From positions 186,001 through 250,000 of the forward strand of contig JAUHWH010000005.1 of the NCBI GenBank assembly GCA_030424715.1: a stretch of 64,000 bases of DNA, read 5' to 3'. This DNA comes from Bdellovibrionia bacterium. GTDB taxonomy: Bacteria; Bdellovibrionota; Bdellovibrionia; Bdellovibrionales; JAGQZY01. Of this stretch, positions 1 through 64,000 are shown piece by piece. The position numbers were made by a program, and so were the translations under genes. The notes beneath the pieces are model-generated. The model saw nothing but the letters and a program-made list of their open reading frames with translations. It did not search any database and had not been told where the DNA came from. Every line of letters begins with the position of its first letter. Positions within the stretch are counted from its first letter, which is position 1.

Positions 1-1974
1 GCCGCCATTGAATCCATTCTGCGTGGCGAGAATCGCGTGCTGATTACACAAGCCACTGGTACCGGCAAGACCTTCACAAGCATGCAACTTGTTTACAAGC
101 TCTGGCGATCCAAAATATGCAAGAAAATCCTTTTTATTGTCGATCGTAACCTTTTAGCTGATCAGGCATTTAAGGATTTTGACAATGCCATGGACAAGGA
201 TGCCTGTTACCGACTCTCACCAAAAGATAAAGTTTTTCCGTTATCCCGTGATTTGTACTTTGGTATTTATCAAACTCTTGTCGGACAAGATGATGAAGGC
301 AACGAAGAAGGTCGGCCAGATCGCTATAAAGAATTCCCAGAAGACTTTTTTGATCTCATCGTCATTGATGAAGCCCACCGAGGTGGCGCCAACAAGGCTG
401 GTAGCTGGTTCAGGCTGTTGCAACATTTTGATTCAGCAATTCAAGTGGGCTTAACAGCAACCCCCAAGCGTGATGAAACCAACGACACCTATGCTTACTT
501 CGGGCAACCCGTTGTCAGCTACTCACTGAAAGACGGGATTGAAGATGGTTACCTCAGTCCCTACATCATTAAACGAGTAACATCGAACATAGATGCCCTC
601 GGCTACCGCCCTGATCATGAGGGAATAAAAGATGTTCGAGGCCAAGAAATTGAAGTCAAAGACTACATGACTCCCAATTTTGAGCGAGAGTTAAGTATTC
701 CCCAGCGCACAAGAGCTTTTGCCTACCACCTAGTGAGACATCTTTTTGCTACGGACCCTTTAGGAAAGACCATTGTATTCTGCGTGGATCAGCAGCACGC
801 ACTGGACATGGCAAAGTACTGCCAAGAAGCCTTTATCAAACATAAAGAGAAGCTCGGTATCTACTACGAGGGTAATTATGCGGTCAGAGTGACTGGTAAT
901 GACCGTGACCCCAACGGTAAATACCCAAACCTTGAGAAGTTTCAAGATTTAGAATCTCATGAGCCCATCATCGTAGCGACATCTAAGCTCTTAACCACTG
1001 GTGTGGATGTAAAAACGGTTAAGAATGTTGTGATCTTTAGAAACATCGGCAGCATGGTGGAATTTAAGCAGATCATTGGACGAGGGACTCGCACCTATGA
1101 CCACAGAAACCCGGTTAAGGAGAAACTGGGCTTCTTTATTCTAGAATATGCCAACCATTCCACACAGCTCTTTAACGATCCCGATTGGGATGATGAGCCT
1201 GGTGATATTGTGGAAGAAGGCGCCATCGTCGTCGACAGTGATGCTGATGAGGCTACCGAACCAGATGAAAACACTACTGTGCCTACGCCGGAAGCTGAGG
1301 ATGATGAGCAGATTGACTCCGCGGGTATTTATGAAGAAACCGATGAAGAAGAACTTCAGCATATTAGACATCGAATGTCTGAAGAGTTCTTATCTGGCCG
1401 AGTAAATATGGCAGCGGAAAGCATTGCCTTCACTGGCCCTGACGGCAAGCCACTCACACCTGATAAATATATCATCTACCAATCAGAAGCATTGAAGAAG
1501 CAGTTCCAAGATATCAGGCAGCTGAACAAGGCTTGGAAAACAGCCAAAGACCGAAAGCACTTCATAAAAGAAACCGCACCTGAAATCGGCCTTAACCTAG
1601 AGGCCCTGACACAAATATTTTTTGAACGACATAAGATCCGAGATGTGGACGCTTTGGATGTTCTCGGACACCTAGTCTTCGGCGAGGAGTTCCTCACCAA
1701 GGGCGAGAGAATTGCAAGAGCCAAGCAGGTTCAGTCGAATTTCTTTAACCAACAAAGTGAAGCCACAGCAAAAATCGTGAATGATATTTTAGATGTTTAC
1801 CGAGAAACAGACTTCAATGCGCTAACTACTAGCAGAGAGTTTTGGCAGACACCGAAGCTACGCAAACATGGCTCGATCAATGAAATTCAAAAGGCTGTGG
1901 GCGGCTCAGAGCAGTTGGTGGCGATGGTTAACGGTCTACAAGAAGCCTTGTACGACGAGAGGATAACAGCGTAG
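1..1974 (+). CDS. hsdR: Type I restriction enzyme, R (motor/nuclease) subunit, 5' truncated by window
   Basis: The reading frame is open from base 1, so the N-terminus (normally carrying the PD-(D/E)XK nuclease) lies outside the window; 657 residues are visible. Superfamily 2 helicase motifs are clear: Walker A ATGTGKT near visible residue 18, VIDEAHRGG near 121, GLTATPKR near 150, and QIIGRGTR further on. An acidic stretch (about residues 400-450) precedes the C-terminal helical domain that docks on the methylase. HsdR translocates unmethylated DNA and cuts it, in complex with HsdM and HsdS. It is the first visible gene of a four-gene operon; the next start codon touches its TAG stop. Confidence 0.95.
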   Translation, partial: AAIESILRGENRVLITQATGTGKTFTSMQLVYKLWRSKICKKILFIVDRNLLADQAFKDFDNAMDKDACYRLSPKDKVFPLSRDLYFGIYQTLVGQDDEGNEEGRPDRYKEFPEDFFDLIVIDEAHRGGANKAGSWFRLLQHFDSAIQVGLTATPKRDETNDTYAYFGQPVVSYSLKDGIEDGYLSPYIIKRVTSNIDALGYRPDHEGIKDVRGQEIEVKDYMTPNFERELSIPQRTRAFAYHLVRHLFATDPLGKTIVFCVDQQHALDMAKYCQEAFIKHKEKLGIYYEGNYAVRVTGNDRDPNGKYPNLEKFQDLESHEPIIVATSKLLTTGVDVKTVKNVVIFRNIGSMVEFKQIIGRGTRTYDHRNPVKEKLGFFILEYANHSTQLFNDPDWDDEPGDIVEEGAIVVDSDADEATEPDENTTVPTPEAEDDEQIDSAGIYEETDEEELQHIRHRMSEEFLSGRVNMAAESIAFTGPDGKPLTPDKYIIYQSEALKKQFQDIRQLNKAWKTAKDRKHFIKETAPEIGLNLEALTQIFFERHKIRDVDALDVLGHLVFGEEFLTKGERIARAKQVQSNFFNQQSEATAKIVNDILDVYRETDFNALTTSREFWQTPKLRKHGSINEIQKAVGGSEQLVAMVNGLQEALYDERITA

Positions 1975-2379
1975 ATGTGCACCGATAAGGACAAAATCGT
2001 AAAACTACATGAGGACATCCCCACAGTTGTCGATGTCGAAGCTCACCCTGATGAAATAGCGGATGTAGATGCTGAAACGCTAGCAATTATGAAAGCACGC
2101 CTGGAGGGAGTAGACTTTGAAGAGCTTTATGACAATAACGAAGTTCTTGCCCAATCGCTCGAAGTAAAGTTGCAACGGAAAAAACTGGCATCAGTTTTCG
2201 CATGCTTTGCGGATCTTGAAGGCGGATTCCTAAAAGATAAAATGAAACCAGAGCTTCAACGAGAGTTGAGATATGAAGGATTTGAGCCCAGCTTTATTTG
2301 GCCGGAGATTACCACGATTGATGAAATCACATTTGAGGACATTGCAGAGCACCTCAATTTCAGGAAGGGAAGGTTATGA
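1975..2379 (+). CDS. Unknown 134-aa protein inside the hsd operon
   Basis: This acidic 134-residue protein starts at ATG directly after the hsdR stop and ends in an ATGA overlap with hsdS, so it is translationally coupled to both. A GAGAGG about 12 bases upstream may serve as its ribosome binding site. I recognise no domain. The first 45 residues are rich in Asp, Glu and Val; the middle has a Lys/Arg patch and FACFADLEGG. There is no signal peptide or membrane segment. Its place between R and S genes suggests a role in assembly, control or inhibition of the restriction complex; that is inference from context only. It is too short and dissimilar to be a detached HsdR C-terminus that I can recognise. 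Confidence 0.7.
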   Translation: MCTDKDKIVKLHEDIPTVVDVEAHPDEIADVDAETLAIMKARLEGVDFEELYDNNEVLAQSLEVKLQRKKLASVFACFADLEGGFLKDKMKPELQRELRYEGFEPSFIWPEITTIDEITFEDIAEHLNFRKGRL

Positions 2380-3851
2380 GCGATTTACCTGATTCGTGGT
2401 CAAGGCCCAGTCTTGGTGATGTGATTGACATTCAGGGAGGGAGTCAACCACCCAAAAAGTACTTCATTGAGAAGCCAAAAGCTGGATATGTACGAATGCT
2501 ACAAATTCGTGATTTCAAGAATGATAATAACCCAGTTTATATCCCAAAAGATAAAGCTAAACGTTGGTGCGAAGTGGACGACCTATTGATTGGGAGATAT
2601 GGAGCCAGCGTAGGTCGAATTTGTACTGGTAATTCGGGCAGCTACAATGTGGCCTTGGCTAAGGTGATCTTCCCTCGCAACCATATTGACCGCCTTTGGA
2701 TCGAGTACTATTTACGAGCCCCTGAGTTTCAAAGGAATATAACTACATTGGGAGGTAGAGCTGCTCAGGCTGGTTTTAATAAAAATGATCTGGCCAGCAT
2801 GAACTTCCCTGTACCCCCGTTGAGTGAGCAGAAACGGATAGTAAACAAAATCGAAACCTGTTTCAAGAAAGTCGACGCCACAGATGAAGCGCTTAATAAG
2901 GCAGAGGTGCTGATTGGCAAATACAAAGAGGCATTGCTGGCAAAAGCATTCCGTGGGGAGCTGGTGCCACAAGACCCAAATGATGAGCCCGCCAGCCAAT
3001 TGCTTGAGCGCATCCGCACCGAACGAGAACAAGCCGACACAGGTAAAAAATGCAAAAAGAAAACCGAATTTACCCTCATCACCGACGACGAGAAGCCCTT
3101 CGATATACCTGACTCCTGGCAGTGGGTACGGTTAGAAGATTTGTTTTCGGTGCAGACTGGGGCCACTCCTAAACGAGATAACCAAATTTATTACCGAAAT
3201 GGTAAGATTCCATATGTTAAAACGGGATTAGTACAGAACTGTGAAATACATAGTTCTGATGAGTTTATAACTGAGCAGGCAGTTGCTGAAACAAATGTGA
3301 AAGTCTTCCCTGTTGATACCATTTTAGTTGCGATGTACGGCGAAGGTAAAACGCGAGGGCAAACAGGAATCTTGAAGATCGAGGCTGGCACCAACCAAGC
3401 GTGTGCGGCACTAGTAAATACACAACTTGATTCCACACTTAGAGAATATGTTTTAGAATGGCTGAAGTTCAGGTACGGTGTTTTGCGAGACAAAGCAGAA
3501 GGCGGGAATCAACTTAACCTCAACCTAGAAAAGGTTAAGAAGTTTGTAATGCCTCTCCCCTCAACGAGACAAGTTGAGACAATAACTAAAAAGATCGGCA
3601 CTCACCAAGCTCAGATTAATGCTCTTGAAACTAATCTCGAAGAAGTTAGATCACACATCAAAATGGAACAGGCTTCAGTTCTCGCTAACGCATTCCAAGG
3701 CAAACTTGTAGATCAAATAGAATCCGAAGGTACAGGCCACCAACTCCTCGAAGAAATCCTCACCGAGAAAGCTAAGATAGAAGCTGCAAAATCAAAAAAG
3801 AAGAAGACATCAAAGAAAGCCAAGAAGAAAACTAGGAAGAAGAAATCATGA
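2376..3851 (+). CDS. hsdS: Type I restriction-modification specificity subunit S
   Basis: At 491 residues it has the usual HsdS layout: N-terminal target recognition domain (about 5-150), a conserved helical spacer with PLSEQKRIV and the repeat-like EALLAKAFRGELVPQDP (about 150-225), a second recognition domain opening DSWQWVRLEDLF (about 245-400), and a C-terminal helix. It sets the bipartite DNA sequence recognised by the complex. Its start has a strong GGAAGGGAAGG ribosome binding site and overlaps the previous gene by four bases (ATGA). The last 20 or so residues are almost entirely Lys, Arg, Thr and Ser, an unusually basic tail for an HsdS. It ends in an ATGA overlap with hsdM. Confidence 0.95.
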   Translation: MSDLPDSWSRPSLGDVIDIQGGSQPPKKYFIEKPKAGYVRMLQIRDFKNDNNPVYIPKDKAKRWCEVDDLLIGRYGASVGRICTGNSGSYNVALAKVIFPRNHIDRLWIEYYLRAPEFQRNITTLGGRAAQAGFNKNDLASMNFPVPPLSEQKRIVNKIETCFKKVDATDEALNKAEVLIGKYKEALLAKAFRGELVPQDPNDEPASQLLERIRTEREQADTGKKCKKKTEFTLITDDEKPFDIPDSWQWVRLEDLFSVQTGATPKRDNQIYYRNGKIPYVKTGLVQNCEIHSSDEFITEQAVAETNVKVFPVDTILVAMYGEGKTRGQTGILKIEAGTNQACAALVNTQLDSTLREYVLEWLKFRYGVLRDKAEGGNQLNLNLEKVKKFVMPLPSTRQVETITKKIGTHQAQINALETNLEEVRSHIKMEQASVLANAFQGKLVDQIESEGTGHQLLEEILTEKAKIEAAKSKKKKTSKKAKKKTRKKKS

Positions 3852-5305
3852 CCTCCAAACAAGATTTATCCAATATCATTAAGCGCTGTTGTGACATATT
3901 GAGAACAGATGACGGTATATCAGGTGCCATGCACTACACTGAGTCCTTGTCATGGATTCTTTATCTCAAGTTTTTCGCAGACAAAGAGAGGGAGCGAGCA
4001 ACACTTGCTGAACTTGAGGGTGACGATTACTCACCTATACTTCAAGACAAATACCGCTGGGATGTATGGACAGCTACTAAAGATGGCCTTACTGGTAAAG
4101 ACCTAATCAAGTTCATCAACGATGATTTGTTTGAATACCTTGGTAGCCTAAAGGGCGAGAAAGAAGGCGATCCCAGAGATGTGGTTAGCGCTATATTTCG
4201 CAATACTCAAAATCGCGTGAACTCCGGCTATCTACTTCGGGACGTTATTGAGGAGGTCAAAAAAATTCACTTTGATGTGGGCGAGGAAGCCTTTGCAATA
4301 AGCCACATCTATGAAGACTTGCTAAAGAACATGGGTGAAGGTGGCGGAAACGCTGGCGAGTTCTATACCCCTAGAGCCTTGATTTCGACAATGGTGAAGA
4401 TGATTGATCCAAAAATAGGTGAAACTATCTACGATCCAGCTGCTGGTACGGGTGGATTTTTGGCTGAGGCCCACATGTATCTAGAGCCACAAGCAAAAAC
4501 TCCTGAGCTTCGTAAAATACTAAATAGCAGAACTTTTTTTGGTAAAGAGAAAACTCCGCTACCTTTTGTACTTTGCCTTATGAACCTCACACTCCACGGT
4601 ATGGACTACCCTAAGATATTTAAGGAAAACACCCTAGCTTCTGACATTCGACAAATCGACGACCAGGACAAGTACGATATTATCTTGGCGAACCCACCCT
4701 TTGGAGGCAAAGAGCAAGCGATCATCCAAAAGAACTTTCCTGTGGAGGCTACAGCTACAGAGCTTTTGTTTCTTCAACATATCGAGAAGACGTTAAAGCA
4801 AAATGGCCGTGCAGCTATCGTGGTACCAGAGGGAATTCTGTTTCAAACTAACTCTGCATACAAGCAAGTAAAAGAGAAGCTCCTAAAAGAGTTTAATCTG
4901 CATACAGTCGTAAGCCTTCCAGCAGGTATCTTTCTGCCTTATTCAGCAGTTAAGACCTCAGTCATTTTGTTCGACAAAAAATCTCGCACCAAAGATGTTT
5001 GGTTTTATGAGGTTGGCTTGATTGATGGCAAAAAGTTAACTAAGAAATCTGGCATCACCCAGGGCCACTTTGCTGGTCTGCTGAAAGAACATAAGGGCCG
5101 CAAAGAAACTGATCATAGCTGGCTAGTCCCTGTCGATAAAATTCTTGAAAACAATACCAACCTCTCTGCTGCCCACTACAACCCACATGGTGTAGAGGAG
5201 GAGGAGCTTCTTGAGCCAGAACAGTATGCCGAAGAGATCAAAAGCCTATTAGCTTCAGCAATGACCAATGTGGATGAGCTTATTCAAGAATTAGGCAAAA
5301 AGTAA
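3848..5305 (+). CDS. hsdM: Type I restriction-modification DNA methyltransferase subunit M
   Basis: This 485-residue N6-adenine methyltransferase has the HsdM N-terminal helical domain (about 1-130), the SAM-binding motif DPAAGTGGFL near residue 198 and the catalytic NPPFGG motif near 281. It methylates host DNA at the sequence chosen by HsdS and forms the core of the restriction complex. Length is normal for the family and no key motif is missing. It is the last gene of the operon, coupled to hsdS by a four-base overlap. No clear terminator follows in the 56 bases before the next gene. Confidence 0.95.
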   Translation: MTSKQDLSNIIKRCCDILRTDDGISGAMHYTESLSWILYLKFFADKERERATLAELEGDDYSPILQDKYRWDVWTATKDGLTGKDLIKFINDDLFEYLGSLKGEKEGDPRDVVSAIFRNTQNRVNSGYLLRDVIEEVKKIHFDVGEEAFAISHIYEDLLKNMGEGGGNAGEFYTPRALISTMVKMIDPKIGETIYDPAAGTGGFLAEAHMYLEPQAKTPELRKILNSRTFFGKEKTPLPFVLCLMNLTLHGMDYPKIFKENTLASDIRQIDDQDKYDIILANPPFGGKEQAIIQKNFPVEATATELLFLQHIEKTLKQNGRAAIVVPEGILFQTNSAYKQVKEKLLKEFNLHTVVSLPAGIFLPYSAVKTSVILFDKKSRTKDVWFYEVGLIDGKKLTKKSGITQGHFAGLLKEHKGRKETDHSWLVPVDKILENNTNLSAAHYNPHGVEEEELLEPEQYAEEIKSLLASAMTNVDELIQELGKK

Positions 5306-5361
5306 ATAGCTCTCGTTAGCTCAAGCACATAATAACGGAGTAGCTTCAAGTTTCTTACTCA

Positions 5362-5784
5362 ATGCAGGTAAAGTACCTTATGCATTCGGATGATAAAAAA
5401 ACTAAATTTATTGAACTAAGAGCAGATGGGCTGAGTTTTGAAAAGATCGCCGCAAAGATCAAAGTTTCAAAGCCAACATTAATCAAATGGAGTCGAGAGC
5501 TGGCTACTGACATTCGCAACAGCAAAGCTATGCGAGTCGACACCCTTAGAGAAGAATATTTAATCAACAAGGAAGAGAAATTAAAACGTCTTAAGAGCAA
5601 CTTACAAAAAGTAACAGATGCCTTAGAAAAAAGAAATCTAACTGATGTGCCAACCTTGAAGCTATTTGAATTAGAAGAGCTTTTAATTAAACAGCTCAAT
5701 AGCGAGTTAAGAGTGACCCTAAAAGATACTGTTGATCTCATGGATACACTTACATCGGGCTCCGAGTTCACCTGGCAAGCCTAA
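5362..5784 (+). CDS. Helix-turn-helix protein with coiled-coil C-terminus
   Basis: This is a small 140-residue protein. Residues about 12-45 form a homeodomain-like helix-turn-helix (LRADGLSFEKIAAKIKVSKP), as in resolvase/transposase and small terminase N-termini; residues 60-125 are Lys/Glu/Leu rich and probably coiled-coil. A second ATG at 5380 is a possible start. It sits on the same strand as the hsd operon but 56 bases downstream, facing an oppositely oriented gene. Such proteins are frequent in phage-derived and integrative elements, so a DNA-binding role in the island is likely; the exact family is not identified. Confidence 0.6.
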   Translation: MQVKYLMHSDDKKTKFIELRADGLSFEKIAAKIKVSKPTLIKWSRELATDIRNSKAMRVDTLREEYLINKEEKLKRLKSNLQKVTDALEKRNLTDVPTLKLFELEELLIKQLNSELRVTLKDTVDLMDTLTSGSEFTWQA

Positions 5785-5817
5785 TCTTTTCTGTTTGTTA
5801 ACCATTTCTTTACTACC

Positions 5818-6456
5818 TCAAATGTAAAAAAGTGGCGGCATAGGTTCCGACTTTAATTGATTCAAAAACGCATCTCGTTTTATTTTAAGTTCATCCGACC
5901 AAATCCTGACTGCTGGTTCATTCTCACTAACCATAAGCCCTCTTAACAACCGATCACTCATCTGTAGAGCCCAATCTTTATCTTCACCCGTAGATGGCCT
6001 AGGTATCTCAAAATTAAGGTATTTAAGTCGCTCGGGGAATTGCTCAAGAAACTCATCAAGCTCCCCTCCTGGCATCAGAAACTCACGAAGCCACTCTCTG
6101 CTCGGACGATTATTTTTCATCTTCTCAATTACTCTCACTATTTCAGTTGCCGCTTCTCGTGGGCACCTTGGAGAGCCTGTTTTCTTGTGTACTTTATCTT
6201 CTTCAGGAATACTCGCCTCTAAAGCCCTACATTTTTGATCAAACTCTTTAATTAGGGCATCGATCGGACCGCGAAAATCACGTACAACCAATCCGTATTC
6301 ACTAAACAGATCCAGCTGCTTTTTAAAATAGCTTCGATAGATAGTAAGTCTCTTTACCAATGCGTTTCTGGAGTCACTTTCATATTTTGGAAATAAGCTC
6401 CAATAAAATGAGGCACGAACATACTCTTTGAAATGCTTAATGTCTTCCTCAGTCAC
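5818..6456 (-). CDS. Unknown 212-aa island protein
   Basis: The frame is open to a GTG at 6501, but the GTG at 6456 is preceded by AAGGAG with a 7-base gap, so I take it as the start (212 residues). The protein is soluble, predicted mostly helical and rich in charged residues; no catalytic motif, signal or membrane segment is visible. It includes RASFYWSLFPKYESDSRN near the N-terminus and ends in PPLFYI. It converges on the helix-turn-helix gene to its left and is divergent from the nuclease-excisionase gene to its right. Function unknown; probably island cargo. Confidence 0.55.
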   Translation of the reverse strand: MTEEDIKHFKEYVRASFYWSLFPKYESDSRNALVKRLTIYRSYFKKQLDLFSEYGLVVRDFRGPIDALIKEFDQKCRALEASIPEEDKVHKKTGSPRCPREAATEIVRVIEKMKNNRPSREWLREFLMPGGELDEFLEQFPERLKYLNFEIPRPSTGEDKDWALQMSDRLLRGLMVSENEPAVRIWSDELKIKRDAFLNQLKSEPMPPLFYI

Positions 6457-6688
6457 CGATCCACTCCTTGTGGGGGAGCCGCAACTACCAAGTCCTGACA
6501 CAATGTTTCGTCACAGTAACTGCAGCTCTGAAACCATGCTTCGTATCACGGTACTCATAGGCGATCAAAGGCAATGGAATAAGCCATGTGCCTTTGCGGA
6601 AACCGGATTTGGCCAAATCCTCAATAATAACAGGGCTTCCGAGCTTCTCTGCTAGTGAGTGGACATGGGGACCTATGAGGAAAATGAA

Positions 6689-7651
6689 ATGAAAGAAACA
6701 AATAGAGAGATACTTAATGAGTTTATGGCTGAGAGAAGTGAAGCAAAGAAACTGGCGGTAAGGCGGTATATCATCAGCATGGTTGAGGCTGTGCCTACCA
6801 ATGAATTTGCCCTACCCCACTACCCAGAAAAACTAAGACCAATTCGACCACCTTCAGAATTATTAAAGATGCAGTATGAGCAGCTCACAACTGGGCTCAA
6901 CATGTTCTACTCAGAAGCAAGGCAACGAACTTTCTACGAAAGACAAATTGAACAGTTTATTACTGATAGTACTAACCTAAGCTTTGAAACTAACACCTGG
7001 ATTGGTGGACGCAATTTTGACTTCTTCTTCGACTCTATCGGCGGTGATGTTTGTGAAGAGTATGGGGAGCGCTTTAAAGGGCTGGCAATTGAAGTCGACG
7101 GTCCCATTCACGATACCCAAGCAAAAATGGGCAAGGACCTAACAAAGCAAGAGCTTCTGCACTCTCTGGATATTGCTATGATAACGATTGAGAATATTGA
7201 CGTTAATCATCAGCAGATAATACAGCTTTGCCAGAGCCTCAAGGAGGCCCCTAGATTAGACTCAAGAGCCAGGGGAAGAGTTCGCAGGAAAGTTTACTTA
7301 GAAACTATTCTCAGCAGAAGCAGTGATGACATGTTGAGCTTCATTTTTGGCTGTGATTTCAAAGGCTTAACGAAGGAGATCAAAAAGCGATCCAAGCAGA
7401 ATAGTTGCCTCAAGGTCGAAATTGGGCTAGTTCAACCAGGTGGTTCTTTGATAATTGAAGAGAAAGAATGGTTAAACTCTGACCAAGCTGCCAACTATGT
7501 GGGTATTTCCAAAGCCTCGCTATTGAATTTAGCCAGCCTGGGGAAAATCAAATACTACAAGTTTGGTCGGAGAAATCGTTATAGGACTGATGACCTTAAA
7601 GAACTTCTTCTTGCACAACCAAGAGGAGGTTCCAATGGGAATCAAATTTAA
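6689..7651 (+). CDS. Vsr/DUF559-like nuclease fused to an excisionase-type helix-turn-helix
   Basis: The frame opens at GTG 6659, but ATG 6689 has a better ribosome binding site (GAGGA, about 8 bases upstream), giving 320 residues. Residues about 75-175 look like a PD-(D/E)XK endonuclease of the DUF559/Vsr type: NFDFFF (Asp 111), then AIEVDGPIH (Glu 135, Asp 137, His 141), a KD pair and ITIEN. From Trp 261 a MerR/excisionase-type helix-turn-helix follows: WLNSDQAANYVGIS, then KFGRRNRYR. In this C-terminal domain 29 of 47 positions match the free-standing excisionase at 20666-20911. The integrase start and its GAGGAGG site lie inside the last codons, so the two are coupled. The fusion is continuous, without a stop or frameshift. 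Confidence 0.75.
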   Translation: MKETNREILNEFMAERSEAKKLAVRRYIISMVEAVPTNEFALPHYPEKLRPIRPPSELLKMQYEQLTTGLNMFYSEARQRTFYERQIEQFITDSTNLSFETNTWIGGRNFDFFFDSIGGDVCEEYGERFKGLAIEVDGPIHDTQAKMGKDLTKQELLHSLDIAMITIENIDVNHQQIIQLCQSLKEAPRLDSRARGRVRRKVYLETILSRSSDDMLSFIFGCDFKGLTKEIKKRSKQNSCLKVEIGLVQPGGSLIIEEKEWLNSDQAANYVGISKASLLNLASLGKIKYYKFGRRNRYRTDDLKELLLAQPRGGSNGNQI

Positions 7652-8726
7652 CGAAAAGAAAAAGGTATGGGAGGCGTTTTATAGTAAGCACCACCCTATT
7701 ACTAGGCAGTCTGTTGGTTTACGCCGTCACGCTAAGACGAAAGCTGAAGCTAAACGGATTTTGCCCGAACTAGTTGTGCAAGTGCAACGCAAGCTCGATC
7801 GGCAAATCACCCCCACGTGGCAAGAGGCTATTATGGGGTGTGAAGAGTCCATGAGGGTATCTGGGTTAAACGAGAAAACGATTAGTACTTACACTAAATG
7901 TTTATTGACCCACACTCTCACTTCGTGGGGCAGCAGGCTCGTAACCGAGATTACTACTGAGGACATCCGCAACCTGGTGCTTAAAAACTTAGCTGATAAA
8001 TCCGAAAGTCATAAAAAAAATATGATTAAGTTTATTAGGAAGGTTTTCACACACCTAGTTGAAAAGGGTGCTCTTAATCGTGACCCCACACCAAATATGA
8101 AGTTTAAGGTTGGTGATAAAATTATGCCTGTCTTAACTTTGTCTGAGGCCAAACAGTTACTTGAGTCTGCTAAGGAACTTGATTCACCCTGGTACTACCA
8201 TTGGGTGTTAGCTCTTTACACAGGGATGCGTAACGGAGAGTTGTTTGCTCTCCGGTGGTCTAAAGTAAGTTTTGAGACTGGTATGATTAAGGTCGACTGT
8301 TCCTGGAACAACATTGATGGTTTCAAGTCCACCAAATCAGGTGATGACCGCATCATTGAAATTGCACCTACACTGAAGTCAGTACTGATGGAATTGAAGA
8401 TCAAGACCGGCAATGGTGAGTTTGTCCTTCCAAGAATGTCTAAGTGGAGTAAAGGAGAGCAGGCACGTGAGTTAAGGAAAACACTTTCAGGACTAGGTCT
8501 TCCGATCATTAGATTTCATGACCTGAGAGCTACATGGGCGACTATTCTACTGTCCCAGGGTATACCGCCGATCAAGGTAATGGCCATGGGTGGGTGGAAG
8601 GATATGAAGACCATGATGGTCTACACCCGAAAAGCAGGAGTAGATATTAAAGGAAGTCTGAATAAGTTGACTCTACACTCGCCTAGACGGTCAGCTAGCC
8701 AAGTCGTTAATTTTCCTAGCCTTTAG
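7635..8726 (+). CDS. int: Tyrosine recombinase (integrase) of island 1
   Basis: Start ATG 7635 is supported by GAGGAGG nine bases upstream, inside the excisionase gene; the product is 363 residues. It has an N-terminal Arm-binding region (about 1-60), a SAM-like core-binding domain (60-150) and a catalytic domain with Arg 199 (TGMRNGE), Lys 231/234 (KSTKSG), His 295 and Arg 298 (HDLRAT), Trp 321 in the usual His/Trp position and nucleophile Tyr 330. All key residues are present, so it should be active. It is colinear without gaps, and about 55% identical by hand count over 330 residues, with the integrase at 20901-22001. It catalyses integration and excision of the element. Confidence 0.93.
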   Translation: MGIKFNEKKKVWEAFYSKHHPITRQSVGLRRHAKTKAEAKRILPELVVQVQRKLDRQITPTWQEAIMGCEESMRVSGLNEKTISTYTKCLLTHTLTSWGSRLVTEITTEDIRNLVLKNLADKSESHKKNMIKFIRKVFTHLVEKGALNRDPTPNMKFKVGDKIMPVLTLSEAKQLLESAKELDSPWYYHWVLALYTGMRNGELFALRWSKVSFETGMIKVDCSWNNIDGFKSTKSGDDRIIEIAPTLKSVLMELKIKTGNGEFVLPRMSKWSKGEQARELRKTLSGLGLPIIRFHDLRATWATILLSQGIPPIKVMAMGGWKDMKTMMVYTRKAGVDIKGSLNKLTLHSPRRSASQVVNFPSL

Positions 8727-8772
8727 GCGTCACCTATTATCGCTAGAAAGTATTACTTGTTCAGTTTACTTG

Positions 8773-8835
8773 CCATATTAACGAAATATGCTACCTTCCG
8801 TTAATATAAATGCTATACTCACTTCATATTAATGG
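8773..8835. promoter_or_regulatory. Probable operator/promoter of the Fic gene
   Basis: A perfect 9-bp inverted repeat ATATTAACG (8775-8783) and CGTTAATAT (8799-8807) is followed by a third half-site ATATTAATGG (8826-8835) overlapping the ribosome binding region. A likely -10 box TATACT lies at 8814-8819 with TACCTT 16 bases upstream. The repeats bracket the promoter, as expected for repression. The Fic protein carries a C-terminal winged helix, so autoregulation is a reasonable inference. Confidence 0.5.
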
Positions 8836-8849
8836 AAGGGAAATGTAAT

Positions 8850-9995
8850 ATGCCTCAAAACGAGACAAGGTCTGGAGTATTTAATGAACACTCAGATGGG
8901 TATAAATACTTCATTCCTCATCCATTGCCTCCTACACCTGAGGTTGATCGTGATAACGAAATGGATCAGCTTATGGATCATGCTAATAGGGCTTTGGGGA
9001 GATTAGATGGCGCTTCAGAAACGTTACCAAATCCAGATTTGTTTGTATCAATGTACGTTAGAAAAGAAGCTGTGCTTTCAAGCCAAATTGAAGGCACGCA
9101 AGCTTCTCTCTTAAATGTACTAGAATTTGAAGCAGACACTGGTGTTGATGAGAGTGTTAATGATGTCGAAGAAGTTATTAATTATGTAGCCGCTTTAAAT
9201 CATGGCCTGGAAAGACTGGAAGAATTGCCAGTCTGCCTGCGTCTAATTAAGGAGATACATAAAAAACTCATGGAAGGAGTTCGCGGAGGAAATAAGCAGC
9301 CAGGTCAGTTCAGAACAATCCAAAACTACATTGCTTCTGACTCTAGCATCCCTATTCAAAAAGCCAAATTTGTACCTCCATCTCCTGAAAAATTAGGTGA
9401 GGTCTTAAGGCAGTTTGAAGAGTTTGTGCATAGTGAAGAGCCATACCCTTATCTAATCAAGGTTGGTTTGCTTCATGCACAGTTTGAAACTATTCACCCT
9501 TTTTTAGATGGAAATGGACGAGTGGGAAGGCTGCTAATTACTTTTTTACTTTGTGAGAAAAATGTACTTCACAGGCCACTCCTTTACCTCTCTCACTATT
9601 TTAAACAGAATAGGATGGAGTACTATCAGCACCTTCAAAATATTCGTTTTAAAGGAGATTGGGAATCATGGTTGAAATTCTTTTTGAAAGGAGTCTATGA
9701 AGTTTCACAAGAGGCTACTGAGACCGCCCGAAAAGTAATGAATTTACGTGAGGAACATCGAAGTCTAATGATTGAAAAAATGGGGCGAACACCAAATGCT
9801 TTGAAGCTTCTAGAAAAGCTCTATTGGCGCCCCTTAGTAAAAGTAGAAAATGTAATGGAAATAACTGGCCTGGCTTACCCTAATGCAAATAAGTTAGTCG
9901 CCGACTTTGTTAAACTCGGTATTCTTGAAGAAAAAACGGGTCAGAAGCGTAATAGAAAATTTGTTTACACAGATTATTTATCACTATTCGACTAG
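8850..9995 (+). CDS. Fic family AMP-transferase with N-terminal inhibitory helix and C-terminal winged helix
   Basis: ATG 8850 follows GGAAGGG, giving 381 residues. The Fic motif HPFLDGNGRVGR is intact at 216-227 (catalytic His 216). The N-terminal inhibitory motif SSQIEG at 77-82 (class II Fic, Glu 81) should block ATP binding until released. Residues about 315-381 form a winged helix-turn-helix, typical of the Fic/DUF4172-like group. Fic enzymes transfer AMP from ATP to Ser/Thr/Tyr hydroxyls on target proteins. No separate antitoxin gene is adjacent, consistent with built-in inhibition. It is monocistronic, with its own operator upstream and a strong terminator downstream; it directly follows the island 1 integrase. 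Confidence 0.88.
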   Translation: MPQNETRSGVFNEHSDGYKYFIPHPLPPTPEVDRDNEMDQLMDHANRALGRLDGASETLPNPDLFVSMYVRKEAVLSSQIEGTQASLLNVLEFEADTGVDESVNDVEEVINYVAALNHGLERLEELPVCLRLIKEIHKKLMEGVRGGNKQPGQFRTIQNYIASDSSIPIQKAKFVPPSPEKLGEVLRQFEEFVHSEEPYPYLIKVGLLHAQFETIHPFLDGNGRVGRLLITFLLCEKNVLHRPLLYLSHYFKQNRMEYYQHLQNIRFKGDWESWLKFFLKGVYEVSQEATETARKVMNLREEHRSLMIEKMGRTPNALKLLEKLYWRPLVKVENVMEITGLAYPNANKLVADFVKLGILEEKTGQKRNRKFVYTDYLSLFD

Positions 9996-10081
9996 TACGG
10001 TGGTGTTTTGTAGTTAATCTATATATTAAGTTAATATTTACAATACGCTACAGCTACCTCATTGTCTCCACCAAACGATGC

Positions 10082-10114
10082 AAATTCCCAGAGAAATTTG
10101 GGAATTTCTTTTTT
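10082..10114 (+). terminator. Intrinsic terminator after the Fic gene
   Basis: AAATTCCC (10082-10089) pairs with GGGAATTT (10100-10107), 8 bp, followed by CTTTTTT. It is a standard Rho-independent terminator on the + strand and would insulate the downstream defence operon. Confidence 0.8.
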
Positions 10115-10212
10115 GGAAAGTAATTTTAACTAGTTAACTGGAAGAAGACTTCCAAGTCGGCTGGCCAAATATCACTCTAAATCACCCCAAATAACGGGTT
10201 TTGCAGGATCTT

Positions 10213-10262
10213 GTGGTGAAGGGCTGTAGTGAGCAAGATTTTTGTAGTGAATAAATCACCAC
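10213..10262. repeat. Heptamer GTRGTGA repeats upstream of the DUF4297/HerA operon
   Basis: GTGGTGA (10213-10219), GTAGTGA (10226-10232) and GTAGTGA (10244-10250) lie in direct order, and TCACCAC (10256-10262) is the exact inverse of the first. Four heptamers within 50 bases, 40 bases before the start codon, look like a binding-site array for a regulator. Confidence 0.45.
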
Positions 10263-10301
10263 GACTGACAAGTATAGTTATTTTGTTTACTATATCTCCC
10301 T

Positions 10302-11531
10302 ATGACAACAAGGTCTGCAGAAGCATCATTAAGAGGTTACCTATACCAGTTTGACAAAACTGCATCTGAACTTTTGAATCTTTCTCAAGGACAATCATTA
10401 ACAGTTGAAGGTGTTGAGGACATAGATATTTCCTCATCTGGCTTAACAACGGCTATCCAATGCAAATACCTCGAAGCTCAGAATTTTTCACCGTCACGTA
10501 TTCGAAAACCACTAATAGCCATGCTTGACCATTTTGTATCGAAAGCAAGTTCCAATTTCAAATATCACCTTTATGCTTATTTTTCTGATCAGGACAATGG
10601 ATCACATAAAATGTCTCTAGACGAGTTGAAGTCTTGCTTAACTTATACAGAAAAGAAAAAAGAAATTTGCTACTACCAAAAATATTCAATTACTGACCAA
10701 AAATTAAAAGCATTCTTACGCAATTTAAAAATTGAATTTGGTCCCAAAATTGAAGAACAAAAAGGTGTGCTGATAGATCAGTTAAAGAATGAGTTTTCTT
10801 GTAACAATGACGAAGCCGAAATCGTTTACTATGCTCAAGCTTTGAACTTAATATTTAACATAGCTACTCAGAGAACTAAAACAGAAAGACAACTCACAAG
10901 AAGACAATTTCTCCTGAATATCGATAAAAGTGAAGTTGTCTTTAGTGCCTTATACAGCAAATATAAAGGGAAAGTCGCATATATTAAAACTCTCAAAAAA
11001 TTAATACTAGAGTCTGATGGACTAGCAAGATATAAAACAAAGGCTTTGTACATAGATATCGATTCATGGGGAACACCTAAAGTAATTGCAAACCTTTTAT
11101 CTGAGATTAACTCTAAGCACTATCGTGAAGGCCATGCTTTTTGGGACTCTCAGCCTTGGCTAACGATTATTCGTGCAGATGAAAATTCTCTTAAGGAAAT
11201 TAAGCAACACTTAATAAATAAAGGCATCTGGATAAATGATGGATTTGAAACAATAGATTTTTCTCCAGATCGCTTCAGTGAAGCTCCTTTGAAGCTCCGT
11301 ACAAGCAATGGGCAAGGACAAAAAATTGAGAAGAGCTCCTATCATATGAGAGTTGTTTCTGCTGAAACTTTTGAGAATTATTGGGATGAGCTCCCAAGCC
11401 CTGATGTTGTATTTAGTTTTTTCGATGACGAGCTGTATCTATCGTTAAAAGAGGTCACTACCGATTATTTTGATCTCTCTGCCATAGATTCAGTTCGAGA
11501 TATTAAATCCATACTTATTGGAGATAAATAA
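10302..11531 (+). CDS. DUF4297/Cap4-like nuclease subunit of a HerA-associated defence system
   Basis: A 409-residue soluble protein. The N-terminus carries the pattern of DUF4297-type PD-(D/E)XK nucleases: GYLYQ (12-16), then VEGVEDIDI (Glu 36, Asp 40, Asp 42), then IQCKYLEA (Gln 53, Lys 55), i.e. an acidic pair followed by QxK. The rest is helical and unassigned. It ends directly before the ATG of a HerA-type ATPase with a TAA-ATG junction, so the two are coupled. DUF4297-HerA and SIR2-HerA pairs are known anti-phage systems in which the ATPase assembles a large complex with the effector nuclease. No strong ribosome binding site is seen at its own ATG. Family assignment rests on motif spacing, not a search. 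Confidence 0.68.
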   Translation: MTTRSAEASLRGYLYQFDKTASELLNLSQGQSLTVEGVEDIDISSSGLTTAIQCKYLEAQNFSPSRIRKPLIAMLDHFVSKASSNFKYHLYAYFSDQDNGSHKMSLDELKSCLTYTEKKKEICYYQKYSITDQKLKAFLRNLKIEFGPKIEEQKGVLIDQLKNEFSCNNDEAEIVYYAQALNLIFNIATQRTKTERQLTRRQFLLNIDKSEVVFSALYSKYKGKVAYIKTLKKLILESDGLARYKTKALYIDIDSWGTPKVIANLLSEINSKHYREGHAFWDSQPWLTIIRADENSLKEIKQHLINKGIWINDGFETIDFSPDRFSEAPLKLRTSNGQGQKIEKSSYHMRVVSAETFENYWDELPSPDVVFSFFDDELYLSLKEVTTDYFDLSAIDSVRDIKSILIGDK

Positions 11532-13277
11532 ATGAGTGCAGAAGAGAAAGAAGTATTTAAAATTAATTGTGTAACCCCAACTTTAATTCAGATTGAAGTT
11601 ATTGATATTGATGAATTCCGCAAAAGCCAATCAGCATCTATTTCAATTGGCACTTATCTTAAAATCTCAGATGACAATAATATTTCTGTTGTCGCTTTAA
11701 TAAAGAGCTATCGGATTAAGGACTCAGCAGTTGGGGTAGAGGCAGCAACAACGGATTCAAGGATTTTTATAATAGATGCTGAACCAGTTGGCTTTATAAA
11801 TGCAGAAGGTAAATTCAGGCGAGGAGGTCAGCAAATTGCCATACCACCGTCAAATGTAGAAGTTGCTTCAGAAGAAGTGCTAAAAAGTATTTACGAGTCA
11901 GTTGAAGATGAAAAGGAGTTTTCATTTGGAACTCTTATGCAAAACAAGAGCATTCGTGTAAAAGTCGATGGGGATAAATTTTTTAGCAAGCACATTGGAG
12001 TTGTAGGTTCGACTGGGTCAGGAAAATCGTGCACTGTCGCAAAAGTAATCCAAGAGGCGGTAGTAGCTGGCGGAACTAGCAAAAAAGCTGGTGCTTTAAA
12101 CAACTCCCATATTGTAATATTTGATTTACATTCTGAATATAAGACAGCCTTCCCAGATGCCAATTATCTGTCCATAGAGAATTTAGTTTTACCCAGCTGG
12201 CTTTTGAATGCAGAAGAACTTGAAGAAATATTTATTGAGAGTAACGAGCAAAACTCACACAATCAAATATCCCAATTCCGTCAGGCTGTGGTTCTAAATA
12301 AAAGAAAACACAACCCTGATGTTGATAAGGTATCATACGATACACCAGTTTATTTTAATGTGAATGAGGTCTACAATTATATTTATAATTTGAACAATGA
12401 GATGATTGGCAAAAACCCTGGTGAAGGAAAGCCTAAACTGGCGGATGGAACTCTAATTGATAATCGAGAAGACAAATATTTCGATGCAGAGTTGGCTTTT
12501 GCTCCACAATCACAAAAATCAGGAGAAAAGGCATCTGGTGGACCATTTAATGGAGAATTTGACCGCTTTGTAATGCGATTGGATGCGAAAAGAAATGATT
12601 CTCGATTAGATTTCTTGATGAACCCAAAAATTGAAGGGAAGGAGTGTAAAACCGAACACTTAGAAGAGACTGTCAGGCAGTTTCTTGGGTACGCAAACAA
12701 GAGTGAAGCAAATATAACCATCATTGATTTAAGTGAAATCCCTTTTGAGGTTCTTAGTATTGTTGTTTCATTAATTTCCAGAATTCTATTCGATGTGTTT
12801 CTTAAAATTAGAAAGACCAAATCAACGGATGACGAGACTCCTTTTTTAATTGTTTATGAGGAAGCCCACAATTACGTTCCGCGAAGCGAAGAGGCAAAGT
12901 ACAAAACCGTGAAAAAGTCCATTGAGCGAATTGCGAAAGAAGGTAGAAAATATGGTTTATCATTAATGATGGTAAGCCAAAGACCTTCTGAGATTTCAGA
13001 AACAATATTTTCACAATGTAATAACTTTCTGGCCATGCGCTTAACCAATCCGACAGATCAATCATATGTGAAGAGATTGTTGCCTGATGTTGTCAGTGCA
13101 ATTACTGAAAATCTACCAGCTCTTGAAAAACGTGAAGCACTTGTCATTGGAGATTCTGTGGCGATTCCAACACTAGTTTATGTAGATACTCTTGAAAACA
13201 AACCAAGATCTACTGATGTGGAATTTCAAACAGAATGGAAAAAGGACTGGGTAGATATAGACTTTTCAGTTCTTTGA
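11532..13277 (+). CDS. HerA-family hexameric ATPase of the defence operon
   Basis: The 581-residue protein begins with a HAS-barrel-like region (about 10-120), then the RecA-like HerA/FtsK-type motor: Walker A GSTGSGKS at 159-166, a large insertion, Walker B FLIVYEEAH at 438-446, then GRKYG (471-475) and SQRPSE (482-487), hallmarks of HerA translocases. It starts directly after the preceding stop with GGAG eight bases upstream. In archaea HerA drives NurA nuclease; in bacterial defence islands it partners SIR2 or DUF4297 effectors, as here. It is the last gene of the operon; a long non-coding region follows. Confidence 0.88.
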   Translation: MSAEEKEVFKINCVTPTLIQIEVIDIDEFRKSQSASISIGTYLKISDDNNISVVALIKSYRIKDSAVGVEAATTDSRIFIIDAEPVGFINAEGKFRRGGQQIAIPPSNVEVASEEVLKSIYESVEDEKEFSFGTLMQNKSIRVKVDGDKFFSKHIGVVGSTGSGKSCTVAKVIQEAVVAGGTSKKAGALNNSHIVIFDLHSEYKTAFPDANYLSIENLVLPSWLLNAEELEEIFIESNEQNSHNQISQFRQAVVLNKRKHNPDVDKVSYDTPVYFNVNEVYNYIYNLNNEMIGKNPGEGKPKLADGTLIDNREDKYFDAELAFAPQSQKSGEKASGGPFNGEFDRFVMRLDAKRNDSRLDFLMNPKIEGKECKTEHLEETVRQFLGYANKSEANITIIDLSEIPFEVLSIVVSLISRILFDVFLKIRKTKSTDDETPFLIVYEEAHNYVPRSEEAKYKTVKKSIERIAKEGRKYGLSLMMVSQRPSEISETIFSQCNNFLAMRLTNPTDQSYVKRLLPDVVSAITENLPALEKREALVIGDSVAIPTLVYVDTLENKPRSTDVEFQTEWKKDWVDIDFSVL

Positions 13278-14071
13278 TACTCTCCGGCTTACCCCCTACC
13301 CTAGTAGATCTCTCGTTGGCGATAGCCAAACTCCAGACTTAGCCCCCTTATGAGCACCACTAATAGCACCTGAGAAAATGCGATTAGTACAACCCACCAG
13401 TTAAGAACAGGTGCCGTTAGTCCCTGTCCACAGCCATCGACCGTTATCTGGAGGTGAAGGTTGCCCTTCATGTAATCACATCCCCAAGTCGTCGGCTCGA
13501 CATGGCTATACCCCTGTCTCAGTTGAATCAATCCATTGAATAACTAAAACGTCGACTGATCAGCCTCCTGGATAGTAACTACCCAGCCCCTACTGACACC
13601 TCGTCACGAAGTGGAAATGTGAATGAGTTATTAGCTGTCTACTCCCACCAAAAATTTAAACAACAGGTCCCCCTGAAGTTTCGCCCAGCAACTCACAAAC
13701 TGTTTGGCAAACCTTGTTAGGTATTTGCACCTTGCCTGATTTTACGCCCAGCAGGCTACGCATTGGCGTTTTTAAAACAGAGCAATCAAAACCCGTATTT
13801 TTAAGAAAAGAAAGAGAATAATTTTAAAAGCAAAAAATAATTTAAAAATTTAGCAAGCGCTAAGGGGAAAACAGCAATTTTCAAAACAAAGGGTTCGGAA
13901 AATTTTTTCGACCAGTCTCTTGAGGTCTGAACCAATTCTTTAACAAACCTTTGCGTTTTGGCGCGGGCCTTTGCCCCCGTTTTAAATTTAAAGCTCTTAG
14001 AGGGCGTTTATGGAGGCCGCTTTTTTAAACTATTTTAAAATCGTTTTCCATTTTAAAAGAAAGGGGCTTTT
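13278..14071. other. 794-base non-coding region, AT-rich and dense in TTTAAA palindromes
   Basis: I see no convincing gene here. The left part (13.28-13.65 kb) is ordinary in composition; the right part (13.77-14.06 kb) is very AT-rich. TTTAAA occurs nine times at 13655, 13771, 13823, 13841, 13981, 13987, 14024, 14034 and 14052. A small GGGC-CTTT-GCCC hairpin lies near 13966. The region could be a replication or transfer origin, a regulatory RNA locus or decayed DNA; nothing decides between these. Confidence 0.5.
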
Positions 14072-14275
14072 ATGAAAGAAAAACAAACGACAAAGGCTTT
14101 GATTGGTAAAGAGGCAGAAGAGTTACTTAAAAAAATTACCAAGGAGAAAAATGGCCCTGAGGCCAACAAAACTTTTGCAGCTCTCAGTGGATTGGCCGTT
14201 GCATCCGTCATAGATGATGAGAGTCTGGCAAAAAGACTATTATCCTTAGTAAAACATGTGAGAACCAGTAAGTAA
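14072..14275 (+). CDS. Small unknown 67-aa island protein
   Basis: ATG 14072 has a good ribosome binding site (GAAAGGGG). The 67-residue product is basic at the N-terminus and helical (EAEELLKKITKEK, then AALSGLAVASVIDDE); it resembles no family I know and has no signal peptide. It lies alone after the long AT-rich region and converges on the exported-protein gene at 14359-15090. Short lysine-rich proteins of this kind are common in mobile elements as regulators or accessory proteins, but no function can be assigned. Confidence 0.55.
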   Translation: MKEKQTTKALIGKEAEELLKKITKEKNGPEANKTFAALSGLAVASVIDDESLAKRLLSLVKHVRTSK

Positions 14276-14336
14276 TACGATGGACGTTTTCCTTAAAGAG
14301 AATCCAATTAGCTGTGGTCAGACAAATTTTCCAGAA

Positions 14337-14358
14337 AACGTCGTCAACGTCGTTTCTT
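14337..14358. repeat. AACGTCGT repeat, copy 1
   Basis: AACGTCGT occurs twice in tandem (14337-14344 and 14346-14353). The second copy extends to AACGTCGTTTCTT (14346-14358), an exact 13-bp match to 20631-20643 in the same orientation. It lies between convergent genes. Confidence 0.45.
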
Positions 14359-15090
14359 TTAAGATTTTTCTCTCAGCTTACGGATGGCTGCGGCAGGTTG
14401 CTCAAGAAAGTTGTGTATGAACATGGTCTTATCTGTACCACTTACAGATAATCTGTTTGGCTCAATCTTTCCTTTCCCTTTAGAAGTGAACTGCCAGGCA
14501 ACAGTGAAGTGTTTACCAGTTACCTTGTCATTTACTTTTGCTTTTAAAATCCATGCTTTGCCATTTTTCTCCCATTTAGGATTGGCATTGAGAACTCTAT
14601 AAAACTCATAAAGCTCAACGGCCGCTATAGACACAGTTTTGTAATTAGAGTCCTGAGTTTGAAACTCAGATTTCAAGAACTCTTGGTTTGGCCCAGAACT
14701 CTTGTGCTTTTTAAGCAGTGAAGCAATCATCCGGCCTTTGCCGCCTTTGGCTTTTTTTCTGGAAGCTACAGATTTATTTACCTTCTTATTGAAAAGTGGG
14801 CCCCAAGAAACAAACTCATGACGAATTCCTCCCAGTTTCTTGACCTTTATGTCCACCTTGCCAACTGTGCGAAGATCAATACCCATATCTATATATTTCT
14901 TGATGTTGGATCCTTTTTCTATTCGAAAAATATTCTGCTCACCACCATCATAGTTTTCCAAGGTAATCTCATAACCAAAAGCGCTACCAAGCCAAGTAAC
15001 ATCAGTTATTTTTCCCTTAAGTGTAGTTTCTTCCTGCGCCAGCAACGCAATGGGCATTAGCAAAAAGACTACTAACAATACCTTATTCAT
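14359..15090 (-). CDS. Exported protein of unknown function
   Basis: A 243-residue protein with a clear signal peptide (KVLLVVFLLMPIALLAQ, cleavage near residue 18). The N-terminal third looks like a small beta-barrel region (LKGKITDVTWLGSAFGYEI); the centre has a basic linker rich in Lys, Gly and Ser (about 110-125); the C-terminal half contains AWQFTSKGKGKIEPNRLSV and may be a second beta domain. It starts 10 bases after the XRE regulator gene, so the two are one transcript. No catalytic motif is visible. An exported protein paired with a repressor in a mobile element could act in surface exclusion or transfer, but that is inference. Confidence 0.65.
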   Translation of the reverse strand: MNKVLLVVFLLMPIALLAQEETTLKGKITDVTWLGSAFGYEITLENYDGGEQNIFRIEKGSNIKKYIDMGIDLRTVGKVDIKVKKLGGIRHEFVSWGPLFNKKVNKSVASRKKAKGGKGRMIASLLKKHKSSGPNQEFLKSEFQTQDSNYKTVSIAAVELYEFYRVLNANPKWEKNGKAWILKAKVNDKVTGKHFTVAWQFTSKGKGKIEPNRLSVSGTDKTMFIHNFLEQPAAAIRKLREKS

Positions 15091-15100
15091 ACTTCCTCCT

Positions 15101-15406
15101 TCAGTCTTTCGACTCTTTTTCGATTGTTAATCTGTACCTCATGTCCCCATCTACAAACTGGCTGGAGAACAAAATGGAATTTCCAGGCTTATCGTCTTTC
15201 ACATTAAACAAGAGTGTCGTCACAGATAGGCTAAGGTGGTCAGCAAGACGTTTTATTAAGTGAAGATTCTTTGCTGTTGGTAAAACTCCCTGTGTGCAGT
15301 TATGCAGAGTGGACGTTGGTACACCACAAGCTTTAGCTAGAGAATTGACGGACTCATTGCGCGCTTTTAATTCTCTGTTTAAAACTTGTGATAACCTAAC
15401 TTCCAT
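15101..15406 (-). CDS. XRE-family helix-turn-helix regulator
   Basis: The 101-residue product has an XRE (Cro/CI) helix-turn-helix over about residues 5-65 (NSLAKACGVPTSTLHNCTQG) and a short C-terminal tail (FSSQFVDGDMRYRLTIEKE). It is the first gene of a two-gene minus-strand operon with the exported protein. Two inverted repeats lie 24-81 bases upstream of its start (15430-15487), so negative autoregulation is likely. It resembles the short regulators of phage and integrative-element control regions. Confidence 0.85.
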   Translation of the reverse strand: MEVRLSQVLNRELKARNESVNSLAKACGVPTSTLHNCTQGVLPTAKNLHLIKRLADHLSLSVTTLLFNVKDDKPGNSILFSSQFVDGDMRYRLTIEKESKD

Positions 15407-15429
15407 AACATCCCATCAATCGGTTGTTC

Positions 15430-15487
15430 ATCCGAGGTCAATTAGATAAATTCCATGGCTCGGATAATTGTCCCATCCGTGGGATAA
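15430..15487. promoter_or_regulatory. Inverted-repeat operators upstream of the XRE regulator
   Basis: TTGTCCCA-tccg-TGGGATAA (15468-15487) is an inverted repeat of 8-bp arms with one mismatch. ATCCGAG (15430-15436) and CTCGGAT (15459-15465) form a second 7-bp inverted repeat. Both lie in the promoter region of 15101-15406 and are good candidates for its operator. Confidence 0.5.
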
Positions 15488-15502
15488 ACACATTTAATAA
15501 AC

Positions 15503-15530
15503 CGCACCTAAATCGGCCGTTATAGGTGCG
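15503..15530 (-). terminator. Hairpin between resolvase and XRE genes
   Basis: CGCACCTA (15503-15510) pairs perfectly with TAGGTGCG (15523-15530) across a 12-base loop. On the minus strand it lies downstream of the resolvase gene and is followed by GTTTATT, so it may terminate that transcript. The 9-mer TAGGTGCGC recurs at 15597-15605, within the end of the resolvase gene. Confidence 0.45.
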
Positions 15531-15577
15531 CTTTGGTCGGCATTGCTAAACCACCGTAATCACCCGGCCCAACTTCA

Positions 15578-16192
15578 CTAATTTTCTGGGGGTTTTAGGT
15601 GCGCCTGAATTGTGCGCGTAACCATCCCCATAGAGTAACCAGTCTTCCGACAAATTTCTCTATAGCTCATCCCTTGCTTTCGTAAGTTCAAAATCATATG
15701 AGGAATAATTGCCGATGCTTTAGGGCGCCCTATTTTCTTACCTTTACTCCTGGCATGTTCGATACCCATTTTGGTTCTTTCAGAGATAAGGGATTTCTCG
15801 AACTCTGCAAAAGCTCCAATTATGTGAACTAATAGCCGACCACTTGCTGTAGTCATATCCAGCTGATCTTTTAAACTGATAAACTCCACGCCCAATTCTG
15901 TAAAATCTTGAAGGGTAACTACCAAGTGCTTTAACGATCTGAATAATCGATCCAGCTTTACTACAACAACTACATCGATTTTACGTTCATGGGTTAAGGA
16001 TTTTAATTTTTTGAGACCGGGGCGATTAGCTGTTCCTCCAGAATAACCATAATCAACAATCTCTTCTGTAAGTATCCAATTTCGTGTGTGGCAGTAGCGA
16101 CGAAGTTCTTCGAGCTGAACTTCTGGTTTCTGATCTCCTGTAGCTGTGCTACATCGAGCATAAATTGCAGCTCTTACAATGGAGTTCTGCAA
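15578..16192 (-). CDS. Serine recombinase (resolvase/invertase family)
   Basis: The 204-residue product has the full resolvase fold: YARCST with catalytic Ser near residue 15, KLDRLFRSLK, the conserved GAFAEFEKSLISERTKMG helix, and a C-terminal helix-turn-helix (YREICRKTGYSMGMVTR). The start is TTG, supported by AAAGGAC eight bases upstream; the frame has no better ATG. Small serine recombinases resolve cointegrates or invert DNA segments at res-like sites. It is divergent from the DUF6119 gene across an AT-rich gap of about 145 bases, where a res site might lie. No transposase is adjacent. Confidence 0.92.
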   Translation of the reverse strand: MQNSIVRAAIYARCSTATGDQKPEVQLEELRRYCHTRNWILTEEIVDYGYSGGTANRPGLKKLKSLTHERKIDVVVVVKLDRLFRSLKHLVVTLQDFTELGVEFISLKDQLDMTTASGRLLVHIIGAFAEFEKSLISERTKMGIEHARSKGKKIGRPKASAIIPHMILNLRKQGMSYREICRKTGYSMGMVTRTIQAHLKPPEN

Positions 16193-16338
16193 TACAACCG
16201 TCCTTTTTTGCTCCCTTTTTAAGCATGCACTTTATTTTCCAAAATGAAAAGCGAAAAATTTTAAATAATTTTAATGAGTTAGAGTTAAACTTATTTTATT
16301 TATCTAGTCTCCCCCTTCAACCGATACATAAAAGTATT

Positions 16339-17934
16339 ATGGCAAATAAAATTGAAGGCAAAACAAACAAGCTTACTATTAGTCTGGTAAAGAAATCCAT
16401 CAAGGATCTAAAGGCCGTCATTGGAGAAGATTACCAAGACGACGTCGAAGAAGTTAAGATTCCAGAGTGTGAATTAGCCTGCTTTATATTTAAAGAACCA
16501 AATGTAACCTCTCCATCTTGGTACAAGTATCTCGAGTCAGCAATTGATGGTTTACCAGATACCCAAACGAGTCCATCAGCGGTTTTAGTTATTAAGACAA
16601 AAAAGAATATGTTTGCGGTAAGCTTTGGATATGGTCGATACCTCATAGAGGATTCAGCAATTGTTCCAGACTTTGGATTGAAAGTTTCTTTAAATGCAAT
16701 ACCAAGTGACAAAATTAAAACAGTTGATAAAAGAACACTTGAACAGATGGCATTACATTCCCGTCAACAAGCTGTAGTTCCAGTTGACTTTAGTACTTTT
16801 GAATTAGAGGTTGATAGAGATCTAGTAAAATCAATTGAGGGGCAAATCGATGAAAAATTAGGGAGCTATTTAAAAGGATCCATTAATTTGTCAATCTCTA
16901 CCAAATTGCCACTATCTAAATTGAGTGAGCTTTGCTCGAAACTTCACAGTATCTATCTCAAAAAAGACTACCAACAAGAGTTTGGGTGGATTGACAATGT
17001 AAAGCCAATTCAAGACCCATCTAAATCTGCCGCACTCAATCTTGCTCTTGTGGATCAAATTAATAAAAAATCTTTTCCCGGAATATTTCTTGGCGCACCA
17101 GAGTTAATTGATGATATTGATGTCGGAGGGTATAAATTCCGAGGCCCAAGAAATGGTTCAACATATATCTTATTCCCCTCCATTAATTCTTACGCTTCAT
17201 TGCGATTATCCAACAAAAATAGAAATCCCATAACAATCGAGCAATTAAAGTCCGATAAAATAATTTGCTTTGATCGAGATTCAAAACCCAACAAAAAGCA
17301 CCAGTGGTCAGTCTATAAGTGTATTCATGCTGAAATTAAATTTAAAGGTGACACTTATAAACTTCTGGAAGGCAATTGGTATGAAGTAGATTCAAACTTC
17401 ATATCAAGAATTGACAAGCAGATTAAAGCTATTCCAGTCTGTAAAGAAAAATTATTGGATCTCAAGTCTGGAGAGTCTGAAAATGATTACAACAATAGAT
17501 TGGCTTCTCACCTAAAAGGTACCTGCCTAGATGCTCAACTAGTGACACTAAAAGGACGCTCTAGGTTTGAGTTTTGTGACGTCCTGAAGAAAGACAAAAA
17601 ACTGTTCCACGTCAAAAAGCACTATGGTGCTTCCTCAATGAGTCATCTATTTTATCAAGCTTATGTCTCTGGTCAGACTTACTGTCACTTCCCTCAATGT
17701 CGACCTGAAATTGCAAAATTGAAAGGCGTAAAAAAAGCTAAGTTCGAATCCGTAGTACACCCTAAAACTTTTAAAACATCGGACTACGAAATCGTGATTT
17801 GCGTAGCTTCTTCAAAAGCCAAGCCCATTGGTGATGTACTATCCTTCTTCTCAAAGATTAGCTTGGTTCACAAGCACAGAACACTATCAAGTCTTGGGTA
17901 TAAAGTCAGTGTTGCAATTATCCCAATTGTTTAA
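16339..17934 (+). CDS. DUF6119 / TIGR04141 family sporadically distributed protein
   Basis: The frame is open from 16165, but the first part would overlap the divergent resolvase and is low-complexity; ATG 16339 gives 531 residues and the family-like N-terminus (KLTISLVKKS). Hallmarks of the family are visible: FAVSFGYGRYLI, PDFGLKVSLNAI, an LxVDRDL segment, and C-terminal FEFCDVLKKDKKLFHVKKH followed by SSMSHLFYQAY. That C-terminal block (Glu/Asp...HVKK) has the look of a nuclease-type active site. TIGR04141 proteins appear erratically in defence and mobile islands; their function is not established to my knowledge. No strong ribosome binding site is present. Confidence 0.8.
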   Translation: MANKIEGKTNKLTISLVKKSIKDLKAVIGEDYQDDVEEVKIPECELACFIFKEPNVTSPSWYKYLESAIDGLPDTQTSPSAVLVIKTKKNMFAVSFGYGRYLIEDSAIVPDFGLKVSLNAIPSDKIKTVDKRTLEQMALHSRQQAVVPVDFSTFELEVDRDLVKSIEGQIDEKLGSYLKGSINLSISTKLPLSKLSELCSKLHSIYLKKDYQQEFGWIDNVKPIQDPSKSAALNLALVDQINKKSFPGIFLGAPELIDDIDVGGYKFRGPRNGSTYILFPSINSYASLRLSNKNRNPITIEQLKSDKIICFDRDSKPNKKHQWSVYKCIHAEIKFKGDTYKLLEGNWYEVDSNFISRIDKQIKAIPVCKEKLLDLKSGESENDYNNRLASHLKGTCLDAQLVTLKGRSRFEFCDVLKKDKKLFHVKKHYGASSMSHLFYQAYVSGQTYCHFPQCRPEIAKLKGVKKAKFESVVHPKTFKTSDYEIVICVASSKAKPIGDVLSFFSKISLVHKHRTLSSLGYKVSVAIIPIV

Positions 17935-18066
17935 TAATTCATTTTGCGCAACGCTCCATCCCCATTTTCATGTTTTTCCCTGAAAATTTAAAGCTACTAA
18001 TTTCAATAGTTTAGTAACGAGTAACTCGGATCGTTTTCCTACTAGGACATAACCATAGGAGGAAAA

Positions 18067-18735
18067 ATGATCCAAACTTATAAACAACCTAAAAGGACAG
18101 CAATTACCGATGCAATGGAGTTACTCCAATACGATGAATGGGAGCTAGTCGACTCTATTCAAACAGGCTTATTGAAGCCAGTTGCATTCTGTGAAGCCAC
18201 CAAAGAATGGAACGAGATCTATGGTGGATTTTTCTGTACAACTAAACTCCAAATTAGTTGCCATTTTCTTTTATCGGACAATTTGCCCAATGATTGGCAT
18301 TTGCTCGAGACCGTTCCTTTAAAAGGAAAATTTCTTTATGATTGGCTTGAAGAAGAAACGAATACTTACTACCAATACGAGATTCAAAAAATTGTAAACA
18401 CTAATGACATTTATATTTGCGGTTACTCTATTTTGAAACTAATTAATGATTACTGGATATCACCAGATTTTAAAACTATTCTATTCGATTATCAACACTA
18501 CGATTTAACCCCTAATCAGTCTCACGTGATAGAGTTTCTATTCAATCAAAGAGAAAAAGGTAAATTCTGTATACGTCAGGAAGATGTCTTAGATGCCATC
18601 GAATATGAGGGTTTGGACCGAAGGTTGTCGAAAATATTTCGTAAAGGTGGGAAGAAGCACCCTTTATGGCGAAAGATATTCCACTTTCCACAAAGGGGCT
18701 GGATAGGACTAAAGCTTCCCAAGGAGCTTCACTGA
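18067..18735 (+). CDS. Unknown 222-aa protein with C-terminal winged-helix-like domain
   Basis: ATG 18067 has a GGAGGA ribosome binding site. The N-terminal 140 residues are unassigned and rich in Trp, Tyr and Phe (DEWELVDSIQTGLLKPVAF). From about residue 150 a pattern typical of small winged-helix domains appears: DLTPNQSHVIEFLF, then EDVLDAIEYEGLDRRLSKIF, ending in GWIGLKLP. It lies directly upstream of the 11-bp repeats and the hairpin that precede the DUF669/ATPase module. A regulatory or replication-initiation role for the module is possible but is inference from position. Confidence 0.6.
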   Translation: MIQTYKQPKRTAITDAMELLQYDEWELVDSIQTGLLKPVAFCEATKEWNEIYGGFFCTTKLQISCHFLLSDNLPNDWHLLETVPLKGKFLYDWLEEETNTYYQYEIQKIVNTNDIYICGYSILKLINDYWISPDFKTILFDYQHYDLTPNQSHVIEFLFNQREKGKFCIRQEDVLDAIEYEGLDRRLSKIFRKGGKKHPLWRKIFHFPQRGWIGLKLPKELH

Positions 18736-18736
18736 T

Positions 18737-18769
18737 GTCCGGTAATTGTCCGGTCGTTGTCCAGAATTA
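18737..18769. repeat. Three tandem 11-bp repeats (GTCCGGTNNTT)
   Basis: GTCCGGTAATT (18737-18747), GTCCGGTCGTT (18748-18758) and a degenerate GTCCAGAATTA (18759-18769) follow one another exactly one helical turn apart, starting two bases after the stop codon of the 222-aa gene. Iteron-like arrays of this spacing place bound proteins on one face of DNA. Confidence 0.55.
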
Positions 18770-18776
18770 AAAAAAG

Positions 18777-18823
18777 CCTCCTGGTAGTTGTTAGTTCAGA
18801 AACAACGAAACATTACCAGGAGG
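18777..18823 (+). promoter_or_regulatory. Hairpin sequestering the ribosome binding site of the DUF669 gene
   Basis: CCTCCTGGTA (18777-18786) is perfectly complementary to TACCAGGAGG (18814-18823), which contains the AGGAGG ribosome binding site of the gene at 18831. An upper stem GTTGTT/AACAAC (18787-18792 with 18801-18806) closes an 8-base loop; a 7-base bulge separates the stems. The fold would block translation initiation unless melted or remodelled. Confidence 0.65.
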
Positions 18824-18830
18824 TAAATTT

Positions 18831-19211
18831 ATGAAATTATCACCAAAAGGTCCAAGGCGAATCGAACCAGGTGAATATTTAGCAAAAATTGTAGAGGCCG
18901 AGCATATAGCCGTACCAGGGAAGAAGGAGTACGTACACTGGACTCTTGAGATAATTGTTGGGGAGTTCAAGGGAAGAACCTTCAAACACAGAACAATGCT
19001 GGAGGGGCAGTACCAGTATCAGCTGTTTCAGTTTTTACGCGTCTGTATCCCGCACTACAATGGCCAAGAGTTTGAACTCAATGAACAACTCGAAAAACAT
19101 ATGGTGGTTTATCTTGAATACGACAAGAACTATAACGGAATTGAACTTCCCTTTATTAGGGTCAGAGATGTGAAACCAGCCGTTATGGCAGGCCCCGGAG
19201 GCGCAGCATGA
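18831..19211 (+). CDS. DUF669-like phage-type protein, probable ssDNA-binding accessory
   Basis: A 126-residue protein beginning MKLSPKGPRRIEPGEYLAKI. The pattern (beta-rich, PGEYxAKIVEAE, VHWTLEIIVGEFKGRTF, a Gly/Ala-rich C-terminus) fits the DUF669 family found next to phage helicase/primase genes. DUF669 proteins are usually about 130-180 residues, so length is at the low end. It has a perfect AGGAGG site placed 7 bases from ATG, but that site lies in a stable hairpin. It overlaps the following ATPase gene by four bases (ATGA), indicating coupled expression. Confidence 0.65.
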   Translation: MKLSPKGPRRIEPGEYLAKIVEAEHIAVPGKKEYVHWTLEIIVGEFKGRTFKHRTMLEGQYQYQLFQFLRVCIPHYNGQEFELNEQLEKHMVVYLEYDKNYNGIELPFIRVRDVKPAVMAGPGGAA

Positions 19212-20614
19212 AAAACGAGCTGTTAATCAACTCTGTCCCCCTTGAATCAGTATTTCATGATCAAAACGGTGATCCTTTTGCAAGATTTTACGATGGTAAA
19301 AGAATTCAGGTCACACCTATTAGAGGGAGGGATTTTCGAAGATACATTCTTTATTCTCATTTTTGTGTCACAGGTAGTGGCCTAAAGGAGAAAGACATTG
19401 ATGAAATTGTTATCGACATTGAAGCGAGAGCATTGTTTGAGGGACCAAAGAGAGAACTGGAAGTACGCTGCTCAACTGAAGAAGGGAAGATATTTTACGA
19501 TGGAATAGATTATTCTGTGGAAATCTCAAGAGATGGTTGGAGTATAATACCATTACCCCCAATCGTCTTCAGAAGGTACGCAGGTTTAAAAGCGCAAGTG
19601 CCACCAGAAAGAGGTGGGTCATTTGACGATTTGTTTGATCTTTTTAATATTAAGTCTGACACGGACAAAATTCTTATAAAAACATTTGTGGTAAGTGCTT
19701 TCTTGCCAAATATTCCTCACCCTGTATTGGCTCTCCATGGCCCTCAAGGATCAGGAAAAAGTATGTTGCTAAGATTTTTGGTTAACCTGATTGATCCTTG
19801 TACCGTAGAAGATATCCAGAATATGGAGCAAAGAGAGCTTTTTCAAGCAATAGCCCATAGGTGGCTGGTCCCCTTCGATAATCTTACTGAAATTTCAAGT
19901 AAGGTTTCCGACATTATTTGTAAACTAGTAACAGGAGCATCGTTCAGTAAAAGAAGACTGTATTCTGATGAAGATGATTTAATTTGGTCATTGCGTAGAG
20001 TAGTCATTTTAAATGGAGTAAACCTCCCAGTAAACAAACCAGATCTTCTTGATCGCTGTATTATCATCGAATTAAATCGAATTGGAGAATCGGAAAGAGT
20101 ATCAGAGAAAGTCCTCAATAAAAAATTTAAAGAATTAAGACCTAAGGTATTAGGTGCATGCTTTGACTTAATATCAAAAGCTCTTGGGACGCATGAAAAT
20201 ATAGAGTTGCCTTGGCGACCAAGACTAGCCGATTACGCAATCTGGTCTGAAGCAATCACCCAAGCATGTGGACTGGAACCAGAAGTATTTTTGAATGCCT
20301 TTAAAGAAAATAAAGAAAGACAAGATTACGAGTCCCTTGATGCTTCTGCCTTAGCAACAGTTATTCAACATTTTGTTGATGACGAAGGTCATTTCGAAGG
20401 GACTGCAACAACATTATTGAGAAAACTTCGAGATGTAGCAGAACAAGCGGGTGTTGAGATCAGAGAGCTCCCCAAAAGCCCTAGAAGCCTTGGCAGGAGA
20501 ATTCAGGAAGTTAAACCTAGTCTGGAAGCTATCGGAATTATCGTTAATCAGACTAGGGGACAATCTCGTATCCTCCAGATATTCCCCAAGAAATTGGAGA
20601 AGCTTTATGTGTGA
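19208..20614 (+). CDS. Mobile-element replication ATPase (phage primase/helicase-associated type)
   Basis: A 468-residue protein with Walker A GPQGSGKS at 178-185, followed by PFDNLTEIS, KLVTGASFSKRRLYSDEDD, a VVILNG strand and DLLDRCIIIEL (arginine finger region). This ordered set is characteristic of an ATPase widespread in phages and integrative elements as a stand-alone relative of primase-helicase motors. The N-terminal 170 residues are unassigned; the C-terminal part (about 370-460) probably forms a winged helix. Together with the DUF669-like gene it makes a compact replication module. The next genes are excisionase and integrase. Confidence 0.78.
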   Translation: MKNELLINSVPLESVFHDQNGDPFARFYDGKRIQVTPIRGRDFRRYILYSHFCVTGSGLKEKDIDEIVIDIEARALFEGPKRELEVRCSTEEGKIFYDGIDYSVEISRDGWSIIPLPPIVFRRYAGLKAQVPPERGGSFDDLFDLFNIKSDTDKILIKTFVVSAFLPNIPHPVLALHGPQGSGKSMLLRFLVNLIDPCTVEDIQNMEQRELFQAIAHRWLVPFDNLTEISSKVSDIICKLVTGASFSKRRLYSDEDDLIWSLRRVVILNGVNLPVNKPDLLDRCIIIELNRIGESERVSEKVLNKKFKELRPKVLGACFDLISKALGTHENIELPWRPRLADYAIWSEAITQACGLEPEVFLNAFKENKERQDYESLDASALATVIQHFVDDEGHFEGTATTLLRKLRDVAEQAGVEIRELPKSPRSLGRRIQEVKPSLEAIGIIVNQTRGQSRILQIFPKKLEKLYV

Positions 20615-20624
20615 CGTCGTTATC

Positions 20625-20643
20625 GACGTTAACGTCGTTTCTT
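20625..20643. repeat. AACGTCGTTTCTT repeat, copy 2, with palindrome
   Basis: GACGTTAACGTC (20625-20636) is a perfect 12-bp palindrome, overlapped by AACGTCGTTTCTT (20631-20643), an exact match to 14346-14358. GACGTCGT also occurs at 20613-20620. The site lies between the ATPase stop and the excisionase start, a plausible regulator or excisionase binding site. Confidence 0.5.
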
Positions 20644-20665
20644 CCCAAATTTGGAGGGTTCTGGT

Positions 20666-20911
20666 ATGAGTAACACCTTTCCCTATAGAGGGAAGCGCAA
20701 AAAGCGTTGGCTCTTTGATAATTTAGATACGGATGATATTTGGCTCAACAGCAAGCAAGCGAGTGAGTATTTAGGGATATCGACTCAAACTTTGATGAAT
20801 CTTTGCTCCAGAGGTGAAGTTACTTATTACAAGTTTGGCCGTCGGAATCGTTACAAGCTAGCTGATTTGCGAAGTCTTCTCCAAATTGAAAGGAGAGGAT
20901 ATGGGATATAG
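20666..20911 (+). CDS. xis: Excisionase-type helix-turn-helix protein of island 2
   Basis: ATG 20666 is preceded by GGAGGG, giving 81 residues. The domain is a MerR/excisionase-type winged helix: WLNSKQASEYLGIS, recognition helix TLMNLCSRGEV, wing YYKFGRRNRYK. It matches the C-terminal domain of the nuclease fusion at 6689-7651 at 29 of 47 positions. Such proteins bend att DNA and set the direction of recombination. The integrase ribosome binding site and start codon lie within its last codons, as in island 1. Confidence 0.88.
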   Translation: MSNTFPYRGKRKKRWLFDNLDTDDIWLNSKQASEYLGISTQTLMNLCSRGEVTYYKFGRRNRYKLADLRSLLQIERRGYGI

Positions 20912-22001
20912 ATATGATCGAAAGATTGATAGTTGGATTGCTTATGCATCGAAAAGACATCCATTAACTCGTGTGAGTAAAAGCCTTCGTCGTAAAGCAA
21001 AGACAAAGGCTGAAGCCATTCGACTGGAGAAACAATTAATAGCCGAAATTGAACGTAAGTTTTTAAAAGAGACTGTTCCTGATTGGCAAGTTTGTATCGA
21101 AAGAATGTTGGAGTCTTTTAAAGATCGAGGCATAACTGAAAAAACTATTGATTGTTATTGGCGGTGTTTAAAAGCACACACCCTCCCAGATTGGGAGGAG
21201 CGACCTATTAACTCGATTACGACCCAAGAGATTCGAGACCTTATTAAAGAGAAGGTTGGGCATCGCTCGCCCAGCCATCAAAAGAATATGCTTAAATTTA
21301 TCCGAAGCGTCTTCACGTTTGGCATCGAAATTGGAGCAATCCAACGAGATCCAACACCAAGAATGAAATTTCGGATCGGTGATAAAATTAAGAAAGTTCT
21401 CACCGAAGAGCAAGTAAGATTCTTCCTTAATAAGGCCAAGACTTTGGGTGTTGAATGGTATCCACATTGGGCCACAGCGGTATATACCGGCATGAGGAAC
21501 GGCGAACTTTACGCCTTAACCTGGGATAAGGTGAACATCAAAGATCGACAGATGCTTGTCGACTCATCTTGGAATAACAAAGATGGGTTTAAATCGACGA
21601 AATCTGGCGATGATAGATGGGTGGAAATTGCTCCAAACCTTGTTCCTTTGTTACAGGAACTTAAGTTGCAGAGTGACGACACAAACTTTGTTCTTCCCAG
21701 AATAGATAAATGGGATAAAGGAGAACAAGCTCGTGAGTTGCGTATGTTCCTAACTGGTATAGGACTTCCTACGATCCGCTTTCATGACCTAAGGGCCACC
21801 TGGGCGACGCTTTTATTAGCGAAGGGTGTTGAGCCTATTAAGGTTATGATAATGGGTGGATGGAAGGATTTGAAAACCATGCAAATTTACGTACGCAAAG
21901 CTGGTGTTGATATCAAGGGAACAACTGATTGCCTTGATCTTCATTCACCGTCTAGCGAGACAGCGAGAATTTTGGTTTTCAATGACCGTGGTGAGAAGTA
22001 G
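20901..22001 (+). CDS. int: Tyrosine recombinase (integrase) of island 2
   Basis: Start ATG 20901 follows AGGAGAGG inside the excisionase gene; 366 residues. Catalytic residues are in the same positions as in the first integrase: Arg 199, Lys 231/234, His 295, Arg 298, Trp 321, Tyr 330. No gap is needed to align the two through residue 330 (about 55% identity by hand count, about 66% in the catalytic half). The C-terminal tail diverges. As the two integrases differ, they probably come from separate acquisitions at related or identical att sites rather than a recent duplication. The att site is expected just downstream. Confidence 0.93.
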   Translation: MGYRYDRKIDSWIAYASKRHPLTRVSKSLRRKAKTKAEAIRLEKQLIAEIERKFLKETVPDWQVCIERMLESFKDRGITEKTIDCYWRCLKAHTLPDWEERPINSITTQEIRDLIKEKVGHRSPSHQKNMLKFIRSVFTFGIEIGAIQRDPTPRMKFRIGDKIKKVLTEEQVRFFLNKAKTLGVEWYPHWATAVYTGMRNGELYALTWDKVNIKDRQMLVDSSWNNKDGFKSTKSGDDRWVEIAPNLVPLLQELKLQSDDTNFVLPRIDKWDKGEQARELRMFLTGIGLPTIRFHDLRATWATLLLAKGVEPIKVMIMGGWKDLKTMQIYVRKAGVDIKGTTDCLDLHSPSSETARILVFNDRGEK

Positions 22002-22086
22002 TTGGAGCCTGGCTAAGTGTATGATAATTTTCACTATGTTTTGGTTCCACCAATATTATGGGAAAATCAGAGGGGTTTGAGGAAAG

Positions 22087-22752
22087 ATGTTTATAGGTCA
22101 CTTTGCAGTGGGTCTTGGGGCAAAGAAAGTAGCTCCTGAGCTCAATCTTGGTTTTTTATTTATTGCCTGCCAATTGTTGGATCTGATTTGGCCAGTCCTT
22201 GTTTTAGCGGGTGTTGAGAAAGTCAGTGTGGACCATTTGGCGACGGCAGTGACCCCGCTAAATTTTGAGCACTACCCCTATTCACATAGTTTAGTGATGA
22301 CTGTTGCCTATAGCTTACTTGCTGGAATTGCTGCTGGGCTTGTCTTTCAATCGAAACGACTAGGTATTGTCTTTGGCTTGGTTACATCTTCTCATTGGAT
22401 ATTAGGTTTTGTTACACATAGACCTGACTTGCCAATATGGCTTGAAGGACAAAAGGTTGGACTTGGTTTGTGGAACAATATTAGCCTGTCAGTATCGATT
22501 GAATTGTTAATCTTTGCCACAGGCATTTTCTTGTACCTTAAATCAAAAAGTAATTTCAGCAGAAAAAGAAAAATGTGTTTTTGGGCCCTAATTGCCTTTC
22601 TTCTCGTGATTTACGCAGGAAATGTATTTGGCCCAAAGCCACCGGCCGAAACCCCTTCAGCAATGATTGCAGGGCCAGCCTTAGCAATGTGGCTTATTGT
22701 ATTATGGGGATACTTGGTAGACAAAGGAAACAAAGAAACTCACTTGATGTAA
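22087..22752 (+). CDS. Polytopic inner-membrane protein, possible membrane-bound metal-dependent hydrolase type
   Basis: A 221-residue protein with about six hydrophobic segments. The opening FIGHFAVGLGAKKVAP, and the HYPYSHSL motif near residue 60, resemble the DUF457/YdjM group of membrane-bound proteins with conserved His residues; a later THRPDLP may contribute another. Assignment is tentative. It is the first gene right of the island 2 integrase, with GAGGAAAG before ATG, and probably marks the return to ordinary chromosome. It converges on the AraC gene. Confidence 0.6.
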   Translation: MFIGHFAVGLGAKKVAPELNLGFLFIACQLLDLIWPVLVLAGVEKVSVDHLATAVTPLNFEHYPYSHSLVMTVAYSLLAGIAAGLVFQSKRLGIVFGLVTSSHWILGFVTHRPDLPIWLEGQKVGLGLWNNISLSVSIELLIFATGIFLYLKSKSNFSRKRKMCFWALIAFLLVIYAGNVFGPKPPAETPSAMIAGPALAMWLIVLWGYLVDKGNKETHLM

Positions 22753-22822
22753 GGTTTTGTAGTAGGCTTGAGCTTGAAGTGGGCGAAAACAAGAGCTGAC
22801 AAAGCCGTAACCACCCCCACCC

Positions 22823-23755
22823 TTAACGCCCTGGTTCGGCTTTACCTTTGATTTTTCCCGGACTCACTCCTTTTACTCGCTTGTAGGCTCGAGCAAAAGC
22901 GGCTTCACTCTCGTAACCTAGGCGGTGTGATACTTCACCGATGGAAAGCTTTTCAACTCGAAAGTACTTTTCGGCAAGATCGAACTTCACTCCTCGAACA
23001 AATTCTGAGGGACCCATCCCAAATATTTTTATAAACCTGTCGGTAAAAGCAGAGCGTGACATCCCAGCTGTATCGGCCATCTCTTGGGTCGACCACTTTT
23101 TAGCAGGGCTTTTTTGAACGTTGTTTATAACCCTAGTCAGTCGTTCGTCAGAAATCGCTTTTATTAGAGGTTGCTTCCCTTCGTTTTGGCTAAACCAATT
23201 GCGAATGGCCTGAAAGACCAACACTTCACTGAGATGCATGATTATTTCGGTACTGGCAAAAGCTTGCTTTTTTGCCTCTTCAAAGAGGAACTTAAAAGTG
23301 TTTTCGGCCCACACCCTTTCGGACTCATCCCACTTCTTAACAACGACCAACTCAGGCAATCCTTTTAGTAGCAACTGTGCCAAAGGGTGATTAAGCTTCA
23401 CAGCTCCGCATAATGTTAGCGAATCCTTCCCATTGCCACCGTGTTTGAGTATCTCATAGTGGCTTGTGATTTCGTCCCGGTCGATGTCAAATAGTGGTGT
23501 CATCTTATTGCACTGACCATCAAAGAAGTAATGATCACGTCCATTGGGTAGTAAAGACAATTGGCCCTGAGAAATTTTATGGACCTTTTTCTGCTTGGGA
23601 AACCTTACCCACGCCTCGCCGTGCACCACTAAATGAAACAACAACATATTAGGCATGGCCGGCATATCAATACCCCAGGGAGCCGAAAGCTCAGCCCGGC
23701 TGAGAAACACTCGATCAATTTCGACCCCAGCAAAGGGGTTATGTATATCGCTCAT
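22823..23755 (-). CDS. AraC-family transcriptional regulator with cupin sensor domain
   Basis: A 310-residue regulator. Residues about 15-110 are a cupin-like ligand domain (LLFHLVVHGEAWVRF, GQLSLLPNG); the C-terminal 100 residues are the AraC double helix-turn-helix (WSTQEMADTAGMSRSAFTDRF and SIGEVSHRLGYESEAAFARAYK). It is divergent from a NAD(P)-binding protein gene, with a 108-base shared control region containing repeats. By analogy with similar pairs it probably controls the divergent oxidoreductase operon. The inducer is unknown. Confidence 0.92.
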   Translation of the reverse strand: MSDIHNPFAGVEIDRVFLSRAELSAPWGIDMPAMPNMLLFHLVVHGEAWVRFPKQKKVHKISQGQLSLLPNGRDHYFFDGQCNKMTPLFDIDRDEITSHYEILKHGGNGKDSLTLCGAVKLNHPLAQLLLKGLPELVVVKKWDESERVWAENTFKFLFEEAKKQAFASTEIIMHLSEVLVFQAIRNWFSQNEGKQPLIKAISDERLTRVINNVQKSPAKKWSTQEMADTAGMSRSAFTDRFIKIFGMGPSEFVRGVKFDLAEKYFRVEKLSIGEVSHRLGYESEAAFARAYKRVKGVSPGKIKGKAEPGR

Positions 23756-23775
23756 AGGTCAGAAATAGCATATTT

Positions 23776-23821
23776 CGGACAAAAAGGCATAATATAAATA
23801 TTTATAGGCATTAAATGTCCG
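23776..23821. promoter_or_regulatory. Repeats in the AraC/NAD(P)-binding gene divergent promoter
   Basis: CGGACA (23776-23781) and TGTCCG (23816-23821) form an inverted repeat. Inside it AGGCAT occurs twice in direct order (23785-23790 and 23806-23811), 21 bases apart, i.e. two helical turns. This fits AraC-type half-sites. The intervening sequence is almost pure A/T. Confidence 0.4.
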
Positions 23822-23863
23822 GAAAGATCTCCGTATAGTTAGAGACAACAAAGGAGATAAAAA

Positions 23864-24535
23864 ATGACAAATTCAAAGAAAATTACAGTAATCGGAGCCT
23901 CTGGTGGATCAGGACGTAAAACAATCGAGGCCCTTTTAGCTCAAGGACACCACGTGACTGCTGTTTCAAGAAGCGCATCAAAGGTTTTTGGAACAGAGGT
24001 TCGCAGTATTGATGGATCAGCCCTTGATAAGAATGTTTTACGAGAAGCCATTAGAGGACAAGATGCGGTGATAGTGACTCTAGGGATTAGCGAAAACCCC
24101 ATACGGGTGAGAACCCTGGGCCCGGCCAAAACGCCGATGAATATTCGCAGTGAAGGAACTCGGATGGTCATTGAGGTGATGAAAGAGTTAGGAGTGAAAA
24201 GACTTTTAGTACAAACCACTTTTGGATCAGGCCCATCAAGAAATAGACTTGGCGCAATCGATAGCCTATTTTTCACCCTGCTGCTCAAACCTCAGATTGC
24301 CGACACAGAAAAGCAAGATGAGTTTGTTCGCAATAGTGGTCTGGATTGGACGATCACTCAGCCTGTTCACTTGAAAGAAGATGATTTTGAAGAAGGCGAA
24401 GTGGTGGCCGATTTCAATTCTGGTGTTCAGAGAATGGGAATTTCTCGCAAGCTTGTGGGTTCATACACAGCCAAGGCCGTTTCTAATTCAACAACCATCG
24501 GAAAGACAGTGGCTCTTTCTACGACTCAAGTCTAG
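23864..24535 (+). CDS. NAD(P)-binding protein of the atypical SDR / NmrA type
   Basis: A 223-residue Rossmann protein with GASGGSGRKTIEAL at residues 10-23 (Gly-rich nucleotide loop), DAVIVTLG, and the GVKRLLVQTTFG strand, matching NAD(P)H-binding SDR_a5/NmrA-like proteins (flavin reductase or quinone-oxidoreductase relatives). No classical YxxxK is visible, normal for this group. AAAGGAGA precedes the ATG. It is followed after 11 bases by a DUF1772 membrane protein, probably one operon regulated by the divergent AraC protein. Confidence 0.88.
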   Translation: MTNSKKITVIGASGGSGRKTIEALLAQGHHVTAVSRSASKVFGTEVRSIDGSALDKNVLREAIRGQDAVIVTLGISENPIRVRTLGPAKTPMNIRSEGTRMVIEVMKELGVKRLLVQTTFGSGPSRNRLGAIDSLFFTLLLKPQIADTEKQDEFVRNSGLDWTITQPVHLKEDDFEEGEVVADFNSGVQRMGISRKLVGSYTAKAVSNSTTIGKTVALSTTQV

Positions 24536-24546
24536 GAGGAGTAAAA

Positions 24547-25017
24547 ATGACTATAGGGATGATTCAAATTGTGGGTTTGGCGCTGGGATTCACCAGCGCT
24601 ATGGTGGGTGGCGTCTTTTTAAGTTTTTCTGACTTCATCATGCGGGGCTTTGCACAGTCAGATGAAGTCAGTGCTATAGATGCCATGCGAGGCCTGAACA
24701 GAACAGTTTTGCGATCGGTTTTTCTTACAAGCTTTTTGGGCTTGGCACCATTGACGGTCGGGGTGGCCGTTTATGCGGGAAGTGCGCTGACCTATGCCGC
24801 AGCGGCAACCTATCTCGTTTCAGTGATTCTGGTGACCATAGGAGGAAATGTACCTATGAATGAAAAGTTGGACAAAATGGACAAGAACTCTGATGAGGCA
24901 AAAGTCTACTGGAAGGTTTATTTAAAGAGTTGGACTCGTTGGAATCACATTCGGACAGTAGGCGCTTTCATTACATCCATACTTTTTCTAGTGGCCGCCT
25001 TATACCTAGGACAGTAG
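24547..25017 (+). CDS. DUF1772 (anthrone oxygenase-like) membrane protein
   Basis: A 156-residue protein with four predicted membrane helices (residues about 5-25, 55-75, 80-100, 135-155) and the DUF1772 signature NVPMNEKLDKMD in the loop between helices three and four. DUF1772 includes anthrone oxygenase relatives, but most bacterial members are uncharacterised. AGGAGG lies upstream of the ATG. It is co-transcribed with the upstream NAD(P)-binding gene, suggesting a redox or detoxification role. Confidence 0.82.
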   Translation: MTIGMIQIVGLALGFTSAMVGGVFLSFSDFIMRGFAQSDEVSAIDAMRGLNRTVLRSVFLTSFLGLAPLTVGVAVYAGSALTYAAAATYLVSVILVTIGGNVPMNEKLDKMDKNSDEAKVYWKVYLKSWTRWNHIRTVGAFITSILFLVAALYLGQ

Positions 25018-25041
25018 CGTTCTATAGTCATCTTGATTCTG

Positions 25042-25112
25042 ATAATTGTTGTTGAAAATGCAATAGTGAATCACAATAATCGCCATTTATTGAGTTAATC
25101 AAATCAGCGATA
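25042..25112 (+). promoter_or_regulatory. Isochorismatase-gene promoter sharing a three-part motif with the pirin promoter
   Basis: ATAATTGTTGTT (25042-25053), AATAGT (25062-25067) and TTAATCAA-N4-GCGATA (25095-25112) recur at identical offsets (0, 20, 53) at 26759-26829. The last block probably includes the -10 box (GATATT). The likely binder is the LysR protein encoded at 25835-26749. Confidence 0.65.
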
Positions 25113-25142
25113 TTGGTTACACCATAACAAAGGAGACATAAA

Positions 25143-25766
25143 ATGAACCTGCCAAAAATTAATTTAGACCCATTAACCTCTGAAAATTCAGCGTTAATTC
25201 TTGTCGACCATCAAGTTGGTTTGATGACTGGTGTGAGAGACTTTACTCCAGCGGAACTAAAGCACAATGTTGTTGGCCTTGCGAAAGCCGCAAAAATCTT
25301 GGGTATTCCAATTATCACGACAACAACATCAGCTGAACAGCTCTGGGGACCAGCTTTCCCAGAGCTAACTGAGGCCTTACCCGATCAAGAGTGGATTGAT
25401 CGCACAACAGTCAATGCATGGGATGATGAGAGAGTTGCTACGGCCATAACTAGCTTAAACAGAAAGAAACTGATTTTTGCTGGAGTCTCTCTCGAAGTAT
25501 GTGCGGCTTATCCAGCAATTAGGGCCGTAAGGGAAGGATATGATTCTTACGTTGCTGTCGATGCCAGTGGGACATTCAACCAAACAAAGCGTGAAGCTGG
25601 AATTCAAAGACTCGTTCAAAGTGGAGTCGTCGTCTCAGATGCTTCAAGTTTAATGGTTGAAATTCTTGCTGATAATGCAAATCCTAAAGCAATGGATATG
25701 TATTCCGTGCTTGATATGGACTGGGCGACTCTTGTTCATCAAGTAAGAAGTAGTGTGAACAACTAA
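25143..25766 (+). CDS. Isochorismatase-family cysteine hydrolase
   Basis: A 207-residue protein with the isochorismatase-like fold: ALILVDHQVGLM near residue 18 (catalytic Asp), Lys in RKKLIFAGVSLEVC, and the nucleophile Cys near residue 121 in GVSLEVCAAYPA. The Asp-Lys-Cys triad is complete, so it is probably an active amidase/nicotinamidase-type hydrolase. Substrate unknown. An AAAGGAGA site precedes ATG. It is monocistronic, convergent with the LysR gene, and its promoter shares a motif with the pirin gene promoter. Confidence 0.9.
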   Translation: MNLPKINLDPLTSENSALILVDHQVGLMTGVRDFTPAELKHNVVGLAKAAKILGIPIITTTTSAEQLWGPAFPELTEALPDQEWIDRTTVNAWDDERVATAITSLNRKKLIFAGVSLEVCAAYPAIRAVREGYDSYVAVDASGTFNQTKREAGIQRLVQSGVVVSDASSLMVEILADNANPKAMDMYSVLDMDWATLVHQVRSSVNN

Positions 25767-25834
25767 GGTCCAATTTAAATATAGTTAGAAAAATTCGGGA
25801 GTGACTTATTGAAAGTCATTCCCGATTTAAAAAA

Positions 25835-26749
25835 CTATAGGGTATCGTCAAATTTCTGTGAAAATGTATCAGCCACAAAATCAAGAAAAACTCTTACTTT
25901 TTTTATATTTGACCTGTATCTAGGGTACACTGCATAGACATCTACTGAGGGCATTCCCCAGTCCGGCAAGACATTGACAAGCTTATTCTTTTTTAACTCT
26001 TCTTTACACATATAAGTAGGAAGGACGACTACCCCAAGCTTATCCACAGCGGCTTGCTTTAAAAGACTAAAATCATCAATAAATAATGTCTTATATGCTT
26101 TGAACTCAACTTCTTTATTCTTTTTAAAAAGCTTGATTCGATTATCCTTTTGAACAGACCCCATTAACAAAAGTCGCATATTCTTTAATTGTTCAAGAGA
26201 TGTTATTGCTCCGAATTCATTCTCCAGATTTGGATGACAAAATAGTTTGCGATTAATTGTTCCTAGTTTTTTAGCGATTAAAGAAGAGTCCTCCATTTTA
26301 CCAACACGAATGAGTGCATCATACCCCTCCGAGACCAAATCGACTCTTTTATTGGTTAATACTAAATCCAACGAAAGCCCGGGGTATTTTGTTAAAAATT
26401 TAAAGAGTTTGTCTTTTAAAACCTCGTGAGCAATTCCAACAGAAGTACCCACTTTCAATGAGCCAGACACATCAGTTATTGACTCAGCAACATTTGATCT
26501 TGCAAGGTCAATTTCAGACTTAATTCTCTGGCAATGCTCTAAAAATAAAGTTCCCTGCTCCGTTAGACTTTGTGATCTTGTCGTTCTCTCAAGTAGAGTG
26601 ACCCCAAGATCCTCTTCCAATCGTGAAACTTTTCTACTCAAATTCGCTTTGGGAATATTAAGCTTATCAGCGGCTTTGGTGAAGCTGCCCGCTTCCACAA
26701 CCTCTAAAAAGATGAGTAAGTCATCTAGATCTCTGAAATCATTAAGCAT
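25835..26749 (-). CDS. LysR-family transcriptional regulator
   Basis: A 304-residue regulator: N-terminal winged helix (LLIFLEVVEAGSFTKAADKL, NLSRKVSRLEEDLGVTLLER) and a LysR substrate-binding domain (about 90-295). It belongs to the LysR subgroup that commonly controls adjacent pirin or quinone-stress genes. It is divergent from the pirin gene and convergent with the isochorismatase-like gene; both have the same three-part promoter motif, so this protein is the prime candidate to bind both. Confidence 0.93.
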   Translation of the reverse strand: MLNDFRDLDDLLIFLEVVEAGSFTKAADKLNIPKANLSRKVSRLEEDLGVTLLERTTRSQSLTEQGTLFLEHCQRIKSEIDLARSNVAESITDVSGSLKVGTSVGIAHEVLKDKLFKFLTKYPGLSLDLVLTNKRVDLVSEGYDALIRVGKMEDSSLIAKKLGTINRKLFCHPNLENEFGAITSLEQLKNMRLLLMGSVQKDNRIKLFKKNKEVEFKAYKTLFIDDFSLLKQAAVDKLGVVVLPTYMCKEELKKNKLVNVLPDWGMPSVDVYAVYPRYRSNIKKVRVFLDFVADTFSQKFDDTL

Positions 26750-26758
26750 TTAGACCTC

Positions 26759-26829
26759 ATAATTGTTGTTATTTTTGAAATAGTTATTTTACTTTATGAC
26801 TATTTTTTAAATTAATCAATTAGGCGATA
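26759..26829 (+). promoter_or_regulatory. LysR/pirin divergent promoter with the three-part motif
   Basis: ATAATTGTTGTT (26759-26770), AATAGT (26779-26784) and TTAATCAA-N4-GCGATA (26812-26829) have exactly the spacing seen at 25042-25112. The last block overlaps a likely -10 (GATACT) for the pirin gene, whose ATG is 35 bases further on. Confidence 0.65.
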
Positions 26830-26863
26830 CTAACTTTGTTGATTAAAACGCAAAGGAGCCAAC

Positions 26864-27550
26864 ATGAAAGTTTTAAACCGTGAAGTTATTAAAGAATCCG
26901 GCTTTGGTGGTATCAGAGAAAGAAGAATAGTGACAGATAGTCGATTATTTGGCCCTAGAAAAAAGCCTAAAGCATCTGAGGGCTATGGTCAGTTTATCTA
27001 TCTTGCCGATGCAAATTATCAACCTAACGGAGAATCAGGTATGCACTCCCACGAAGAGGTCGACATTATAACCGTCATCCTTGATGGGCGAGTGGCCCAT
27101 GAGGGATCACTCGAGCATGGAAAAAATCTAGACACTGGGGACATTCAAGTTCAGAGAGCGGGCGGAGAAGGGTTCAGTCACAATGAAAAGAATCCTGATC
27201 AAAAACACAATAGAATTCTTCAGATCTGGGCGCTCCCGGAAGAAAGGGGATTGCCAGCATCTTATAAATTCTATAGTCCCAAGAATGGAGTCACTAGGAT
27301 CTATGGCGGACCTGAAGATCAGAAAGAAACATTTTCAAGCTCCACGACTGTTGATTTCTTAATTCTTAAAAAAGGAGAATCGTTTGCCATGGAATCAGAA
27401 GTGATGACTTACCTCGCCGAGGGGCAGGCAAATGCTAACGGCAACGAAGACCTTATCGAAGGAGACCTGAATATTTTTGAAAATGTTAAAATATCTGCAA
27501 AAGAGGATCTCAAACTGGTCCTGATTCAAAAACAAGGGAACACGAAATGA
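26864..27550 (+). CDS. Pirin-family bicupin protein
   Basis: A 228-residue pirin. The N-terminal cupin contains the metal ligands MHSHEEVDIITVILDG (His, His, Glu) followed by the family's GEGFSHNEKNP (His). Some pirins have quercetin 2,3-dioxygenase activity and others act as iron-dependent co-regulators; the metal site seen here is complete. CAAAGGAG lies upstream of ATG. It ends in an ATGA overlap with a small membrane protein, starting a run of three tightly spaced genes. Confidence 0.92.
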   Translation: MKVLNREVIKESGFGGIRERRIVTDSRLFGPRKKPKASEGYGQFIYLADANYQPNGESGMHSHEEVDIITVILDGRVAHEGSLEHGKNLDTGDIQVQRAGGEGFSHNEKNPDQKHNRILQIWALPEERGLPASYKFYSPKNGVTRIYGGPEDQKETFSSSTTVDFLILKKGESFAMESEVMTYLAEGQANANGNEDLIEGDLNIFENVKISAKEDLKLVLIQKQGNTK

Positions 27551-27765
27551 AAATTCGATGTGAAGTGAAAAAACATTTAATGGCAGCTGTGACTTACTTT
27601 TCACTTGTCCCCCTGGTCTATTTTATTCCGCCAGAGGTCGGCAAAATGACAACATCACAGATAGAGAATATTTTTGTGTCTGTCGGAATTATTGTTTTAC
27701 TGATGTCTTATTTAATCATACCGTTTTTTAATCGGCTTATGGTTAGTAAGGAGAACTGTCAATGA
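27547..27765 (+). CDS. Small two-helix membrane protein
   Basis: A 72-residue protein overlapping the pirin stop by four bases and the DUF4386 start by four bases. Two hydrophobic segments (about 12-27 and 44-63) suggest an inner-membrane protein. No family recognised. Tight coupling on both sides supports it being real. Confidence 0.6.
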   Translation: MKIRCEVKKHLMAAVTYFSLVPLVYFIPPEVGKMTTSQIENIFVSVGIIVLLMSYLIIPFFNRLMVSKENCQ

Positions 27766-28451
27766 CGACTATCACATCTGAATTTGACAATAAAAAACTG
27801 GCCCGCATCGCAGGAATGTTTTATTTAATCATCATCGTCTGTGGCATTTTCAGCGAAGGCTTTGTGCGAATAAGTCTAGTCGTGCCTCAGGATGCCGCCG
27901 CGACAGCCAATAACATTCAGAACTCTGAACTCCTTTTTCGCCTTGGCTTAATCGGTGACCTTTTTATGGTGATATCCGATATCGTCGTAGCCGTGCTGTT
28001 CTTTTATCTTTTAAGGCCAGTGAGTGAAGTCTTGTCGACCCTGGCCGCATTTTTTAGGCTTGGACAAGCCGCCATCATTGGTATGAATTCACTCAACCAC
28101 CTCAGCCCCCTCCTGCTTCTAGCCGTAGCCACTCAAGGGGGATGGGGCGAAGGACAAGTCAATGAGCAGGTACTATTTTTTATGAGCAGTCACAAGTATG
28201 GATACCTCATTAGTCAGGTCTTTTTTAGCTTCAATTGCGCCGTCATGGGCTACCTACTTTTAAAGTCTCCACTCTTCCCAAACCTCTTAGGCTATGGTGT
28301 CGGCTTGGCAGCCCTTGTCTACTTTACTGATTCAATCGTTCACTTCTTAGCACCAAACTTAGCCCCTAAGCTCGCCGTAATGATGGTCGTTCCAGTTGTT
28401 GTTGAACTTGCCCTTTGTTTGTGGCTAATTATTAAGGGCGCTAAACACTAA
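27762..28451 (+). CDS. DUF4386 family membrane protein
   Basis: A 229-residue protein with six predicted membrane helices. The opening KLARIAGMFYLIIIVCGIFSE, then LLFRLGLIGDLFM, and a C-terminal Pro/Ala-rich segment (APNLAPKL) fit DUF4386. These are uncharacterised multi-pass proteins. It starts in an ATGA overlap with the preceding small membrane gene, with AAGGAG upstream, and is followed 11 bases later by a nucleotide kinase-like gene. Confidence 0.85.
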   Translation: MTTITSEFDNKKLARIAGMFYLIIIVCGIFSEGFVRISLVVPQDAAATANNIQNSELLFRLGLIGDLFMVISDIVVAVLFFYLLRPVSEVLSTLAAFFRLGQAAIIGMNSLNHLSPLLLLAVATQGGWGEGQVNEQVLFFMSSHKYGYLISQVFFSFNCAVMGYLLLKSPLFPNLLGYGVGLAALVYFTDSIVHFLAPNLAPKLAVMMVVPVVVELALCLWLIIKGAKH

Positions 28452-28462
28452 GGAGAAATGTA

Positions 28463-28954
28463 ATGGTATACATCGTTGGCGGCCTGCCAGGAGCGGGCAA
28501 AACAACTTACTCTAAAAAACTAGCAAAAGAAAAAGATGCAATTGTGTTCTCAACAGATGTTTGGATGACCGATCTTTTTTGGATGGATCAAACACCTGGT
28601 GAAGATGCTACTTGGGCCTTAGAGCGCACAGCTAGGTGCGAAAAGCGAATGGTTAAAACCTGCCTCCAGCTCTCTGAGATTGGAGTTCCTTCGATTCTTG
28701 ATATCGGATTTGTAAATTTAAAATGGCGACAGAAAACTTATGCAGCTCTAGATTCTGCCAAAGTTCCTTTTGAAGTTCACTTTCTGGATGTCGACCGCCC
28801 GACCCGCTGGGAAAGAGTGCAAAAAAGAAATAATGAAAAGGGCGACAGCTACTCTTTTGAGGTCACAGAGGAAATGCTCGATTTTATGGATAAAGTCTAT
28901 GATCCCATTGAATCTGACGAAATGAGTGGCAAGCTTGTAACTATTCAAAACTAA
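28463..28954 (+). CDS. P-loop nucleotide kinase-like ATPase (AAA_33 / zeta-toxin-like fold)
   Basis: A 163-residue protein with Walker A GGLPGAGKTT near the N-terminus, a D-W strand (FSTDVWMTDLFW) and a lid-like RWERVQKRN segment. It resembles the small AAA_33 kinases found as stand-alone phosphotransferases. The substrate is not evident. An AAGGAG site precedes ATG; it is the last gene of the pirin operon. No antitoxin is adjacent, so a toxin role is not supported. Confidence 0.82.
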   Translation: MVYIVGGLPGAGKTTYSKKLAKEKDAIVFSTDVWMTDLFWMDQTPGEDATWALERTARCEKRMVKTCLQLSEIGVPSILDIGFVNLKWRQKTYAALDSAKVPFEVHFLDVDRPTRWERVQKRNNEKGDSYSFEVTEEMLDFMDKVYDPIESDEMSGKLVTIQN

Positions 28955-29070
28955 CCCACGACCGATGACTTCTCGATGACAGTCACTGGAGCTTCAAAAT
29001 AAACTGACAGTGCCAGGAGAAATCGATTCGCCGGCACGATTTTACAAAATGGTGGCTTCAAAATTGCTTC

Positions 29071-29763
29071 TCAGTAATAGGCCTTTAAGTATTGATTGAG
29101 TTGTTCATAAGCATCATTTAGAACCGGTGGACCATGAGCGGAGACCAGATGACTAAACTTGTGATCTAATACCTGAAGCATTTCTTTTTTCGGAGGCTTT
29201 GCGAGCTTTATCCAATTTGGACCGATGAACGTGGGTTGCGGAAGAAGCTTGGACAATTTTCCGGTTAACCAATTGGCCATAGGGTCTGTAGTCATATTGA
29301 CAAAAGCATCGCAAGACAACAGGCAGCCGCCATCGCTAAGAACAAGGAGAATGGTTTCTGGCAGTTTGGAGCTAGCAATCGGAATGACTTTTATCTTCAT
29401 AAATGGCAGTACACTGTACTCATTAAAAAAATAGTCAGCCTTATATTCTGGCAACGCATCGTCACCTTCTGACACCCACAACTTGGGAGAAAATTTATCC
29501 ATATAAAAGGGCACGTCTACGCTATGGAGACGGCCAATTTTAAAGATATGCTTAATGTTTCCAAGTTTTCTGATTTTATTGAGCTCAAATTCGTTAACTC
29601 TGACTGGATTAACTATCGCTAAATCAGACCCCTCTTTAAGAATCACCATGTTCCTAGAGTACTGAAACAGGCCAAATAGTCTCATCGTCCCCGTCACCGA
29701 GTATACAGAAGGTAGAATCTCTAAAACTTCTCGATGGGGTAATAGCTTGTGATACTTTTTCAT
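29071..29763 (-). CDS. DUF4336-like (metallo-hydrolase-fold) protein
   Basis: The frame extends to TTG 29808, but ATG 29763 has TAAGGA eight bases upstream and matches the expected N-terminus (230 residues). The layout NMVILKEGSDLAIVNPVRV, then LGNIKHIFKIGRLHSVDVPFY, then GCLLSCDAFVNM and VSAHGPP follows the degenerate metallo-beta-lactamase fold of DUF4336 proteins. Some metal ligands appear present (His near GRLHSVD, Asp in SCDAF, His in SAHG), the canonical HxHxDH is not. Function unknown. Confidence 0.65.
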   Translation of the reverse strand: MKKYHKLLPHREVLEILPSVYSVTGTMRLFGLFQYSRNMVILKEGSDLAIVNPVRVNEFELNKIRKLGNIKHIFKIGRLHSVDVPFYMDKFSPKLWVSEGDDALPEYKADYFFNEYSVLPFMKIKVIPIASSKLPETILLVLSDGGCLLSCDAFVNMTTDPMANWLTGKLSKLLPQPTFIGPNWIKLAKPPKKEMLQVLDHKFSHLVSAHGPPVLNDAYEQLNQYLKAYY

Positions 29764-29822
29764 GCACCAGTCCTTAACGGCAAATAGATCGGTGAAATCA
29801 CTGATCAATCCATCTGGTTTTC

Positions 29823-30011
29823 TCAGAGAGCGTCAAACTTCGCCTTCATCTCTGCCATCCACTTCATGCCTTCTTCTTTAGTTTTGTTTTTCGCTTGTTC
29901 CATGAAATCCTTATGGTCCTTCATGTAGTGTTCCTGCATCTGCTTGAACCACTCTTCAAAACTTTCTGCTGAAAACTCTTGCTCACACATATCGCATTTC
30001 ATCGTAGTCAT
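29823..30011 (-). CDS. Small C2H2-type zinc-finger-like protein
   Basis: ATG 30011 is preceded by GGGGGA six bases upstream, so I prefer it to the longer frame from 30065. The 62-residue product has KCDMCEQEF then a HYMKDH pair, a single C2H2-like metal site, followed by a Lys/Glu-rich helix. DUF1059-like or zinc-ribbon helper proteins look similar. Likely a small metal-binding protein of unknown role, close to the DUF4336-like gene on the same strand. Confidence 0.6.
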   Translation of the reverse strand: MTTMKCDMCEQEFSAESFEEWFKQMQEHYMKDHKDFMEQAKNKTKEEGMKWMAEMKAKFDAL

Positions 30012-30277
30012 ACTGATTCCCCCAATAAGAGTCGTTTTAAAGTTTAAGGTTTTTCTCACCTCCATTCTATTTATTCTCTTAACTTGAGGCTACCTAAATC
30101 ACGAAATCAATGACTTTTTACTGATCTCACGATTGCGCTGTTTTATGGGCCTCCCGCCTCACTCCAATACTTGAAATTTACCGATACACCCCCGAGCCCT
30201 GTCGACTCTCACCTGAGGGAGTCCTCAGTGCTGAATTTCACAGCCCCCTGACGCTTGCTAAAATTTGTTGCAAAAAA

Positions 30278-30985
30278 TTATTGAATTTTAATATTGATCA
30301 CAACACGACGGTTTTTCTTTTTGCCCGCCTCCGTGGTGTTTGGCCCAATGGGGCGACTGTCACTATAGCCGATGGCCGAGAGCCTTTCTTTCGAGACTCC
30401 CATTCCCTGTAACGCGCGGGCCACAGTGGCTGCTCGGGTTGAAGATAATTCCCAATTGGAGGGAAACTTAACACTTTGTATGGAATCAGAGTCCGCATGC
30501 CCTTCGATTTGTATGTTCCCGCTCAGCTGCTTGAGAGCGAAGGAAATGTTCTTTAAAAATTTAGACCCTCGAGGTTCAAGACGGGCCTCTCCAGGTTGAA
30601 AAAGCAAACTATTAGACAGGCTCAATATAAACGCGTCCTCTGATCTCTTAATGTCAACAAGATGACTCCCTGAAAAATAACTTTCCAAACCGTCTAAAAG
30701 AGAGTTCTGACTGCCACCTTCGGTTAGCTTTTCTAACATCTGCTGTTCAAAAGGGTCCACGGCTCCATATCCACCATCACTGCCCCCGATAGAATCGCTA
30801 CCCGGCCTTGCTGGATGGGGATCTAAAGTTGCCTTGCTTATAAGGGCTACAAATAGGACCAATAGTAACGTCATCAAGTCCAAATAGGAAAGGAGCCAGG
30901 AACGTTCCCCCGGCTTCTCGCTTTTGGGTGTTGAGTCGAACTGATTAAACTTGTGTAAGGAAATATCTTTAGGCAGCTTGCTCAC
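30278..30985 (-). CDS. motB: MotB-type stator protein with OmpA peptidoglycan-binding domain
   Basis: A MotB/PomB homologue: one membrane helix with the ion-binding Asp in SYLDLMTLLLVLFVAL, a plug/linker region, and a C-terminal OmpA-like domain (IEGHADSDS, LSSTRAATVARAL, IGYSDSRPIGPN, KKNRRVVINI). Start is ambiguous: GTG 30985 has AAGGAGG nine bases upstream and is chosen here, while ATG 30994 sits directly against that site. It overlaps the end of motA by 17 bases. With MotA it forms an ion channel coupling flux to motor torque. The pair could also power a non-flagellar machine; no flagellar genes are nearby. Confidence 0.88.
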   Translation of the reverse strand: MSKLPKDISLHKFNQFDSTPKSEKPGERSWLLSYLDLMTLLLVLFVALISKATLDPHPARPGSDSIGGSDGGYGAVDPFEQQMLEKLTEGGSQNSLLDGLESYFSGSHLVDIKRSEDAFILSLSNSLLFQPGEARLEPRGSKFLKNISFALKQLSGNIQIEGHADSDSIQSVKFPSNWELSSTRAATVARALQGMGVSKERLSAIGYSDSRPIGPNTTEAGKKKNRRVVINIKIQ

Positions 30986-31754
30986 TGAGTTCATCCTCCT
31001 TAAAGTCGGTGAGATCAAGGACAAGACTTTTAATCTCGCCAGCTGATTTGCCCATATTTAAAAACAGAACACACTCTGCCAAAACTTTCATGACAAACAC
31101 CTGATGCTCCACTCGTCTCTCAAGCTGTACAGCCATAGGACGAAAAACGAGATTCGCCAGTAGGATCCCATAAAAAGTTGTGACTAAAGCAATAGCCATT
31201 TGAATTCCAATTTGAGATAGATCTCCGGAGCCAATATTTCCTAACACTCCCAACAAGCCAATCAAGGTCCCCAGCATTCCAAAGGCAGGAGCATAGGTGG
31301 CAGCACTGTGAAAGACATTGGCTTCCATTTGTCCATATTCCTGTGCACGATTAATTCGAATTGACAGGACCTTTACAATGTCATCAGAAGGGGCACGATC
31401 GACAACTAACTGTAAACCCGCTCGCAGAAAGGGAATCTTCAGTTTTTTTACTTCATCCTCCACTTCGCGTAAATTTTTTGCTTGAACCTGACTCGACAAA
31501 CGAAGAAAGGCTTTGCAGGCCTGGCGAGTAGAAGGGTCATCCATAAAAAATCCCTGAAGGGAGTGAAAAAATTGGCTGAAGCTCACATTCTGGTGCGATA
31601 AAAAGCTCGCTATGCTAGTACCCCCAAAAACCAGCAGGAAACTAAAGGGGCTCCACAAAAGAGAGAGAGCCTGAGCATCAGCTGATACCAGCAGAATAAT
31701 AAAAAAAATAGTGGCCGCAACAATTCCAATTACACTTTGACTTCGAAAGATCAT
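30969..31754 (-). CDS. motA: MotA/PomA-type stator protein
   Basis: A 261-residue four-helix membrane protein. The conserved block YAPAFGMLGTLIGLLGVL with the long cytoplasmic loop before it, then ALVTTFYGILLANLVFRPMA, is characteristic of MotA/PomA. It is the first gene of a motA-motB operon with overlapping ends. The length is near the family norm. A stray stator pair away from a flagellar cluster is common in bacteria with several stator sets. Confidence 0.92.
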   Translation of the reverse strand: MIFRSQSVIGIVAATIFFIILLVSADAQALSLLWSPFSFLLVFGGTSIASFLSHQNVSFSQFFHSLQGFFMDDPSTRQACKAFLRLSSQVQAKNLREVEDEVKKLKIPFLRAGLQLVVDRAPSDDIVKVLSIRINRAQEYGQMEANVFHSAATYAPAFGMLGTLIGLLGVLGNIGSGDLSQIGIQMAIALVTTFYGILLANLVFRPMAVQLERRVEHQVFVMKVLAECVLFLNMGKSAGEIKSLVLDLTDFKEDELSEQAA

Positions 31755-32178
31755 AATTGTGCTATCGGAATAAAATTGTTAATAATTTATTAAGAACAGT
31801 GATTATTATATATAAAGCCTCGATTTTTACCGCGAACCCAACCGTTCCCCCCTCAGATATTCGATATTTATATAAAAAGTGACACCTACTTCGACTAAAG
31901 CCTGGCCAAGACTTTTTTAGTGCGTTCCGCTGGAAAATAGACCTGTATCCGGGCTACGTTAAAAATTAGAACCGAAATTAGAATAGACATTTTAATGAAA
32001 TCGTAAATAACGAAAGGGACATTGGCTCCTTTGAGTAAAAAAGCCACCTCTTATTAAAAGCTTTCTGTCACGATCACCGGTAACGCTTTACCAGGGAGCC
32101 CATGACATTCTTTTGTATTCCAATATAATCTAAGACAATTGCAAGGAAAACAACCGTGTCCACCCCTGCAATATAAAT
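31755..32178. other. 424-base gap holding a permease gene remnant
   Basis: No full gene is present. The middle holds the remnant described at 31895-32047; the left 140 bases are AT-rich and probably include the motA promoter. A 29-codon GTG-initiated frame on the minus strand (about 32072-32161) is not convincing. Confidence 0.6.
31895..32047 (-). pseudogene. N-terminal remnant of a COG0701/ArsP-type permease
   Basis: A 50-codon frame (GTG 32047 to TAG 31895) reads VPFVIYDFIKMSILI, then a hydrophobic stretch, then YFPAERTKKVLARL. This is the typical first membrane helix and following loop of DUF318/ArsP-like permeases, which normally continue for over 250 residues. The frame ends in a stop and no continuation is seen in the flanking 100 bases. 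I interpret it as a degraded gene; a very small expressed protein is the alternative. Confidence 0.5.
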
Positions 32179-32676
32179 TTATCGATCCGTTGGTATCAGT
32201 AAGTCTTCTAAGAAAAAGGCCGCCAGCTCATTGCGATTAGCGACTTGGGCTTTCTTATAAATTGAAGAGGTCTGAACCCGAATGGTCTTTTCAGCTGTTT
32301 TTCGATAGGCAGCAATTTCTTTGGTGGCAAACCCCTTGATTAGCATAAGAGCAATGTCTTTTTCGCTTTTAGATAATTTCCATTCACTAAATTGGTTTTC
32401 GATCTCCAAAGACAAGCCTTCAATGAAAGAGGCTGAACGCTTCTTCCAGTAATTAAGGTCTTCACGCGTTTGTCCCAAAGAAACGGAAAGGTCTCTTTTG
32501 TCTTTCCTTATTTTCCATATGAAAATAAAAATGCCGAGCGAGCAAAGAGTAATAATCATAGTCTCAAGGAGAGCGTGACTGAGACTCACCCCTTCACTAA
32601 GGTCCCTTACTAAGTCCACCCCTGTAAGAACAGAAATCAGAAGCAAGATTAAGACTACAAAATAGGATTCATTCAT
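32179..32676 (-). CDS. Membrane-anchored LuxR-type helix-turn-helix regulator
   Basis: A 165-residue protein with two N-terminal membrane helices (about 5-22 and 36-56), a helical linker, and a C-terminal LuxR/GerE-like helix-turn-helix (LSKSEKDIALMLIKGFATKEIA...KTIRVQTSSIYKKA). No receiver domain is present, so signals may be sensed via the membrane part. Similar short two-helix LuxR proteins exist in several proteobacterial groups. It stands alone between the permease remnant and a divergent DUF2231 gene. Confidence 0.82.
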   Translation of the reverse strand: MNESYFVVLILLLISVLTGVDLVRDLSEGVSLSHALLETMIITLCSLGIFIFIWKIRKDKRDLSVSLGQTREDLNYWKKRSASFIEGLSLEIENQFSEWKLSKSEKDIALMLIKGFATKEIAAYRKTAEKTIRVQTSSIYKKAQVANRNELAAFFLEDLLIPTDR

Positions 32677-32798
32677 AGTCCGTTCTTATAACAAACCTCC
32701 TAAAAAGTGAATAATCAACGGTTTAGGTCATTTCGCCAATTTCTGAAAGCGGTCACTTTGAGTATTCTAGCCTCGGAACACACTCAAAGGAGCTTAAT

Positions 32799-33332
32799 AT
32801 GCTTGAGAATTTACCCCTTCACCCTGCCATTGTTCACTTACCCATGGGTATTGTTTTTCTGCTGCCCATCGTCACAATCTTCATGGCCTTTCTGCGTTTT
32901 CAGGGCTTCGTGGGGCGACCAGCACTCATTCTACTGACTTTTTTGCACTTAGTTCTCGTGGGTACCAGCTATGCAGCTCTCGAAACAGGCGAAGAAGAAG
33001 AGCATAAAGTCGAAAGGGTCATTGCTGAATCTGTCATTGAAAAGCATGAGGAAAAAGCCGAAGCATTTATGATTGGCACGGTGGTCGTATTTATAATGTC
33101 TCTTTCTATACTACTGCCCGTGGCAAACACTCTAACCAAGCCAATTATCGGAGTGCTACTCGTCGGACAGCTTGTTTTACTGGCCCTGGGTTACCGAGTG
33201 GGTCACAGCGGCGGAGAGCTTGTCTATGTCCATGGGGCTGCGCAGGCCTACGTGACTGACCAAAACGGCTCTGGCGCCCCTCCGATCAAGAGAGATACAA
33301 AGACTGACGAGACGCATGGAGATGATGATTAA
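32799..33332 (+). CDS. DUF2231 membrane protein
   Basis: A 177-residue protein with four hydrophobic helices and the family opening LPLHPAIVHLPMGIVFLLPI. The conserved His residues (HPAIVH, near the N-terminus) suggest heme or metal binding in a redox context; several DUF2231 proteins sit near respiratory genes. The C-terminus is hydrophilic (GSGAPPIKRDTKTDETHGDDD). AAAGGAG lies upstream of ATG. Divergent from the LuxR-type regulator, which may control it. Confidence 0.85.
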   Translation: MLENLPLHPAIVHLPMGIVFLLPIVTIFMAFLRFQGFVGRPALILLTFLHLVLVGTSYAALETGEEEEHKVERVIAESVIEKHEEKAEAFMIGTVVVFIMSLSILLPVANTLTKPIIGVLLVGQLVLLALGYRVGHSGGELVYVHGAAQAYVTDQNGSGAPPIKRDTKTDETHGDDD

Positions 33333-33578
33333 GCATTCCTCGCACCGTAAGCTTAGCGAGATCCTGCTATCAATCCGGGCCTCAGTCGTTCACCGATGGG
33401 CAAACTTCAATTCGGCTGAACTTGAGAACTTATCAATGCCCCTGCGACACAAAATAATATGGTAACAGTGGATTATGAAGAATCGAGCTGCCAACATACT
33501 TCCTATTTGATACTATCGTGTGCGTTTATGTGATAATTCTTTCACCTAATAAATTATGGTCACGAGGCAAGAGGCAAT

Positions 33579-33848
33579 ATGGACTGGCAGGTCTTTTTTA
33601 CGACATTCACCATGATCTTTGTAGCAGAGATGGGCGACAAAACTCAATTTGCCGCTCTCGCAGCATCGGCAGGCTCTAAGTCCACGACGTCTGTCTTGCT
33701 TGCTGTCGTTTTGGCATTGTCTTTTGCGGGAGTTCTTGGTGTGGTCGCCGGAAAATACCTCGGCGAGTTTATCAGTCCGCAGCATATCAAATGGGTCAGC
33801 GGAACTTTGTTTATTAGTATTGGAATATGGATATTGGCGGGAAAGTAA
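33579..33848 (+). CDS. GDT1/TMEM165 (UPF0016) half-size transporter
   Basis: An 89-residue protein with three hydrophobic segments and a single EMGDKTQFAAL motif, the signature of the GDT1/UPF0016 cation transporter family. Most members have two such halves (about 190 residues); this is a one-repeat form, which would work as a dimer. Bacterial relatives export Mn2+. A GCAAGAGGC site lies upstream. I looked for a yybP-ykoY manganese riboswitch in the 246-base leader and saw none. Confidence 0.85.
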   Translation: MDWQVFFTTFTMIFVAEMGDKTQFAALAASAGSKSTTSVLLAVVLALSFAGVLGVVAGKYLGEFISPQHIKWVSGTLFISIGIWILAGK

Positions 33849-33958
33849 CACCGAGAACGAATGATAAGTTTCTATTGTTTTGCATTTAGTAATCCGGCCG
33901 GTCAACTCGACGACAGTTTGTAGACAAATTGTCTCGTTTACCGTTAGGATCTGGGTCT

Positions 33959-34786
33959 ATGTTTAGTTTACTGAGTTTATTAGACGATATTGCTACGACC
34001 TTAGATGATGTCGCGGTCATGAGTAAGGTCGCAATCAAAAAGACGAGCGCCCTAATGTCTGACGATTTGGCGGTCAATGCCGGTGTTGTAAAGGGTGTCA
34101 GCCCCGCCAGAGAGCTTCCGATGGTCAAAGCCATCTTTTTGGGCTCACTGCTTAACAAAGTTTACGGGGTCACAGGAGTTCTGGCTCTCAGCTTTCTATA
34201 TCCGCCGCTGATCGTTTGGATTATGTTGGTTGGTGGGATTTACCTCTCTTACGAGGGGGCTCATAAAGTCATTCACAAGTTACTTCATACGAAGTCTAAA
34301 AATCAGCAAGCATTAAAAAAATTTTCTGAAGCAGAAAAGGTCAATGGCGCCATTCGGACAGACCTTATTTTATCTATTGAAATCATTGTCATAGCTCAAA
34401 GCACTTTGTCTGGCTCTATGTTACCTCAAATCATAACCTTAGCGGCCGTCGGCTTAGCCGCGTCTCTTTTAATCTATGGGCTGGTCGCTGTAATTGTGAA
34501 AATTGATGATTTTGGCCTTTACCTAATCAATAAGGGACTGAGGAGAACGGGTCTGGTCTTCGTGAAGTCCATGCCTTATATAATGAGATTATTAGGCATT
34601 GTTGGCACTTTAGCGATGCTACTTGTGGGTGGTGGTATCATTGTTCACACGTTTCATTTGCCGCTTTATATTAACGAGCACATACAAAATTTAATTGTGG
34701 GCGCTATCATCGGGGCGATGGCTGTCTTTGTATTAAAGCTTTTTAACAAAATGCGCTCTTCAGTGCAGTCTGAGGCTACAAAATAG
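33959..34786 (+). CDS. DUF808 family membrane protein (YedI-like)
   Basis: The frame opens at TTG 33929, but ATG 33959 gives the family-typical start MFSLLSLLDDIATTLDDV and has AGGA upstream (275 residues). KTSALMSDDLAVNAGVVKG matches DUF808. About six membrane helices follow. E. coli YedI belongs to the same family; function is unknown. It lies near other small membrane protein genes without clear operon structure. Confidence 0.88.
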   Translation: MFSLLSLLDDIATTLDDVAVMSKVAIKKTSALMSDDLAVNAGVVKGVSPARELPMVKAIFLGSLLNKVYGVTGVLALSFLYPPLIVWIMLVGGIYLSYEGAHKVIHKLLHTKSKNQQALKKFSEAEKVNGAIRTDLILSIEIIVIAQSTLSGSMLPQIITLAAVGLAASLLIYGLVAVIVKIDDFGLYLINKGLRRTGLVFVKSMPYIMRLLGIVGTLAMLLVGGGIIVHTFHLPLYINEHIQNLIVGAIIGAMAVFVLKLFNKMRSSVQSEATK

Positions 34787-34986
34787 GCTAAGCGACCTGA
34801 TCTCGACGACAAGTGCATCGACATTCGAGAACCATTTCGTCACCCTCCCCACCCTCAAACCCATTCTACGCGTGAGCTTCAATCGCCTTAGCGGCTTGGC
34901 AGAGGCGAACGGATCGTTTAGATTTCTACACTTTTCCTAACAACGATTATCATGAACTCATCTGCTATTCGCATTATCCAGTACCA

Positions 34987-35364
34987 ATGACGCCGGAATC
35001 TATAAAGCCCCTCGCTGAATGGGCCGCTAGTGTTATTGAGCTTATGGGTATTGGACTCATCGTCTTTTTGTCCATTTACGCTCTCAGCTATGGCGCCTAT
35101 GAATTAGTTCGAGATTTTGAATCGGAGAAGGTTTATCACTCGATGCGCCAAAGGCTGGGGCGAGGTATCCTGCTAGGTCTAGAGTTTTTAGTTGCAGCCG
35201 ATATTATACACACCGTCGCCGTTGATTTAAACTTTTCGACAGTAGGTGTATTAGCAATTGTAGTCATCATCCGCACTTTTTTAAGCTTTAGTCTTGAGGT
35301 CGAACTGACTGGTAAATGGCCTTGGCAACATTGGTCCAAAAACGAAACCGTGAAAAATAGATGA
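34987..35364 (+). CDS. DUF1622 family membrane protein
   Basis: A 125-residue protein with three membrane helices (about 15-35, 58-75, 82-100) and the conserved LGRGILLGLEFLVAADIIHTV segment of DUF1622, containing Glu, Asp and His within the membrane. Uncharacterised. No ribosome binding site is obvious before the ATG. Confidence 0.85.
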   Translation: MTPESIKPLAEWAASVIELMGIGLIVFLSIYALSYGAYELVRDFESEKVYHSMRQRLGRGILLGLEFLVAADIIHTVAVDLNFSTVGVLAIVVIIRTFLSFSLEVELTGKWPWQHWSKNETVKNR

Positions 35365-35419
35365 CAGGCAAGATCTCCCGAACTTGCTTTTTTAGAAGAT
35401 GAACGACAAATGAATTGAG

Positions 35420-36340
35420 GTGTTTATTTCAAAAGTTGTCAAAGACTCCCACTTGGGTGCTCTCTACTTATTTTTAGGAATGGCTTTTTTTGGCAGTGCG
35501 ACTCCAATTAGCAAATTAATTGGCAATGAACTGCCTATTCTGACGGCCTCGTTTTTTAGAGTTGTCCTGGGATCTCTTTTTCTTTTGCCATTTGTAGCCA
35601 AAGAGTTAATCCAAGATATTCGTGAGATAGACAAAAAAAACTGGGGATTTATTTCATTGATCTCAATATTTGGAATGGTGGGTTTTACCGTCTTCCTTAT
35701 TTGGGGCATGAAGATGGTCTCCGGGGTGGTCGGTAGCTTAATCATGAGTGTAACTCCGGCGCTCACCGGGCTGGCCTCTTATCTTTTTTTGAAGTCGCCA
35801 CTGGGCAAAAGAAGAATTATCTCGTTGCTCCTAGGTGTGGGAGGCCTTTTTATCGTAAACCTTTTTGGTAAGAAATTTGGTTTTACCCAAAACGCCCAAT
35901 CCTACTTCGGCGCAGGATTGGTCTTCTTAGCTATTTGTTGCGAAGCCGCCTACACCTTGATTGGAAAAAAGGTGACGGACTCTATTGCCCCCCTGCTTGT
36001 GACGTTTCTAGCCTCGACCTTATCCATCCCTTTGTTTTTAGTTCTGGCCTTCTTTGATTTTGGTGACATCCCATGGACCCAGATCAGCCTGCAAACGTGG
36101 ATAAGCCTGGGCTGGTGGGGCCTTGGGACTCTTGGGATTGGCTCGGCCCTTTGGTATTCGGGCTTATCTAAGGCCGAAGGCTCAACGGCTGCTGGATTTA
36201 TGTCAATAATGCCAATCTCCGCGCTACTGCTCTCTTACGTTCTTTTAGATGAAACCTTTTACCCCATTCACCTGGCTGGCATCTCCTTGGTCTTAGCCTC
36301 AGTGACCCTGATGAGCTGGGTTCACGCCAGCGAGCATTAG
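35420..36340 (+). CDS. EamA/DMT-family drug-metabolite transporter
   Basis: A 306-residue protein with ten predicted membrane helices in two EamA repeats; GMAFFGSATPISKLIG opens the first and ALVTFLASTLSIPL-type sequence lies in the second. The substrate could be an amino acid, sugar or drug. The start is a GTG without a good ribosome binding site, so the true start may differ by a few codons. Confidence 0.9.
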   Translation: MFISKVVKDSHLGALYLFLGMAFFGSATPISKLIGNELPILTASFFRVVLGSLFLLPFVAKELIQDIREIDKKNWGFISLISIFGMVGFTVFLIWGMKMVSGVVGSLIMSVTPALTGLASYLFLKSPLGKRRIISLLLGVGGLFIVNLFGKKFGFTQNAQSYFGAGLVFLAICCEAAYTLIGKKVTDSIAPLLVTFLASTLSIPLFLVLAFFDFGDIPWTQISLQTWISLGWWGLGTLGIGSALWYSGLSKAEGSTAAGFMSIMPISALLLSYVLLDETFYPIHLAGISLVLASVTLMSWVHASEH

Positions 36341-36479
36341 GGTTGGGTTACACAGGAGTCGCAGCGCCCCTGGAGACTTCTCTGACTTGTGTAGAAATAG
36401 TAAACTCATCTTAACCACACAAAGATTTACTCTATCGCTCGACCTACTATCTTCTGTTTCATATTGAGGAGTCGATTTT

Positions 36480-37238
36480 ATGAGTCAAAAAACTGTAATC
36501 GTTACCGGTGCCGGGTCAGGAATAGGCAAAGCTTGCGCACAATTGTTCTATAGTGAGGACTTCAATGTGGTGTTGGTTGGTCGAACCGAAGAAAAGCTAA
36601 AGAAAGTTTCAAATGAGTGGGAGTCCAAAAAATTTCTGATAGTGAGTGCCGACATCTCCAAACTTGATAATGTTAAAAAAGTGATCGGTGAAACCAAGAA
36701 GACCTTTGGTGGTATTGATGTTCTCGTTAATAATGCGGGGGTTGGGGAAATGGGTTCAATTGATGAGGTCGACTTAGAAGCTTGGAATAAGGTTCAAAAT
36801 ATAAATTCCACTGGCGTGTTTTTGATGAGCAAATACTGTATGCCCCATCTCACAGAAAGTAGAGGGTCAATAGTCAATCTGTCTTCCGTTTCTGGACTGG
36901 GCGGAGACTGGGGAGCCTTCGCATACAACGCTTCAAAGGGTGCCGTATCTAATTTTACTCGCGCCCTGGCCCTAGATTTTCAAAAAACCAAAGTTAGGGT
37001 CAATGCTGTAGCACCCACAATGACCGACACTCCGATGGCCGATGGCATTCAAGAAAATCAAAAGCTTTACGATAAATTTATGGAAAGAATCCCCATGGGA
37101 CGCCCTGGCAAACCCAATGACATCGCCGAAGCGATCTATTTTTTATCCTCTGATAAGGCCGAATTTATTAATGGAGTTGTATTGCCCGTCGACGGTGGGC
37201 TGAGTGCTTCAAACGGACAGCCGCCACTCAATAGCTAA
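36480..37238 (+). CDS. Short-chain dehydrogenase/reductase
   Basis: A 252-residue classical SDR: TGAGSGIGKA cofactor loop near residue 8, VNNAGVG near 87, catalytic Ser (SSVSG) and YNASK. C-terminal LPVDGGLSAS is typical. Substrate unknown. TGAGGAG lies upstream of ATG. Monocistronic. Confidence 0.93.
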   Translation: MSQKTVIVTGAGSGIGKACAQLFYSEDFNVVLVGRTEEKLKKVSNEWESKKFLIVSADISKLDNVKKVIGETKKTFGGIDVLVNNAGVGEMGSIDEVDLEAWNKVQNINSTGVFLMSKYCMPHLTESRGSIVNLSSVSGLGGDWGAFAYNASKGAVSNFTRALALDFQKTKVRVNAVAPTMTDTPMADGIQENQKLYDKFMERIPMGRPGKPNDIAEAIYFLSSDKAEFINGVVLPVDGGLSASNGQPPLNS

Positions 37239-37445
37239 ATCCATTCAAAGTCCTATACACCTGACGCCATCGTTTTTCTTGATCCTCAGTGACTTTCTAG
37301 TGACAGCGCTTCGGATGCAGAGCTAGTCTTAAACAGCCACTGGAAAGGTCATTCGACGGCTCGTCGATGGCCAAGCGCACTCAATGATGAAAATAAATTA
37401 ACAAGGCAACCGGGTGTGTATTACAGAGCAGGAAGTAGGTGAGTT

Positions 37446-37853
37446 TTGGATAAGACAGCAAAAGGTTCATGTCTCTGTGGAAAAGTGTCTTTCAGTGTCG
37501 AAGGAGATTTTGAAAGCTTTTTTCTTTGCCACTGTAGGCACTGCCAAAAAGGCACTGGGTCCGCTCACGCCGCAAACTTGTTTTCTACTAAGGCCAAACT
37601 CCAATGGTTGTCTGGCGAAGATTTAGTGAGTTCCTTCAACTTACCTGGCACAAGACACAACAAGAGCTTTTGCTCAAACTGCGGGTCCCCTCTGCCAAGT
37701 GTTCAAATGGAAGGAAAGCTTTTAGTCGCTCCCGCTGGCAGTCTCGATGCCAGTGTCTCGATAAAGCCAACGGCTCATATCTTTATGGCAAGCAAGGCGA
37801 ACTGGGAGGTCGATTTAGATTCAGTGAAAAAACTAGAGGCCTTTCCTAAATAA
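37446..37853 (+). CDS. GFA/CENP-V family zinc protein
   Basis: A 135-residue protein with the GFA fold metal motifs: GSCLCGKVSF, CHCRHCQKGTGS and FCSNCGSPLP, i.e. cysteines for two zinc sites. The family name comes from a glutathione-formaldehyde enzyme; most members are of unknown function. Start is a TTG with AGGAAG upstream. Confidence 0.9.
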   Translation: MDKTAKGSCLCGKVSFSVEGDFESFFLCHCRHCQKGTGSAHAANLFSTKAKLQWLSGEDLVSSFNLPGTRHNKSFCSNCGSPLPSVQMEGKLLVAPAGSLDASVSIKPTAHIFMASKANWEVDLDSVKKLEAFPK

Positions 37854-38071
37854 GTCGAAAACGTCCATCGCTTTGATCCTTTCCGCCCCAAAATGAAACA
37901 GAGCTGAGCCATGATCTCGATTGTGATTCTCCTACCACTCATTGGCCCCATGGAAAGAGACTTGCAATATTTACCTTCTCAAGCTCCAGGATTGCCTTGA
38001 GAGAGGATGTTTGGCACATGTCTAGTTCAATGACCAAGGGCTTGATCTAGAAGCCCAAACAGGAGTCTTTA

Positions 38072-38614
38072 ATGAAAAATCTTATGATCTTTTGCGCCCT
38101 ATTTTTTGGTCTATTGCCGACCTCGAATGCCCGGCTGGATCAGGTTGCCCCTGCAAGCTCTTGGGGCAACTTAAGCCGAACAGTACAAGCAGAAATTTTA
38201 AATGAGTTGGAATACATCGCCGATGAAGATCTGCCCCTTGAAACAAGCGTCATCCGTTATACCGAATTGGGTTTTGATTTTGACCGCTCCCTGATCGCAG
38301 CCCCTGAGCACAAGCTTTATTTTGAGAAAATCATGGTAACCTTTGATCGGGAAGTCAGTCGTGAGGGAATCGAGCAAAGCCCTTTCGTAGCTCATGGAAA
38401 AGAAGAAGTGACAAGCCTTTTTCTATTAGTGAACCTTGACGGACGAATACTCGGGTCCCTGATGCACAAGTCTCAAGACGGACGAGACGAGAATGGAGAG
38501 GACGGAGACATCAGTTGGTCGGCTGCGGTCCGCTTTGATCCAGCAGGAGGGCTCTTTCGGGATGACGGCGGCAACCCCTTTGATGACCTCTATTTTGAGT
38601 GGTCGGGCCACTGA
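38072..38614 (+). CDS. Exported protein of unknown function
   Basis: A 180-residue protein with a signal peptide (LMIFCALFFGLLPTSNA). The mature part is acidic, containing NLSRTVQAEILNELEYIADEDLPLE and a C-terminal GGLFRDDGGNPFDDL. No domain recognised; likely periplasmic. AGGAG upstream of ATG. A small GGGCTT/AAGCCC hairpin lies about 20 bases upstream of the start. Confidence 0.65.
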   Translation: MKNLMIFCALFFGLLPTSNARLDQVAPASSWGNLSRTVQAEILNELEYIADEDLPLETSVIRYTELGFDFDRSLIAAPEHKLYFEKIMVTFDREVSREGIEQSPFVAHGKEEVTSLFLLVNLDGRILGSLMHKSQDGRDENGEDGDISWSAAVRFDPAGGLFRDDGGNPFDDLYFEWSGH

Positions 38615-38698
38615 CACCCTTTGGGGTAGTCGCTCAAAGAATTTAACAGCTCTATCAGTGTCGATTAAAACATAGATAGTTTTTTATAGAAGGAAACC

Positions 38699-39427
38699 AT
38701 GGGTTTTATTACAGACAAGATAACAGACGCTATTTTTATATTCGTTGGTGTCTATTTTGCCTTCCACTTTGATCAATACCAAGAGGACTTATCCTTAAAA
38801 CGGGAGCTAAAGTTCAATCTTGCAGAAATTATGAAGACTTTACCTGAAGAAAAACCCCTTAAATACATCGAACCTTTTAAAATTGAAAAAAAGAAAGAAG
38901 AGAAGGGCTGCTCCTACCATATTGATGTCAATTTCGACACCTTAACCACAGGTGGAGATTTTCTTAAAGTGATAAAACAAAGAGGGCTTGTCAAATTTTT
39001 AAAAAACAAAGACTTAATATCCATTATGACCGTTTACTACAACGACATAGTTCCCGACTATAATGAGCGACGAAAACTCTTTTATTCTAGTTATCAAGAT
39101 AAAATTGTGGGCTTTCTTGAGGAAAGTGGCGACATGCCATGCGTATCCATGAAGCAAATGGGTCAGTGGGAGAAATCAATCAGCAAACTTTATATGGATG
39201 CGAAAATCCAAGACGGAGCAGCTCAACAAATCGGCCAGTATATACGATCAGAACTTGAAAAAAGTGGCTACAAAGCCAATGAAAAAAAGAATTATCGACT
39301 GAACTACTACTTTGAAATGGCAGACAGCCCTGAAAAGATGAAACTTATAGAAGAAAGACGAAAACAAAAAAAAATAGAAACGATTGGGGATGCCTTACAA
39401 CCCTCTGCCGCTGAAATACAAAAATAG
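38699..39427 (+). CDS. Unknown protein with N-terminal membrane segment
   Basis: A 242-residue protein with one hydrophobic helix at the N-terminus (DAIFIFVGVYFAFHFDQ) followed by a long soluble, Lys/Glu-rich region. The motif VGVYFAFHFDQYQED recalls small membrane-anchored proteins with a conserved ALxxxxW-type segment, but the family is not identified. GAAGGAAACC precedes ATG. Confidence 0.6.
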   Translation: MGFITDKITDAIFIFVGVYFAFHFDQYQEDLSLKRELKFNLAEIMKTLPEEKPLKYIEPFKIEKKKEEKGCSYHIDVNFDTLTTGGDFLKVIKQRGLVKFLKNKDLISIMTVYYNDIVPDYNERRKLFYSSYQDKIVGFLEESGDMPCVSMKQMGQWEKSISKLYMDAKIQDGAAQQIGQYIRSELEKSGYKANEKKNYRLNYYFEMADSPEKMKLIEERRKQKKIETIGDALQPSAAEIQK

Positions 39428-39661
39428 CGGAATTCTCACAGATACATCTCCTATGCTGACCACTTGACTACCTTTTTGAGGGCTTCAAAGCATTCGGGGT
39501 CGAGCTTGTCTTTTTTGTAGTGCTTCCTAAGAAGCATGGTCTTTAGGAAAATCACTTATTTTTTTGATATAGTGACATTCTACCTTGTATTATGAGAACT
39601 TGCGAATTGCTAGGAACCTTCACCATACCCGTTATTAATAGTGCTATATGTAGTTGGAATT

Positions 39662-40234
39662 ATGAAATACTTAGAAAAAGTAGAAGTTAGGTCGAGTCAA
39701 GAATTGCGATACTGGCTTGCAAGTCACTTCTTGCAAGAACAAAGTGTTTGGCTCGTGTCTCATAAAAAATCCAAACCTAATTTTTACCTCCCATGGGGGG
39801 ACATAGTTGATCAGCTTTTGTGTTTTGGCTGGATTGATGGCCTTATAAAGAAGCTCGACGACCACCGGACAATGAGACTGATTTCAAAACGCAAGAAGAA
39901 CAGTGTCTGGTCGCTTATAAACAAACAGAAAGTCTCTCGACTGACCAAAGCGGGCCATATGACTTCCGCAGGGCAAGAAGTCATCGACCGCGCCAAGAAA
40001 GATGGTAGCTGGAGCTTTTTAGATGAGATTGATCGGTTGATCCTTCCGAAAGACTTGATTTCTGAGCTCAACGGCTACCCTAGGGCTCGCGAGAACTTTG
40101 ATGGCTTTTCGAAGAGTATAAAGCACGAGATCCTGTACTGGATTAAATCTGCCAAGAAAAAAGAAACAAGGGAGAACCGCATTATCGAAACCGCGTTTTT
40201 GGCGAGTGAGGGGATCAGCGTTCGTCACATGTAG
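39662..40234 (+). CDS. YdeI/OmpD-associated family protein
   Basis: ATG 39662 gives 190 residues. Family features: SSQELRYWLASHF, SVWLVSHKKSKP, GWIDGLIKKLDDHRTMRLISKRKKNSVWS and the C-terminal RENRIIETAFLASEG. YdeI-type proteins are cytoplasmic and implicated in envelope or peptide stress, mechanism unknown. Monocistronic. Confidence 0.88.
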   Translation: MKYLEKVEVRSSQELRYWLASHFLQEQSVWLVSHKKSKPNFYLPWGDIVDQLLCFGWIDGLIKKLDDHRTMRLISKRKKNSVWSLINKQKVSRLTKAGHMTSAGQEVIDRAKKDGSWSFLDEIDRLILPKDLISELNGYPRARENFDGFSKSIKHEILYWIKSAKKKETRENRIIETAFLASEGISVRHM

Positions 40235-40380
40235 ATAGATGATGAGGTAAAAAGCTCAGAGATTGAGGTTTCGAGAAGATCTCTTAACAAACACACCGTC
40301 ACTTCGCTACCTTTCGACAACTTTAGTCCGTCCAAATTTTCTAAAAAAAACCTGGGTCGGGTGCATATCCTAAGGAACCC

Positions 40381-40821
40381 TTAATGCTTCGATTTTTTTG
40401 TGTTCCTTTTATTCAAGTGGTACGTCAGGGCCAGGGAAATGCACTCTTTGATTTCATCAACGGGAATGTCATCATCTTTCCCGAAAACTATGGCCCTTCT
40501 CCCCTCATACCGAAAGGTCTTGCCAAATTTTCTTCTAAACTTAGAAACGAGGGTGGTGTTACAATTAAAATAAATTCCACACTGGGCTGGTTTCGACTTC
40601 AACCAGTGGATTCGAACCGTCGTACCAACATTTTTCTTTTTCGGAAGAAAACTTGGCTCTCCCCACTTCAGTGTCTCTTCGAGCTCGCCAATCTCGGGGT
40701 GATTTTTTGCAACGTCTAAAATAATCTTTCTAAGCCTCTCAAGCTTTTTGCGAAAAGGAGGCGGATACGCCTGAAAGACCTCTGCAATTTGATTTTTATC
40801 AGTTCCCAAAATCTCCCCCAA
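40381..40821 (-). CDS. DUF1801 (YdhG-like) protein
   Basis: A 146-residue protein from a TTG start, with EVFQAYPPPFRKKLERLRKII, ELEETLKWGEPSF and YEGRRAIVF matching DUF1801. The family includes frataxin-like iron-chaperone candidates; function here unassigned. Convergent with the YdeI gene. Confidence 0.85.
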   Translation of the reverse strand: MGEILGTDKNQIAEVFQAYPPPFRKKLERLRKIILDVAKNHPEIGELEETLKWGEPSFLPKKKNVGTTVRIHWLKSKPAQCGIYFNCNTTLVSKFRRKFGKTFRYEGRRAIVFGKDDDIPVDEIKECISLALTYHLNKRNTKKSKH

Positions 40822-40916
40822 AAGTTCAATAATTCATGGCTAGTTTAACCCTTCCCGCCTAAGGAAGTCTCGATCGGAGCTCAAACCGTGAATGGCCGTT
40901 CGATCGTGACTGGGCT

Positions 40917-41306
40917 TTATGTGAGAGGTACTGTCCCTCGCGCGCTCACTTTGTTTTCGTAAGTGACCAATGCAAGGATAACAACGATTTCTATCACAAA
41001 GTATACTATTCCTATAACAGTCATCTCAGCAAAGTGATACAACACCAGCGCCGAGGTCAAACAACAGTAACCTAAGTTCACTACCATTAAAACTTTAAGC
41101 CACCTGGGGTTTCTATGGTCGGCAAATTTAAAACAAAACAGAGAATAGAGCATAAAGCTGGCGGCACAAAGTGCCAAAAAATACAGATTCGAAACCGGCA
41201 TCCCAATCAGATCTTGAAGAGAGGGAAGTACTACACCTAAAAGAAGGGTGCTAGCAAGAGCACCTACTGCATCTATCAGAAAAATACTTCTATTACCCAC
41301 CATCAT
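40917..41306 (-). CDS. Four-helix inner-membrane protein
   Basis: A 129-residue protein with four hydrophobic helices and FLIDAVGALASTLLLGVVLP at the N-terminus; polar residues between helices two and three (CFKFADHRNPRWLK). The pattern resembles a conserved family of unknown small membrane proteins in Bacteroidetes and others. Transcribed away from the downstream MscS gene. Confidence 0.75.
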   Translation of the reverse strand: MMVGNRSIFLIDAVGALASTLLLGVVLPSLQDLIGMPVSNLYFLALCAASFMLYSLFCFKFADHRNPRWLKVLMVVNLGYCCLTSALVLYHFAEMTVIGIVYFVIEIVVILALVTYENKVSARGTVPLT

Positions 41307-41704
41307 AATCTAAATCCTCAATCCCTTCGCACTTTTCCCTACAGAGTCCTTCAGTCCGGTTCTCGTTCAAACTTTACTTTTTTGGTTTTCGGTTTTTGTG
41401 TCTCTAAAAGGTCATCATTGATAAGGCCAATTGTCAGCAAGATTAGAGTACAGTGAGAAGCCTTACCGTAGTTGACTTTGAATTCCCGGCGACCCCCATG
41501 AAGCGCCGTGTTCAGCGTCTTCATAGGCTCAATCTCTTTTACTGGATGGTGACGCGACGCCCTTCAACTTCATGGGTGAACGATGTTCTTAAAGAGACTG
41601 CCCACCATGAAACGACTCAGTAGGGATTGTTTGGTCGAACGATTACGCGACCAGTAAAAAGTGATTAGCAAATCGGACGAGCATCAGGTAAGTCTGTTCC
41701 ATCG
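41307..41704. other. 398-base gap with one weak short frame
   Basis: No convincing gene. A 57-codon frame lies on the minus strand at 41351-41524 (listed separately). No terminator, riboswitch or repeat was recognised. Confidence 0.5.
41351..41524 (-). CDS. Possible small protein, 57 aa, low confidence
   Basis: ATG 41524 to TGA 41351. The product starts MKTLNTALHGGRREFKV and ends with a basic tail (QKPKTKKVKFEREPD). No ribosome binding site and no family recognised; it could be a gene remnant. Confidence 0.25.
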   Translation of the reverse strand: MKTLNTALHGGRREFKVNYGKASHCTLILLTIGLINDDLLETQKPKTKKVKFEREPD

Positions 41705-42673
41705 ATGCTCATGTTTAAAGTCGGCCTTTGGTTTTTCGACAACATGGCAACCATATCTAGGCAACGTGGAAGAGGTGTCCCAATGGATCAGTATACAAGT
41801 GTTCTAGAAGAATGGGTTTCTGACCCCACTGTAAACAAGATATTTGTGCTTCTTCTTTTATTCATTGTTGTTGGTTTTGCAAATCGTCTTATCAAGAAGG
41901 CTATCAATCGCCAAATCTCCGATACGAATTCTCGGTACCGTGCAAAGAAATTTTTTGGTTTTTTTAACTTTCTCGTGTGTCTTCTACTTGCCGGCATTGT
42001 CTTTAGTGACAAACTCGGAAATGTCTCTATTGCCTTTGGGGTGGCTGGTGCGGGTGTCGCTTTTGCTTTACAAGAAGTCATAGCCAGTTTTGCTGGCTGG
42101 TTCGCGATCACATTTGGGCGAGTGTTTCACGTCGGTGACCGAGTTCTTCTGGGCGGTATTCGGGGCGACGTGATCGACGTGGGTATGCTCCGCACCACGC
42201 TTATGGAAATTGGTGACTGGGTCAATGGAGATCTATACAACGGTCGCATTGTTCGCATTCCCAATAGTTCTGTCTTTAAACAAGCCGTCTACAACTATTC
42301 GGCAGACTTCCCGTTTGTGTGGGATGAAATTGTTATCCCTATAAAGTACGGGTCCGATCTAGCAATGGCGAGGAGTCTGATAAAGAAAAGCGCCGATGAA
42401 CTTCTGGATGACTACGAGGCTAAGTCTTTGGCGCAATGGAAATCGATGGTCAAGAAATATGCGATTGAGGACGCTCGGGTCGACAGCACCGTGAGCTTGG
42501 TTGCCGATGAAAACTGGGCCTCATTCACTCTCAGATATGTTACCGACTTTAAAATGCGACGGGGAACGAAAGATAAATTGTTCACCTTAATTTTAGAAAA
42601 AATCGACTCCTCGCAAGGGAATGTCCATATTGCGGGAACCTCCATTGAGGTCACCTACCCTCAGCAGAACTAA
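41705..42673 (+). CDS. MscS-family mechanosensitive channel
   Basis: A 322-residue protein with three membrane helices followed by the MscS pore helix and beta domain: GVAGAGVAFALQEVIASFAGW, FHVGDRVLLGG, RIVRIPNSSVFKQAVYNYS. Such channels release solutes under hypo-osmotic stress. The first ATG at 41705 may be upstream of the real start; ATG 41741 or 41783 also fit. C-terminal domain present. Confidence 0.9.
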   Translation: MLMFKVGLWFFDNMATISRQRGRGVPMDQYTSVLEEWVSDPTVNKIFVLLLLFIVVGFANRLIKKAINRQISDTNSRYRAKKFFGFFNFLVCLLLAGIVFSDKLGNVSIAFGVAGAGVAFALQEVIASFAGWFAITFGRVFHVGDRVLLGGIRGDVIDVGMLRTTLMEIGDWVNGDLYNGRIVRIPNSSVFKQAVYNYSADFPFVWDEIVIPIKYGSDLAMARSLIKKSADELLDDYEAKSLAQWKSMVKKYAIEDARVDSTVSLVADENWASFTLRYVTDFKMRRGTKDKLFTLILEKIDSSQGNVHIAGTSIEVTYPQQN

Positions 42674-42804
42674 ACAATTTTCTGGGCACTGAATTTATTT
42701 TAACCAATGGGACGATGCAGCCAAGCCCCTGCCTACGAGCAGCCCTCGGAGCACCTGAAAATTCTAAGGCGAAATCGCCAATCACCCTTCTTGTTTTCCT
42801 AAAA

Positions 42805-44034
42805 ATGCTCTATGATTCAACTATGTTGTCTGGTCTCCATAAATTGAAAGTTGTTATCTTCTGCATGATCACACTATTTACTCACGGCCTTCTCCATGCA
42901 GCGAATTCGTACTCTGTGGGCAGCGGTGTTTCTCTGGAGATCACTGAACACGGTGTTTGCAAAGACGTATACAACATTCTCGCCAACAGCCTTTTTGTCC
43001 CAACACGAACAGCGCCTGAGTGGACGGCCTTTTACAATAATCCTCCCGCCGGAGTTGCCGTTTCGGCCTGTGCAGACGGGTGGTACAACACCAACTGGGG
43101 ATATCGGGTGAAAGTTATTTTTAGCCCCAGTCAGGTCAGTACGACCTTGGCTGGCTTTCCAGCGCTGATCACCGAGACCCATTTGCCGGCCTCTTTCTTC
43201 ACAAATGTCAAAGCGGATGGCAGCGATATTGTGGTAACTGAGGACGATGGCCTCACCAAACTGAACCGCGACTTGGAGCGCATCGACACCGGTGCCTCCC
43301 AAATGGAGTTGTGGGTTAAAGTTCCATCGCTCGATGATACCACCCCCACAATTGTTTATATTTACTACGGATATGCATCCGCCACTGAGACGAATGATGC
43401 AACGACTTGGTCAGCGTATCGCAATGTCTATCATATGACCTCTCTAACTCCTGCTGACGCTGCCGCCACCACAACGACGACGGGCTCCAGCGGAGGCACC
43501 CTCGTCGCCGCAAAGATTGGTCAAGGGGCTAGCTATAACGGCAATGGACGTATTAATTTTTCATCCGTGATAACCAGCGCTAATTTTAAATCAGTGTCCT
43601 TGTGGTACTATCCAAGATCCAAAGGGGGCGGGAACTATGGTTCAGTCTTCGGGTCCAATGGGTACCCAAATGGAATGCGTCATGTCGACACCAACTCGAT
43701 CAATATCCGTCGTAACAGCGCCATCGCTGTGAGCTCCTCATCGACATTCAACGTCTGGAAGCACCTTGTTTTTGTGTTCGACTCGGGAACCGGTAACGTG
43801 ACTCTGTATGAAAATGGAGTGGCGGGCACCCCAAGCACTCTCAGTGGTGGTTGGTACAGCCTATATCACTTGGTTGGTATCAGTAATGCCACCAACCGTG
43901 CCCCTGATGGCATTGTTGATGAAATGAGAGTCTCCAACGCCGTTATCGATGCCAGCTGGATTAGTACCGAGTACAACAATCAAAACTCGCCCTCAACCTT
44001 TTACTCTGCCGGTAGTGAAGTGGCGAAACCCTAA
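42805..44034 (+). CDS. Exported DUF2341 + LamG-domain protein
   Basis: The frame opens at 42715, but a signal peptide (KLKVVIFCMITLFTHGLLHA) only makes sense from ATG 42805 or 42823. Mature part: WYNTNWGYRVKVIFSPSQ and IVYIYYGYASAT identify DUF2341 (about residues 90-220), followed by a concanavalin-like LamG/Laminin_G_3 domain (about 240-400) ending VDEMRVSNAVIDASWI. Such modules occur in surface and secreted carbohydrate- or protein-binding proteins. Only one repeat of each domain is present, whereas most relatives are larger. Confidence 0.8.
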   Translation: MLYDSTMLSGLHKLKVVIFCMITLFTHGLLHAANSYSVGSGVSLEITEHGVCKDVYNILANSLFVPTRTAPEWTAFYNNPPAGVAVSACADGWYNTNWGYRVKVIFSPSQVSTTLAGFPALITETHLPASFFTNVKADGSDIVVTEDDGLTKLNRDLERIDTGASQMELWVKVPSLDDTTPTIVYIYYGYASATETNDATTWSAYRNVYHMTSLTPADAAATTTTTGSSGGTLVAAKIGQGASYNGNGRINFSSVITSANFKSVSLWYYPRSKGGGNYGSVFGSNGYPNGMRHVDTNSINIRRNSAIAVSSSSTFNVWKHLVFVFDSGTGNVTLYENGVAGTPSTLSGGWYSLYHLVGISNATNRAPDGIVDEMRVSNAVIDASWISTEYNNQNSPSTFYSAGSEVAKP

Positions 44035-44109
44035 GAGGGACGTAAATAAATCAACCCACAGCTACGCTAAAGATTAGGTGTGAGCGGCTTACAAGATTCG
44101 GAGGGATTC

Positions 44110-44553
44110 GTGTTAGATATTTACATCGACGCTGACGGCTGCGCTGTGAAAGATGAAATCTACAAAGTCGCCAATCGTTACGACTTGCAGGTTATTGTGG
44201 TTGCCAACCAATACATCAATATTCCCATGAGTTTAAAAATTCGAATGGAAGTGGTCGACAGTGGCTTTGATGCCGCCGATGATTGGATCATTGAGCACAT
44301 TGACACCGACGATATCTTGATCACCTCGGACCTTTTATTGGCAGAGCGTGCTTTGCAAAAAAAAGCTCGCGTTCTCGGACCGAAGGGCCATGAGCACGAT
44401 GCAGAGAACATTGGCAGCACGCTAGCTTCAAGAGAGCTCGCTTCTCACCTTCGAGACTTGGGTCAAAAGAACACCGGTCCCTCGGCTATGACAAAGCAAG
44501 ACCGATCCCGGTTTTTAGGTAAACTGGACCAAGTGATTCAAAAATTAAAATAA
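44110..44553 (+). CDS. YaiI/YqxD family (DUF188) protein
   Basis: GTG 44110 is preceded by GGAGGG and yields the family start LDIYIDADGCAVKDEIYKVA (147 residues). Later DDWIIEHIDTDDILITSDLLLAERAL and GPKGHEHDAENIG match DUF188, a PIN-like fold with conserved Asp residues suggesting a nuclease. No partner is visible. Confidence 0.92.
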   Translation: MLDIYIDADGCAVKDEIYKVANRYDLQVIVVANQYINIPMSLKIRMEVVDSGFDAADDWIIEHIDTDDILITSDLLLAERALQKKARVLGPKGHEHDAENIGSTLASRELASHLRDLGQKNTGPSAMTKQDRSRFLGKLDQVIQKLK

Positions 44554-44570
44554 TTTGTTGAAAGGCCACC

Positions 44571-44705
44571 ATGCAACCCATCCCAGGCGATCACTTGAAA
44601 GAGAGACCTTTTTGGCACGTCGATCATAAAACTCTGCTAAATGCGAGCGCTGCAGACATTTGGCCATGGTTGGTGCAAATGGGCAATGGAAGAGCCTTTG
44701 CTTGA
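44571..44705 (+). pseudogene. N-terminal remnant of an SRPBCC-type protein
   Basis: A 44-codon frame: RPFWHVDHKTLLNASAADI then WPWLVQMGNGRAFA and TGA. The WPWLxQxGxGRAGFY pattern marks the start of a family of SRPBCC-domain proteins; here the frame ends just where GFYS would follow. A short frameshift or deletion has likely destroyed the gene. Downstream DNA to 44752 carries no continuation. Confidence 0.55.
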
Positions 44706-44752
44706 GTAAGGATGACTCCACAGGTGTGTGCCTACATAATCGTTCTATAAGT

Positions 44753-45967
44753 TTATGAAAAATTACTATCCTGCCGCAGCAAGCGTATCAGCATCACGAG
44801 AGAGCAGAGACCGAGGATAAAAAAGCCCGAGACCAGTGGCAAAACAGTGCCGTTGTAATAGCTACCGATCACTCCGCCCAAAATGACGGAGATCAGAGTT
44901 TGCAGTGAACCAATCACCGAATTCGCGACACCAGCAATATGTCCTAACGACTGAACCGCCAAGGTGTTGAAGTTGCCAAACAGGATTCCAAAACAGAAAA
45001 ATGACGAACTAAGAAAAACAAGGAACATAGCAAGCGGCGGATGCCCCTGATAAAACAAACTGATGGGTAAAAATAGTGCCGATATCCCAACGAGAATAGT
45101 GAGAGCTCGCCGACAAAGGACCTCCATGCCAACACGGTCGACCCAGCGTGAATTCGCGAACGAGGAAAAACCGATGGTTAAGGCCAGGCAACCGAACACC
45201 AGAGCAAATGTGTCTCCGAGGGCGTACTGTACTTGCAAAATCTGCTGAGAGGAACTGAGATACCCAATGAAGGCACCAAAAATCAAACCCGCCACCACCG
45301 TATAACCTCGGGCCAGTCGATTGGTCACAGTCTCTCGAATGCCCGCTGCAATCGCTAGTAGAGAGAACGGACGACGGCGCTCGACAGCCAGGGTCTCTTC
45401 TTGACCAAGGAACAGCCACACCAGACTCAATACAGAAAGTATCAACATGAATACAAAAATTCCACGCCAATCGGCAACGTACAGTATAAGCTGTCCGATG
45501 GACGGGGCCAATGCGGGTACTAATATAAAAATGATCATTATAAAGGACATCACTTTAGCCATCAGATTGCCTTCGAAGCGATCTCGAATCATAGCTAAAG
45601 TCACAACACGACAGGCCGCACCACCGAGCCCCTGCAAAAGGCGCCCAAACAGCATAACCTCAAAGGTGCTCGCTAGGATCGATGCGACACAACCGACCAT
45701 AAACACGGCCATCCCGAGGTAAATCGCGATCTTCCGCCCGTAAGAGTCGGACAGAGGACCAAAGAACACAAGCCCCAAGCCCATGCCAAGGAAGATTGAA
45801 GAGATAACGAGCTGTACGTCATTCGGGTTTGCCACTTGTAAATCTTGCGCGATCTGACCGAGAGCCGGCAGCATGGCATCGATAGATAAGGCCACAAACG
45901 ACATAAAAAAGGCCATTAAGGCGACGAAGCTCCAAGGAGTCTTGGGCGTGGTTGGGCTCTGTTCCAT
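44753..45967 (-). CDS. MFS multidrug transporter, Bcr/CflA type
   Basis: ATG 45967 (404 residues) fits the family better than the longer frame from 46096. Twelve membrane helices; SIDAMLPALGQIAQDL, FGPLSDSYGRKIAIY and GRLLQGLGGAACRVV are the conserved motifs of the Bcr/CflA branch. It probably exports drugs or metabolites. Divergent from the glycan operon to the right. Confidence 0.92.
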   Translation of the reverse strand: MEQSPTTPKTPWSFVALMAFFMSFVALSIDAMLPALGQIAQDLQVANPNDVQLVISSIFLGMGLGLVFFGPLSDSYGRKIAIYLGMAVFMVGCVASILASTFEVMLFGRLLQGLGGAACRVVTLAMIRDRFEGNLMAKVMSFIMIIFILVPALAPSIGQLILYVADWRGIFVFMLILSVLSLVWLFLGQEETLAVERRRPFSLLAIAAGIRETVTNRLARGYTVVAGLIFGAFIGYLSSSQQILQVQYALGDTFALVFGCLALTIGFSSFANSRWVDRVGMEVLCRRALTILVGISALFLPISLFYQGHPPLAMFLVFLSSSFFCFGILFGNFNTLAVQSLGHIAGVANSVIGSLQTLISVILGGVIGSYYNGTVLPLVSGFFILGLCSLVMLIRLLRQDSNFS

Positions 45968-46216
45968 GATCAACAACTCCACTACAGGGATAGGCTTTTC
46001 AGCTCGTCGAACTCTACCACAGCCAGGGGCTTCAGCAACAGCTAACTCATAATCCCCCGGTTTTTTGACTTTAAGCATGGCCAAAAACTTCATCAAAAAA
46101 ATCTCTAGACCTGTCTCTCTGGTCCCTCACAGCCCCTGGCTTTGCTTGCTATTTTGGATGCCGGCTTGTAAATTGAGAATCATCAATCTTTTAAAATGCA
46201 ATGAAAGAGGCTTTGC

Positions 46217-48316
46217 TTGGGCGTTGCTCTGATCCTCCACATTATCACTCTTGGCTTTGTGTTTGCCGTTGCTGGATTTCCTCTGTCAGCGGAAAACGAT
46301 AAACTGCGGTTTTTCGGTATTGGCCTAGCCAAAGCTTTTATCGTTTTTACAATTGCTGTCTTTGTTCAGCTCATACTTATGCAAAAGACGATGACTGTTT
46401 TTCCACTCGTTTTGCTATTTGCAATGACACTGCGGGGGGGGCGCTCTCTTTTTAAGAACCACCAACAATTCAAAAAATTATTAGCCGAGGGACTCACTTT
46501 CACTATTGCGACGATAGTGATTGCTCTGCCCTTTACTCAACACCTCGCCCCCCCCGACGTAGACGCCAGCCTGTATGGGTACTTCGCATTGCTTCTCAAA
46601 CAAGGCACGTACCCAAACTTTCAGGCCTGGGGCGCTGGCTTTGATCACTTTTTCTTGATACCCACGGTCGGTTTTGAATCTTTGATATCTGCTCATGAGC
46701 AGATCTTTACTACTGGCATTCAAGAATCCACGATGATTCTTTGTCTTTTCTCTGTCGTAGCCAGCTTGTTTAGCTGCTTTGAATTGATCAAAAAAGAATT
46801 CCGTAGGCTCCCGAACATTGTACTTGTAGCGGGGTTGGTTTTCTTTTTTAATTCTTCCTACCTATGGGAATATGGTGACGGTAGCTATAACCGAACGCTT
46901 GCCACTTTTATGGCGGTGGTCGCATCGACTTTCTTACTGGACTTAAAAGGCAAAAAACAAAACTGGCTTTGGTTTTTTATCTCCTGGGCTATGATTTTTG
47001 TCTTCCACTATCGCTTTTTTATTTGGTACAGCGCTGGTTTCGGCCTCTACATAGTCCTCGTTGCGAGATCTCAAGTGCGGCGAGACAAAAAAAAGGTTGC
47101 ACTGGGCGTACTTACTCTTGTCTCTCTCATCGGTTTTAGCCTGATCTACCACTTTGCAAATATTGATGTCATTCAAAGTTCCCGAGGCGTGCTCACCATG
47201 TTTGACCAAAAGCACAACCTGTCAGCGGCACAACTTTGGGGAGACTGGTTGCGCTTTCAACCGACGATCATTCAATGCCTCTGTGGCTTCATGGTTATTC
47301 TAAGTCTCATGCGCTGGGGGCAAACCACTAAAACCCTAAAATTGGGCGTGCTACTCTATTTGACCATGCTTTTTTTCAGTTTCGACACCATGGTGTTGCT
47401 GGTTTTTCCTTGGACGAAAAACATCCTGTACTCACAGGTTGCAATATTGGCGAATCAATCTGTTGCCAAACTCTTATTGGGTATGGGTTTTATCGAGTGG
47501 AGCGCGCCATTTTTCGAAAAACGCATTTCTTTTTTTAAGCCCCTCGCTGGCTTGGCATGGTTGCTCACCTCAGCCATCGTGTTGTGGGAGTTCAACAACT
47601 CTCCGTTTCCAGCTCACGCGCTCGTCCAGATAAATCTAATGAAATACTATTTCGGCTTTTGCGCCCTTCTTGGAGCCGCTGGCTTTTGGTGGTTTCAGCG
47701 ACGGAACTTTTCTGCAGCGGGCGCGCAAGTCGTTTGTCTTCTGTGCCTTCTCGCAATACAGCTGAAGAATGGCACTTTTAATTACCCTTATATAACACGC
47801 TCTGACTACGAGGCAATGCAATGGCTAAAAGAGAACACTCCGCCCAAAGGCACCCTTGTCCTTAACTACAGCTACATGGACATTGATAGTCAAATTGAAC
47901 TGACCAACTTCAAGTCTATTGAAACACCCCAATCGCGATACTCGATCGCAACACCAGAGACCTATTGGGTACCGGTGATCTCAGAGCGCTTGTCGATATT
48001 CAGTCGGGGGCTCATGATCCACCGAGGACTTGGTAGTTACGCAATGACCGGCACCAACTACCCTGAATTTGAATCCCTAGACATGGCCTATTGGAACATC
48101 CAGAGACCCACCTCTTGTGATTTACTAAAACAATCAGGCATCACCCACGTTTTCGTAAGCCAAAACGTGTACCCCTATGTCTCGAAGCGTTTTGCACAAA
48201 GCCCCTGTTTGGAGGCTGTGTTCTCTAAACTCTCTGCGTCGGATTTCCATCAGATTCCACATCCCCAAGGGCAAGCCAGCCGCTTCTCCGAGATCTATCG
48301 TCTGCGAAATAATTGA
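46217..48316 (+). CDS. Large polytopic membrane protein, probable GT-C-type glycosyltransferase
   Basis: A 699-residue protein with 12 or so membrane helices and a C-terminal soluble domain (about 520-699). A loop near residue 110 with QHLAPPDVDASLYGYF sits where GT-C enzymes place catalytic Asp residues; the soluble domain has a DYEAMQWLKENTPPKGTLVL segment common in dolichyl-phosphate-mannose-type transferases. The TTG start has AAAGAGG nine bases upstream. It heads a run of five tightly packed genes and probably adds a sugar from a lipid carrier to a surface glycan. Confidence 0.7.
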   Translation: MGVALILHIITLGFVFAVAGFPLSAENDKLRFFGIGLAKAFIVFTIAVFVQLILMQKTMTVFPLVLLFAMTLRGGRSLFKNHQQFKKLLAEGLTFTIATIVIALPFTQHLAPPDVDASLYGYFALLLKQGTYPNFQAWGAGFDHFFLIPTVGFESLISAHEQIFTTGIQESTMILCLFSVVASLFSCFELIKKEFRRLPNIVLVAGLVFFFNSSYLWEYGDGSYNRTLATFMAVVASTFLLDLKGKKQNWLWFFISWAMIFVFHYRFFIWYSAGFGLYIVLVARSQVRRDKKKVALGVLTLVSLIGFSLIYHFANIDVIQSSRGVLTMFDQKHNLSAAQLWGDWLRFQPTIIQCLCGFMVILSLMRWGQTTKTLKLGVLLYLTMLFFSFDTMVLLVFPWTKNILYSQVAILANQSVAKLLLGMGFIEWSAPFFEKRISFFKPLAGLAWLLTSAIVLWEFNNSPFPAHALVQINLMKYYFGFCALLGAAGFWWFQRRNFSAAGAQVVCLLCLLAIQLKNGTFNYPYITRSDYEAMQWLKENTPPKGTLVLNYSYMDIDSQIELTNFKSIETPQSRYSIATPETYWVPVISERLSIFSRGLMIHRGLGSYAMTGTNYPEFESLDMAYWNIQRPTSCDLLKQSGITHVFVSQNVYPYVSKRFAQSPCLEAVFSKLSASDFHQIPHPQGQASRFSEIYRLRNN

Positions 48317-48378
48317 CTGCCTATCTATATAGTGAAATACTTCGCTCAGTCTCAAACAACCGGTGAAGTATAAAAAAA

Positions 48379-49371
48379 ATGAAGCTGATTATTCAAATCC
48401 CATGTTTTAATGAAGAGCAGGTCCTGCCACAGACAATGGCTTGTTTGCCAAAAAATCTCTCGGGAGTCGATATCATTGAAACCCTTGTTATCGATGACGG
48501 ATCTTCGGACAATACGGTCGCCGTCGCTCTCGAGGCCGGAGTGGATCACGTCATCTCATTGAATGAAAATCAGGGACTTGCCGTGGCCTTTTCAAAAGGG
48601 CTTGAGGCTTGCCTCCAACTGGGCGCGGATGTCATTGTAAATACAGACGCCGACAACCAGTACGATGCTCGCTACATTCAAGAACTGATAAATCCGATTT
48701 TAGAAGGCCGCCATCAAATTGTTGTTGGCTGCCGCCCGATCGAGGACATTCAGGATTTTTCATATCTGAAAAAGCGCTTACAGCGCTTGGGTAGCTATGT
48801 GGTGCGATTTGTTTCGAGGGCCAATATTCCCGATGCCACGAGTGGCTTCAGGGCCTATTCGCGCCTGGGCGCCCGGGGCCTTTGTATTATCTCACCCTTC
48901 ACCTACACCTTAGAGTCATTGATTCAGGCCAAGCAAAAGGGTATCTCCATTGGCTGGGTTGATGTCAAAACCAACCCAAAGACTCGCGAATCTCGACTTT
49001 TCAAAAGCATGTTCCAGTATATCTTTAAGTCTGTTGGCACCATTGTGCGGATATCTACTCAGTTCCAACCTCTGAAAACATTTATGCCTGTTGGGATTGG
49101 CTTTATTTTGGCTGGGCTCGTGCCGGCCGTCCGCTTTCTCTATTACTATTTTGCGGAATACTCATCGGGCCACGTGCAATCTCTTATTCTCTCATCAATT
49201 CTGCTGTCTTTCGGCTTTATTTCTATTTTGATTGGATTATTGGCTGACCAGGTCGCCGCCAACAGGATTTATTTGGACACCATCCTACTCCGAATGAAAG
49301 AAATGGACGAGGCCAACAAAGAGAACATTCCCCACTATATCGCCGGAACTAAAACCAAAAATAATGGATGA
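48379..49371 (+). CDS. Family 2 glycosyltransferase with C-terminal membrane helices
   Basis: A 330-residue GT2 (DPM1/GtrB-like): IPCFNEEQVLPQTM, VIDDGSSDNT, DxD-type NTDADNQYD, then two C-terminal membrane helices (about 235-255 and 270-290). Such enzymes load a sugar onto undecaprenyl phosphate, giving the donor for the GT-C enzyme upstream. The next gene begins seven bases after its stop. Confidence 0.93.
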   Translation: MKLIIQIPCFNEEQVLPQTMACLPKNLSGVDIIETLVIDDGSSDNTVAVALEAGVDHVISLNENQGLAVAFSKGLEACLQLGADVIVNTDADNQYDARYIQELINPILEGRHQIVVGCRPIEDIQDFSYLKKRLQRLGSYVVRFVSRANIPDATSGFRAYSRLGARGLCIISPFTYTLESLIQAKQKGISIGWVDVKTNPKTRESRLFKSMFQYIFKSVGTIVRISTQFQPLKTFMPVGIGFILAGLVPAVRFLYYYFAEYSSGHVQSLILSSILLSFGFISILIGLLADQVAANRIYLDTILLRMKEMDEANKENIPHYIAGTKTKNNG

Positions 49372-49377
49372 TTCCTG

Positions 49378-51270
49378 ATGTGTGGAATTGCTGGCGTCAT
49401 CCAATTCTCAAAGCAAGCCTCTCTCAATAGCACTGACTACTCTTCTATGAAAGCGAGCCTCCGACACCGAGGCCCTGACCAAGAAGGTGAAGTTTGCGGA
49501 GATCATTTTTATATTGCCCACACACGCCTCTCTATTGTGGATGTTGATGGCCCGCCACAACCCTTCTATTCAATGGATCAAAAGAGCTGTATTTCATTCA
49601 ATGGTGAAATCTACAACTACCTTGAGCTTAGAGAATTCTGCATTAGTAAGGGTTACGTTTTTAAATCCAAGACGGATTCAGAGGTTGTTTTGGCTCTGTA
49701 TAGCTTGGGTATTCCAAATTTTGAACAGCAGCTTGAAGGCATGTTTGCTTTCGCAATCTACGACTTACAGAAAAGGCAGTTGATCCTATCGAGAGATCGC
49801 CTGGGTCAAAAACCTCTTTTTTATTTCGAAAACGAACAGACTTGTTTTTTTAGTTCCGAGATAAAGGCTCTATTGCCTTTTCTTCCAGAAAAGAAACTCA
49901 ATTCACAAGCCATTTCAGACTTCCTTTCCATGGGTTATGTACAAGGCGAACAAACCCCCTTCGAAAATGTTCACCAAGTCCCAGCGGGTCACCGGCTTCT
50001 CTTTGATCAGCAAGGTAAGTCGGCCGACGCGTATTGGGAGCTCTCGGAACAGGGTGAAACCCAAGGCAATAGCCTTTCAGATTGGAGCCTCAAAGTCCGC
50101 TCCCTGTTCGAACAGGCCACTCGCAAGCGTTTTCCCACCGAGGTCCCCATGGGGGTTTTCCTTAGTGGAGGCTTTGACTCTAATGCCGTACTGGGCGTGC
50201 TGTCTAAGTTCCAAAGTCTTGAAAAAATTTTTACCTACACCATCAAACTCGAAAATCGCAATTATGACGAGTCTGAAAGCGCTGCCGTTGCGGCCAAGAA
50301 ATGGGGAACTCAGCACAAGGAGATTACTCTCAAAGCCGCTGATATTGCGGCGACTTTTAGCGACTACGTACGATCAAGTGATAACCTGAATGCAAATCCG
50401 GCTTCGTATGCCTATTTCTTACTGAGTCGCCACGCTCAAAAAGATGTTAAGGTTATTTTTACCGGTGGCGGGGGCGACGAACTCTTTGCTGGCTACCCCA
50501 CTTATAAAGCCAACCAGATTAAGCGATTCACAGAGTGGCTCCCGAAGGCCCCGACCCACGGCCTGGCAGGGCTGATCCGCCAGTTTCCATCGAAGCAGCA
50601 AAAAATTGGCTTTCGATACAAAGCCCTCAAGTTTATCGAAGGACTGCACCTGCCAGCGGCCGAGTCCCATTACCACTGGCGCACGATATTTACAGAAAAC
50701 GAGAAAAAAGACCTTCTCAAATTCAAAGAAGAACGCCGGCCCTCTCACTGGCTCTACTCCAAGTGGATCGAGCGCTACTCAGCAAAGGATTCTACAAACC
50801 GATATTCCATCGCCGATCTCTTTATATGGTGGTCCAATATGGGGCTTTATCAGGCCGACAGCACTGGCATGGCCCACTCCATAGAAATCCGCGTCCCTAT
50901 GATGGACCACAAGCTGGTTGAAACAGCTTTTCAGATCCCCAAAAAGTTTAAAATCGACTTATTTCGTCAGAAAATTGTTTTTAAAAAGGCCGCCCGAGAG
51001 TTTGTCCCCGAGAGTTTGCTGGACTTGAAAAAAAATGGTTTTCACATCCCTTTAGCTGAGTGGTTCTCTGGAGAGCTCAAAGAATTTGTTCTTGAAAAAC
51101 TATCCGAAGATCGCATCCAAAGTCTTGATTTTATTGACTATACGGCTGTTACGAAGATTTTAGACGACCATTTCAATAAAAAAAGTGACAATAGCTTTAA
51201 AATTAATAACCTACTTGTGTTAGTAGAATGGTTGCACATTTATTCTGATAAACGGAGCAAAACAAGATGA
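49378..51270 (+). CDS. asnB: Asparagine synthase-type glutamine amidotransferase
   Basis: A 630-residue class II amidotransferase: CGIAG with Cys 2 nucleophile, RHRGPD and FNGEIYNY in the glutaminase domain (1-210); SGGFDSNAV PPi loop in the synthetase domain (about 260), then GGGGDELFAGYP. Both halves are complete. In glycan clusters such proteins often amidate a sugar or uronic acid rather than aspartate; context favours that here. It overlaps the radical SAM gene by four bases. Confidence 0.92.
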   Translation: MCGIAGVIQFSKQASLNSTDYSSMKASLRHRGPDQEGEVCGDHFYIAHTRLSIVDVDGPPQPFYSMDQKSCISFNGEIYNYLELREFCISKGYVFKSKTDSEVVLALYSLGIPNFEQQLEGMFAFAIYDLQKRQLILSRDRLGQKPLFYFENEQTCFFSSEIKALLPFLPEKKLNSQAISDFLSMGYVQGEQTPFENVHQVPAGHRLLFDQQGKSADAYWELSEQGETQGNSLSDWSLKVRSLFEQATRKRFPTEVPMGVFLSGGFDSNAVLGVLSKFQSLEKIFTYTIKLENRNYDESESAAVAAKKWGTQHKEITLKAADIAATFSDYVRSSDNLNANPASYAYFLLSRHAQKDVKVIFTGGGGDELFAGYPTYKANQIKRFTEWLPKAPTHGLAGLIRQFPSKQQKIGFRYKALKFIEGLHLPAAESHYHWRTIFTENEKKDLLKFKEERRPSHWLYSKWIERYSAKDSTNRYSIADLFIWWSNMGLYQADSTGMAHSIEIRVPMMDHKLVETAFQIPKKFKIDLFRQKIVFKKAAREFVPESLLDLKKNGFHIPLAEWFSGELKEFVLEKLSEDRIQSLDFIDYTAVTKILDDHFNKKSDNSFKINNLLVLVEWLHIYSDKRSKTR

Positions 51271-52622
51271 AGACTGTTGCATTTATTGACTTCAAGCACC
51301 CAACCCATGGGCTAGCCAATCGCGATCAAACGGGAACCTTTGGCTCTGGAATGCATTCCTCCGGCGGTATGGGCAAACTCATCACAAGTATCAAAAAAAA
51401 CAACCTTATTCTTCCCAACCTTTCACTTGCCTACTTACGTGCGATTGCTGAACAAAACGGGCTTGAGACCGCGAGCTATGACAACCTTCCGCAAGGCGAG
51501 GACCTCGTCATCATCGCCACCTCCATGCACCATTATAAGTACGAAGTGGAATTGGCCCACAAAATTAAGGCCAAATTTCCAAATTCTAAAATTGGCTTTG
51601 TAAACTCGTTTTCTAGTGTAAAACCCGAACTTTTTGTCGACGCCGGAGACTTTGTTCTTCGAGGCGAGCCAGAAAATGCCTTCGATAAGATTCTCAAAGG
51701 AGAACTTGAGCCGAAGGGCGTTATCGAAGAGCAGGGCAAGGTTGATGTCATGAAGATCCCTTATCCGAGCTGGAAAGGTTTAGACATTAATCGCTTTGGA
51801 TACGGCCCGACTCTTTTGAAAAAACCCTTTCTCACGATGATGGCCAGTCGTGGCTGCCCCTTCAATTGTCCTTTCTGCCCTTACATTGTTCAGCAAGGAG
51901 CTCCCTTAAGAGCGCGAACCAATGAAGACGTCATTAACGAGCTCAAGCATCTAAAAAGTACCTATGGCGTTCGCAGTATCTTATTCCGTGATCTCACCTT
52001 TACGATCAAAATGAAGGCGACTAAAGAGTTGATGAAGTTAATAATCGAGGCCGATCTAGACATTGAGTTTGGGTGTGAAACGCGCCTCGATCGCTTGGAC
52101 GATGAGCTCATCGAGCTGATGCAACAAGCAAACTTCAAGTCTATCAATGTCGGTATTGAATCCCCCAACGAAGACATCCTTTCGAAGGCCGGTCGTCGCA
52201 CCATCGAGAACAACGAAATGATCAAAAAAGTTCGTAAACTCGAGGAATGTGGCATTCTCGTGCAAGCCTTTTATATTCTGGGCCTCGAAGATGACACGCG
52301 AGAGTCTATGGAGAAAACCATCCGATTCAGCTACATGCTCAATACGTTCTCTGCTCAATTTTGTGTTTATACGCCGTTTCCGGGGACAAAATCTTGGGAA
52401 GACATTAACAAAGATCAACTCTTGACCTTGGATTTTAGCGAATACACGGAATACGACCCCGTCTTTAAAAACGAGCATGTTTCCGCCAATGAGATCATCC
52501 AGTATCGGGACAAAGCTTTCAACGGGTACTACATTCGACCGCAGTGGTTGTACAAGCATGGTGTTGGGCTTGCCGGTAGAATACTCAAGACGTCTTACAG
52601 CAACCATGGAGCTCGACTTTGA
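51267..52622 (+). CDS. Radical SAM protein with B12-binding-like N-terminus
   Basis: A 451-residue protein: residues 1-150 resemble a cobalamin-binding Rossmann domain without the DxHxxG motif; CPFNCPFC (Cys 197, 201, 204) binds the 4Fe-4S cluster; YGVRSILFRDLTFTI and the radical SAM barrel follow, with IEFGCETRLDRLDDELI and VGIESPNEDILSKAGR. It could carry out methylation or another radical change on a glycan or lipid. Overlaps genes on both sides by four bases. Confidence 0.88.
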   Translation: MKTVAFIDFKHPTHGLANRDQTGTFGSGMHSSGGMGKLITSIKKNNLILPNLSLAYLRAIAEQNGLETASYDNLPQGEDLVIIATSMHHYKYEVELAHKIKAKFPNSKIGFVNSFSSVKPELFVDAGDFVLRGEPENAFDKILKGELEPKGVIEEQGKVDVMKIPYPSWKGLDINRFGYGPTLLKKPFLTMMASRGCPFNCPFCPYIVQQGAPLRARTNEDVINELKHLKSTYGVRSILFRDLTFTIKMKATKELMKLIIEADLDIEFGCETRLDRLDDELIELMQQANFKSINVGIESPNEDILSKAGRRTIENNEMIKKVRKLEECGILVQAFYILGLEDDTRESMEKTIRFSYMLNTFSAQFCVYTPFPGTKSWEDINKDQLLTLDFSEYTEYDPVFKNEHVSANEIIQYRDKAFNGYYIRPQWLYKHGVGLAGRILKTSYSNHGARL

Positions 52623-53485
52623 ATATCTTAGTAACCGGAGCCTCTGGTTACGTAGCCCAGCAGATGATCCCCCGACTCAGTCGCGAGGGCCACACTGTCA
52701 CGGCTTTGTCGCGCTCGAAACAAGCCTATGACAACGTCAACTCGCAAGTGATCAGTGAATACGACAAAAAAACGTTCGTGAAGTTTGTGAATGGTCAGGA
52801 CGTGGTGATCCACCTCGCCTCAATGACTCAGTCAAACTCGCCAGCAGCGTTTAAAAAAGCCAATGAAGACGTTGTCACGGCTCTGGTCGAAAGCCTTTCC
52901 GATAGCAGCACTCAGTTGATCTACTTTAGCTCCGACATGGCTGGCTCCCCGGATAGTTTTTACGGTCAGTCTAAAAGAAACTGTGAAGCGATCATTGAAA
53001 AGCACCTGCCAAACTATGTGATCATCCGCCCCAGTCTGATTTACGGACTTTACAAACCCAATGCGAATAGTACTGTATCGAAGATGCTACAGACGGTGCG
53101 TAACAAGCGCCTTATGCTGACTCCGACCTTTCCCGAAGTGGTGGTCTCTCCTTTGTTTTACGATGATCTTCACGAAGCCATGATGAAGGCCCTAGGTAAA
53201 GAGAGTCGCTCTATCCTGCATATTCACGGCAAGCCTATTCCCCTTGCGGAGATGATAAAGTCTCTGGAAAATTTAGAGAGAAAACGAATGCTGAAAGTGC
53301 CCGTACCCGTTTTTCTGCTTAAGAGCGTCGCAAAGGCTGTGCGCCCCTACAAAATGTTTGCCTCATTCCCGGCCGACCGCATCTTATCAATGGGTTTTCA
53401 AGACAAGCAGCACTCCGCCGTTGAGGGAGCCACCTCTCTTGAGCAGGGCCTTAAGTTCCTATCAAAGACCACTCAAGACTGCTGA
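52619..53485 (+). CDS. NAD-dependent epimerase/dehydratase
   Basis: A 288-residue extended SDR: ILVTGASGYVAQQMI (nucleotide loop), VIHLASMTQ, YGQSK (catalytic Tyr and Lys), RPSLIYGLYKP. The TTG start overlaps the radical SAM stop by four bases. It probably supplies or modifies a nucleotide sugar for the operon. Confidence 0.9.
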   Translation: MNILVTGASGYVAQQMIPRLSREGHTVTALSRSKQAYDNVNSQVISEYDKKTFVKFVNGQDVVIHLASMTQSNSPAAFKKANEDVVTALVESLSDSSTQLIYFSSDMAGSPDSFYGQSKRNCEAIIEKHLPNYVIIRPSLIYGLYKPNANSTVSKMLQTVRNKRLMLTPTFPEVVVSPLFYDDLHEAMMKALGKESRSILHIHGKPIPLAEMIKSLENLERKRMLKVPVPVFLLKSVAKAVRPYKMFASFPADRILSMGFQDKQHSAVEGATSLEQGLKFLSKTTQDC

Positions 53486-53621
53486 TCACCCAAAAGAACC
53501 CTGAATCACTTAAAAGCTAATAAGATGCCCGTTTCTTCAGCCTCAAAAGGAGTTCACACGAGTTGGTCATTTATAACACAATCTTGACGAATTGTGAGCC
53601 GAGATGGGTTACCCTTAAATC

Positions 53622-54362
53622 ATGAACAAAGTGACCGCTGCTCATCAGACATTCAATATTTTTAAGGACACATACCAGCACTTGAGGGCCTCCTCAAATG
53701 ATCCGCAAAACCTCGATAGCGAGAAAATGGCCTGGGCCGATGCCATTCTCCAGCGCTTCAACTTAGAATTAGTAAGGGTGGGCGAGGTTCGGCTTGATCC
53801 AAGCACCCTCTTTGTGGGCAATCACATCAGTTACCTGGATATCCCTCTCTTGCTATCAACGATTCCGGGCCTTTCTTTTGTAGCAAAACAAGAAGTCAGC
53901 AATTGGCCGCTCTTTGGTAGCGGTGCTCGTAAACTCGACACTGTTTTTGTCAAACGAAGTAAAAACGCATCCCGAAAAAATGCTGCGGAAGCCATCAAAG
54001 CCAACCTAATCCAAGGCAAGAGAATCGCTCTGTTTCCATCTGGGACAACCTCTATTGATAGTAGCAAAGCGTGGCGCAAAGGAAGCTTTGAGTTGGCTGC
54101 CAGCACCAACAGTTGGGTGCAACCTTTTCGAATCTCTTACAGTCCTTTACGAGCTGTGGCCTATATCGACGATGACTTCTTTCCGACTCATCTTTTTCGC
54201 CTGTTCAGTTCAGGAAAAATTGACGCGACACTGGAATTCCACGAGCCAGTAAAAATCAAAGATCCGCTGCAAGATTGTCTCGCCTGGCAAGCATGGGCTC
54301 AACAAGCAACGGGACAGGGGCCTCGCCTGACCGACATAGCGGAAACAAGCGCTCCGCTTTAG
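53622..54362 (+). CDS. PlsC-type lysophospholipid acyltransferase
   Basis: A 246-residue acyltransferase with HX4D (NHISYLD), FVKRSKNASRKN and FPSGTTSID motifs. It transfers acyl chains to glycerol-phosphate lipids. It follows the glycan operon after 136 bases, so may be a separate transcript; an acyl modification of a glycolipid is possible. Confidence 0.9.
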   Translation: MNKVTAAHQTFNIFKDTYQHLRASSNDPQNLDSEKMAWADAILQRFNLELVRVGEVRLDPSTLFVGNHISYLDIPLLLSTIPGLSFVAKQEVSNWPLFGSGARKLDTVFVKRSKNASRKNAAEAIKANLIQGKRIALFPSGTTSIDSSKAWRKGSFELAASTNSWVQPFRISYSPLRAVAYIDDDFFPTHLFRLFSSGKIDATLEFHEPVKIKDPLQDCLAWQAWAQQATGQGPRLTDIAETSAPL

Positions 54363-54373
54363 TAAACAACTCA

Positions 54374-54844
54374 TCATGGCGTTGTCGGCGATCGCTTTTG
54401 CAATATCAAACCGGCAATAAACTTCCTGAGTTGGGCGTCTTTCATAGCGCGATAGTTCTTGTGATTCGGCTTTCGAAAAAAGGCCGTTAACTCATAAGGG
54501 CTCAGCGTGACACCCGATAGACTGAACACTTGAAGCAGGTCTTCGTTTTGTAGATTCAAAGCTATTTTTAATTTTTTCATCACAATGTTGTTTGAAATCT
54601 TTTTTTCAGGCACTGGTTGGGGACCTTCTTTTTTTCCCCTCATGTCACAAATGAGTGCGTTTAAAAAAGTCGACAGCTCGACATCTTTCATCACCAGAAA
54701 ATTAGGATCTTTAACAGCCACCAGCCATCGCTGGACATGGGACTCTTCAATTTCATGGGATAGAATTCCGTGAACCTCTACAACTTTAGATGGACTCCAT
54801 TCAAAAAGACTGAGTAGTTGTTTAAAAATATCGTTATTGGTCAA
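54374..54844 (-). CDS. DUF1456 (YehS-like) protein
   Basis: A 156-residue protein with two DUF1456 repeats: NNDIFKQLLSLFEWS ... DVELSTFLNALICDMRG and NNIVMKKLKIALNL ... DAQLRKFIAGLILQ. Function unknown; helical. Converges on the acyltransferase gene, with only 11 bases between the stops. Confidence 0.9.
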   Translation of the reverse strand: MTNNDIFKQLLSLFEWSPSKVVEVHGILSHEIEESHVQRWLVAVKDPNFLVMKDVELSTFLNALICDMRGKKEGPQPVPEKKISNNIVMKKLKIALNLQNEDLLQVFSLSGVTLSPYELTAFFRKPNHKNYRAMKDAQLRKFIAGLILQKRSPTTP

Positions 54845-54924
54845 GTAAGACTCCTCTACATGAATTGCATTTCAATATCTGTGACAAATTATCACAACTC
54901 GGTCATCCACGACCGGACTGTGAT

Positions 54925-55563
54925 CTAACTGGGATCATCCCGAAACCACCCCACGATGCTCCTTCGATCGCCTTTTGAGACCAACACCTCATGTTCAATA
55001 TCGCTCATAAACAAGACCATTGAGTTTTTCGCAGGACAAATCCGAACCGAATCTCCATTCTCAGGGTACAGAACCAGTTCACCACCCATTGCGGGTTGCC
55101 ATTCACTTAAATAGTACACCATGGTCACAAGTCTCCCCGATCGGCTCCGGTGGCGATCAGTGTGACGAGCGTAAAACTGGCCAGGACCATAGTGAGCCAC
55201 CTGAATCTCACAACGTCGAATCGGCAAATAGCATTGCGACCGTAATAGCAAAGAGATCTGATCAACAGCGCTTTTCAATGGACGAAAACTGTCATCGTGC
55301 TCGTCAACCCAGGCCATCTGGTCGCTACGTACTAACGGGTTTTCATGCTTGCTCGCCGATTGACCTATTTGAGCGGGTCGCATGCCCGCGGCCAGTTGAT
55401 CGTACCCACTCCGCAAGACCGAGACCACGTCAGCGTCGAATATTTCTGTGCCACGCCAAAAACCATAGGCACTCAGATCAGCCTCAATACCCATCTCGGC
55501 AGCAGTAAAAGACCGTGGGCCGAGGGGGGCGGTGAAGGTTTTTTTTTCCGAACTATTGTTCAT
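54925..55563 (-). CDS. 2OG-Fe(II) oxygenase, prolyl 4-hydroxylase-like
   Basis: A 212-residue enzyme from ATG 55563 (a TTG lies at 55572). Fe ligands: HTD in YARHTDRH, distal His in MSDIEHEV, and 2OG-binding Arg in RRSIVGW. GRLVTMVYYLSEWQPAMGGELVLY is the conserved jelly-roll core. Likely hydroxylates a protein or small molecule. Overlaps the upstream pseudouridine synthase gene. Confidence 0.9.
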   Translation of the reverse strand: MNNSSEKKTFTAPLGPRSFTAAEMGIEADLSAYGFWRGTEIFDADVVSVLRSGYDQLAAGMRPAQIGQSASKHENPLVRSDQMAWVDEHDDSFRPLKSAVDQISLLLRSQCYLPIRRCEIQVAHYGPGQFYARHTDRHRSRSGRLVTMVYYLSEWQPAMGGELVLYPENGDSVRICPAKNSMVLFMSDIEHEVLVSKGDRRSIVGWFRDDPS

Positions 55564-56242
55564 GGCCTTCAAAAAACTTGAGGTAAGAGGGACTATTTTT
55601 AGAAATAAGCTTTTCTCCTAAAATTTCAATCTCCCGACAATGTAGGAACATTCGGTTTTCATCGTAAAGACCACTGATTTTCGCATTTAAAGCCTTGTTC
55701 CCGTATCGCGTGTCCCCCACCAGAGGATGTTTGGCCAGAGCCGCGTGTTTCCGAATTTGATGTTGCCTCCCCGAAAGCAATCGAAACTCACAATGGGACA
55801 AAAATTTTGAACTCCGAATCACTTTATATTCAGTAACACAAGGAACTCGGTCACGAGACACCCCTTGAGGCACACGCCGCCCCTCTGCTTTGTCAGTCAA
55901 GGCTTTGTCCCATACCCCCTTGAGATTCTTCAACTGGCCCTTCACCAAGCCTTCATAGTACTTACCCACACGGTCGGATTCAAATTCGCCACTCAACTGT
56001 TGGGCGCTTTTCTTGTGGAGGGCAAAGATCTGCACTCCACTGGTTTCTCGATCCAGTCGGTGAACCGGGTATAGGCTCACTGCCCCGGTTTGTTCCACCA
56101 GTACTTTAATAAGATTTTCTGGGTCTTCGTTGTTGTGAATCGAAATCCCGGGCGGCTTGTCGACCACGAGCCAATCATCAGTTTGTAAAAGAATAGGTAT
56201 AGGCGACAAATACGACTCCTTAGATGACGTACGTCCTACCAT
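55553..56242 (-). CDS. RluA-family RNA pseudouridine synthase
   Basis: A 229-residue enzyme with HRLDRETSGV (catalytic Asp), LVVDKPPGISIH and GRQHQIRKHAALAKHPLVGD. No S4 domain, so it belongs to the TruC/RluA-like short group acting on rRNA or tRNA. Start of a two-gene minus-strand unit with the oxygenase. Confidence 0.92.
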   Translation of the reverse strand: MVGRTSSKESYLSPIPILLQTDDWLVVDKPPGISIHNNEDPENLIKVLVEQTGAVSLYPVHRLDRETSGVQIFALHKKSAQQLSGEFESDRVGKYYEGLVKGQLKNLKGVWDKALTDKAEGRRVPQGVSRDRVPCVTEYKVIRSSKFLSHCEFRLLSGRQHQIRKHAALAKHPLVGDTRYGNKALNAKISGLYDENRMFLHCREIEILGEKLISKNSPSYLKFFEGHEQ

Positions 56243-56263
56243 AGTATTCCGCTAAGAATGACT

Positions 56264-56977
56264 TTAATCAGCAACAATTTGATGAATCAGACGAAATTGA
56301 AGAGCTTCTTCAGGAGTCATAATCCAGTCTTTGATGCGAAGAATATTCCCCTCTTTAAACCAGGCCTCATCTTCGTCCATGGCGAAGTAGGTCGCTCTCA
56401 ACGAGCTGAGGACGCCCGCATCTTCCATGAGATCAAACGATTCATCGGTGGTGGCTTTTGCGACTCGGTACCACTTGTCCAAAACCACCTGGCAGGTGGG
56501 GTCCTCGAGTGTGATGAGGTCGAACTTGGCCAACTGGTCGATGGCGCAAGAGCTCGCTATGGCCATAAAGATGGCTCCTCCCAACCTGGCTCCATGCAAT
56601 CCCAACCATATGCTTTCGTGGGCACTGCGATGCACCCCAGACCCTAGAAGGTAAATACAGGCGCTGGCACAGTGGCTCCCCTTATCAACTCGGGTGGATA
56701 GCCCTAAAGCTCGGATCTTACGACCAATTTCAAGGGCCCAGCGAGAATTGCCGCCGAAAGAATTGAGACTCACATGTGAGACCCCCACCAGATCGTCTTG
56801 GCTCCGTGCAAGAAAATCGTAGATGTGGGAATCAATTACGCCACCAACGTAAAGAGTGTCTCCCTCGATAACCGGATTATGGGTTTTGTTAAGCATCGGG
56901 CTCCCAGAGCCTGTCGCCCAGGCATCGAGCCCAACCATAACAAAAAGGAGTATGGAAATAAGTTTGTGAAGAATCAA
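56264..56977 (-). CDS. Exported ClpP-like periplasmic protein (COG3904)
   Basis: TTG 56977, preceded by GGGGGG, starts a signal peptide (LHKLISILLFVMVGLDAWA), giving 237 residues. The core YVGGVIDSHIYDFL, VSLNSFGGNSRWALEIG, HCASACIYLLGSG (catalytic Ser) and LGLHGAR (His) matches the ClpP-like COG3904 family of periplasmic proteins. It ends a minus-strand run. A 284-base gap follows with no feature I can support. Confidence 0.82.
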   Translation of the reverse strand: MILHKLISILLFVMVGLDAWATGSGSPMLNKTHNPVIEGDTLYVGGVIDSHIYDFLARSQDDLVGVSHVSLNSFGGNSRWALEIGRKIRALGLSTRVDKGSHCASACIYLLGSGVHRSAHESIWLGLHGARLGGAIFMAIASSCAIDQLAKFDLITLEDPTCQVVLDKWYRVAKATTDESFDLMEDAGVLSSLRATYFAMDEDEAWFKEGNILRIKDWIMTPEEALQFRLIHQIVAD

Positions 56978-57348
56978 TGGTCCCCCCGGATCTGATGACT
57001 GACATCTTTCCACCAAATTTGCATCGGGCGTAGCCCCCTTGTAAAAAGGACAAAGAGGAACCAAGACATCCCATTATTTTTTCAATCGACAACCTCCTCT
57101 TCAGAAAAAGCTTTCGACGAATTGAAGGCAATTTGCCGCTGCGTAGGTGTTCAGCTGCCTCTACTGGGCCCGTCCTCGACTTCGGCCCCAAAGCAGACAT
57201 TTTGGCTGGCCATCTTTCTCCAAGCAGGCTATTTAAAAGGTTCTCTTGCTGATTATGTTTAAGGTCCCGTTGCGTTTACGTTACTGCTTATCAATCCTAA
57301 AAGAGACTCGCTTAATGTTGAATATTATGTAGAAAAGTAGGTCATTCC

Positions 57349-58938
57349 ATGGAACCCATCAAAGAAATTGCTCCCCCATCAGAACAAACCATTCAAGCCG
57401 ATGTTTTCTCCGGCGTGACCGTGGCCCTAGCTCTCGTGCCCGAGGCCGTGGCCTTCGCCTTTGTTGCCGGAGTCTCACCCGTCGTGGGCTTGTACGGCGC
57501 TTTTATCATGTGCTTGTTGACCGCTGTCCTGGGGGGACGCCCCGGTATGATCTCTGGTGCCACCGGAGCCATGGCCGTGGTGATGGTGCACCTGGTGACG
57601 GAAGGCAACGCCATGGGTCCCATAGGCTCAGGGCTGGGTACGCAGTACCTATTTATGACATTGCTCTTGGTGGGCGTGTTGCAAGGTCTGGCTGGTGTCT
57701 TTAAATTGGGAAAGCTGATTCGCTTGGTGCCTCGCCCTGTGATGATGGGCTTTGTGAATGGCTTGGCCATTGTCATTTTTCTATCACAGCTCAATATGTT
57801 TAAAGTCGAAAACGCTTGGATCACCGGCACTGCACTGTGGACCATGCTCGCTCTCGTCGGACTCACTCTCGTTATTCTTTTTATAACGCCTCTTGTACAT
57901 AAAAAGGCACCCGGCGCACTAATATCCATCGTTTTAGTCTCGCTCTTAGTGATTTTTCTAGATATCGACACTGCCACGGTTCTGTCGTTTATCCAGCAAA
58001 ATGGCGGAGAGGGTATTCAGGCCGGCTTGCCTAGTTTTGCTTGGCCGCAGGTCCCATTGAATTTAGAGACGCTTTATTTTATCGGACCCTACGCCGTTAT
58101 TTTAGCAGCCATCGGACTGATCGAATCGTTGATGACTCTCAACCTTATAGACGAACTCACCCGCACTCGTGGCCACGGCAATAAAGAGTGCATGGCCCAG
58201 GGCTTCGCCAACTTTGTTAATGGCCTTTTCGGTGGAATGGGCGGCTGCGCGATGATTGGTCAAAGCATTATCAATATCACATCAGGAGGACGGGGGCGCC
58301 TTTCCGGAGTTGTGGCCTCAGTAACCCTACTGTTCTTCATCTTGTTTGCTTCTCGTTATATCGAGGCCGTGCCTATCGCGGCTCTTGTTGGTGTCATGTT
58401 TTTTGTGGTCTTTAAAACCTTTGCGTGGAGCACATTCAATATCATCAACAAGGTGCCGAAATGGGATATTGCTGTCATTGTGTTGGTAACCGGGCTGACC
58501 GTGATTTTTGACCTCGCCATTGCGGTGTTTGCTGGTGTGATTCTCTCGGCCCTGCTGTTTTCCTGGGAAAATGCTCTTCGCATTCGAGCCCGCAAGTCCA
58601 TCGATGAGCACGGGATCAAGCATTACGAAATTTACGGTCCTCTGTTTTTTGGCTCAACAACGCTGTTCTTAACGAAATTTGATATGGATGAAGACCCTGA
58701 TGAAGTGATCATCGATTTTAAAGAATCGCGAGTGATGGATCTCTCTGCCATAGAGGCCATCAACAAGGTGGCTGAGAACTACCAGCGCATGGGTAAAAAT
58801 ATTCATTTGCGTCATTTGAGCAAAGATTGTATCCGACTCATCAAAAGAGCCCATAAGATATGTGATGTAAATGTTTTAGAAGATCCCAACTATTTTTTAA
58901 GTGTGGATAACTATAGAAAACACCAGATGGAGTCATGA
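57349..58938 (+). CDS. SulP-family anion transporter with STAS domain
   Basis: A 529-residue transporter: VFSGVTVALALVPEAVAFAFVAG at the N-terminus, about 11-12 helices, and a STAS domain (about 420-520, FKESRVMDLSAIEAI). SulP proteins move bicarbonate or sulfate with Na+ or H+. It overlaps the downstream serine hydrolase by four bases. Confidence 0.93.
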   Translation: MEPIKEIAPPSEQTIQADVFSGVTVALALVPEAVAFAFVAGVSPVVGLYGAFIMCLLTAVLGGRPGMISGATGAMAVVMVHLVTEGNAMGPIGSGLGTQYLFMTLLLVGVLQGLAGVFKLGKLIRLVPRPVMMGFVNGLAIVIFLSQLNMFKVENAWITGTALWTMLALVGLTLVILFITPLVHKKAPGALISIVLVSLLVIFLDIDTATVLSFIQQNGGEGIQAGLPSFAWPQVPLNLETLYFIGPYAVILAAIGLIESLMTLNLIDELTRTRGHGNKECMAQGFANFVNGLFGGMGGCAMIGQSIINITSGGRGRLSGVVASVTLLFFILFASRYIEAVPIAALVGVMFFVVFKTFAWSTFNIINKVPKWDIAVIVLVTGLTVIFDLAIAVFAGVILSALLFSWENALRIRARKSIDEHGIKHYEIYGPLFFGSTTLFLTKFDMDEDPDEVIIDFKESRVMDLSAIEAINKVAENYQRMGKNIHLRHLSKDCIRLIKRAHKICDVNVLEDPNYFLSVDNYRKHQMES

Positions 58939-60233
58939 CCAGATACGCACGTTATATCATTCCGCTCATGGTTCCCATCCTAGCGGCATTGTTTTTAAAT
59001 CTACCAGCGATCAACAGCAGCGCCTCTTTTGAAGAGAGAATCTCAAAAGCGATCGAATCAGGCCTCGCCAACAAAAAATTTGTGGGCCTCTCGGTCCTCG
59101 TTATTCAACAAGACGGCTCTCTTTTCAAAAAGCACTTTGGCTATCGGGATATTGAAAAAAAACTTGTTGCCGATGACTCGACCCTTTACGAGCTGGGTTC
59201 AATCACCAAGGCTTTTGCCAAACTCGCTCTGGCGTCACAAAATGAAATTCAAATGGACGACCCGATGTCAAAGCACCTCCCCCAAGGCATACGAATTCCA
59301 AAACCTGGCGGTGAAGAGATCACCATCTCACAACTGGTGACCCACACCGGGATCAAGTTCTCCGTACCTTGTACCATTCGCTTGTCAGACCCCGAAAATT
59401 TGATATGTTACGGCGTCGATCTCTCAGGAAGCCTTGTCGACCCCTACCAAAACACCACTCGAGAAAAACTCTATGACTTTATCAGTGAATTTAGTTACAC
59501 GGTCGAGGAGTTTCCACAGCTTTTTCCAAAACCGGGGACCTTTTACTCGTATTCGAATGTGGGGGTGGGACTGCTCGGCGAATTGCTAGCTAAAGCCCAT
59601 GGCGGCTCTTTTGAAAGCTTTTTGACCCGTTCCGTTTTAGATCCTCTGGGCATGGAAAACAGCAAAATTGCAATGCCCTGTGAAAACGACGATTCTTGCG
59701 AGAACTTCGTTCAGGTATACCACAAAGAAACGCCGTCGGAAGAATGGACCCTTCGCACGCCATGGCATCTCCCCGGGATGAGTGCTGCCGGTGGCCTACG
59801 CTCTAACCTAAAGGATATGGAGCGCTTTCTTTTGGCGCAACTGAAACCCGAGAATAGTCCAATAAGGTCAGCCGTTGAACAGAGCCAATCGCCCCTGCCG
59901 ACAATCACCCAACAGCACAACCGAAACATCTGCGACAAGGATCAAACCCCGGCGGTGGATAACTGTAATGCCTCGAAAAAGACTTATTATTACGGTTGGG
60001 AGGCCACGCCACCCCCCACAGTCTTTTATCAGGGGGGCGCCACAGCCGCTTCTCAGGCTATGATTATGTTTTCGAAGGACCGTTCGATTGGTGTGGTGGT
60101 GCTCTCCAACAGCACTGTCGGCAAGGGGGAGGCCTCTCTTTACCATTACCCCAATGATGTGGCTTTGTGTGTTTTTCAGTTGCTTGGTCAACCAATCACA
60201 GAGACCGATTTTTGCGAGAAGATCGCCAATTAA
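58935..60233 (+). CDS. Serine hydrolase of the class C beta-lactamase family, exported
   Basis: A 432-residue protein with an N-terminal membrane/signal segment (YIIPLMVPILAALFLNL), SxxK in GSITKAF (about residue 92), YSN in YSYSNVGVG, and a later HxG-like motif. It is a D-alanyl-D-alanine carboxypeptidase/EstB/AmpC-like enzyme in the periplasm. Translationally coupled to the SulP gene. Confidence 0.88.
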   Translation: MTRYARYIIPLMVPILAALFLNLPAINSSASFEERISKAIESGLANKKFVGLSVLVIQQDGSLFKKHFGYRDIEKKLVADDSTLYELGSITKAFAKLALASQNEIQMDDPMSKHLPQGIRIPKPGGEEITISQLVTHTGIKFSVPCTIRLSDPENLICYGVDLSGSLVDPYQNTTREKLYDFISEFSYTVEEFPQLFPKPGTFYSYSNVGVGLLGELLAKAHGGSFESFLTRSVLDPLGMENSKIAMPCENDDSCENFVQVYHKETPSEEWTLRTPWHLPGMSAAGGLRSNLKDMERFLLAQLKPENSPIRSAVEQSQSPLPTITQQHNRNICDKDQTPAVDNCNASKKTYYYGWEATPPPTVFYQGGATAASQAMIMFSKDRSIGVVVLSNSTVGKGEASLYHYPNDVALCVFQLLGQPITETDFCEKIAN

Positions 60234-60277
60234 TAAAGACAATGTTTCACTACACCTCCCGGAGGCTATAAAACCCT

Positions 60278-61780
60278 ATGCCACAAAAAGCTCTTTTTAT
60301 TCTAGGCAATCAGTTGTTTCCAGCGAAGTACATCAAGCAAATCAACCCGGATTTTATCTTTATGGCAGAAGACTACGGGCTCTGTACCCACTACAAGTAC
60401 CACAAACATAAAATCATCTTTTTTCTGGCGTCGATGCGCCGTTACTGTGAGCAACTAAAAAAAAGCAAATACAAAGTCTCCTACTATGACTCAAAAGACG
60501 CACTTTTTAAAAAAAGCTACGAGGATAAAATCAGCGACTTCCTCAAAAAAAATAAGATAAGCGAAGCCTATTTTTATGAAATAGAGGATAAGTTTTTTGA
60601 GACACGTATCCAGGCGTTTTTCAAAAAACAAAAAATTTCATTAAACATAATACAAACCCCCTTATTCTTAACAAGCCGCGCAGACTTTAAAGACTATCTC
60701 CGTAATAGTAAAAAGCCCTTCATGAAGACCTTCTACGAGGCCCAACGCAAGAAATTTGGCATCCTGATTGATGATAACAACAAACCCACCGCAGGCGCTT
60801 GGAGTTTCGATAAGGACAATCGCAAAAAGTTACCCAAAAAAATGGAAGTACCGAAGATTCCTGAAATAAAAAAAGATGCGCTTTTGCAACAAACCATTGA
60901 TGACGTCGATAAACTTTTTGCCGACCATCCTGGTCGGGGCGAAGACTTTTGGCTGCCCACCGACCGAAAACAGTCATTGAAATGGCTTAAAGACTTTGTA
61001 GAGCTCCGGCTGCAGTCTTTCGGAGACTACCAAGACGCGATCACCCAACGATCCGACTTTGTTTTTCACTCGGTACTGTCACCGATGATCAATGTTGGCT
61101 TGATTCTACCCGAAGAAGTGCTCTCTACTGTGGAAGACGCGTATCACAGCGAGTCTGACAGCGCACCCATAAACGCAGTGGAAGGCTTCGTTCGCCAAGT
61201 CTTAGGGTGGCGAGAGTTTGTACGAGGGATTTATCAAAACTTTGGCGAGAAACAATGGAACGAAAACTTCTGGGACCACCAGCGCAAGCTTGCTTCTTGT
61301 TGGTACACGGGTGACACCGGGTTGCCAGTTCTCGATGATGCCATCAAAAAGGCTGATAAATATTCGTACAATCACCACATTGAACGTTTGATGGTTGTCT
61401 CAAACATGATGCTCCTCTCAGAAGTTCACCCCCATGATGTCTACAAATGGTTTATGGAGATGTTCAGTGACTCGTCAGATTGGGTCATGGGCCCTAATGT
61501 TTTTGGAATGGGCCAGTTCAGCGATGGTGGGATCTTTGCCACCAAACCCTACACCTGTGGCTCGAACTATTATTTAAAAATGGGAGACTATTCGAAGGGT
61601 GATTGGTGTGAAACGGTGGATGGCCTTTACTGGCGCTTTATTGATAAGCACCGTGATTTTTATAAAAAGAACCCAAGAATGTCTTTTATGCTCGGAACAC
61701 TGGACAAAATGGACTCCGAACGAAAGACTCGCATCTTTGAAAAGGCCGATGCTTTTATCAACAAGACCACAACAGTCTAA
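60278..61780 (+). CDS. Photolyase-related protein (FeS-BCP type) lacking the usual cysteine pair
   Basis: A 500-residue protein of the DPRP/PhrB-CryB branch: ILGNQLFPAKYI N-terminal, then FAD-binding C-terminal half with GFVRQVLGWREFVRGIY, YNHHIERLMVVSNMM and DVYKWFMEMFSDSSDWVM. PhrB-type proteins bind a 4Fe-4S cluster through a C-x2-C plus two more Cys. Here the corresponding segment reads LKMGDYSKGDWCE, where the first two cysteines (DYC-KGC) are replaced by Ser and Asp and only one C is kept. Expected DNA repair (6-4 photolyase) or light sensing; cluster binding is doubtful. Confidence 0.88.
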   Translation: MPQKALFILGNQLFPAKYIKQINPDFIFMAEDYGLCTHYKYHKHKIIFFLASMRRYCEQLKKSKYKVSYYDSKDALFKKSYEDKISDFLKKNKISEAYFYEIEDKFFETRIQAFFKKQKISLNIIQTPLFLTSRADFKDYLRNSKKPFMKTFYEAQRKKFGILIDDNNKPTAGAWSFDKDNRKKLPKKMEVPKIPEIKKDALLQQTIDDVDKLFADHPGRGEDFWLPTDRKQSLKWLKDFVELRLQSFGDYQDAITQRSDFVFHSVLSPMINVGLILPEEVLSTVEDAYHSESDSAPINAVEGFVRQVLGWREFVRGIYQNFGEKQWNENFWDHQRKLASCWYTGDTGLPVLDDAIKKADKYSYNHHIERLMVVSNMMLLSEVHPHDVYKWFMEMFSDSSDWVMGPNVFGMGQFSDGGIFATKPYTCGSNYYLKMGDYSKGDWCETVDGLYWRFIDKHRDFYKKNPRMSFMLGTLDKMDSERKTRIFEKADAFINKTTTV

Positions 61781-61897
61781 AAAATATGGCCACCCTAATA
61801 GGCCTTTACAAGCATGACAGGTTTTGAAAGTCGATCCTCAGTGGCGCAACCTGACTCGTCCCCAGGTAGGGGTCTCTACTTGTTTATATACATAAAT

Positions 61898-61917
61898 TGC
61901 GCCCTTTAAAAGGCGCA
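61898..61917. terminator. Bidirectional hairpin between convergent genes
   Basis: TGCGCC (61898-61903) and GGCGCA (61912-61917) are complementary around CTTTAAAA. It lies between the convergent photolyase-related and exported-protein genes. There is no long T run, so efficiency is uncertain. Confidence 0.5.
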
Positions 61918-61931
61918 TTGGTTGGACTCAC

Positions 61932-62732
61932 TCAACGATCGACAGAGAATTCTTCTACAACATCGGCATTGTCTTCGATGTACTCACCGTGGAGGTGTTT
62001 GTCGGCCTGCAAAGCCCCATAGGTCATGACGCCGGCTGCGGCGATGACGAGTCCGAGACTCCCGTTACGCATGCGGCGGGCCACAAGCTTTGCCCCTTGG
62101 GGTGAAAAGCGACTCACCTTGACCACAGTTGCATGGCGGGCGGTGGATTCTTGTAGAAATTTATGAATACTGTTGGGAGTCCTCTCACCAATGACAAAAG
62201 ACTCCGTCTTAGAAATTCTTGTGATATTTTCCGCAGGTGTTTCGGCCACGGAGAGATACTCTTCTTTAAGGAGTGCCGCCAATTTTTTTTGTTGTCTAGC
62301 TTCGGTCAAAAGCTGTGCGGCTTGGGTTCCCGCAGGTCGAAGCTGACCGTCGACCATTTGACGAGGCGAACGGGCGGCTTCACGCTCCAACTCTTTGGCT
62401 CGCACTTTCGCTCTGATCATTCGATTTTCAAGATCTTTCATTCTAAGGTTTCGACTTTCCTCAGCAGACAATAGAATTTTCACTCGTACTGTGGATCCCT
62501 TATCCATCATTTCTGTGAGCTGCTGTTGTTCAGCGAGGGTCAGTATCTTGTTCGTCGGTGTTACCGTTGTGTGTGCTTTTCGCAAACGACTCACTTGCGC
62601 AGGCATGCCGCGATAAACCATAGCCGCGCCACCAACGACGGCTGTGGCAGCACCGGCTTCGGCTTGGCTTTTGAGATCGGCTTGCACAAGCGGTGTTATA
62701 AAAACTGTGGTTAATACCATTAGAAGCTTCAT
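61932..62732 (-). CDS. Exported protein of unknown function
   Basis: ATG 62732, with GGGAG about 8 bases upstream, starts a signal peptide (LLMVLTTVFITPLVQA); 266 residues. The mature part is basic and helical (about 70-170, LRMKDLENRMIRAKVRAKELERE) with a second hydrophobic segment near the C-terminus (GSLGLVIAAAGVMTYGALQ). Likely an envelope protein. No family recognised. It is divergent from the last gene of the window. Confidence 0.65.
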   Translation of the reverse strand: MKLLMVLTTVFITPLVQADLKSQAEAGAATAVVGGAAMVYRGMPAQVSRLRKAHTTVTPTNKILTLAEQQQLTEMMDKGSTVRVKILLSAEESRNLRMKDLENRMIRAKVRAKELEREAARSPRQMVDGQLRPAGTQAAQLLTEARQQKKLAALLKEEYLSVAETPAENITRISKTESFVIGERTPNSIHKFLQESTARHATVVKVSRFSPQGAKLVARRMRNGSLGLVIAAAGVMTYGALQADKHLHGEYIEDNADVVEEFSVDR

Positions 62733-62867
62733 AGATTTCTCCCTCTTAATTTCATCATACCTATGTAGTAGAGCAACCATCGTGCCAGTCTCATTCTGAT
62801 ACAATGCTTAGGACTACTTTTGGGGACAACTCTTGAAATGGCGATTCATTCTTCCGATTAGACTAAG

Positions 62868-64000
62868 ATGCGTTTTGTCTTAAAAGTCTGTTTTATTTCA
62901 TTATTTTTGCTCGGTCTCTCTGAGGTTTTTGCCAAAGTCAGTGAAACGACCCATAATGAGACAACCGAAACCACTGTGGAAAATGATCCCATCACTGGCG
63001 ACACAGCGACCAATGTTTCGACAAACGATGCCTTTTTAATGGCATGTCAGGACCCCCAAGATGTACGCGATGTGCCCCGCACCCATCTGGGTAAAAGACG
63101 CGTGCCCCTTGCCGACAACCAAGGTGTTCTTGCCAGAGACTACCTGATGGCCGTGGTACAAAACCTTACCGTGTATGCCGACCAAAGCGGGAACATGGCA
63201 GACAACGTCGACTTCTGTTTGCAAGACCATCAGAAACACCCGAGCGAACGTATGACCGGAGACGAATGCAAACAATACACTGATTGGGCCAAGGGTCCTC
63301 TTGTGAATGAAGCCAAAAAAGCGCGCTATCACCTTTCCATCGCGCAAAATGCCTTTGATAGAGACTGGAAACCCTCAACCCGGCTGACCGTCAGCTACGA
63401 ACCGAACACCGCCCTTACGGTGCCGCGAGGCTCTTACAAAGAAACACCATGGGACCCATTAACCTCAAAAGAGCACCAAGTAGCCAACGAGGTTTTGGAG
63501 AAGTATCGGCAGCACGTGTGGTCCACCAACAAAGTCGACTCGTCCACCTTTGAGTGGAAGAACCGCGGACACGCCAAGCGAACGCGACCATTCAAGCAAG
63601 CCGTTTCAAGGGAAATGCGCTACTTTCGCAACGAGCACCTGCGGCGCTACAACGACACGCTCTCAGAGATTCCTTTGTTGCAGTTTATTAAGTCGGCTCA
63701 CCCCGACGCTGCTGAGATTCAAGGGGCGGCTCAAAAAGTACGTGACCTTGCCGAAAAAGAAGTGAAACGTCTCTTAGGCCTCATGACAGAACTGCAAGCC
63801 TTGGGCCCCGGCGACAGAATTCCCCAAAAATTCTTTGACCTGATGAGCTTTGCTGCTTTTAGTGAGGGAGTTCTGTTAAACAATCCCAAGTACTGCTCCA
63901 TCGCGACGGCGATTTCAAAAACGCGAGACAACCGACAGCTTGGCAATGCCATAGGAATTAGTCTTCCTCTTTTTGCCATCGGCTTGGCAGCATCACCTCT
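62868..64000 (+). CDS. Large exported protein, 3' end outside window
   Basis: ATG 62868 opens a frame that stays open to base 64000, so at least 377 residues. A signal peptide is present (FVLKVCFISLFLLGLSEVFA), followed by a Thr/Glu-rich stretch and a long soluble region: QDPQDVRDVPRTHLGKRRVP, AKGPLVNEAKKARYHL, RPFKQAVSREMRYFRNEHLRRY. The visible end becomes hydrophobic (IGISLPLFAIGLAAS), possibly a membrane segment. A different frame on the opposite strand is a shadow. Function unknown; it may pair with the divergent exported protein. Confidence 0.75.
   Translation, partial: MRFVLKVCFISLFLLGLSEVFAKVSETTHNETTETTVENDPITGDTATNVSTNDAFLMACQDPQDVRDVPRTHLGKRRVPLADNQGVLARDYLMAVVQNLTVYADQSGNMADNVDFCLQDHQKHPSERMTGDECKQYTDWAKGPLVNEAKKARYHLSIAQNAFDRDWKPSTRLTVSYEPNTALTVPRGSYKETPWDPLTSKEHQVANEVLEKYRQHVWSTNKVDSSTFEWKNRGHAKRTRPFKQAVSREMRYFRNEHLRRYNDTLSEIPLLQFIKSAHPDAAEIQGAAQKVRDLAEKEVKRLLGLMTELQALGPGDRIPQKFFDLMSFAAFSEGVLLNNPKYCSIATAISKTRDNRQLGNAIGISLPLFAIGLAASP

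Follow-up and report, generated by a model that had tools for sequence, protein, structure and literature searches.

A predicted Vsr/I-Bth0305I-fold nuclease in the excisionase-integrase cassette of small Bdellovibrionota genomic islands

Small genomic islands spread defence genes, and how the smallest of them move and are copied is often obscure. An island in a Bdellovibrionia bacterium (GCA_030424715.1, contig JAUHWH010000005.1, positions 186,001 to 250,000; this whole analysed stretch of 64,000 nucleotides is hereafter the window) poses the question in an unusual form, as a nuclease and an excisionase are encoded by one gene directly before the integrase. What would a nuclease do on the protein that directs excision? 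The original prediction held that the fusion could couple the cutting of competitor or att DNA to mobilisation, or tie a defence function to retention of the element.

Beginning with a GTG at 6659, the reading frame stays uninterrupted until the stop at 7651; counted from the ATG at 6689, it encodes 320 amino acids (6689-7651). It joins what is predicted to be an entire Vsr/I-Bth0305I-fold endonuclease (residues 1-241; 6689..7411, forward strand) to an entire MerR-type excisionase (residues ~250-320), immediately 5' of a tyrosine integrase gene (7635..8726, forward strand; PF00589, 2e-21). The integrase ATG at 7635 lies inside the fusion gene, and the excisionase part is thus encoded directly 5' of the integrase. 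This excisionase (MerR/HTH_17) part, residues 258-314 (7460..7630, forward strand), matches Pfam HTH_17 (PF12728) at residues 261-309 with 39 bits against a cut-off of 27, and stays just under the cut-off of TIGR01764 (28.7 vs 28.8). Homology to the free excisionase of the neighbouring island, originally given as 29 of 47 matches, was borne out at 31 identical residues of 53 (58%, E 3e-19). Structural matches of the C-terminal domain were BldC and the excisionases Pukovnik Xis, RdfS and GIsul2 Xis, with Z scores of 6-7.3 that are low because the domain is small.

The N-terminal part is predicted to be a nuclease of the Vsr/I-Bth0305I-type PD-(D/E)XK fold with conserved catalytic residues, its core spanning residues 79-190. 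An alignment of 20 nuc homologues shows E84, D111, E135, G138, H141, D150 and T206 (fusion numbering) to be invariant; codons are at 6938-6940 (E84), 7019-7021 (D111), 7091-7093 (E135), 7109-7111 (H141) and 7136-7138 (D150). Two of the three residues named beforehand, D111 and E135, are among them and the third is not, D137 being Asp in 17 of the 20 homologues but Asn in the other three; the alignment adds E84, H141 and D150 as invariant residues beyond those originally named. A profile of the 20 sequences reached 3hrl (E 8e-4) and the catalytic domain of I-Bth0305I (3r3p, E 1.4e-3) over the whole core, and E84, D111, E135, H141 and D150 are also present in 3hrl. Built on an alignment of three sequences, the modelled structure of the window protein (mean pLDDT 68.6, pTM 0.63) contains the alpha-beta-beta-beta-alpha-beta core expected for the Vsr/I-Bth0305I (EDxHD) fold group, and over residues ~79-190 it matched 3r3p (Z 11.0), 3hrl (Z 10.8) and E. 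coli Vsr (1cw0, Z 9.4), as foreseen. In the Pfam scan no family exceeded its cut-off on this part; DUF559 (PF04480) scored 12.5 bits on the window domain, below the gathering cut-off of 20.6, while other nucs matched it with E-values down to 1.8e-4.

Both halves of the fusion correspond to complete free proteins. The unfused nuclease of locus L076 aligns from fusion residue 1, and its final residue corresponds to residue 241; for the free Xis of L038, the alignment begins at fusion residue 229 with the second Xis residue and continues onward. The fusion occurs in one of 20 nuc loci and in the window's genome alone, and this genome also encodes an unfused nuc set (L036) on an 8.8-kb tRNA-Ser island. 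Such rarity, and the few bases that separate nuc and xis elsewhere so that one indel could join them, might point to an assembly or sequencing error or to the neutral loss of a stop codon, with no meaning beyond the cassette. We regard this as distinctly unlikely, given the single open frame that spans the boundary between the two parts and a joined sequence that aligns to the end of a free nuclease and the start of a free Xis. Of the refuting case named beforehand, that the fusion exists only here through a recent deletion, half applies: it was found only here, but two complete proteins were joined with no domain loss. A possible internal TTG start (7448..7651, forward strand; about 67 residues), with AGGTGG upstream as read from the sequence, could still yield a short free Xis. 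We tentatively interpret the fusion, jointly with the whole explanation preferred below, as an in-frame joining of nuc and xis, the two genes that open a conserved nuc-xis-int operon. As it was seen once, the fusion carries little weight on where the nuclease acts, and the system to be explained is the nuc-xis-int cassette with a partner gene, X, rather than the fusion itself.

This cassette emerged from searches of the whole protein against 99 relatives, followed by a five-member and then a 20-member profile against 369 genomes of the phylum. About 20 good nuclease-domain matches were scattered over ~5% of these Bdellovibrionota genomes, all unfused except that of the window. A recombinase adjoins nuc or the X-nuc pair in 19 of 19 loci with enough flank (L070, cut by a contig edge, was left out of the count). 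The search for the same domain pair elsewhere thus returned no second fusion, only the unfused nuclease beside a recombinase; the proposed coupling to mobilisation is supported by this arrangement more strongly than by the fusion, every testable locus having either an xis and int operon or an adjacent serine integrase. Xis and integrase genes directly follow most unfused nucs in the order nuc-xis-int, overlapping or abutting (in 11 loci, the distance from nuc to xis is -94 to +33 bp and that from xis to int is -56 to +138 bp). Variants include nuc on the strand opposite to X, xis and int (L081, L083), the order int-xis-nuc (L037) and an Xer-like recombinase with an Xis-like gene and a second tyrosine recombinase (L080). 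In L077 and L084 a large serine integrase follows nuc; that of L084 matches the TP901-1 integrase (E 7.5e-9), and that of L077 matches the A118 integrase (E 1.5e-4) and the L084 protein (E 3e-23).

Tyrosine integrases of different nuc groups are 16-30% identical and the nucs 16-40%; L079 and the window share 38% in the nuclease and just 22% in the integrases. Distances of nucs and integrases correlate weakly (Mantel r 0.24-0.27, p ~0.04-0.05). As its integrase partners are unrelated, the nuclease has been combined repeatedly with different recombination modules. We had also considered nuc as part of one integrase lineage; this was ruled out by these unrelated partners and because 26 of the 30 loci retrieved as closest to the window integrase lack nuc, the other four having it. 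Relatives of nuc, sought with full-length or nuclease-only queries, were found neither among phages (50,697 records) and plasmids (72,556) nor in IMG/VR viral contigs, and a pattern scan of genome contigs gave two loci only, both already in the phylum search. The cassette nuc-xis-int is shown as an arrangement of genes, and we tentatively take it for the mobility cassette of small Bdellovibrionota genomic islands. Its nuclease fold, its excisionase and its kind of island have been seen before, and the combination is a new variation on them; the open-licence literature and databases searched contained no description of it.

Gene X (5818..6501, reverse strand, in the window) encodes 194-269 amino acids; at least 12 loci have it in head-to-head orientation to nuc, the window and the reversed L081 and L083 included. 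Its relatedness is weak yet significant and runs in chains (window-L070 E 6e-13; L036-L076 6e-14; L071-L070 5e-13). A ten-member profile additionally recovers L077, whereas it misses the X-position genes of the loci L081 and L083, which resemble each other (E 3e-12); those of L034, L035 and L082 did not match and were left out. Across 155 genomes (141 of the order and 14 others), all profile matches lie beside nuc; ten of them are the profile's own members, and the independent evidence is L077 together with the lack of matches elsewhere. X had no match in NCBIfam or PADLOC, the window copy none in Pfam or PHROGs, and no X was found in viral contigs; a single-sequence model of X is meaningless (pLDDT 42).

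The 12 intergenic regions between X and nuc (86-201 bp; for L077 from the X start to the assumed nuc start) are otherwise unalignable and were screened for short motifs in common. On the nuc strand, 11 of 12 contain GTGCY, compared with 1.7 in shuffles, and the window copy is GTGCC at 6588..6592 (forward strand). Since the data that yielded the motif also served to test it, the fair test is the shuffle comparison over all motifs, in which its z of 6.3 exceeds 3.6, the largest z of any tried motif in 60 shuffled sets. Expectations from real sequence were 1.5 (random windows of the same loci) and 2.0 (other intergenic regions), and 11 was reached in none of 200,000 simulations. Two copies 14 bp apart are found in L070 and L071, and L076 and L077 have the palindromic GAGCACGTGCC. 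Among loci without a recognised X, GTGCY is absent from the nuc strand in the 300 bp 5' of nuc in L035, L037, L073, L082 and L084, and one copy each is present in that stretch in L034 and L080. The site is mostly missing where X is unrecognised, which ties it to the X-nuc pair. Gene X, the GTGCY site and the unfused nuc of the same genome were all absent from the original prediction.

These features bear on whether nuc is simply a free-standing homing-type endonuclease that rides the integrase operon, its window copy having captured, to recognise its target, a helix-turn-helix domain that is no longer an excisionase. The closest structure is indeed the catalytic domain of the homing endonuclease I-Bth0305I, and the full I-Bth0305I has added DNA-binding regions (PMC3943268). 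A conserved partner, a conserved intergenic site and the place in an operon, on the other hand, do not suit a wandering homing gene, and the fused domain is the sole Xis-like sequence detected beside the window integrase; we consider this origin quite unlikely.

Five unfused nuc islands are delimited by exact repeats of tRNA 3' ends and measure 4.4-14.7 kb: L036 (8.8 kb, tRNA-Ser), L073 (5.2 kb, tRNA-Glu), L078 (4.4 kb, tRNA-Leu) and, at tRNA-Met, L074 (14.7 kb) and L079 (12.2 kb). The cargo differs from island to island and includes restriction, AAA+HNH, ParE and lipoprotein genes. When 28 cargo proteins of the five were scanned with Pfam, the scan, from which a few large or spanning ORFs were left out, gave no primase, relaxase, secretion family or FtsK match. 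In the window, two tandem islands lie behind a tmRNA whose 3' end is 982 bases left of the window (read in L088; matched to G001-G004), the first taken to run from -982 (L088) to 8726 and the second from 8727 to 22001, each ending in an integrase. There was no exact att repeat between the tmRNA 3' end and either integrase gene end, and the relatives examined showed no empty site for these islands. Between the tmRNA 3' end and X-nuc-xis-int, the first carries type I restriction-modification genes as cargo (R, small ORF, S, M; 1..5305, forward strand; PADLOC). It also encodes a small HTH protein that resembles small terminase subunits, a weak assignment (5362..5784, forward strand; PHROG 4102, E 5e-4), with a homologue near nuc in L071 (E 1.9e-27). 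Another small terminase-like protein lies on a nuc-bearing island at L122:4817-5203 (PHROG 309, 1.3e-15). Such proteins hint at packaging by helper phages.

The second window island has unfused genes, xis at 20651-20911 and integrase at 20886-22001 (forward strand). It also carries a Fic protein followed by a DUF4297-HerA pair (8832-13277; PADLOC 2.7e-70, 5.9e-200), a candidate two-gene defence system, and a small serine recombinase (15578-16192) of resolvase type by sequence reading. An AAA ATPase and HNH nuclease pair (Septu-like) is located at L122:2411-4665 and a type IIG-like restriction enzyme at L074:8341-11574, on the 14.7-kb tRNA-Met island. Small XRE-type regulators, several of them related by phmmer, were found on a number of nuc-bearing islands, at L036:7931-8269, L073:9013-9333, L122:5997-6341 and L037:2422-2913.

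Might X and nuc then themselves be an anti-phage defence pair, cargo on defence islands that lies near int merely since the islands are short? Known defence cargo does occur on these islands (type I and IIG restriction, the Septu-like AAA+HNH pair, ParE toxin). Cargo would be expected anywhere in an island, yet nuc adjoins the recombinase at every locus with enough flank, usually in its operon. Moreover, PADLOC gave no convincing match for nuc, its hits to the 20 nucs being weak and scattered (best 3.5e-5, a homing endonuclease; 3/20), and none for X. We thus judge a defence pair unlikely, and the defence role that the fusion had suggested is not supported.

A different role may be read from the slot that nuc occupies. 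In several nuc-less sister islands this slot is filled by primase-helicase-like genes (DUF5906, D5, DUF3987 or VapE), as it is in the second window island (VapE/DUF5906-like, 19208-20614, forward strand). Since nuc takes the place of these genes and of RepSA in actinomycete integrative elements, a role in replication suggests itself. Many other nuc-less sister islands have a ~400-amino-acid protein without a Pfam match in the slot before xis-int (L093:3-1241, L095:2876-4069, L096:1-1263, L106:2-1270, L109:2984-4087), which may be a replication protein, and the notion of a replication slot is thereby only partly supported. Known rolling-circle initiators use a tyrosine, unlike the Vsr-type nuclease fold, which also speaks against such a role.

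The explanation that we favour, as possible rather than probable, is that nuc is an excision-coupled nuclease that acts on the island's own DNA within a nuc-xis-int mobility cassette. X, or a protein tied to X, would bind GTGCY and switch the operon. With the operon active, the island would be excised by Xis and Int (or by the serine integrase) while Nuc is made simultaneously, and Nuc would cut or nick the island's own DNA site-specifically, most likely starting the copying or processing of the excised circle. In the window, the DNA-binding domain of Xis would carry the nuclease to the att region, a natural tether in a single case. The weak co-inheritance of nuc and int in the Mantel figures counts against this explanation. 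A variant, rather unlikely in our estimate, is that X and Nuc, together with the GTGCY region, constitute a novel replication-start or processing unit of integrated elements in which X binds the site and Nuc, produced along with the excision proteins, nicks the freed circle so that its copying begins, the chemistry of the recombinase being irrelevant.

The strongest rival appears to be an Odn-like role in retention or exclusion, in which the nuclease would cut empty att sites, or competing islands at their att or origin DNA, and so keep the island in place, with the fused Xis as its address. The window fits this in that its tandem islands have related integrases (55% identical) and Xis domains (58%), and Odn offers the example of an established nuclease joined to a DNA-binding domain similar to that of the element under attack (PMC8263062). 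Unfused nucs lack an Xis domain, however, the islands use different tRNA att sites though nuc is one family, and GTGCY is missing from four of five delimited att ends, all of which makes retention rather doubtful.

With a nuclease that accompanies chemically different integrases, a partner gene seen nowhere but next to it and a DNA site in common, predatory bacteria and related lineages present a concrete cassette that lends itself to testing. Should the nuclease act on the excised island as we propose, it would represent a new coupling of excision to replication or retention, and the natural fusion offers a handle on the site of nuclease action.

Among known systems, the nuclease fold is like that of I-Bth0305I and the EDxHD homing endonucleases and of Vsr, and the catalytic-site region aligns; in contrast to the homing endonucleases, nuc is not known to lie in an intron and sits in a recombinase operon beside X. 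The DUF559 (PF04480) and DUF2726 families have the E-x-D-G-x-x-H signature and a later Asp in common with nuc, with 3hrl (ngo0050) as a structural match; the window protein differs in longer flanking helices, another gene neighbourhood and its score below the Pfam cut-off. The C-terminus of the fusion is like the MerR-type excisionases Pukovnik Xis, RdfS and GIsul2 Xis in fold and sequence, but these are free proteins whereas the window Xis is fused to a nuclease. Odn of phage ICP1 is a nuclease with a RepA-like domain as address (PMC8263062) and, like the window gene, couples a nuclease to a DNA-binding domain also used by the machinery of a mobile element itself; unlike the window fusion, it combines a GIY-YIG type nuclease with a RepA_N domain and is phage-borne against the satellite PLE. 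In actinomycete integrative elements (AICEs) of the pSAM2 type, replication initiators and integrases, serine ones included, are exchanged between elements (PMC3218068). Nuc is not one of the RepSA, RepAM or Prim-pol proteins of AICEs, as judged by its Vsr-type fold and the Pfam scan, where it matched no replication family (a set without RepSA's own profile); RepSA is a rolling-circle initiator of the phiX174/pC194 type. AICEs also carry a Tra translocase, whereas Pfam found no transfer gene in the nuc-island cargo scanned. Nevertheless, the rep-xis-int arrangement of AICEs in Actinobacteria places the gene of a nicking protein in the xis and int operon of an integrated element together with a dedicated regulator, and the cassette described here does likewise, with nicking by nuc as the predicted counterpart.

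What the first reader, a model, noticed from the sequence alone, without database searches (positions are those of the whole stretch)
18777..18830. Hairpin that buries a perfect ribosome binding site
Ten consecutive pairs sequester AGGAGG of the DUF669 gene, with a second 6-bp stem above a bulge. Such a leader would hold translation of the DUF669/ATPase module shut until temperature, a protein, an RNA or upstream translation opens it. Replication of the element would then be under translational control.
Basis: seen in the sequence. Interest (0 to 1): 0.65.

Follow-up and report, generated by a model that had tools for sequence, protein, structure and literature searches.

The report
Hairpin locking a mobile element's SSB gene
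In a mobile DNA element of a Bdellovibrio-like bacterium, the start signal of a gene for a single-strand DNA-binding protein is folded into a very stable RNA hairpin, so the protein can probably be made only when something opens it; this is a known kind of switch, here on a gene of the element's likely replication module.

Summary
The hairpin is real. Ten Watson-Crick pairs (18777-18786/18814-18823), 13 with flanking pairs, bury AGGAGG (18818-18823) of the DUF669 gene (-23.8 kcal/mol, z -5.75). It is the best SD-covering helix of 43 SD-led genes in the window; none of 87 in 180 kb of the same contig reaches its score. The host is Bdellovibrionota (titles). DUF669 is an SSB family (PMC5928155); it precedes a VapE-like ATPase, an excisionase-like gene and an integrase. 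The only other DUF669-ATPase pair found (G016) has its RBS in an unrelated 11-bp stem: structure kept, sequence not. Of 16 ATPase loci, most lack such a stem. I read it as a translational lock on the SSB. Melting costs about 8 kcal/mol even at 65 C, so it is no thermometer. The opener is unproven. Two window-specific leads: an 11-codon SD-led leader ORF (18735-18770) ends 5 nt before the 5' arm, and the same stretch can pair with the hairpin's loop, a predicted nascent state with a free SD. Known kind of control; unreported leader in the searches made.

The parts
18776..18788 (+). 5' arm (anti-SD arm) of the lock hairpin; Watson-Crick core 18777-18786
18812..18824 (+). 3' arm of the lock hairpin; contains the SD AGGAGG 18818-18823
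18831..19211 (+). DUF669-like gene (126 aa), SSB family (phrog_378 E 1.8e-6; Pfam PF05037 20.7 bits, just below its cut-off of 21)
   Evidence: family function: PMC5928155 passages
19208..20614 (+). VapE-like ATPase (468 aa), start overlaps the DUF669 stop by 4 nt; has its own SD
18735..18770 (+). candidate leader ORF MSGNCPVVVQN*, SD AAGGAG 18721-18726 (8-nt spacing), start overlaps the ORF222 stop (TGATG), stop 18768-18770 lies 5 nt before the 5' arm
   Evidence: SD-led ORF of this geometry in 0.5% of 5000 shuffles; not seen in relatives
18733..18770 (+). upstream stretch that can pair with the hairpin loop and upper 3' arm (18764-18770 with 18791-18797; 18754-18760 with 18802-18808; 18733-18738 with 18810-18815), leaving the SD free
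18736..18768 (+). three tandem 11-bp units TGTCCGGTAAT/TGTCCGGTCGT/TGTCCAGAATT; the TGTCC triple with this spacing occurs once in the genome; possible operator or iteron
18769..18775 (-). A7 on + (T7 on -): on the minus strand the hairpin followed by U7 looks like an intrinsic terminator
18034..18066 (+). weaker hairpin TTTTCCTACTA/TAGGAGGAAAA over the RBS of ORF222 (18067-18735); helix not unusual by shuffles (p 0.27-0.29)
20874..20900 (+). hairpin GTCTTCTCC/GGAGAGGAT over the integrase RBS, inside the 3' end of the excisionase-like gene
20901..22001 (+). tyrosine integrase of the element (longest ORF from 20886)

Best explanation
The hairpin is a cis-acting translational lock on the element's SSB (DUF669) gene. 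In any completed transcript reading in from upstream (ORF222 or further out) the 5' arm 18776-18788 pairs with 18812-18824 and hides the SD, so the SSB, and by coupling perhaps the ATPase, is hardly translated while the element sits silent in the chromosome. I think it opens through ribosomes or transcription kinetics rather than temperature: either ribosomes on the leader ORF (18735-18770) cover the start of the 5' arm when they terminate, or the nascent RNA holds the alternative fold with a free SD until RNA polymerase has passed the SD. Shown by computation: the inverted repeat, its position on the SD, its stability, its rarity, and a like stem on the other DUF669-ATPase pair. Inferred: repression in vivo, coupling to the ATPase, the opener. 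Rough odds: lock works as stated 0.8; opener ribosomal or kinetic 0.5; leader ORF specifically 0.3.
For: Stem -23.8 kcal/mol, z -5.75. Best SD-covering helix of 43 window genes and above all 87 SD-led genes of 180 kb of the same contig. G016 DUF669 (26.7 bits, over its cut-off), which also precedes the ATPase: SD GTGAGG in an unrelated 11-bp stem, shuffle p 0.0035-0.006, MFE z -4.3. In integrase-linked relatives, co-directional genes upstream of the integrase show SD stems at shuffle p<=0.01 in 6 of 84 (window leader included), against 2 of 104 flank genes and 1 of 87 host genes (one-sided Fisher 0.026 for 6/84 v 3/191, 0.058 without the window's own leader). Opening cost 11-13 kcal/mol at 20-37 C. 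Leader ORF geometry in 0.5% of 5000 shuffles. Folding of growing 3' ends gives the SD-free fold until about 18820 and the lock from 18822 on; upstream-loop duplex -19.7 v -10.2 +/- 2.5, 0 of 1000 shuffles. Precedent: SGI1 S004-repA, where a stem masks the repA SD and leader translation in cis is required (PMC7826253 passages).
Against: No homologous leader exists to test covariation: ORF222 occurs in 1 of 368 genomes (the own one) and this DUF669 in 1 of 59 by protein search. Most ATPase relatives lack an SD stem: of 16 ATPase starts tested only L033 is at p<=0.02, and counting co-directional upstream genes only the window, L021, L022, L023, L028 and L033. DUF669 genes L036 and L037 in other contexts have no comparable stem. 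The closest element (L020/L040, integrase 98% identical) has only 5 pairs at its ATPase (p 0.89). No leader ORF with a good SD was found before the other hairpins. The alternative fold is significant as a duplex but not as net gain after subtracting upstream self-folding (192 of 1000 shuffles; cost-of-opening measure 18 of 1000), and it was not significant in L023 or either L049 leader. The leader stop is 60 nt from the DUF669 start, too far for ordinary reinitiation (recalled). The ATPase has its own SD.
Confidence: 0.6

Rival explanations
1. Outside-transcript protection: the lock only silences read-through transcripts, and the productive mRNA starts inside the hairpin, lacking the 5' arm (the principle recalled for IS10 transposase).
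For: Predicted transcripts starting at 18783 or later need 2.6-4.2 instead of 11.3 kcal/mol at 37 C to free the SD. The element is integrated, with co-directional genes upstream.
Against: No promoter-like site places a start there: none in the consensus scan, and in the looser scan the + strand sites end at 18535 or further upstream. Bdellovibrionota promoters may not fit the consensus.
Confidence: 0.25
2. Intrinsic terminator for the minus strand: hairpin plus U7 ends antisense transcription or makes the 3' end of a counter-transcribed RNA against the SSB leader; SD burial is a by-product.
For: Minus-strand fold -21.8 kcal/mol, z -4.08, followed directly by UUUUUUU.
Against: No minus-strand promoter above 8 of 12 matches in 18770-19300; no minus-strand gene nearby; the U-run is absent at the G016 stem (sequence), while SD burial recurs.
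Confidence: 0.12
3. DNA-level signal: origin or operator made of the three 11-bp TGTCC repeats, the A/T stretch and the palindrome, bound by the element's replication or regulatory protein.
For: TGTCC triple with exact 11-bp spacing is unique in the genome; it lies next to the SSB-ATPase genes.
Against: The inverted repeat is placed on the SD with 27 nt between its 10-bp arms, unlike a usual operator; no such repeats were seen before the other leaders read (by eye).
Confidence: 0.1
4. SSB autoregulation: the DUF669 protein binds its own leader and stabilises or opens the hairpin, as T4 gp32 represses its own mRNA.
For: The locked gene is an SSB-family gene; T4 gp32 is an autogenous translational repressor (PMC535899, abstract start in the listing).
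Against: gp32-type repression (recalled) works on unstructured RBS regions; here the RNA alone seems enough to repress. Nothing here tests binding.
Confidence: 0.15

Closest known systems
SGI1 S004-repA leader (IncN2/N3-like replicon of a genomic island), PMC7826253
   Same: Integrated mobile element; a stem-loop masks the SD of a replication gene; a preceding small ORF lies by the stem.
   Different: There the leader ORF overlaps repA and is proven essential; here the leader ORF stops 60 nt before the gene, is unproven, and the locked gene is an SSB, not an initiator.
Leader-peptide-coupled rep genes of plasmids (R1 tap-repA, ColIb repY-repZ; recalled)
   Same: RBS of a replication gene buried in RNA structure with a leader ORF; a possible antisense feature.
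   Different: No antisense RNA shown, no Rep homology tested as such, no coupling shown.
Translational attenuators of erm/cat type (recalled)
   Same: Mutually exclusive leader folds, one with a free SD, and a short ORF over one strand of the switch.
   Different: No inducer, no stalling peptide known; the SD-free fold is much less stable at equilibrium (about -29 v -40 kcal/mol at 30 C).
IS10 outside-transcript protection (recalled)
   Same: Stem that would silence read-through transcripts of an integrated element.
   Different: No internal promoter found.
DUF669 SSB of phage HK620 (PMC5928155)
   Same: Same Pfam family as the locked gene.
   Different: There it sits beside sak4; here beside a VapE-like ATPase.

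Membership tests
RBS-sequestering cis hairpin | Stem covers the SD at the annotated start | tested here: met
RBS-sequestering cis hairpin | More stable than expected by chance | tested here: met
   z -5.75; 1st of 43; 0 of 87 as high; but 8th of 43 by cost of opening in a fixed context
RBS-sequestering cis hairpin | Conserved by covariation in homologous leaders | tested here: inconclusive
   No homologous leader found; one non-homologous stem at the other DUF669-ATPase pair
RBS-sequestering cis hairpin | Repression in vivo | not testable with these tools
   needs reporter fusions
Leader-peptide-coupled rep control (SGI1/R1 type) | Short ORF with its own SD ending at or in the stem | tested here: inconclusive
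   present: 18735-18770, SD AAGGAG, stop 5 nt before the arm, 0.5% of shuffles; absent in relatives
Leader-peptide-coupled rep control (SGI1/R1 type) | Leader stop close to or overlapping the next start | tested here: not met
   60 nt apart (sequence)
Leader-peptide-coupled rep control (SGI1/R1 type) | Leader translation required in cis | not testable with these tools
   needs nonsense mutants
RNA thermometer | SD freed within the growth range | tested here: not met
   7.9 kcal/mol still needed at 65 C
Known Rfam leader or riboswitch | Match to a covariance model | tested here: not met
   0 matches at E<=1 in 13000-23000, both strands
Outside-transcript protection (IS10-like) | Productive start inside the hairpin | not testable with these tools
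   no promoter-like site; 5' ends unknown
DUF669 (PF05037) / phage SSB | Profile match over the cut-off | tested here: inconclusive
   window protein 20.7 v cut-off 21 bits; phrog_378 SSB E 1.8e-6; G016 protein 26.7 bits

The most novel reading that the evidence does not exclude
The leader is a bistable, ribosome- and transcription-sensing switch: 18733-18770, which is also the leader ORF, pairs with the hairpin loop in the nascent RNA and leaves the SD free for a short window; ribosome traffic on the leader ORF, and release from the polymerase, decide whether the RNA snaps into the permanent lock. Related integrase-linked elements of Bdellovibrionota would use similar SD stems, with unrelated sequences, on their replication and recombination genes.
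Probability: 0.2. Interest if true: 0.6.

Novelty: new member of a known kind. Interest (0 to 1): 0.42.

Why it matters
Control of integrated elements is mostly described at promoters. If true, an element of relatives of predatory bacteria keeps its SSB, and perhaps its replication module, translationally locked, so that stray transcription across the element is harmless. It gives a compact, testable leader, and a case where structure on the RBS may be kept while sequence is replaced along with the gene module.

Tried and rejected
RNA thermometer: rejected. Rfam family: none. Covariation at the excisionase-integrase junction hairpin: 24 leaders aligned (22 loci of the 28 used, plus two from the window; L052, L053, L054, L056, L057 and L061 left out because I had not fixed their starts), 13 pairs counted. 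Not above shuffles: pairs changed on both sides 216 of 500, pair types 330 of 500, covariation score 52 of 500, cells with a change on both sides 76 of 500, cells paired 24 of 500. So I do not claim that hairpin as proven, although 8 of 26 integrase starts have stem p<=0.05; the coding sequence there may explain it. Shared motif 'CTCCTAACAA..ACCA.AGGAGG' in L029/L059: similar to each other, not unusual by shuffles (L029 p 0.36; L059 p 0.52). Leader ORFs before the other hairpins: none with a good SD. Relatives by single-protein search: none for the ATPase in genome contigs or viral contigs, none for DUF669 in phages or viral contigs; phage and plasmid ATPase hits only about 27-32% identical in the rows listed, not followed. 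Integrase hits in viral contigs (4 loci, 23-25% identical) not followed. Of the 34 loci, 28 were used; L058, L069, L070, L071, L072 and L073 were dropped (too little upstream, fragment, or distant). The gene caller is my own simple script, so gene starts in relatives are approximate.

Full report
Observation. 18777-18786 pairs with 18814-18823 in ten Watson-Crick pairs, 13 with flanking pairs, and the SD AGGAGG at 18818-18823 is inside the 3' arm. The fold of 18770-18840 has -23.8 kcal/mol, z -5.75, 0 of 200 shuffles as good. ATG 18831 is the only start its frame allows, since a stop lies at 18792-18794. I scored, for each gene with a recognisable SD, the best uninterrupted helix covering at least four SD bases from the 90 nt upstream. 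This leader is first of 43 in the window. In 180 kb of the same contig, 0 of 87 genes reach its score of 29 and one reaches 24. The inverted repeat is unique in the 3.13-Mb genome. Against this: by predicted cost of freeing the SD in a fixed context it is only 8th of 43 (7.1 kcal/mol), because of the alternative fold described below.

Setting. The gene is a DUF669-like protein of 126 aa: Pfam 20.7 bits against a cut-off of 21, and phrog_378, single strand DNA binding protein, E 1.8e-6. DUF669 of phage HK620 has been shown to be an SSB (PMC5928155, passages). It is followed by a VapE-like ATPase overlapping by 4 nt, an HTH_17 gene and a tyrosine integrase. Upstream on the same strand are ORF222 and a DUF6119 gene; a resolvase and a Cro-like gene lie on the other strand. 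Integrase relatives lie in Bdellovibrionaceae, Bacteriovoracaceae and other Oligoflexia-type MAGs (record titles). One (L040, the same contig as G028/L020 by length and content) has an integrase 98% identical but an ATPase only 39-41% identical, so modules are exchanged.

Relatives of the lock. The ATPase is found in 17 of 368 phylum genomes, the window's own included. ORF222 is found only in the own genome among 368, and this DUF669 only in the own genome among 59, so no homologous leader exists for a covariation test. G016, however, carries a DUF669 protein (26.7 bits; BLASTP to the window's E 8e-6, 22% identity) followed by the ATPase. Its SD lies in an 11-bp stem with unrelated arms (shuffle p 0.0035 and 0.006; MFE z -4.3). 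The start there is a TTG that I chose by its SD. DUF669 genes in other contexts (L036, L037) lack such stems. I tested 16 ATPase starts (the window plus 15 loci; L025 of the 16 loci fetched was not tested) and the co-directional genes upstream of them. Stems at p<=0.02 lie at the window DUF669, the L023 DUF669, a 124-aa gene of no clear family before the ATPase in L028, the L033 ATPase, and a 66-aa gene in L021 and L022, which are close relatives. The other loci have none. In 28 integrase-linked loci plus the window, 6 of 84 co-directional upstream genes have p<=0.01, against 2 of 104 flank genes (one is itself an integrase of the same family, window 7635) and 1 of 87 host genes; 0 of 22 minus-strand genes in the element region and 1 of 14 unassigned genes also reach it. 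One-sided Fisher is 0.026 for 6/84 v 3/191, 0.058 without the window's own leader, and 0.029 if the 7635 integrase is also taken out of the controls. Enrichment is therefore modest. L049 has two strong cases (15 and 10 bp), on a second tyrosine recombinase and on a DUF927 helicase-like gene.

How it could open. With the 5' end at 18733, freeing the SD costs 13.1, 12.1, 11.3, 10.3, 9.1 and 7.9 kcal/mol at 20, 30, 37, 45, 55 and 65 C; a thermometer is excluded within the model. Two features of the 95 nt between ORF222 and the start may open it. First, ATG 18735 overlaps the ORF222 stop (TGATG), has AAGGAG eight nt upstream, and encodes MSGNCPVVVQN with its stop at 18768-18770, five nt before the 5' arm. 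An SD-led ORF of such geometry arises in 0.5% of 5000 shuffles. From the usual ribosome footprint (recalled) a terminating ribosome would reach about 18780 and cover part of the anti-SD arm. Second, 18733-18770 can pair with 18791-18815. In folds of growing RNAs starting at 18733 or 18700 this SD-free form has pair probabilities of 0.86-1.0 until the 3' end reaches 18818, 0.67-0.88 at 18820, and is replaced by the lock from 18822. The complementarity is strong as a duplex (-19.7 against -10.2 +/- 2.5 kcal/mol, 0 of 1000 shuffles), but the net gain after subtracting the upstream part's own folding is ordinary (192 of 1000 shuffles; 130 of 600 real segments), and the cost-of-opening measure lies at 18 of 1000. 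These are equilibrium folds of truncated RNAs, not a kinetic simulation. Of ten leaders tested, only this one and ORF222's showed a significant upstream gain (2 of 300 shuffles each), and in ORF222's case the extra stability comes from the same hairpin extended, not from a competing fold.

Comparison. The nearest documented system is SGI1, where a stem masks the repA SD and translation of the S004 leader in cis is needed for RepA (PMC7826253, passages). The present leader resembles it in anatomy but fails one defining feature: the leader stop is 60 nt from the gene start. Paper searches listed no paper on a leader of this kind before DUF669 or in Bdellovibrionota elements; I read passages of two papers only, and most subscription journals are not held. 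I call it a new member of a known kind, with a possible new twist in the bistable leader.

Noticed in passing
window 7635-8726, with 6689-7651: A second tyrosine integrase of the same family, preceded by a gene ending in an HTH_17 domain, left of the element studied; its RBS lies in a 13-pair stem (7601-7613/7620-7632), the second best in the window.
   Followed up: partly
window 20874-20900 and integrase starts of relatives: Integrase RBS often lies in a stem within the 3' end of the excisionase-like gene (8 of 26 at p<=0.05); the covariation count was not significant, so coding sequence may explain it.
   Followed up: partly
window 14072-22001 v L020/L040: Mosaic elements: integrase 98% identical to that of a Bdellovibrionaceae MAG while the ATPase is only 39-41% identical.
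   Followed up: partly
window 18736-18768: Three tandem 11-bp TGTCC repeats, unique in the genome, next to the A/T stretch before the lock.
   Followed up: partly
L049 3955-4990: Two genes in a row (tyrosine recombinase, DUF927 helicase-like) each with a long RBS-burying stem of 15 and 10 bp.
   Followed up: partly
window 14339-14367 and 20624-20652: 29-nt direct repeat (79%) containing CGTCGTCAACGTCGTT-like sequence; a similar AACGTCGTTAACGTCGTT stretch is in L003 at about 533-550.
   Followed up: no
window 16165-17934: Large DUF6119 gene (Pfam E 1e-133) of unknown function inside the element, upstream of ORF222.
   Followed up: no
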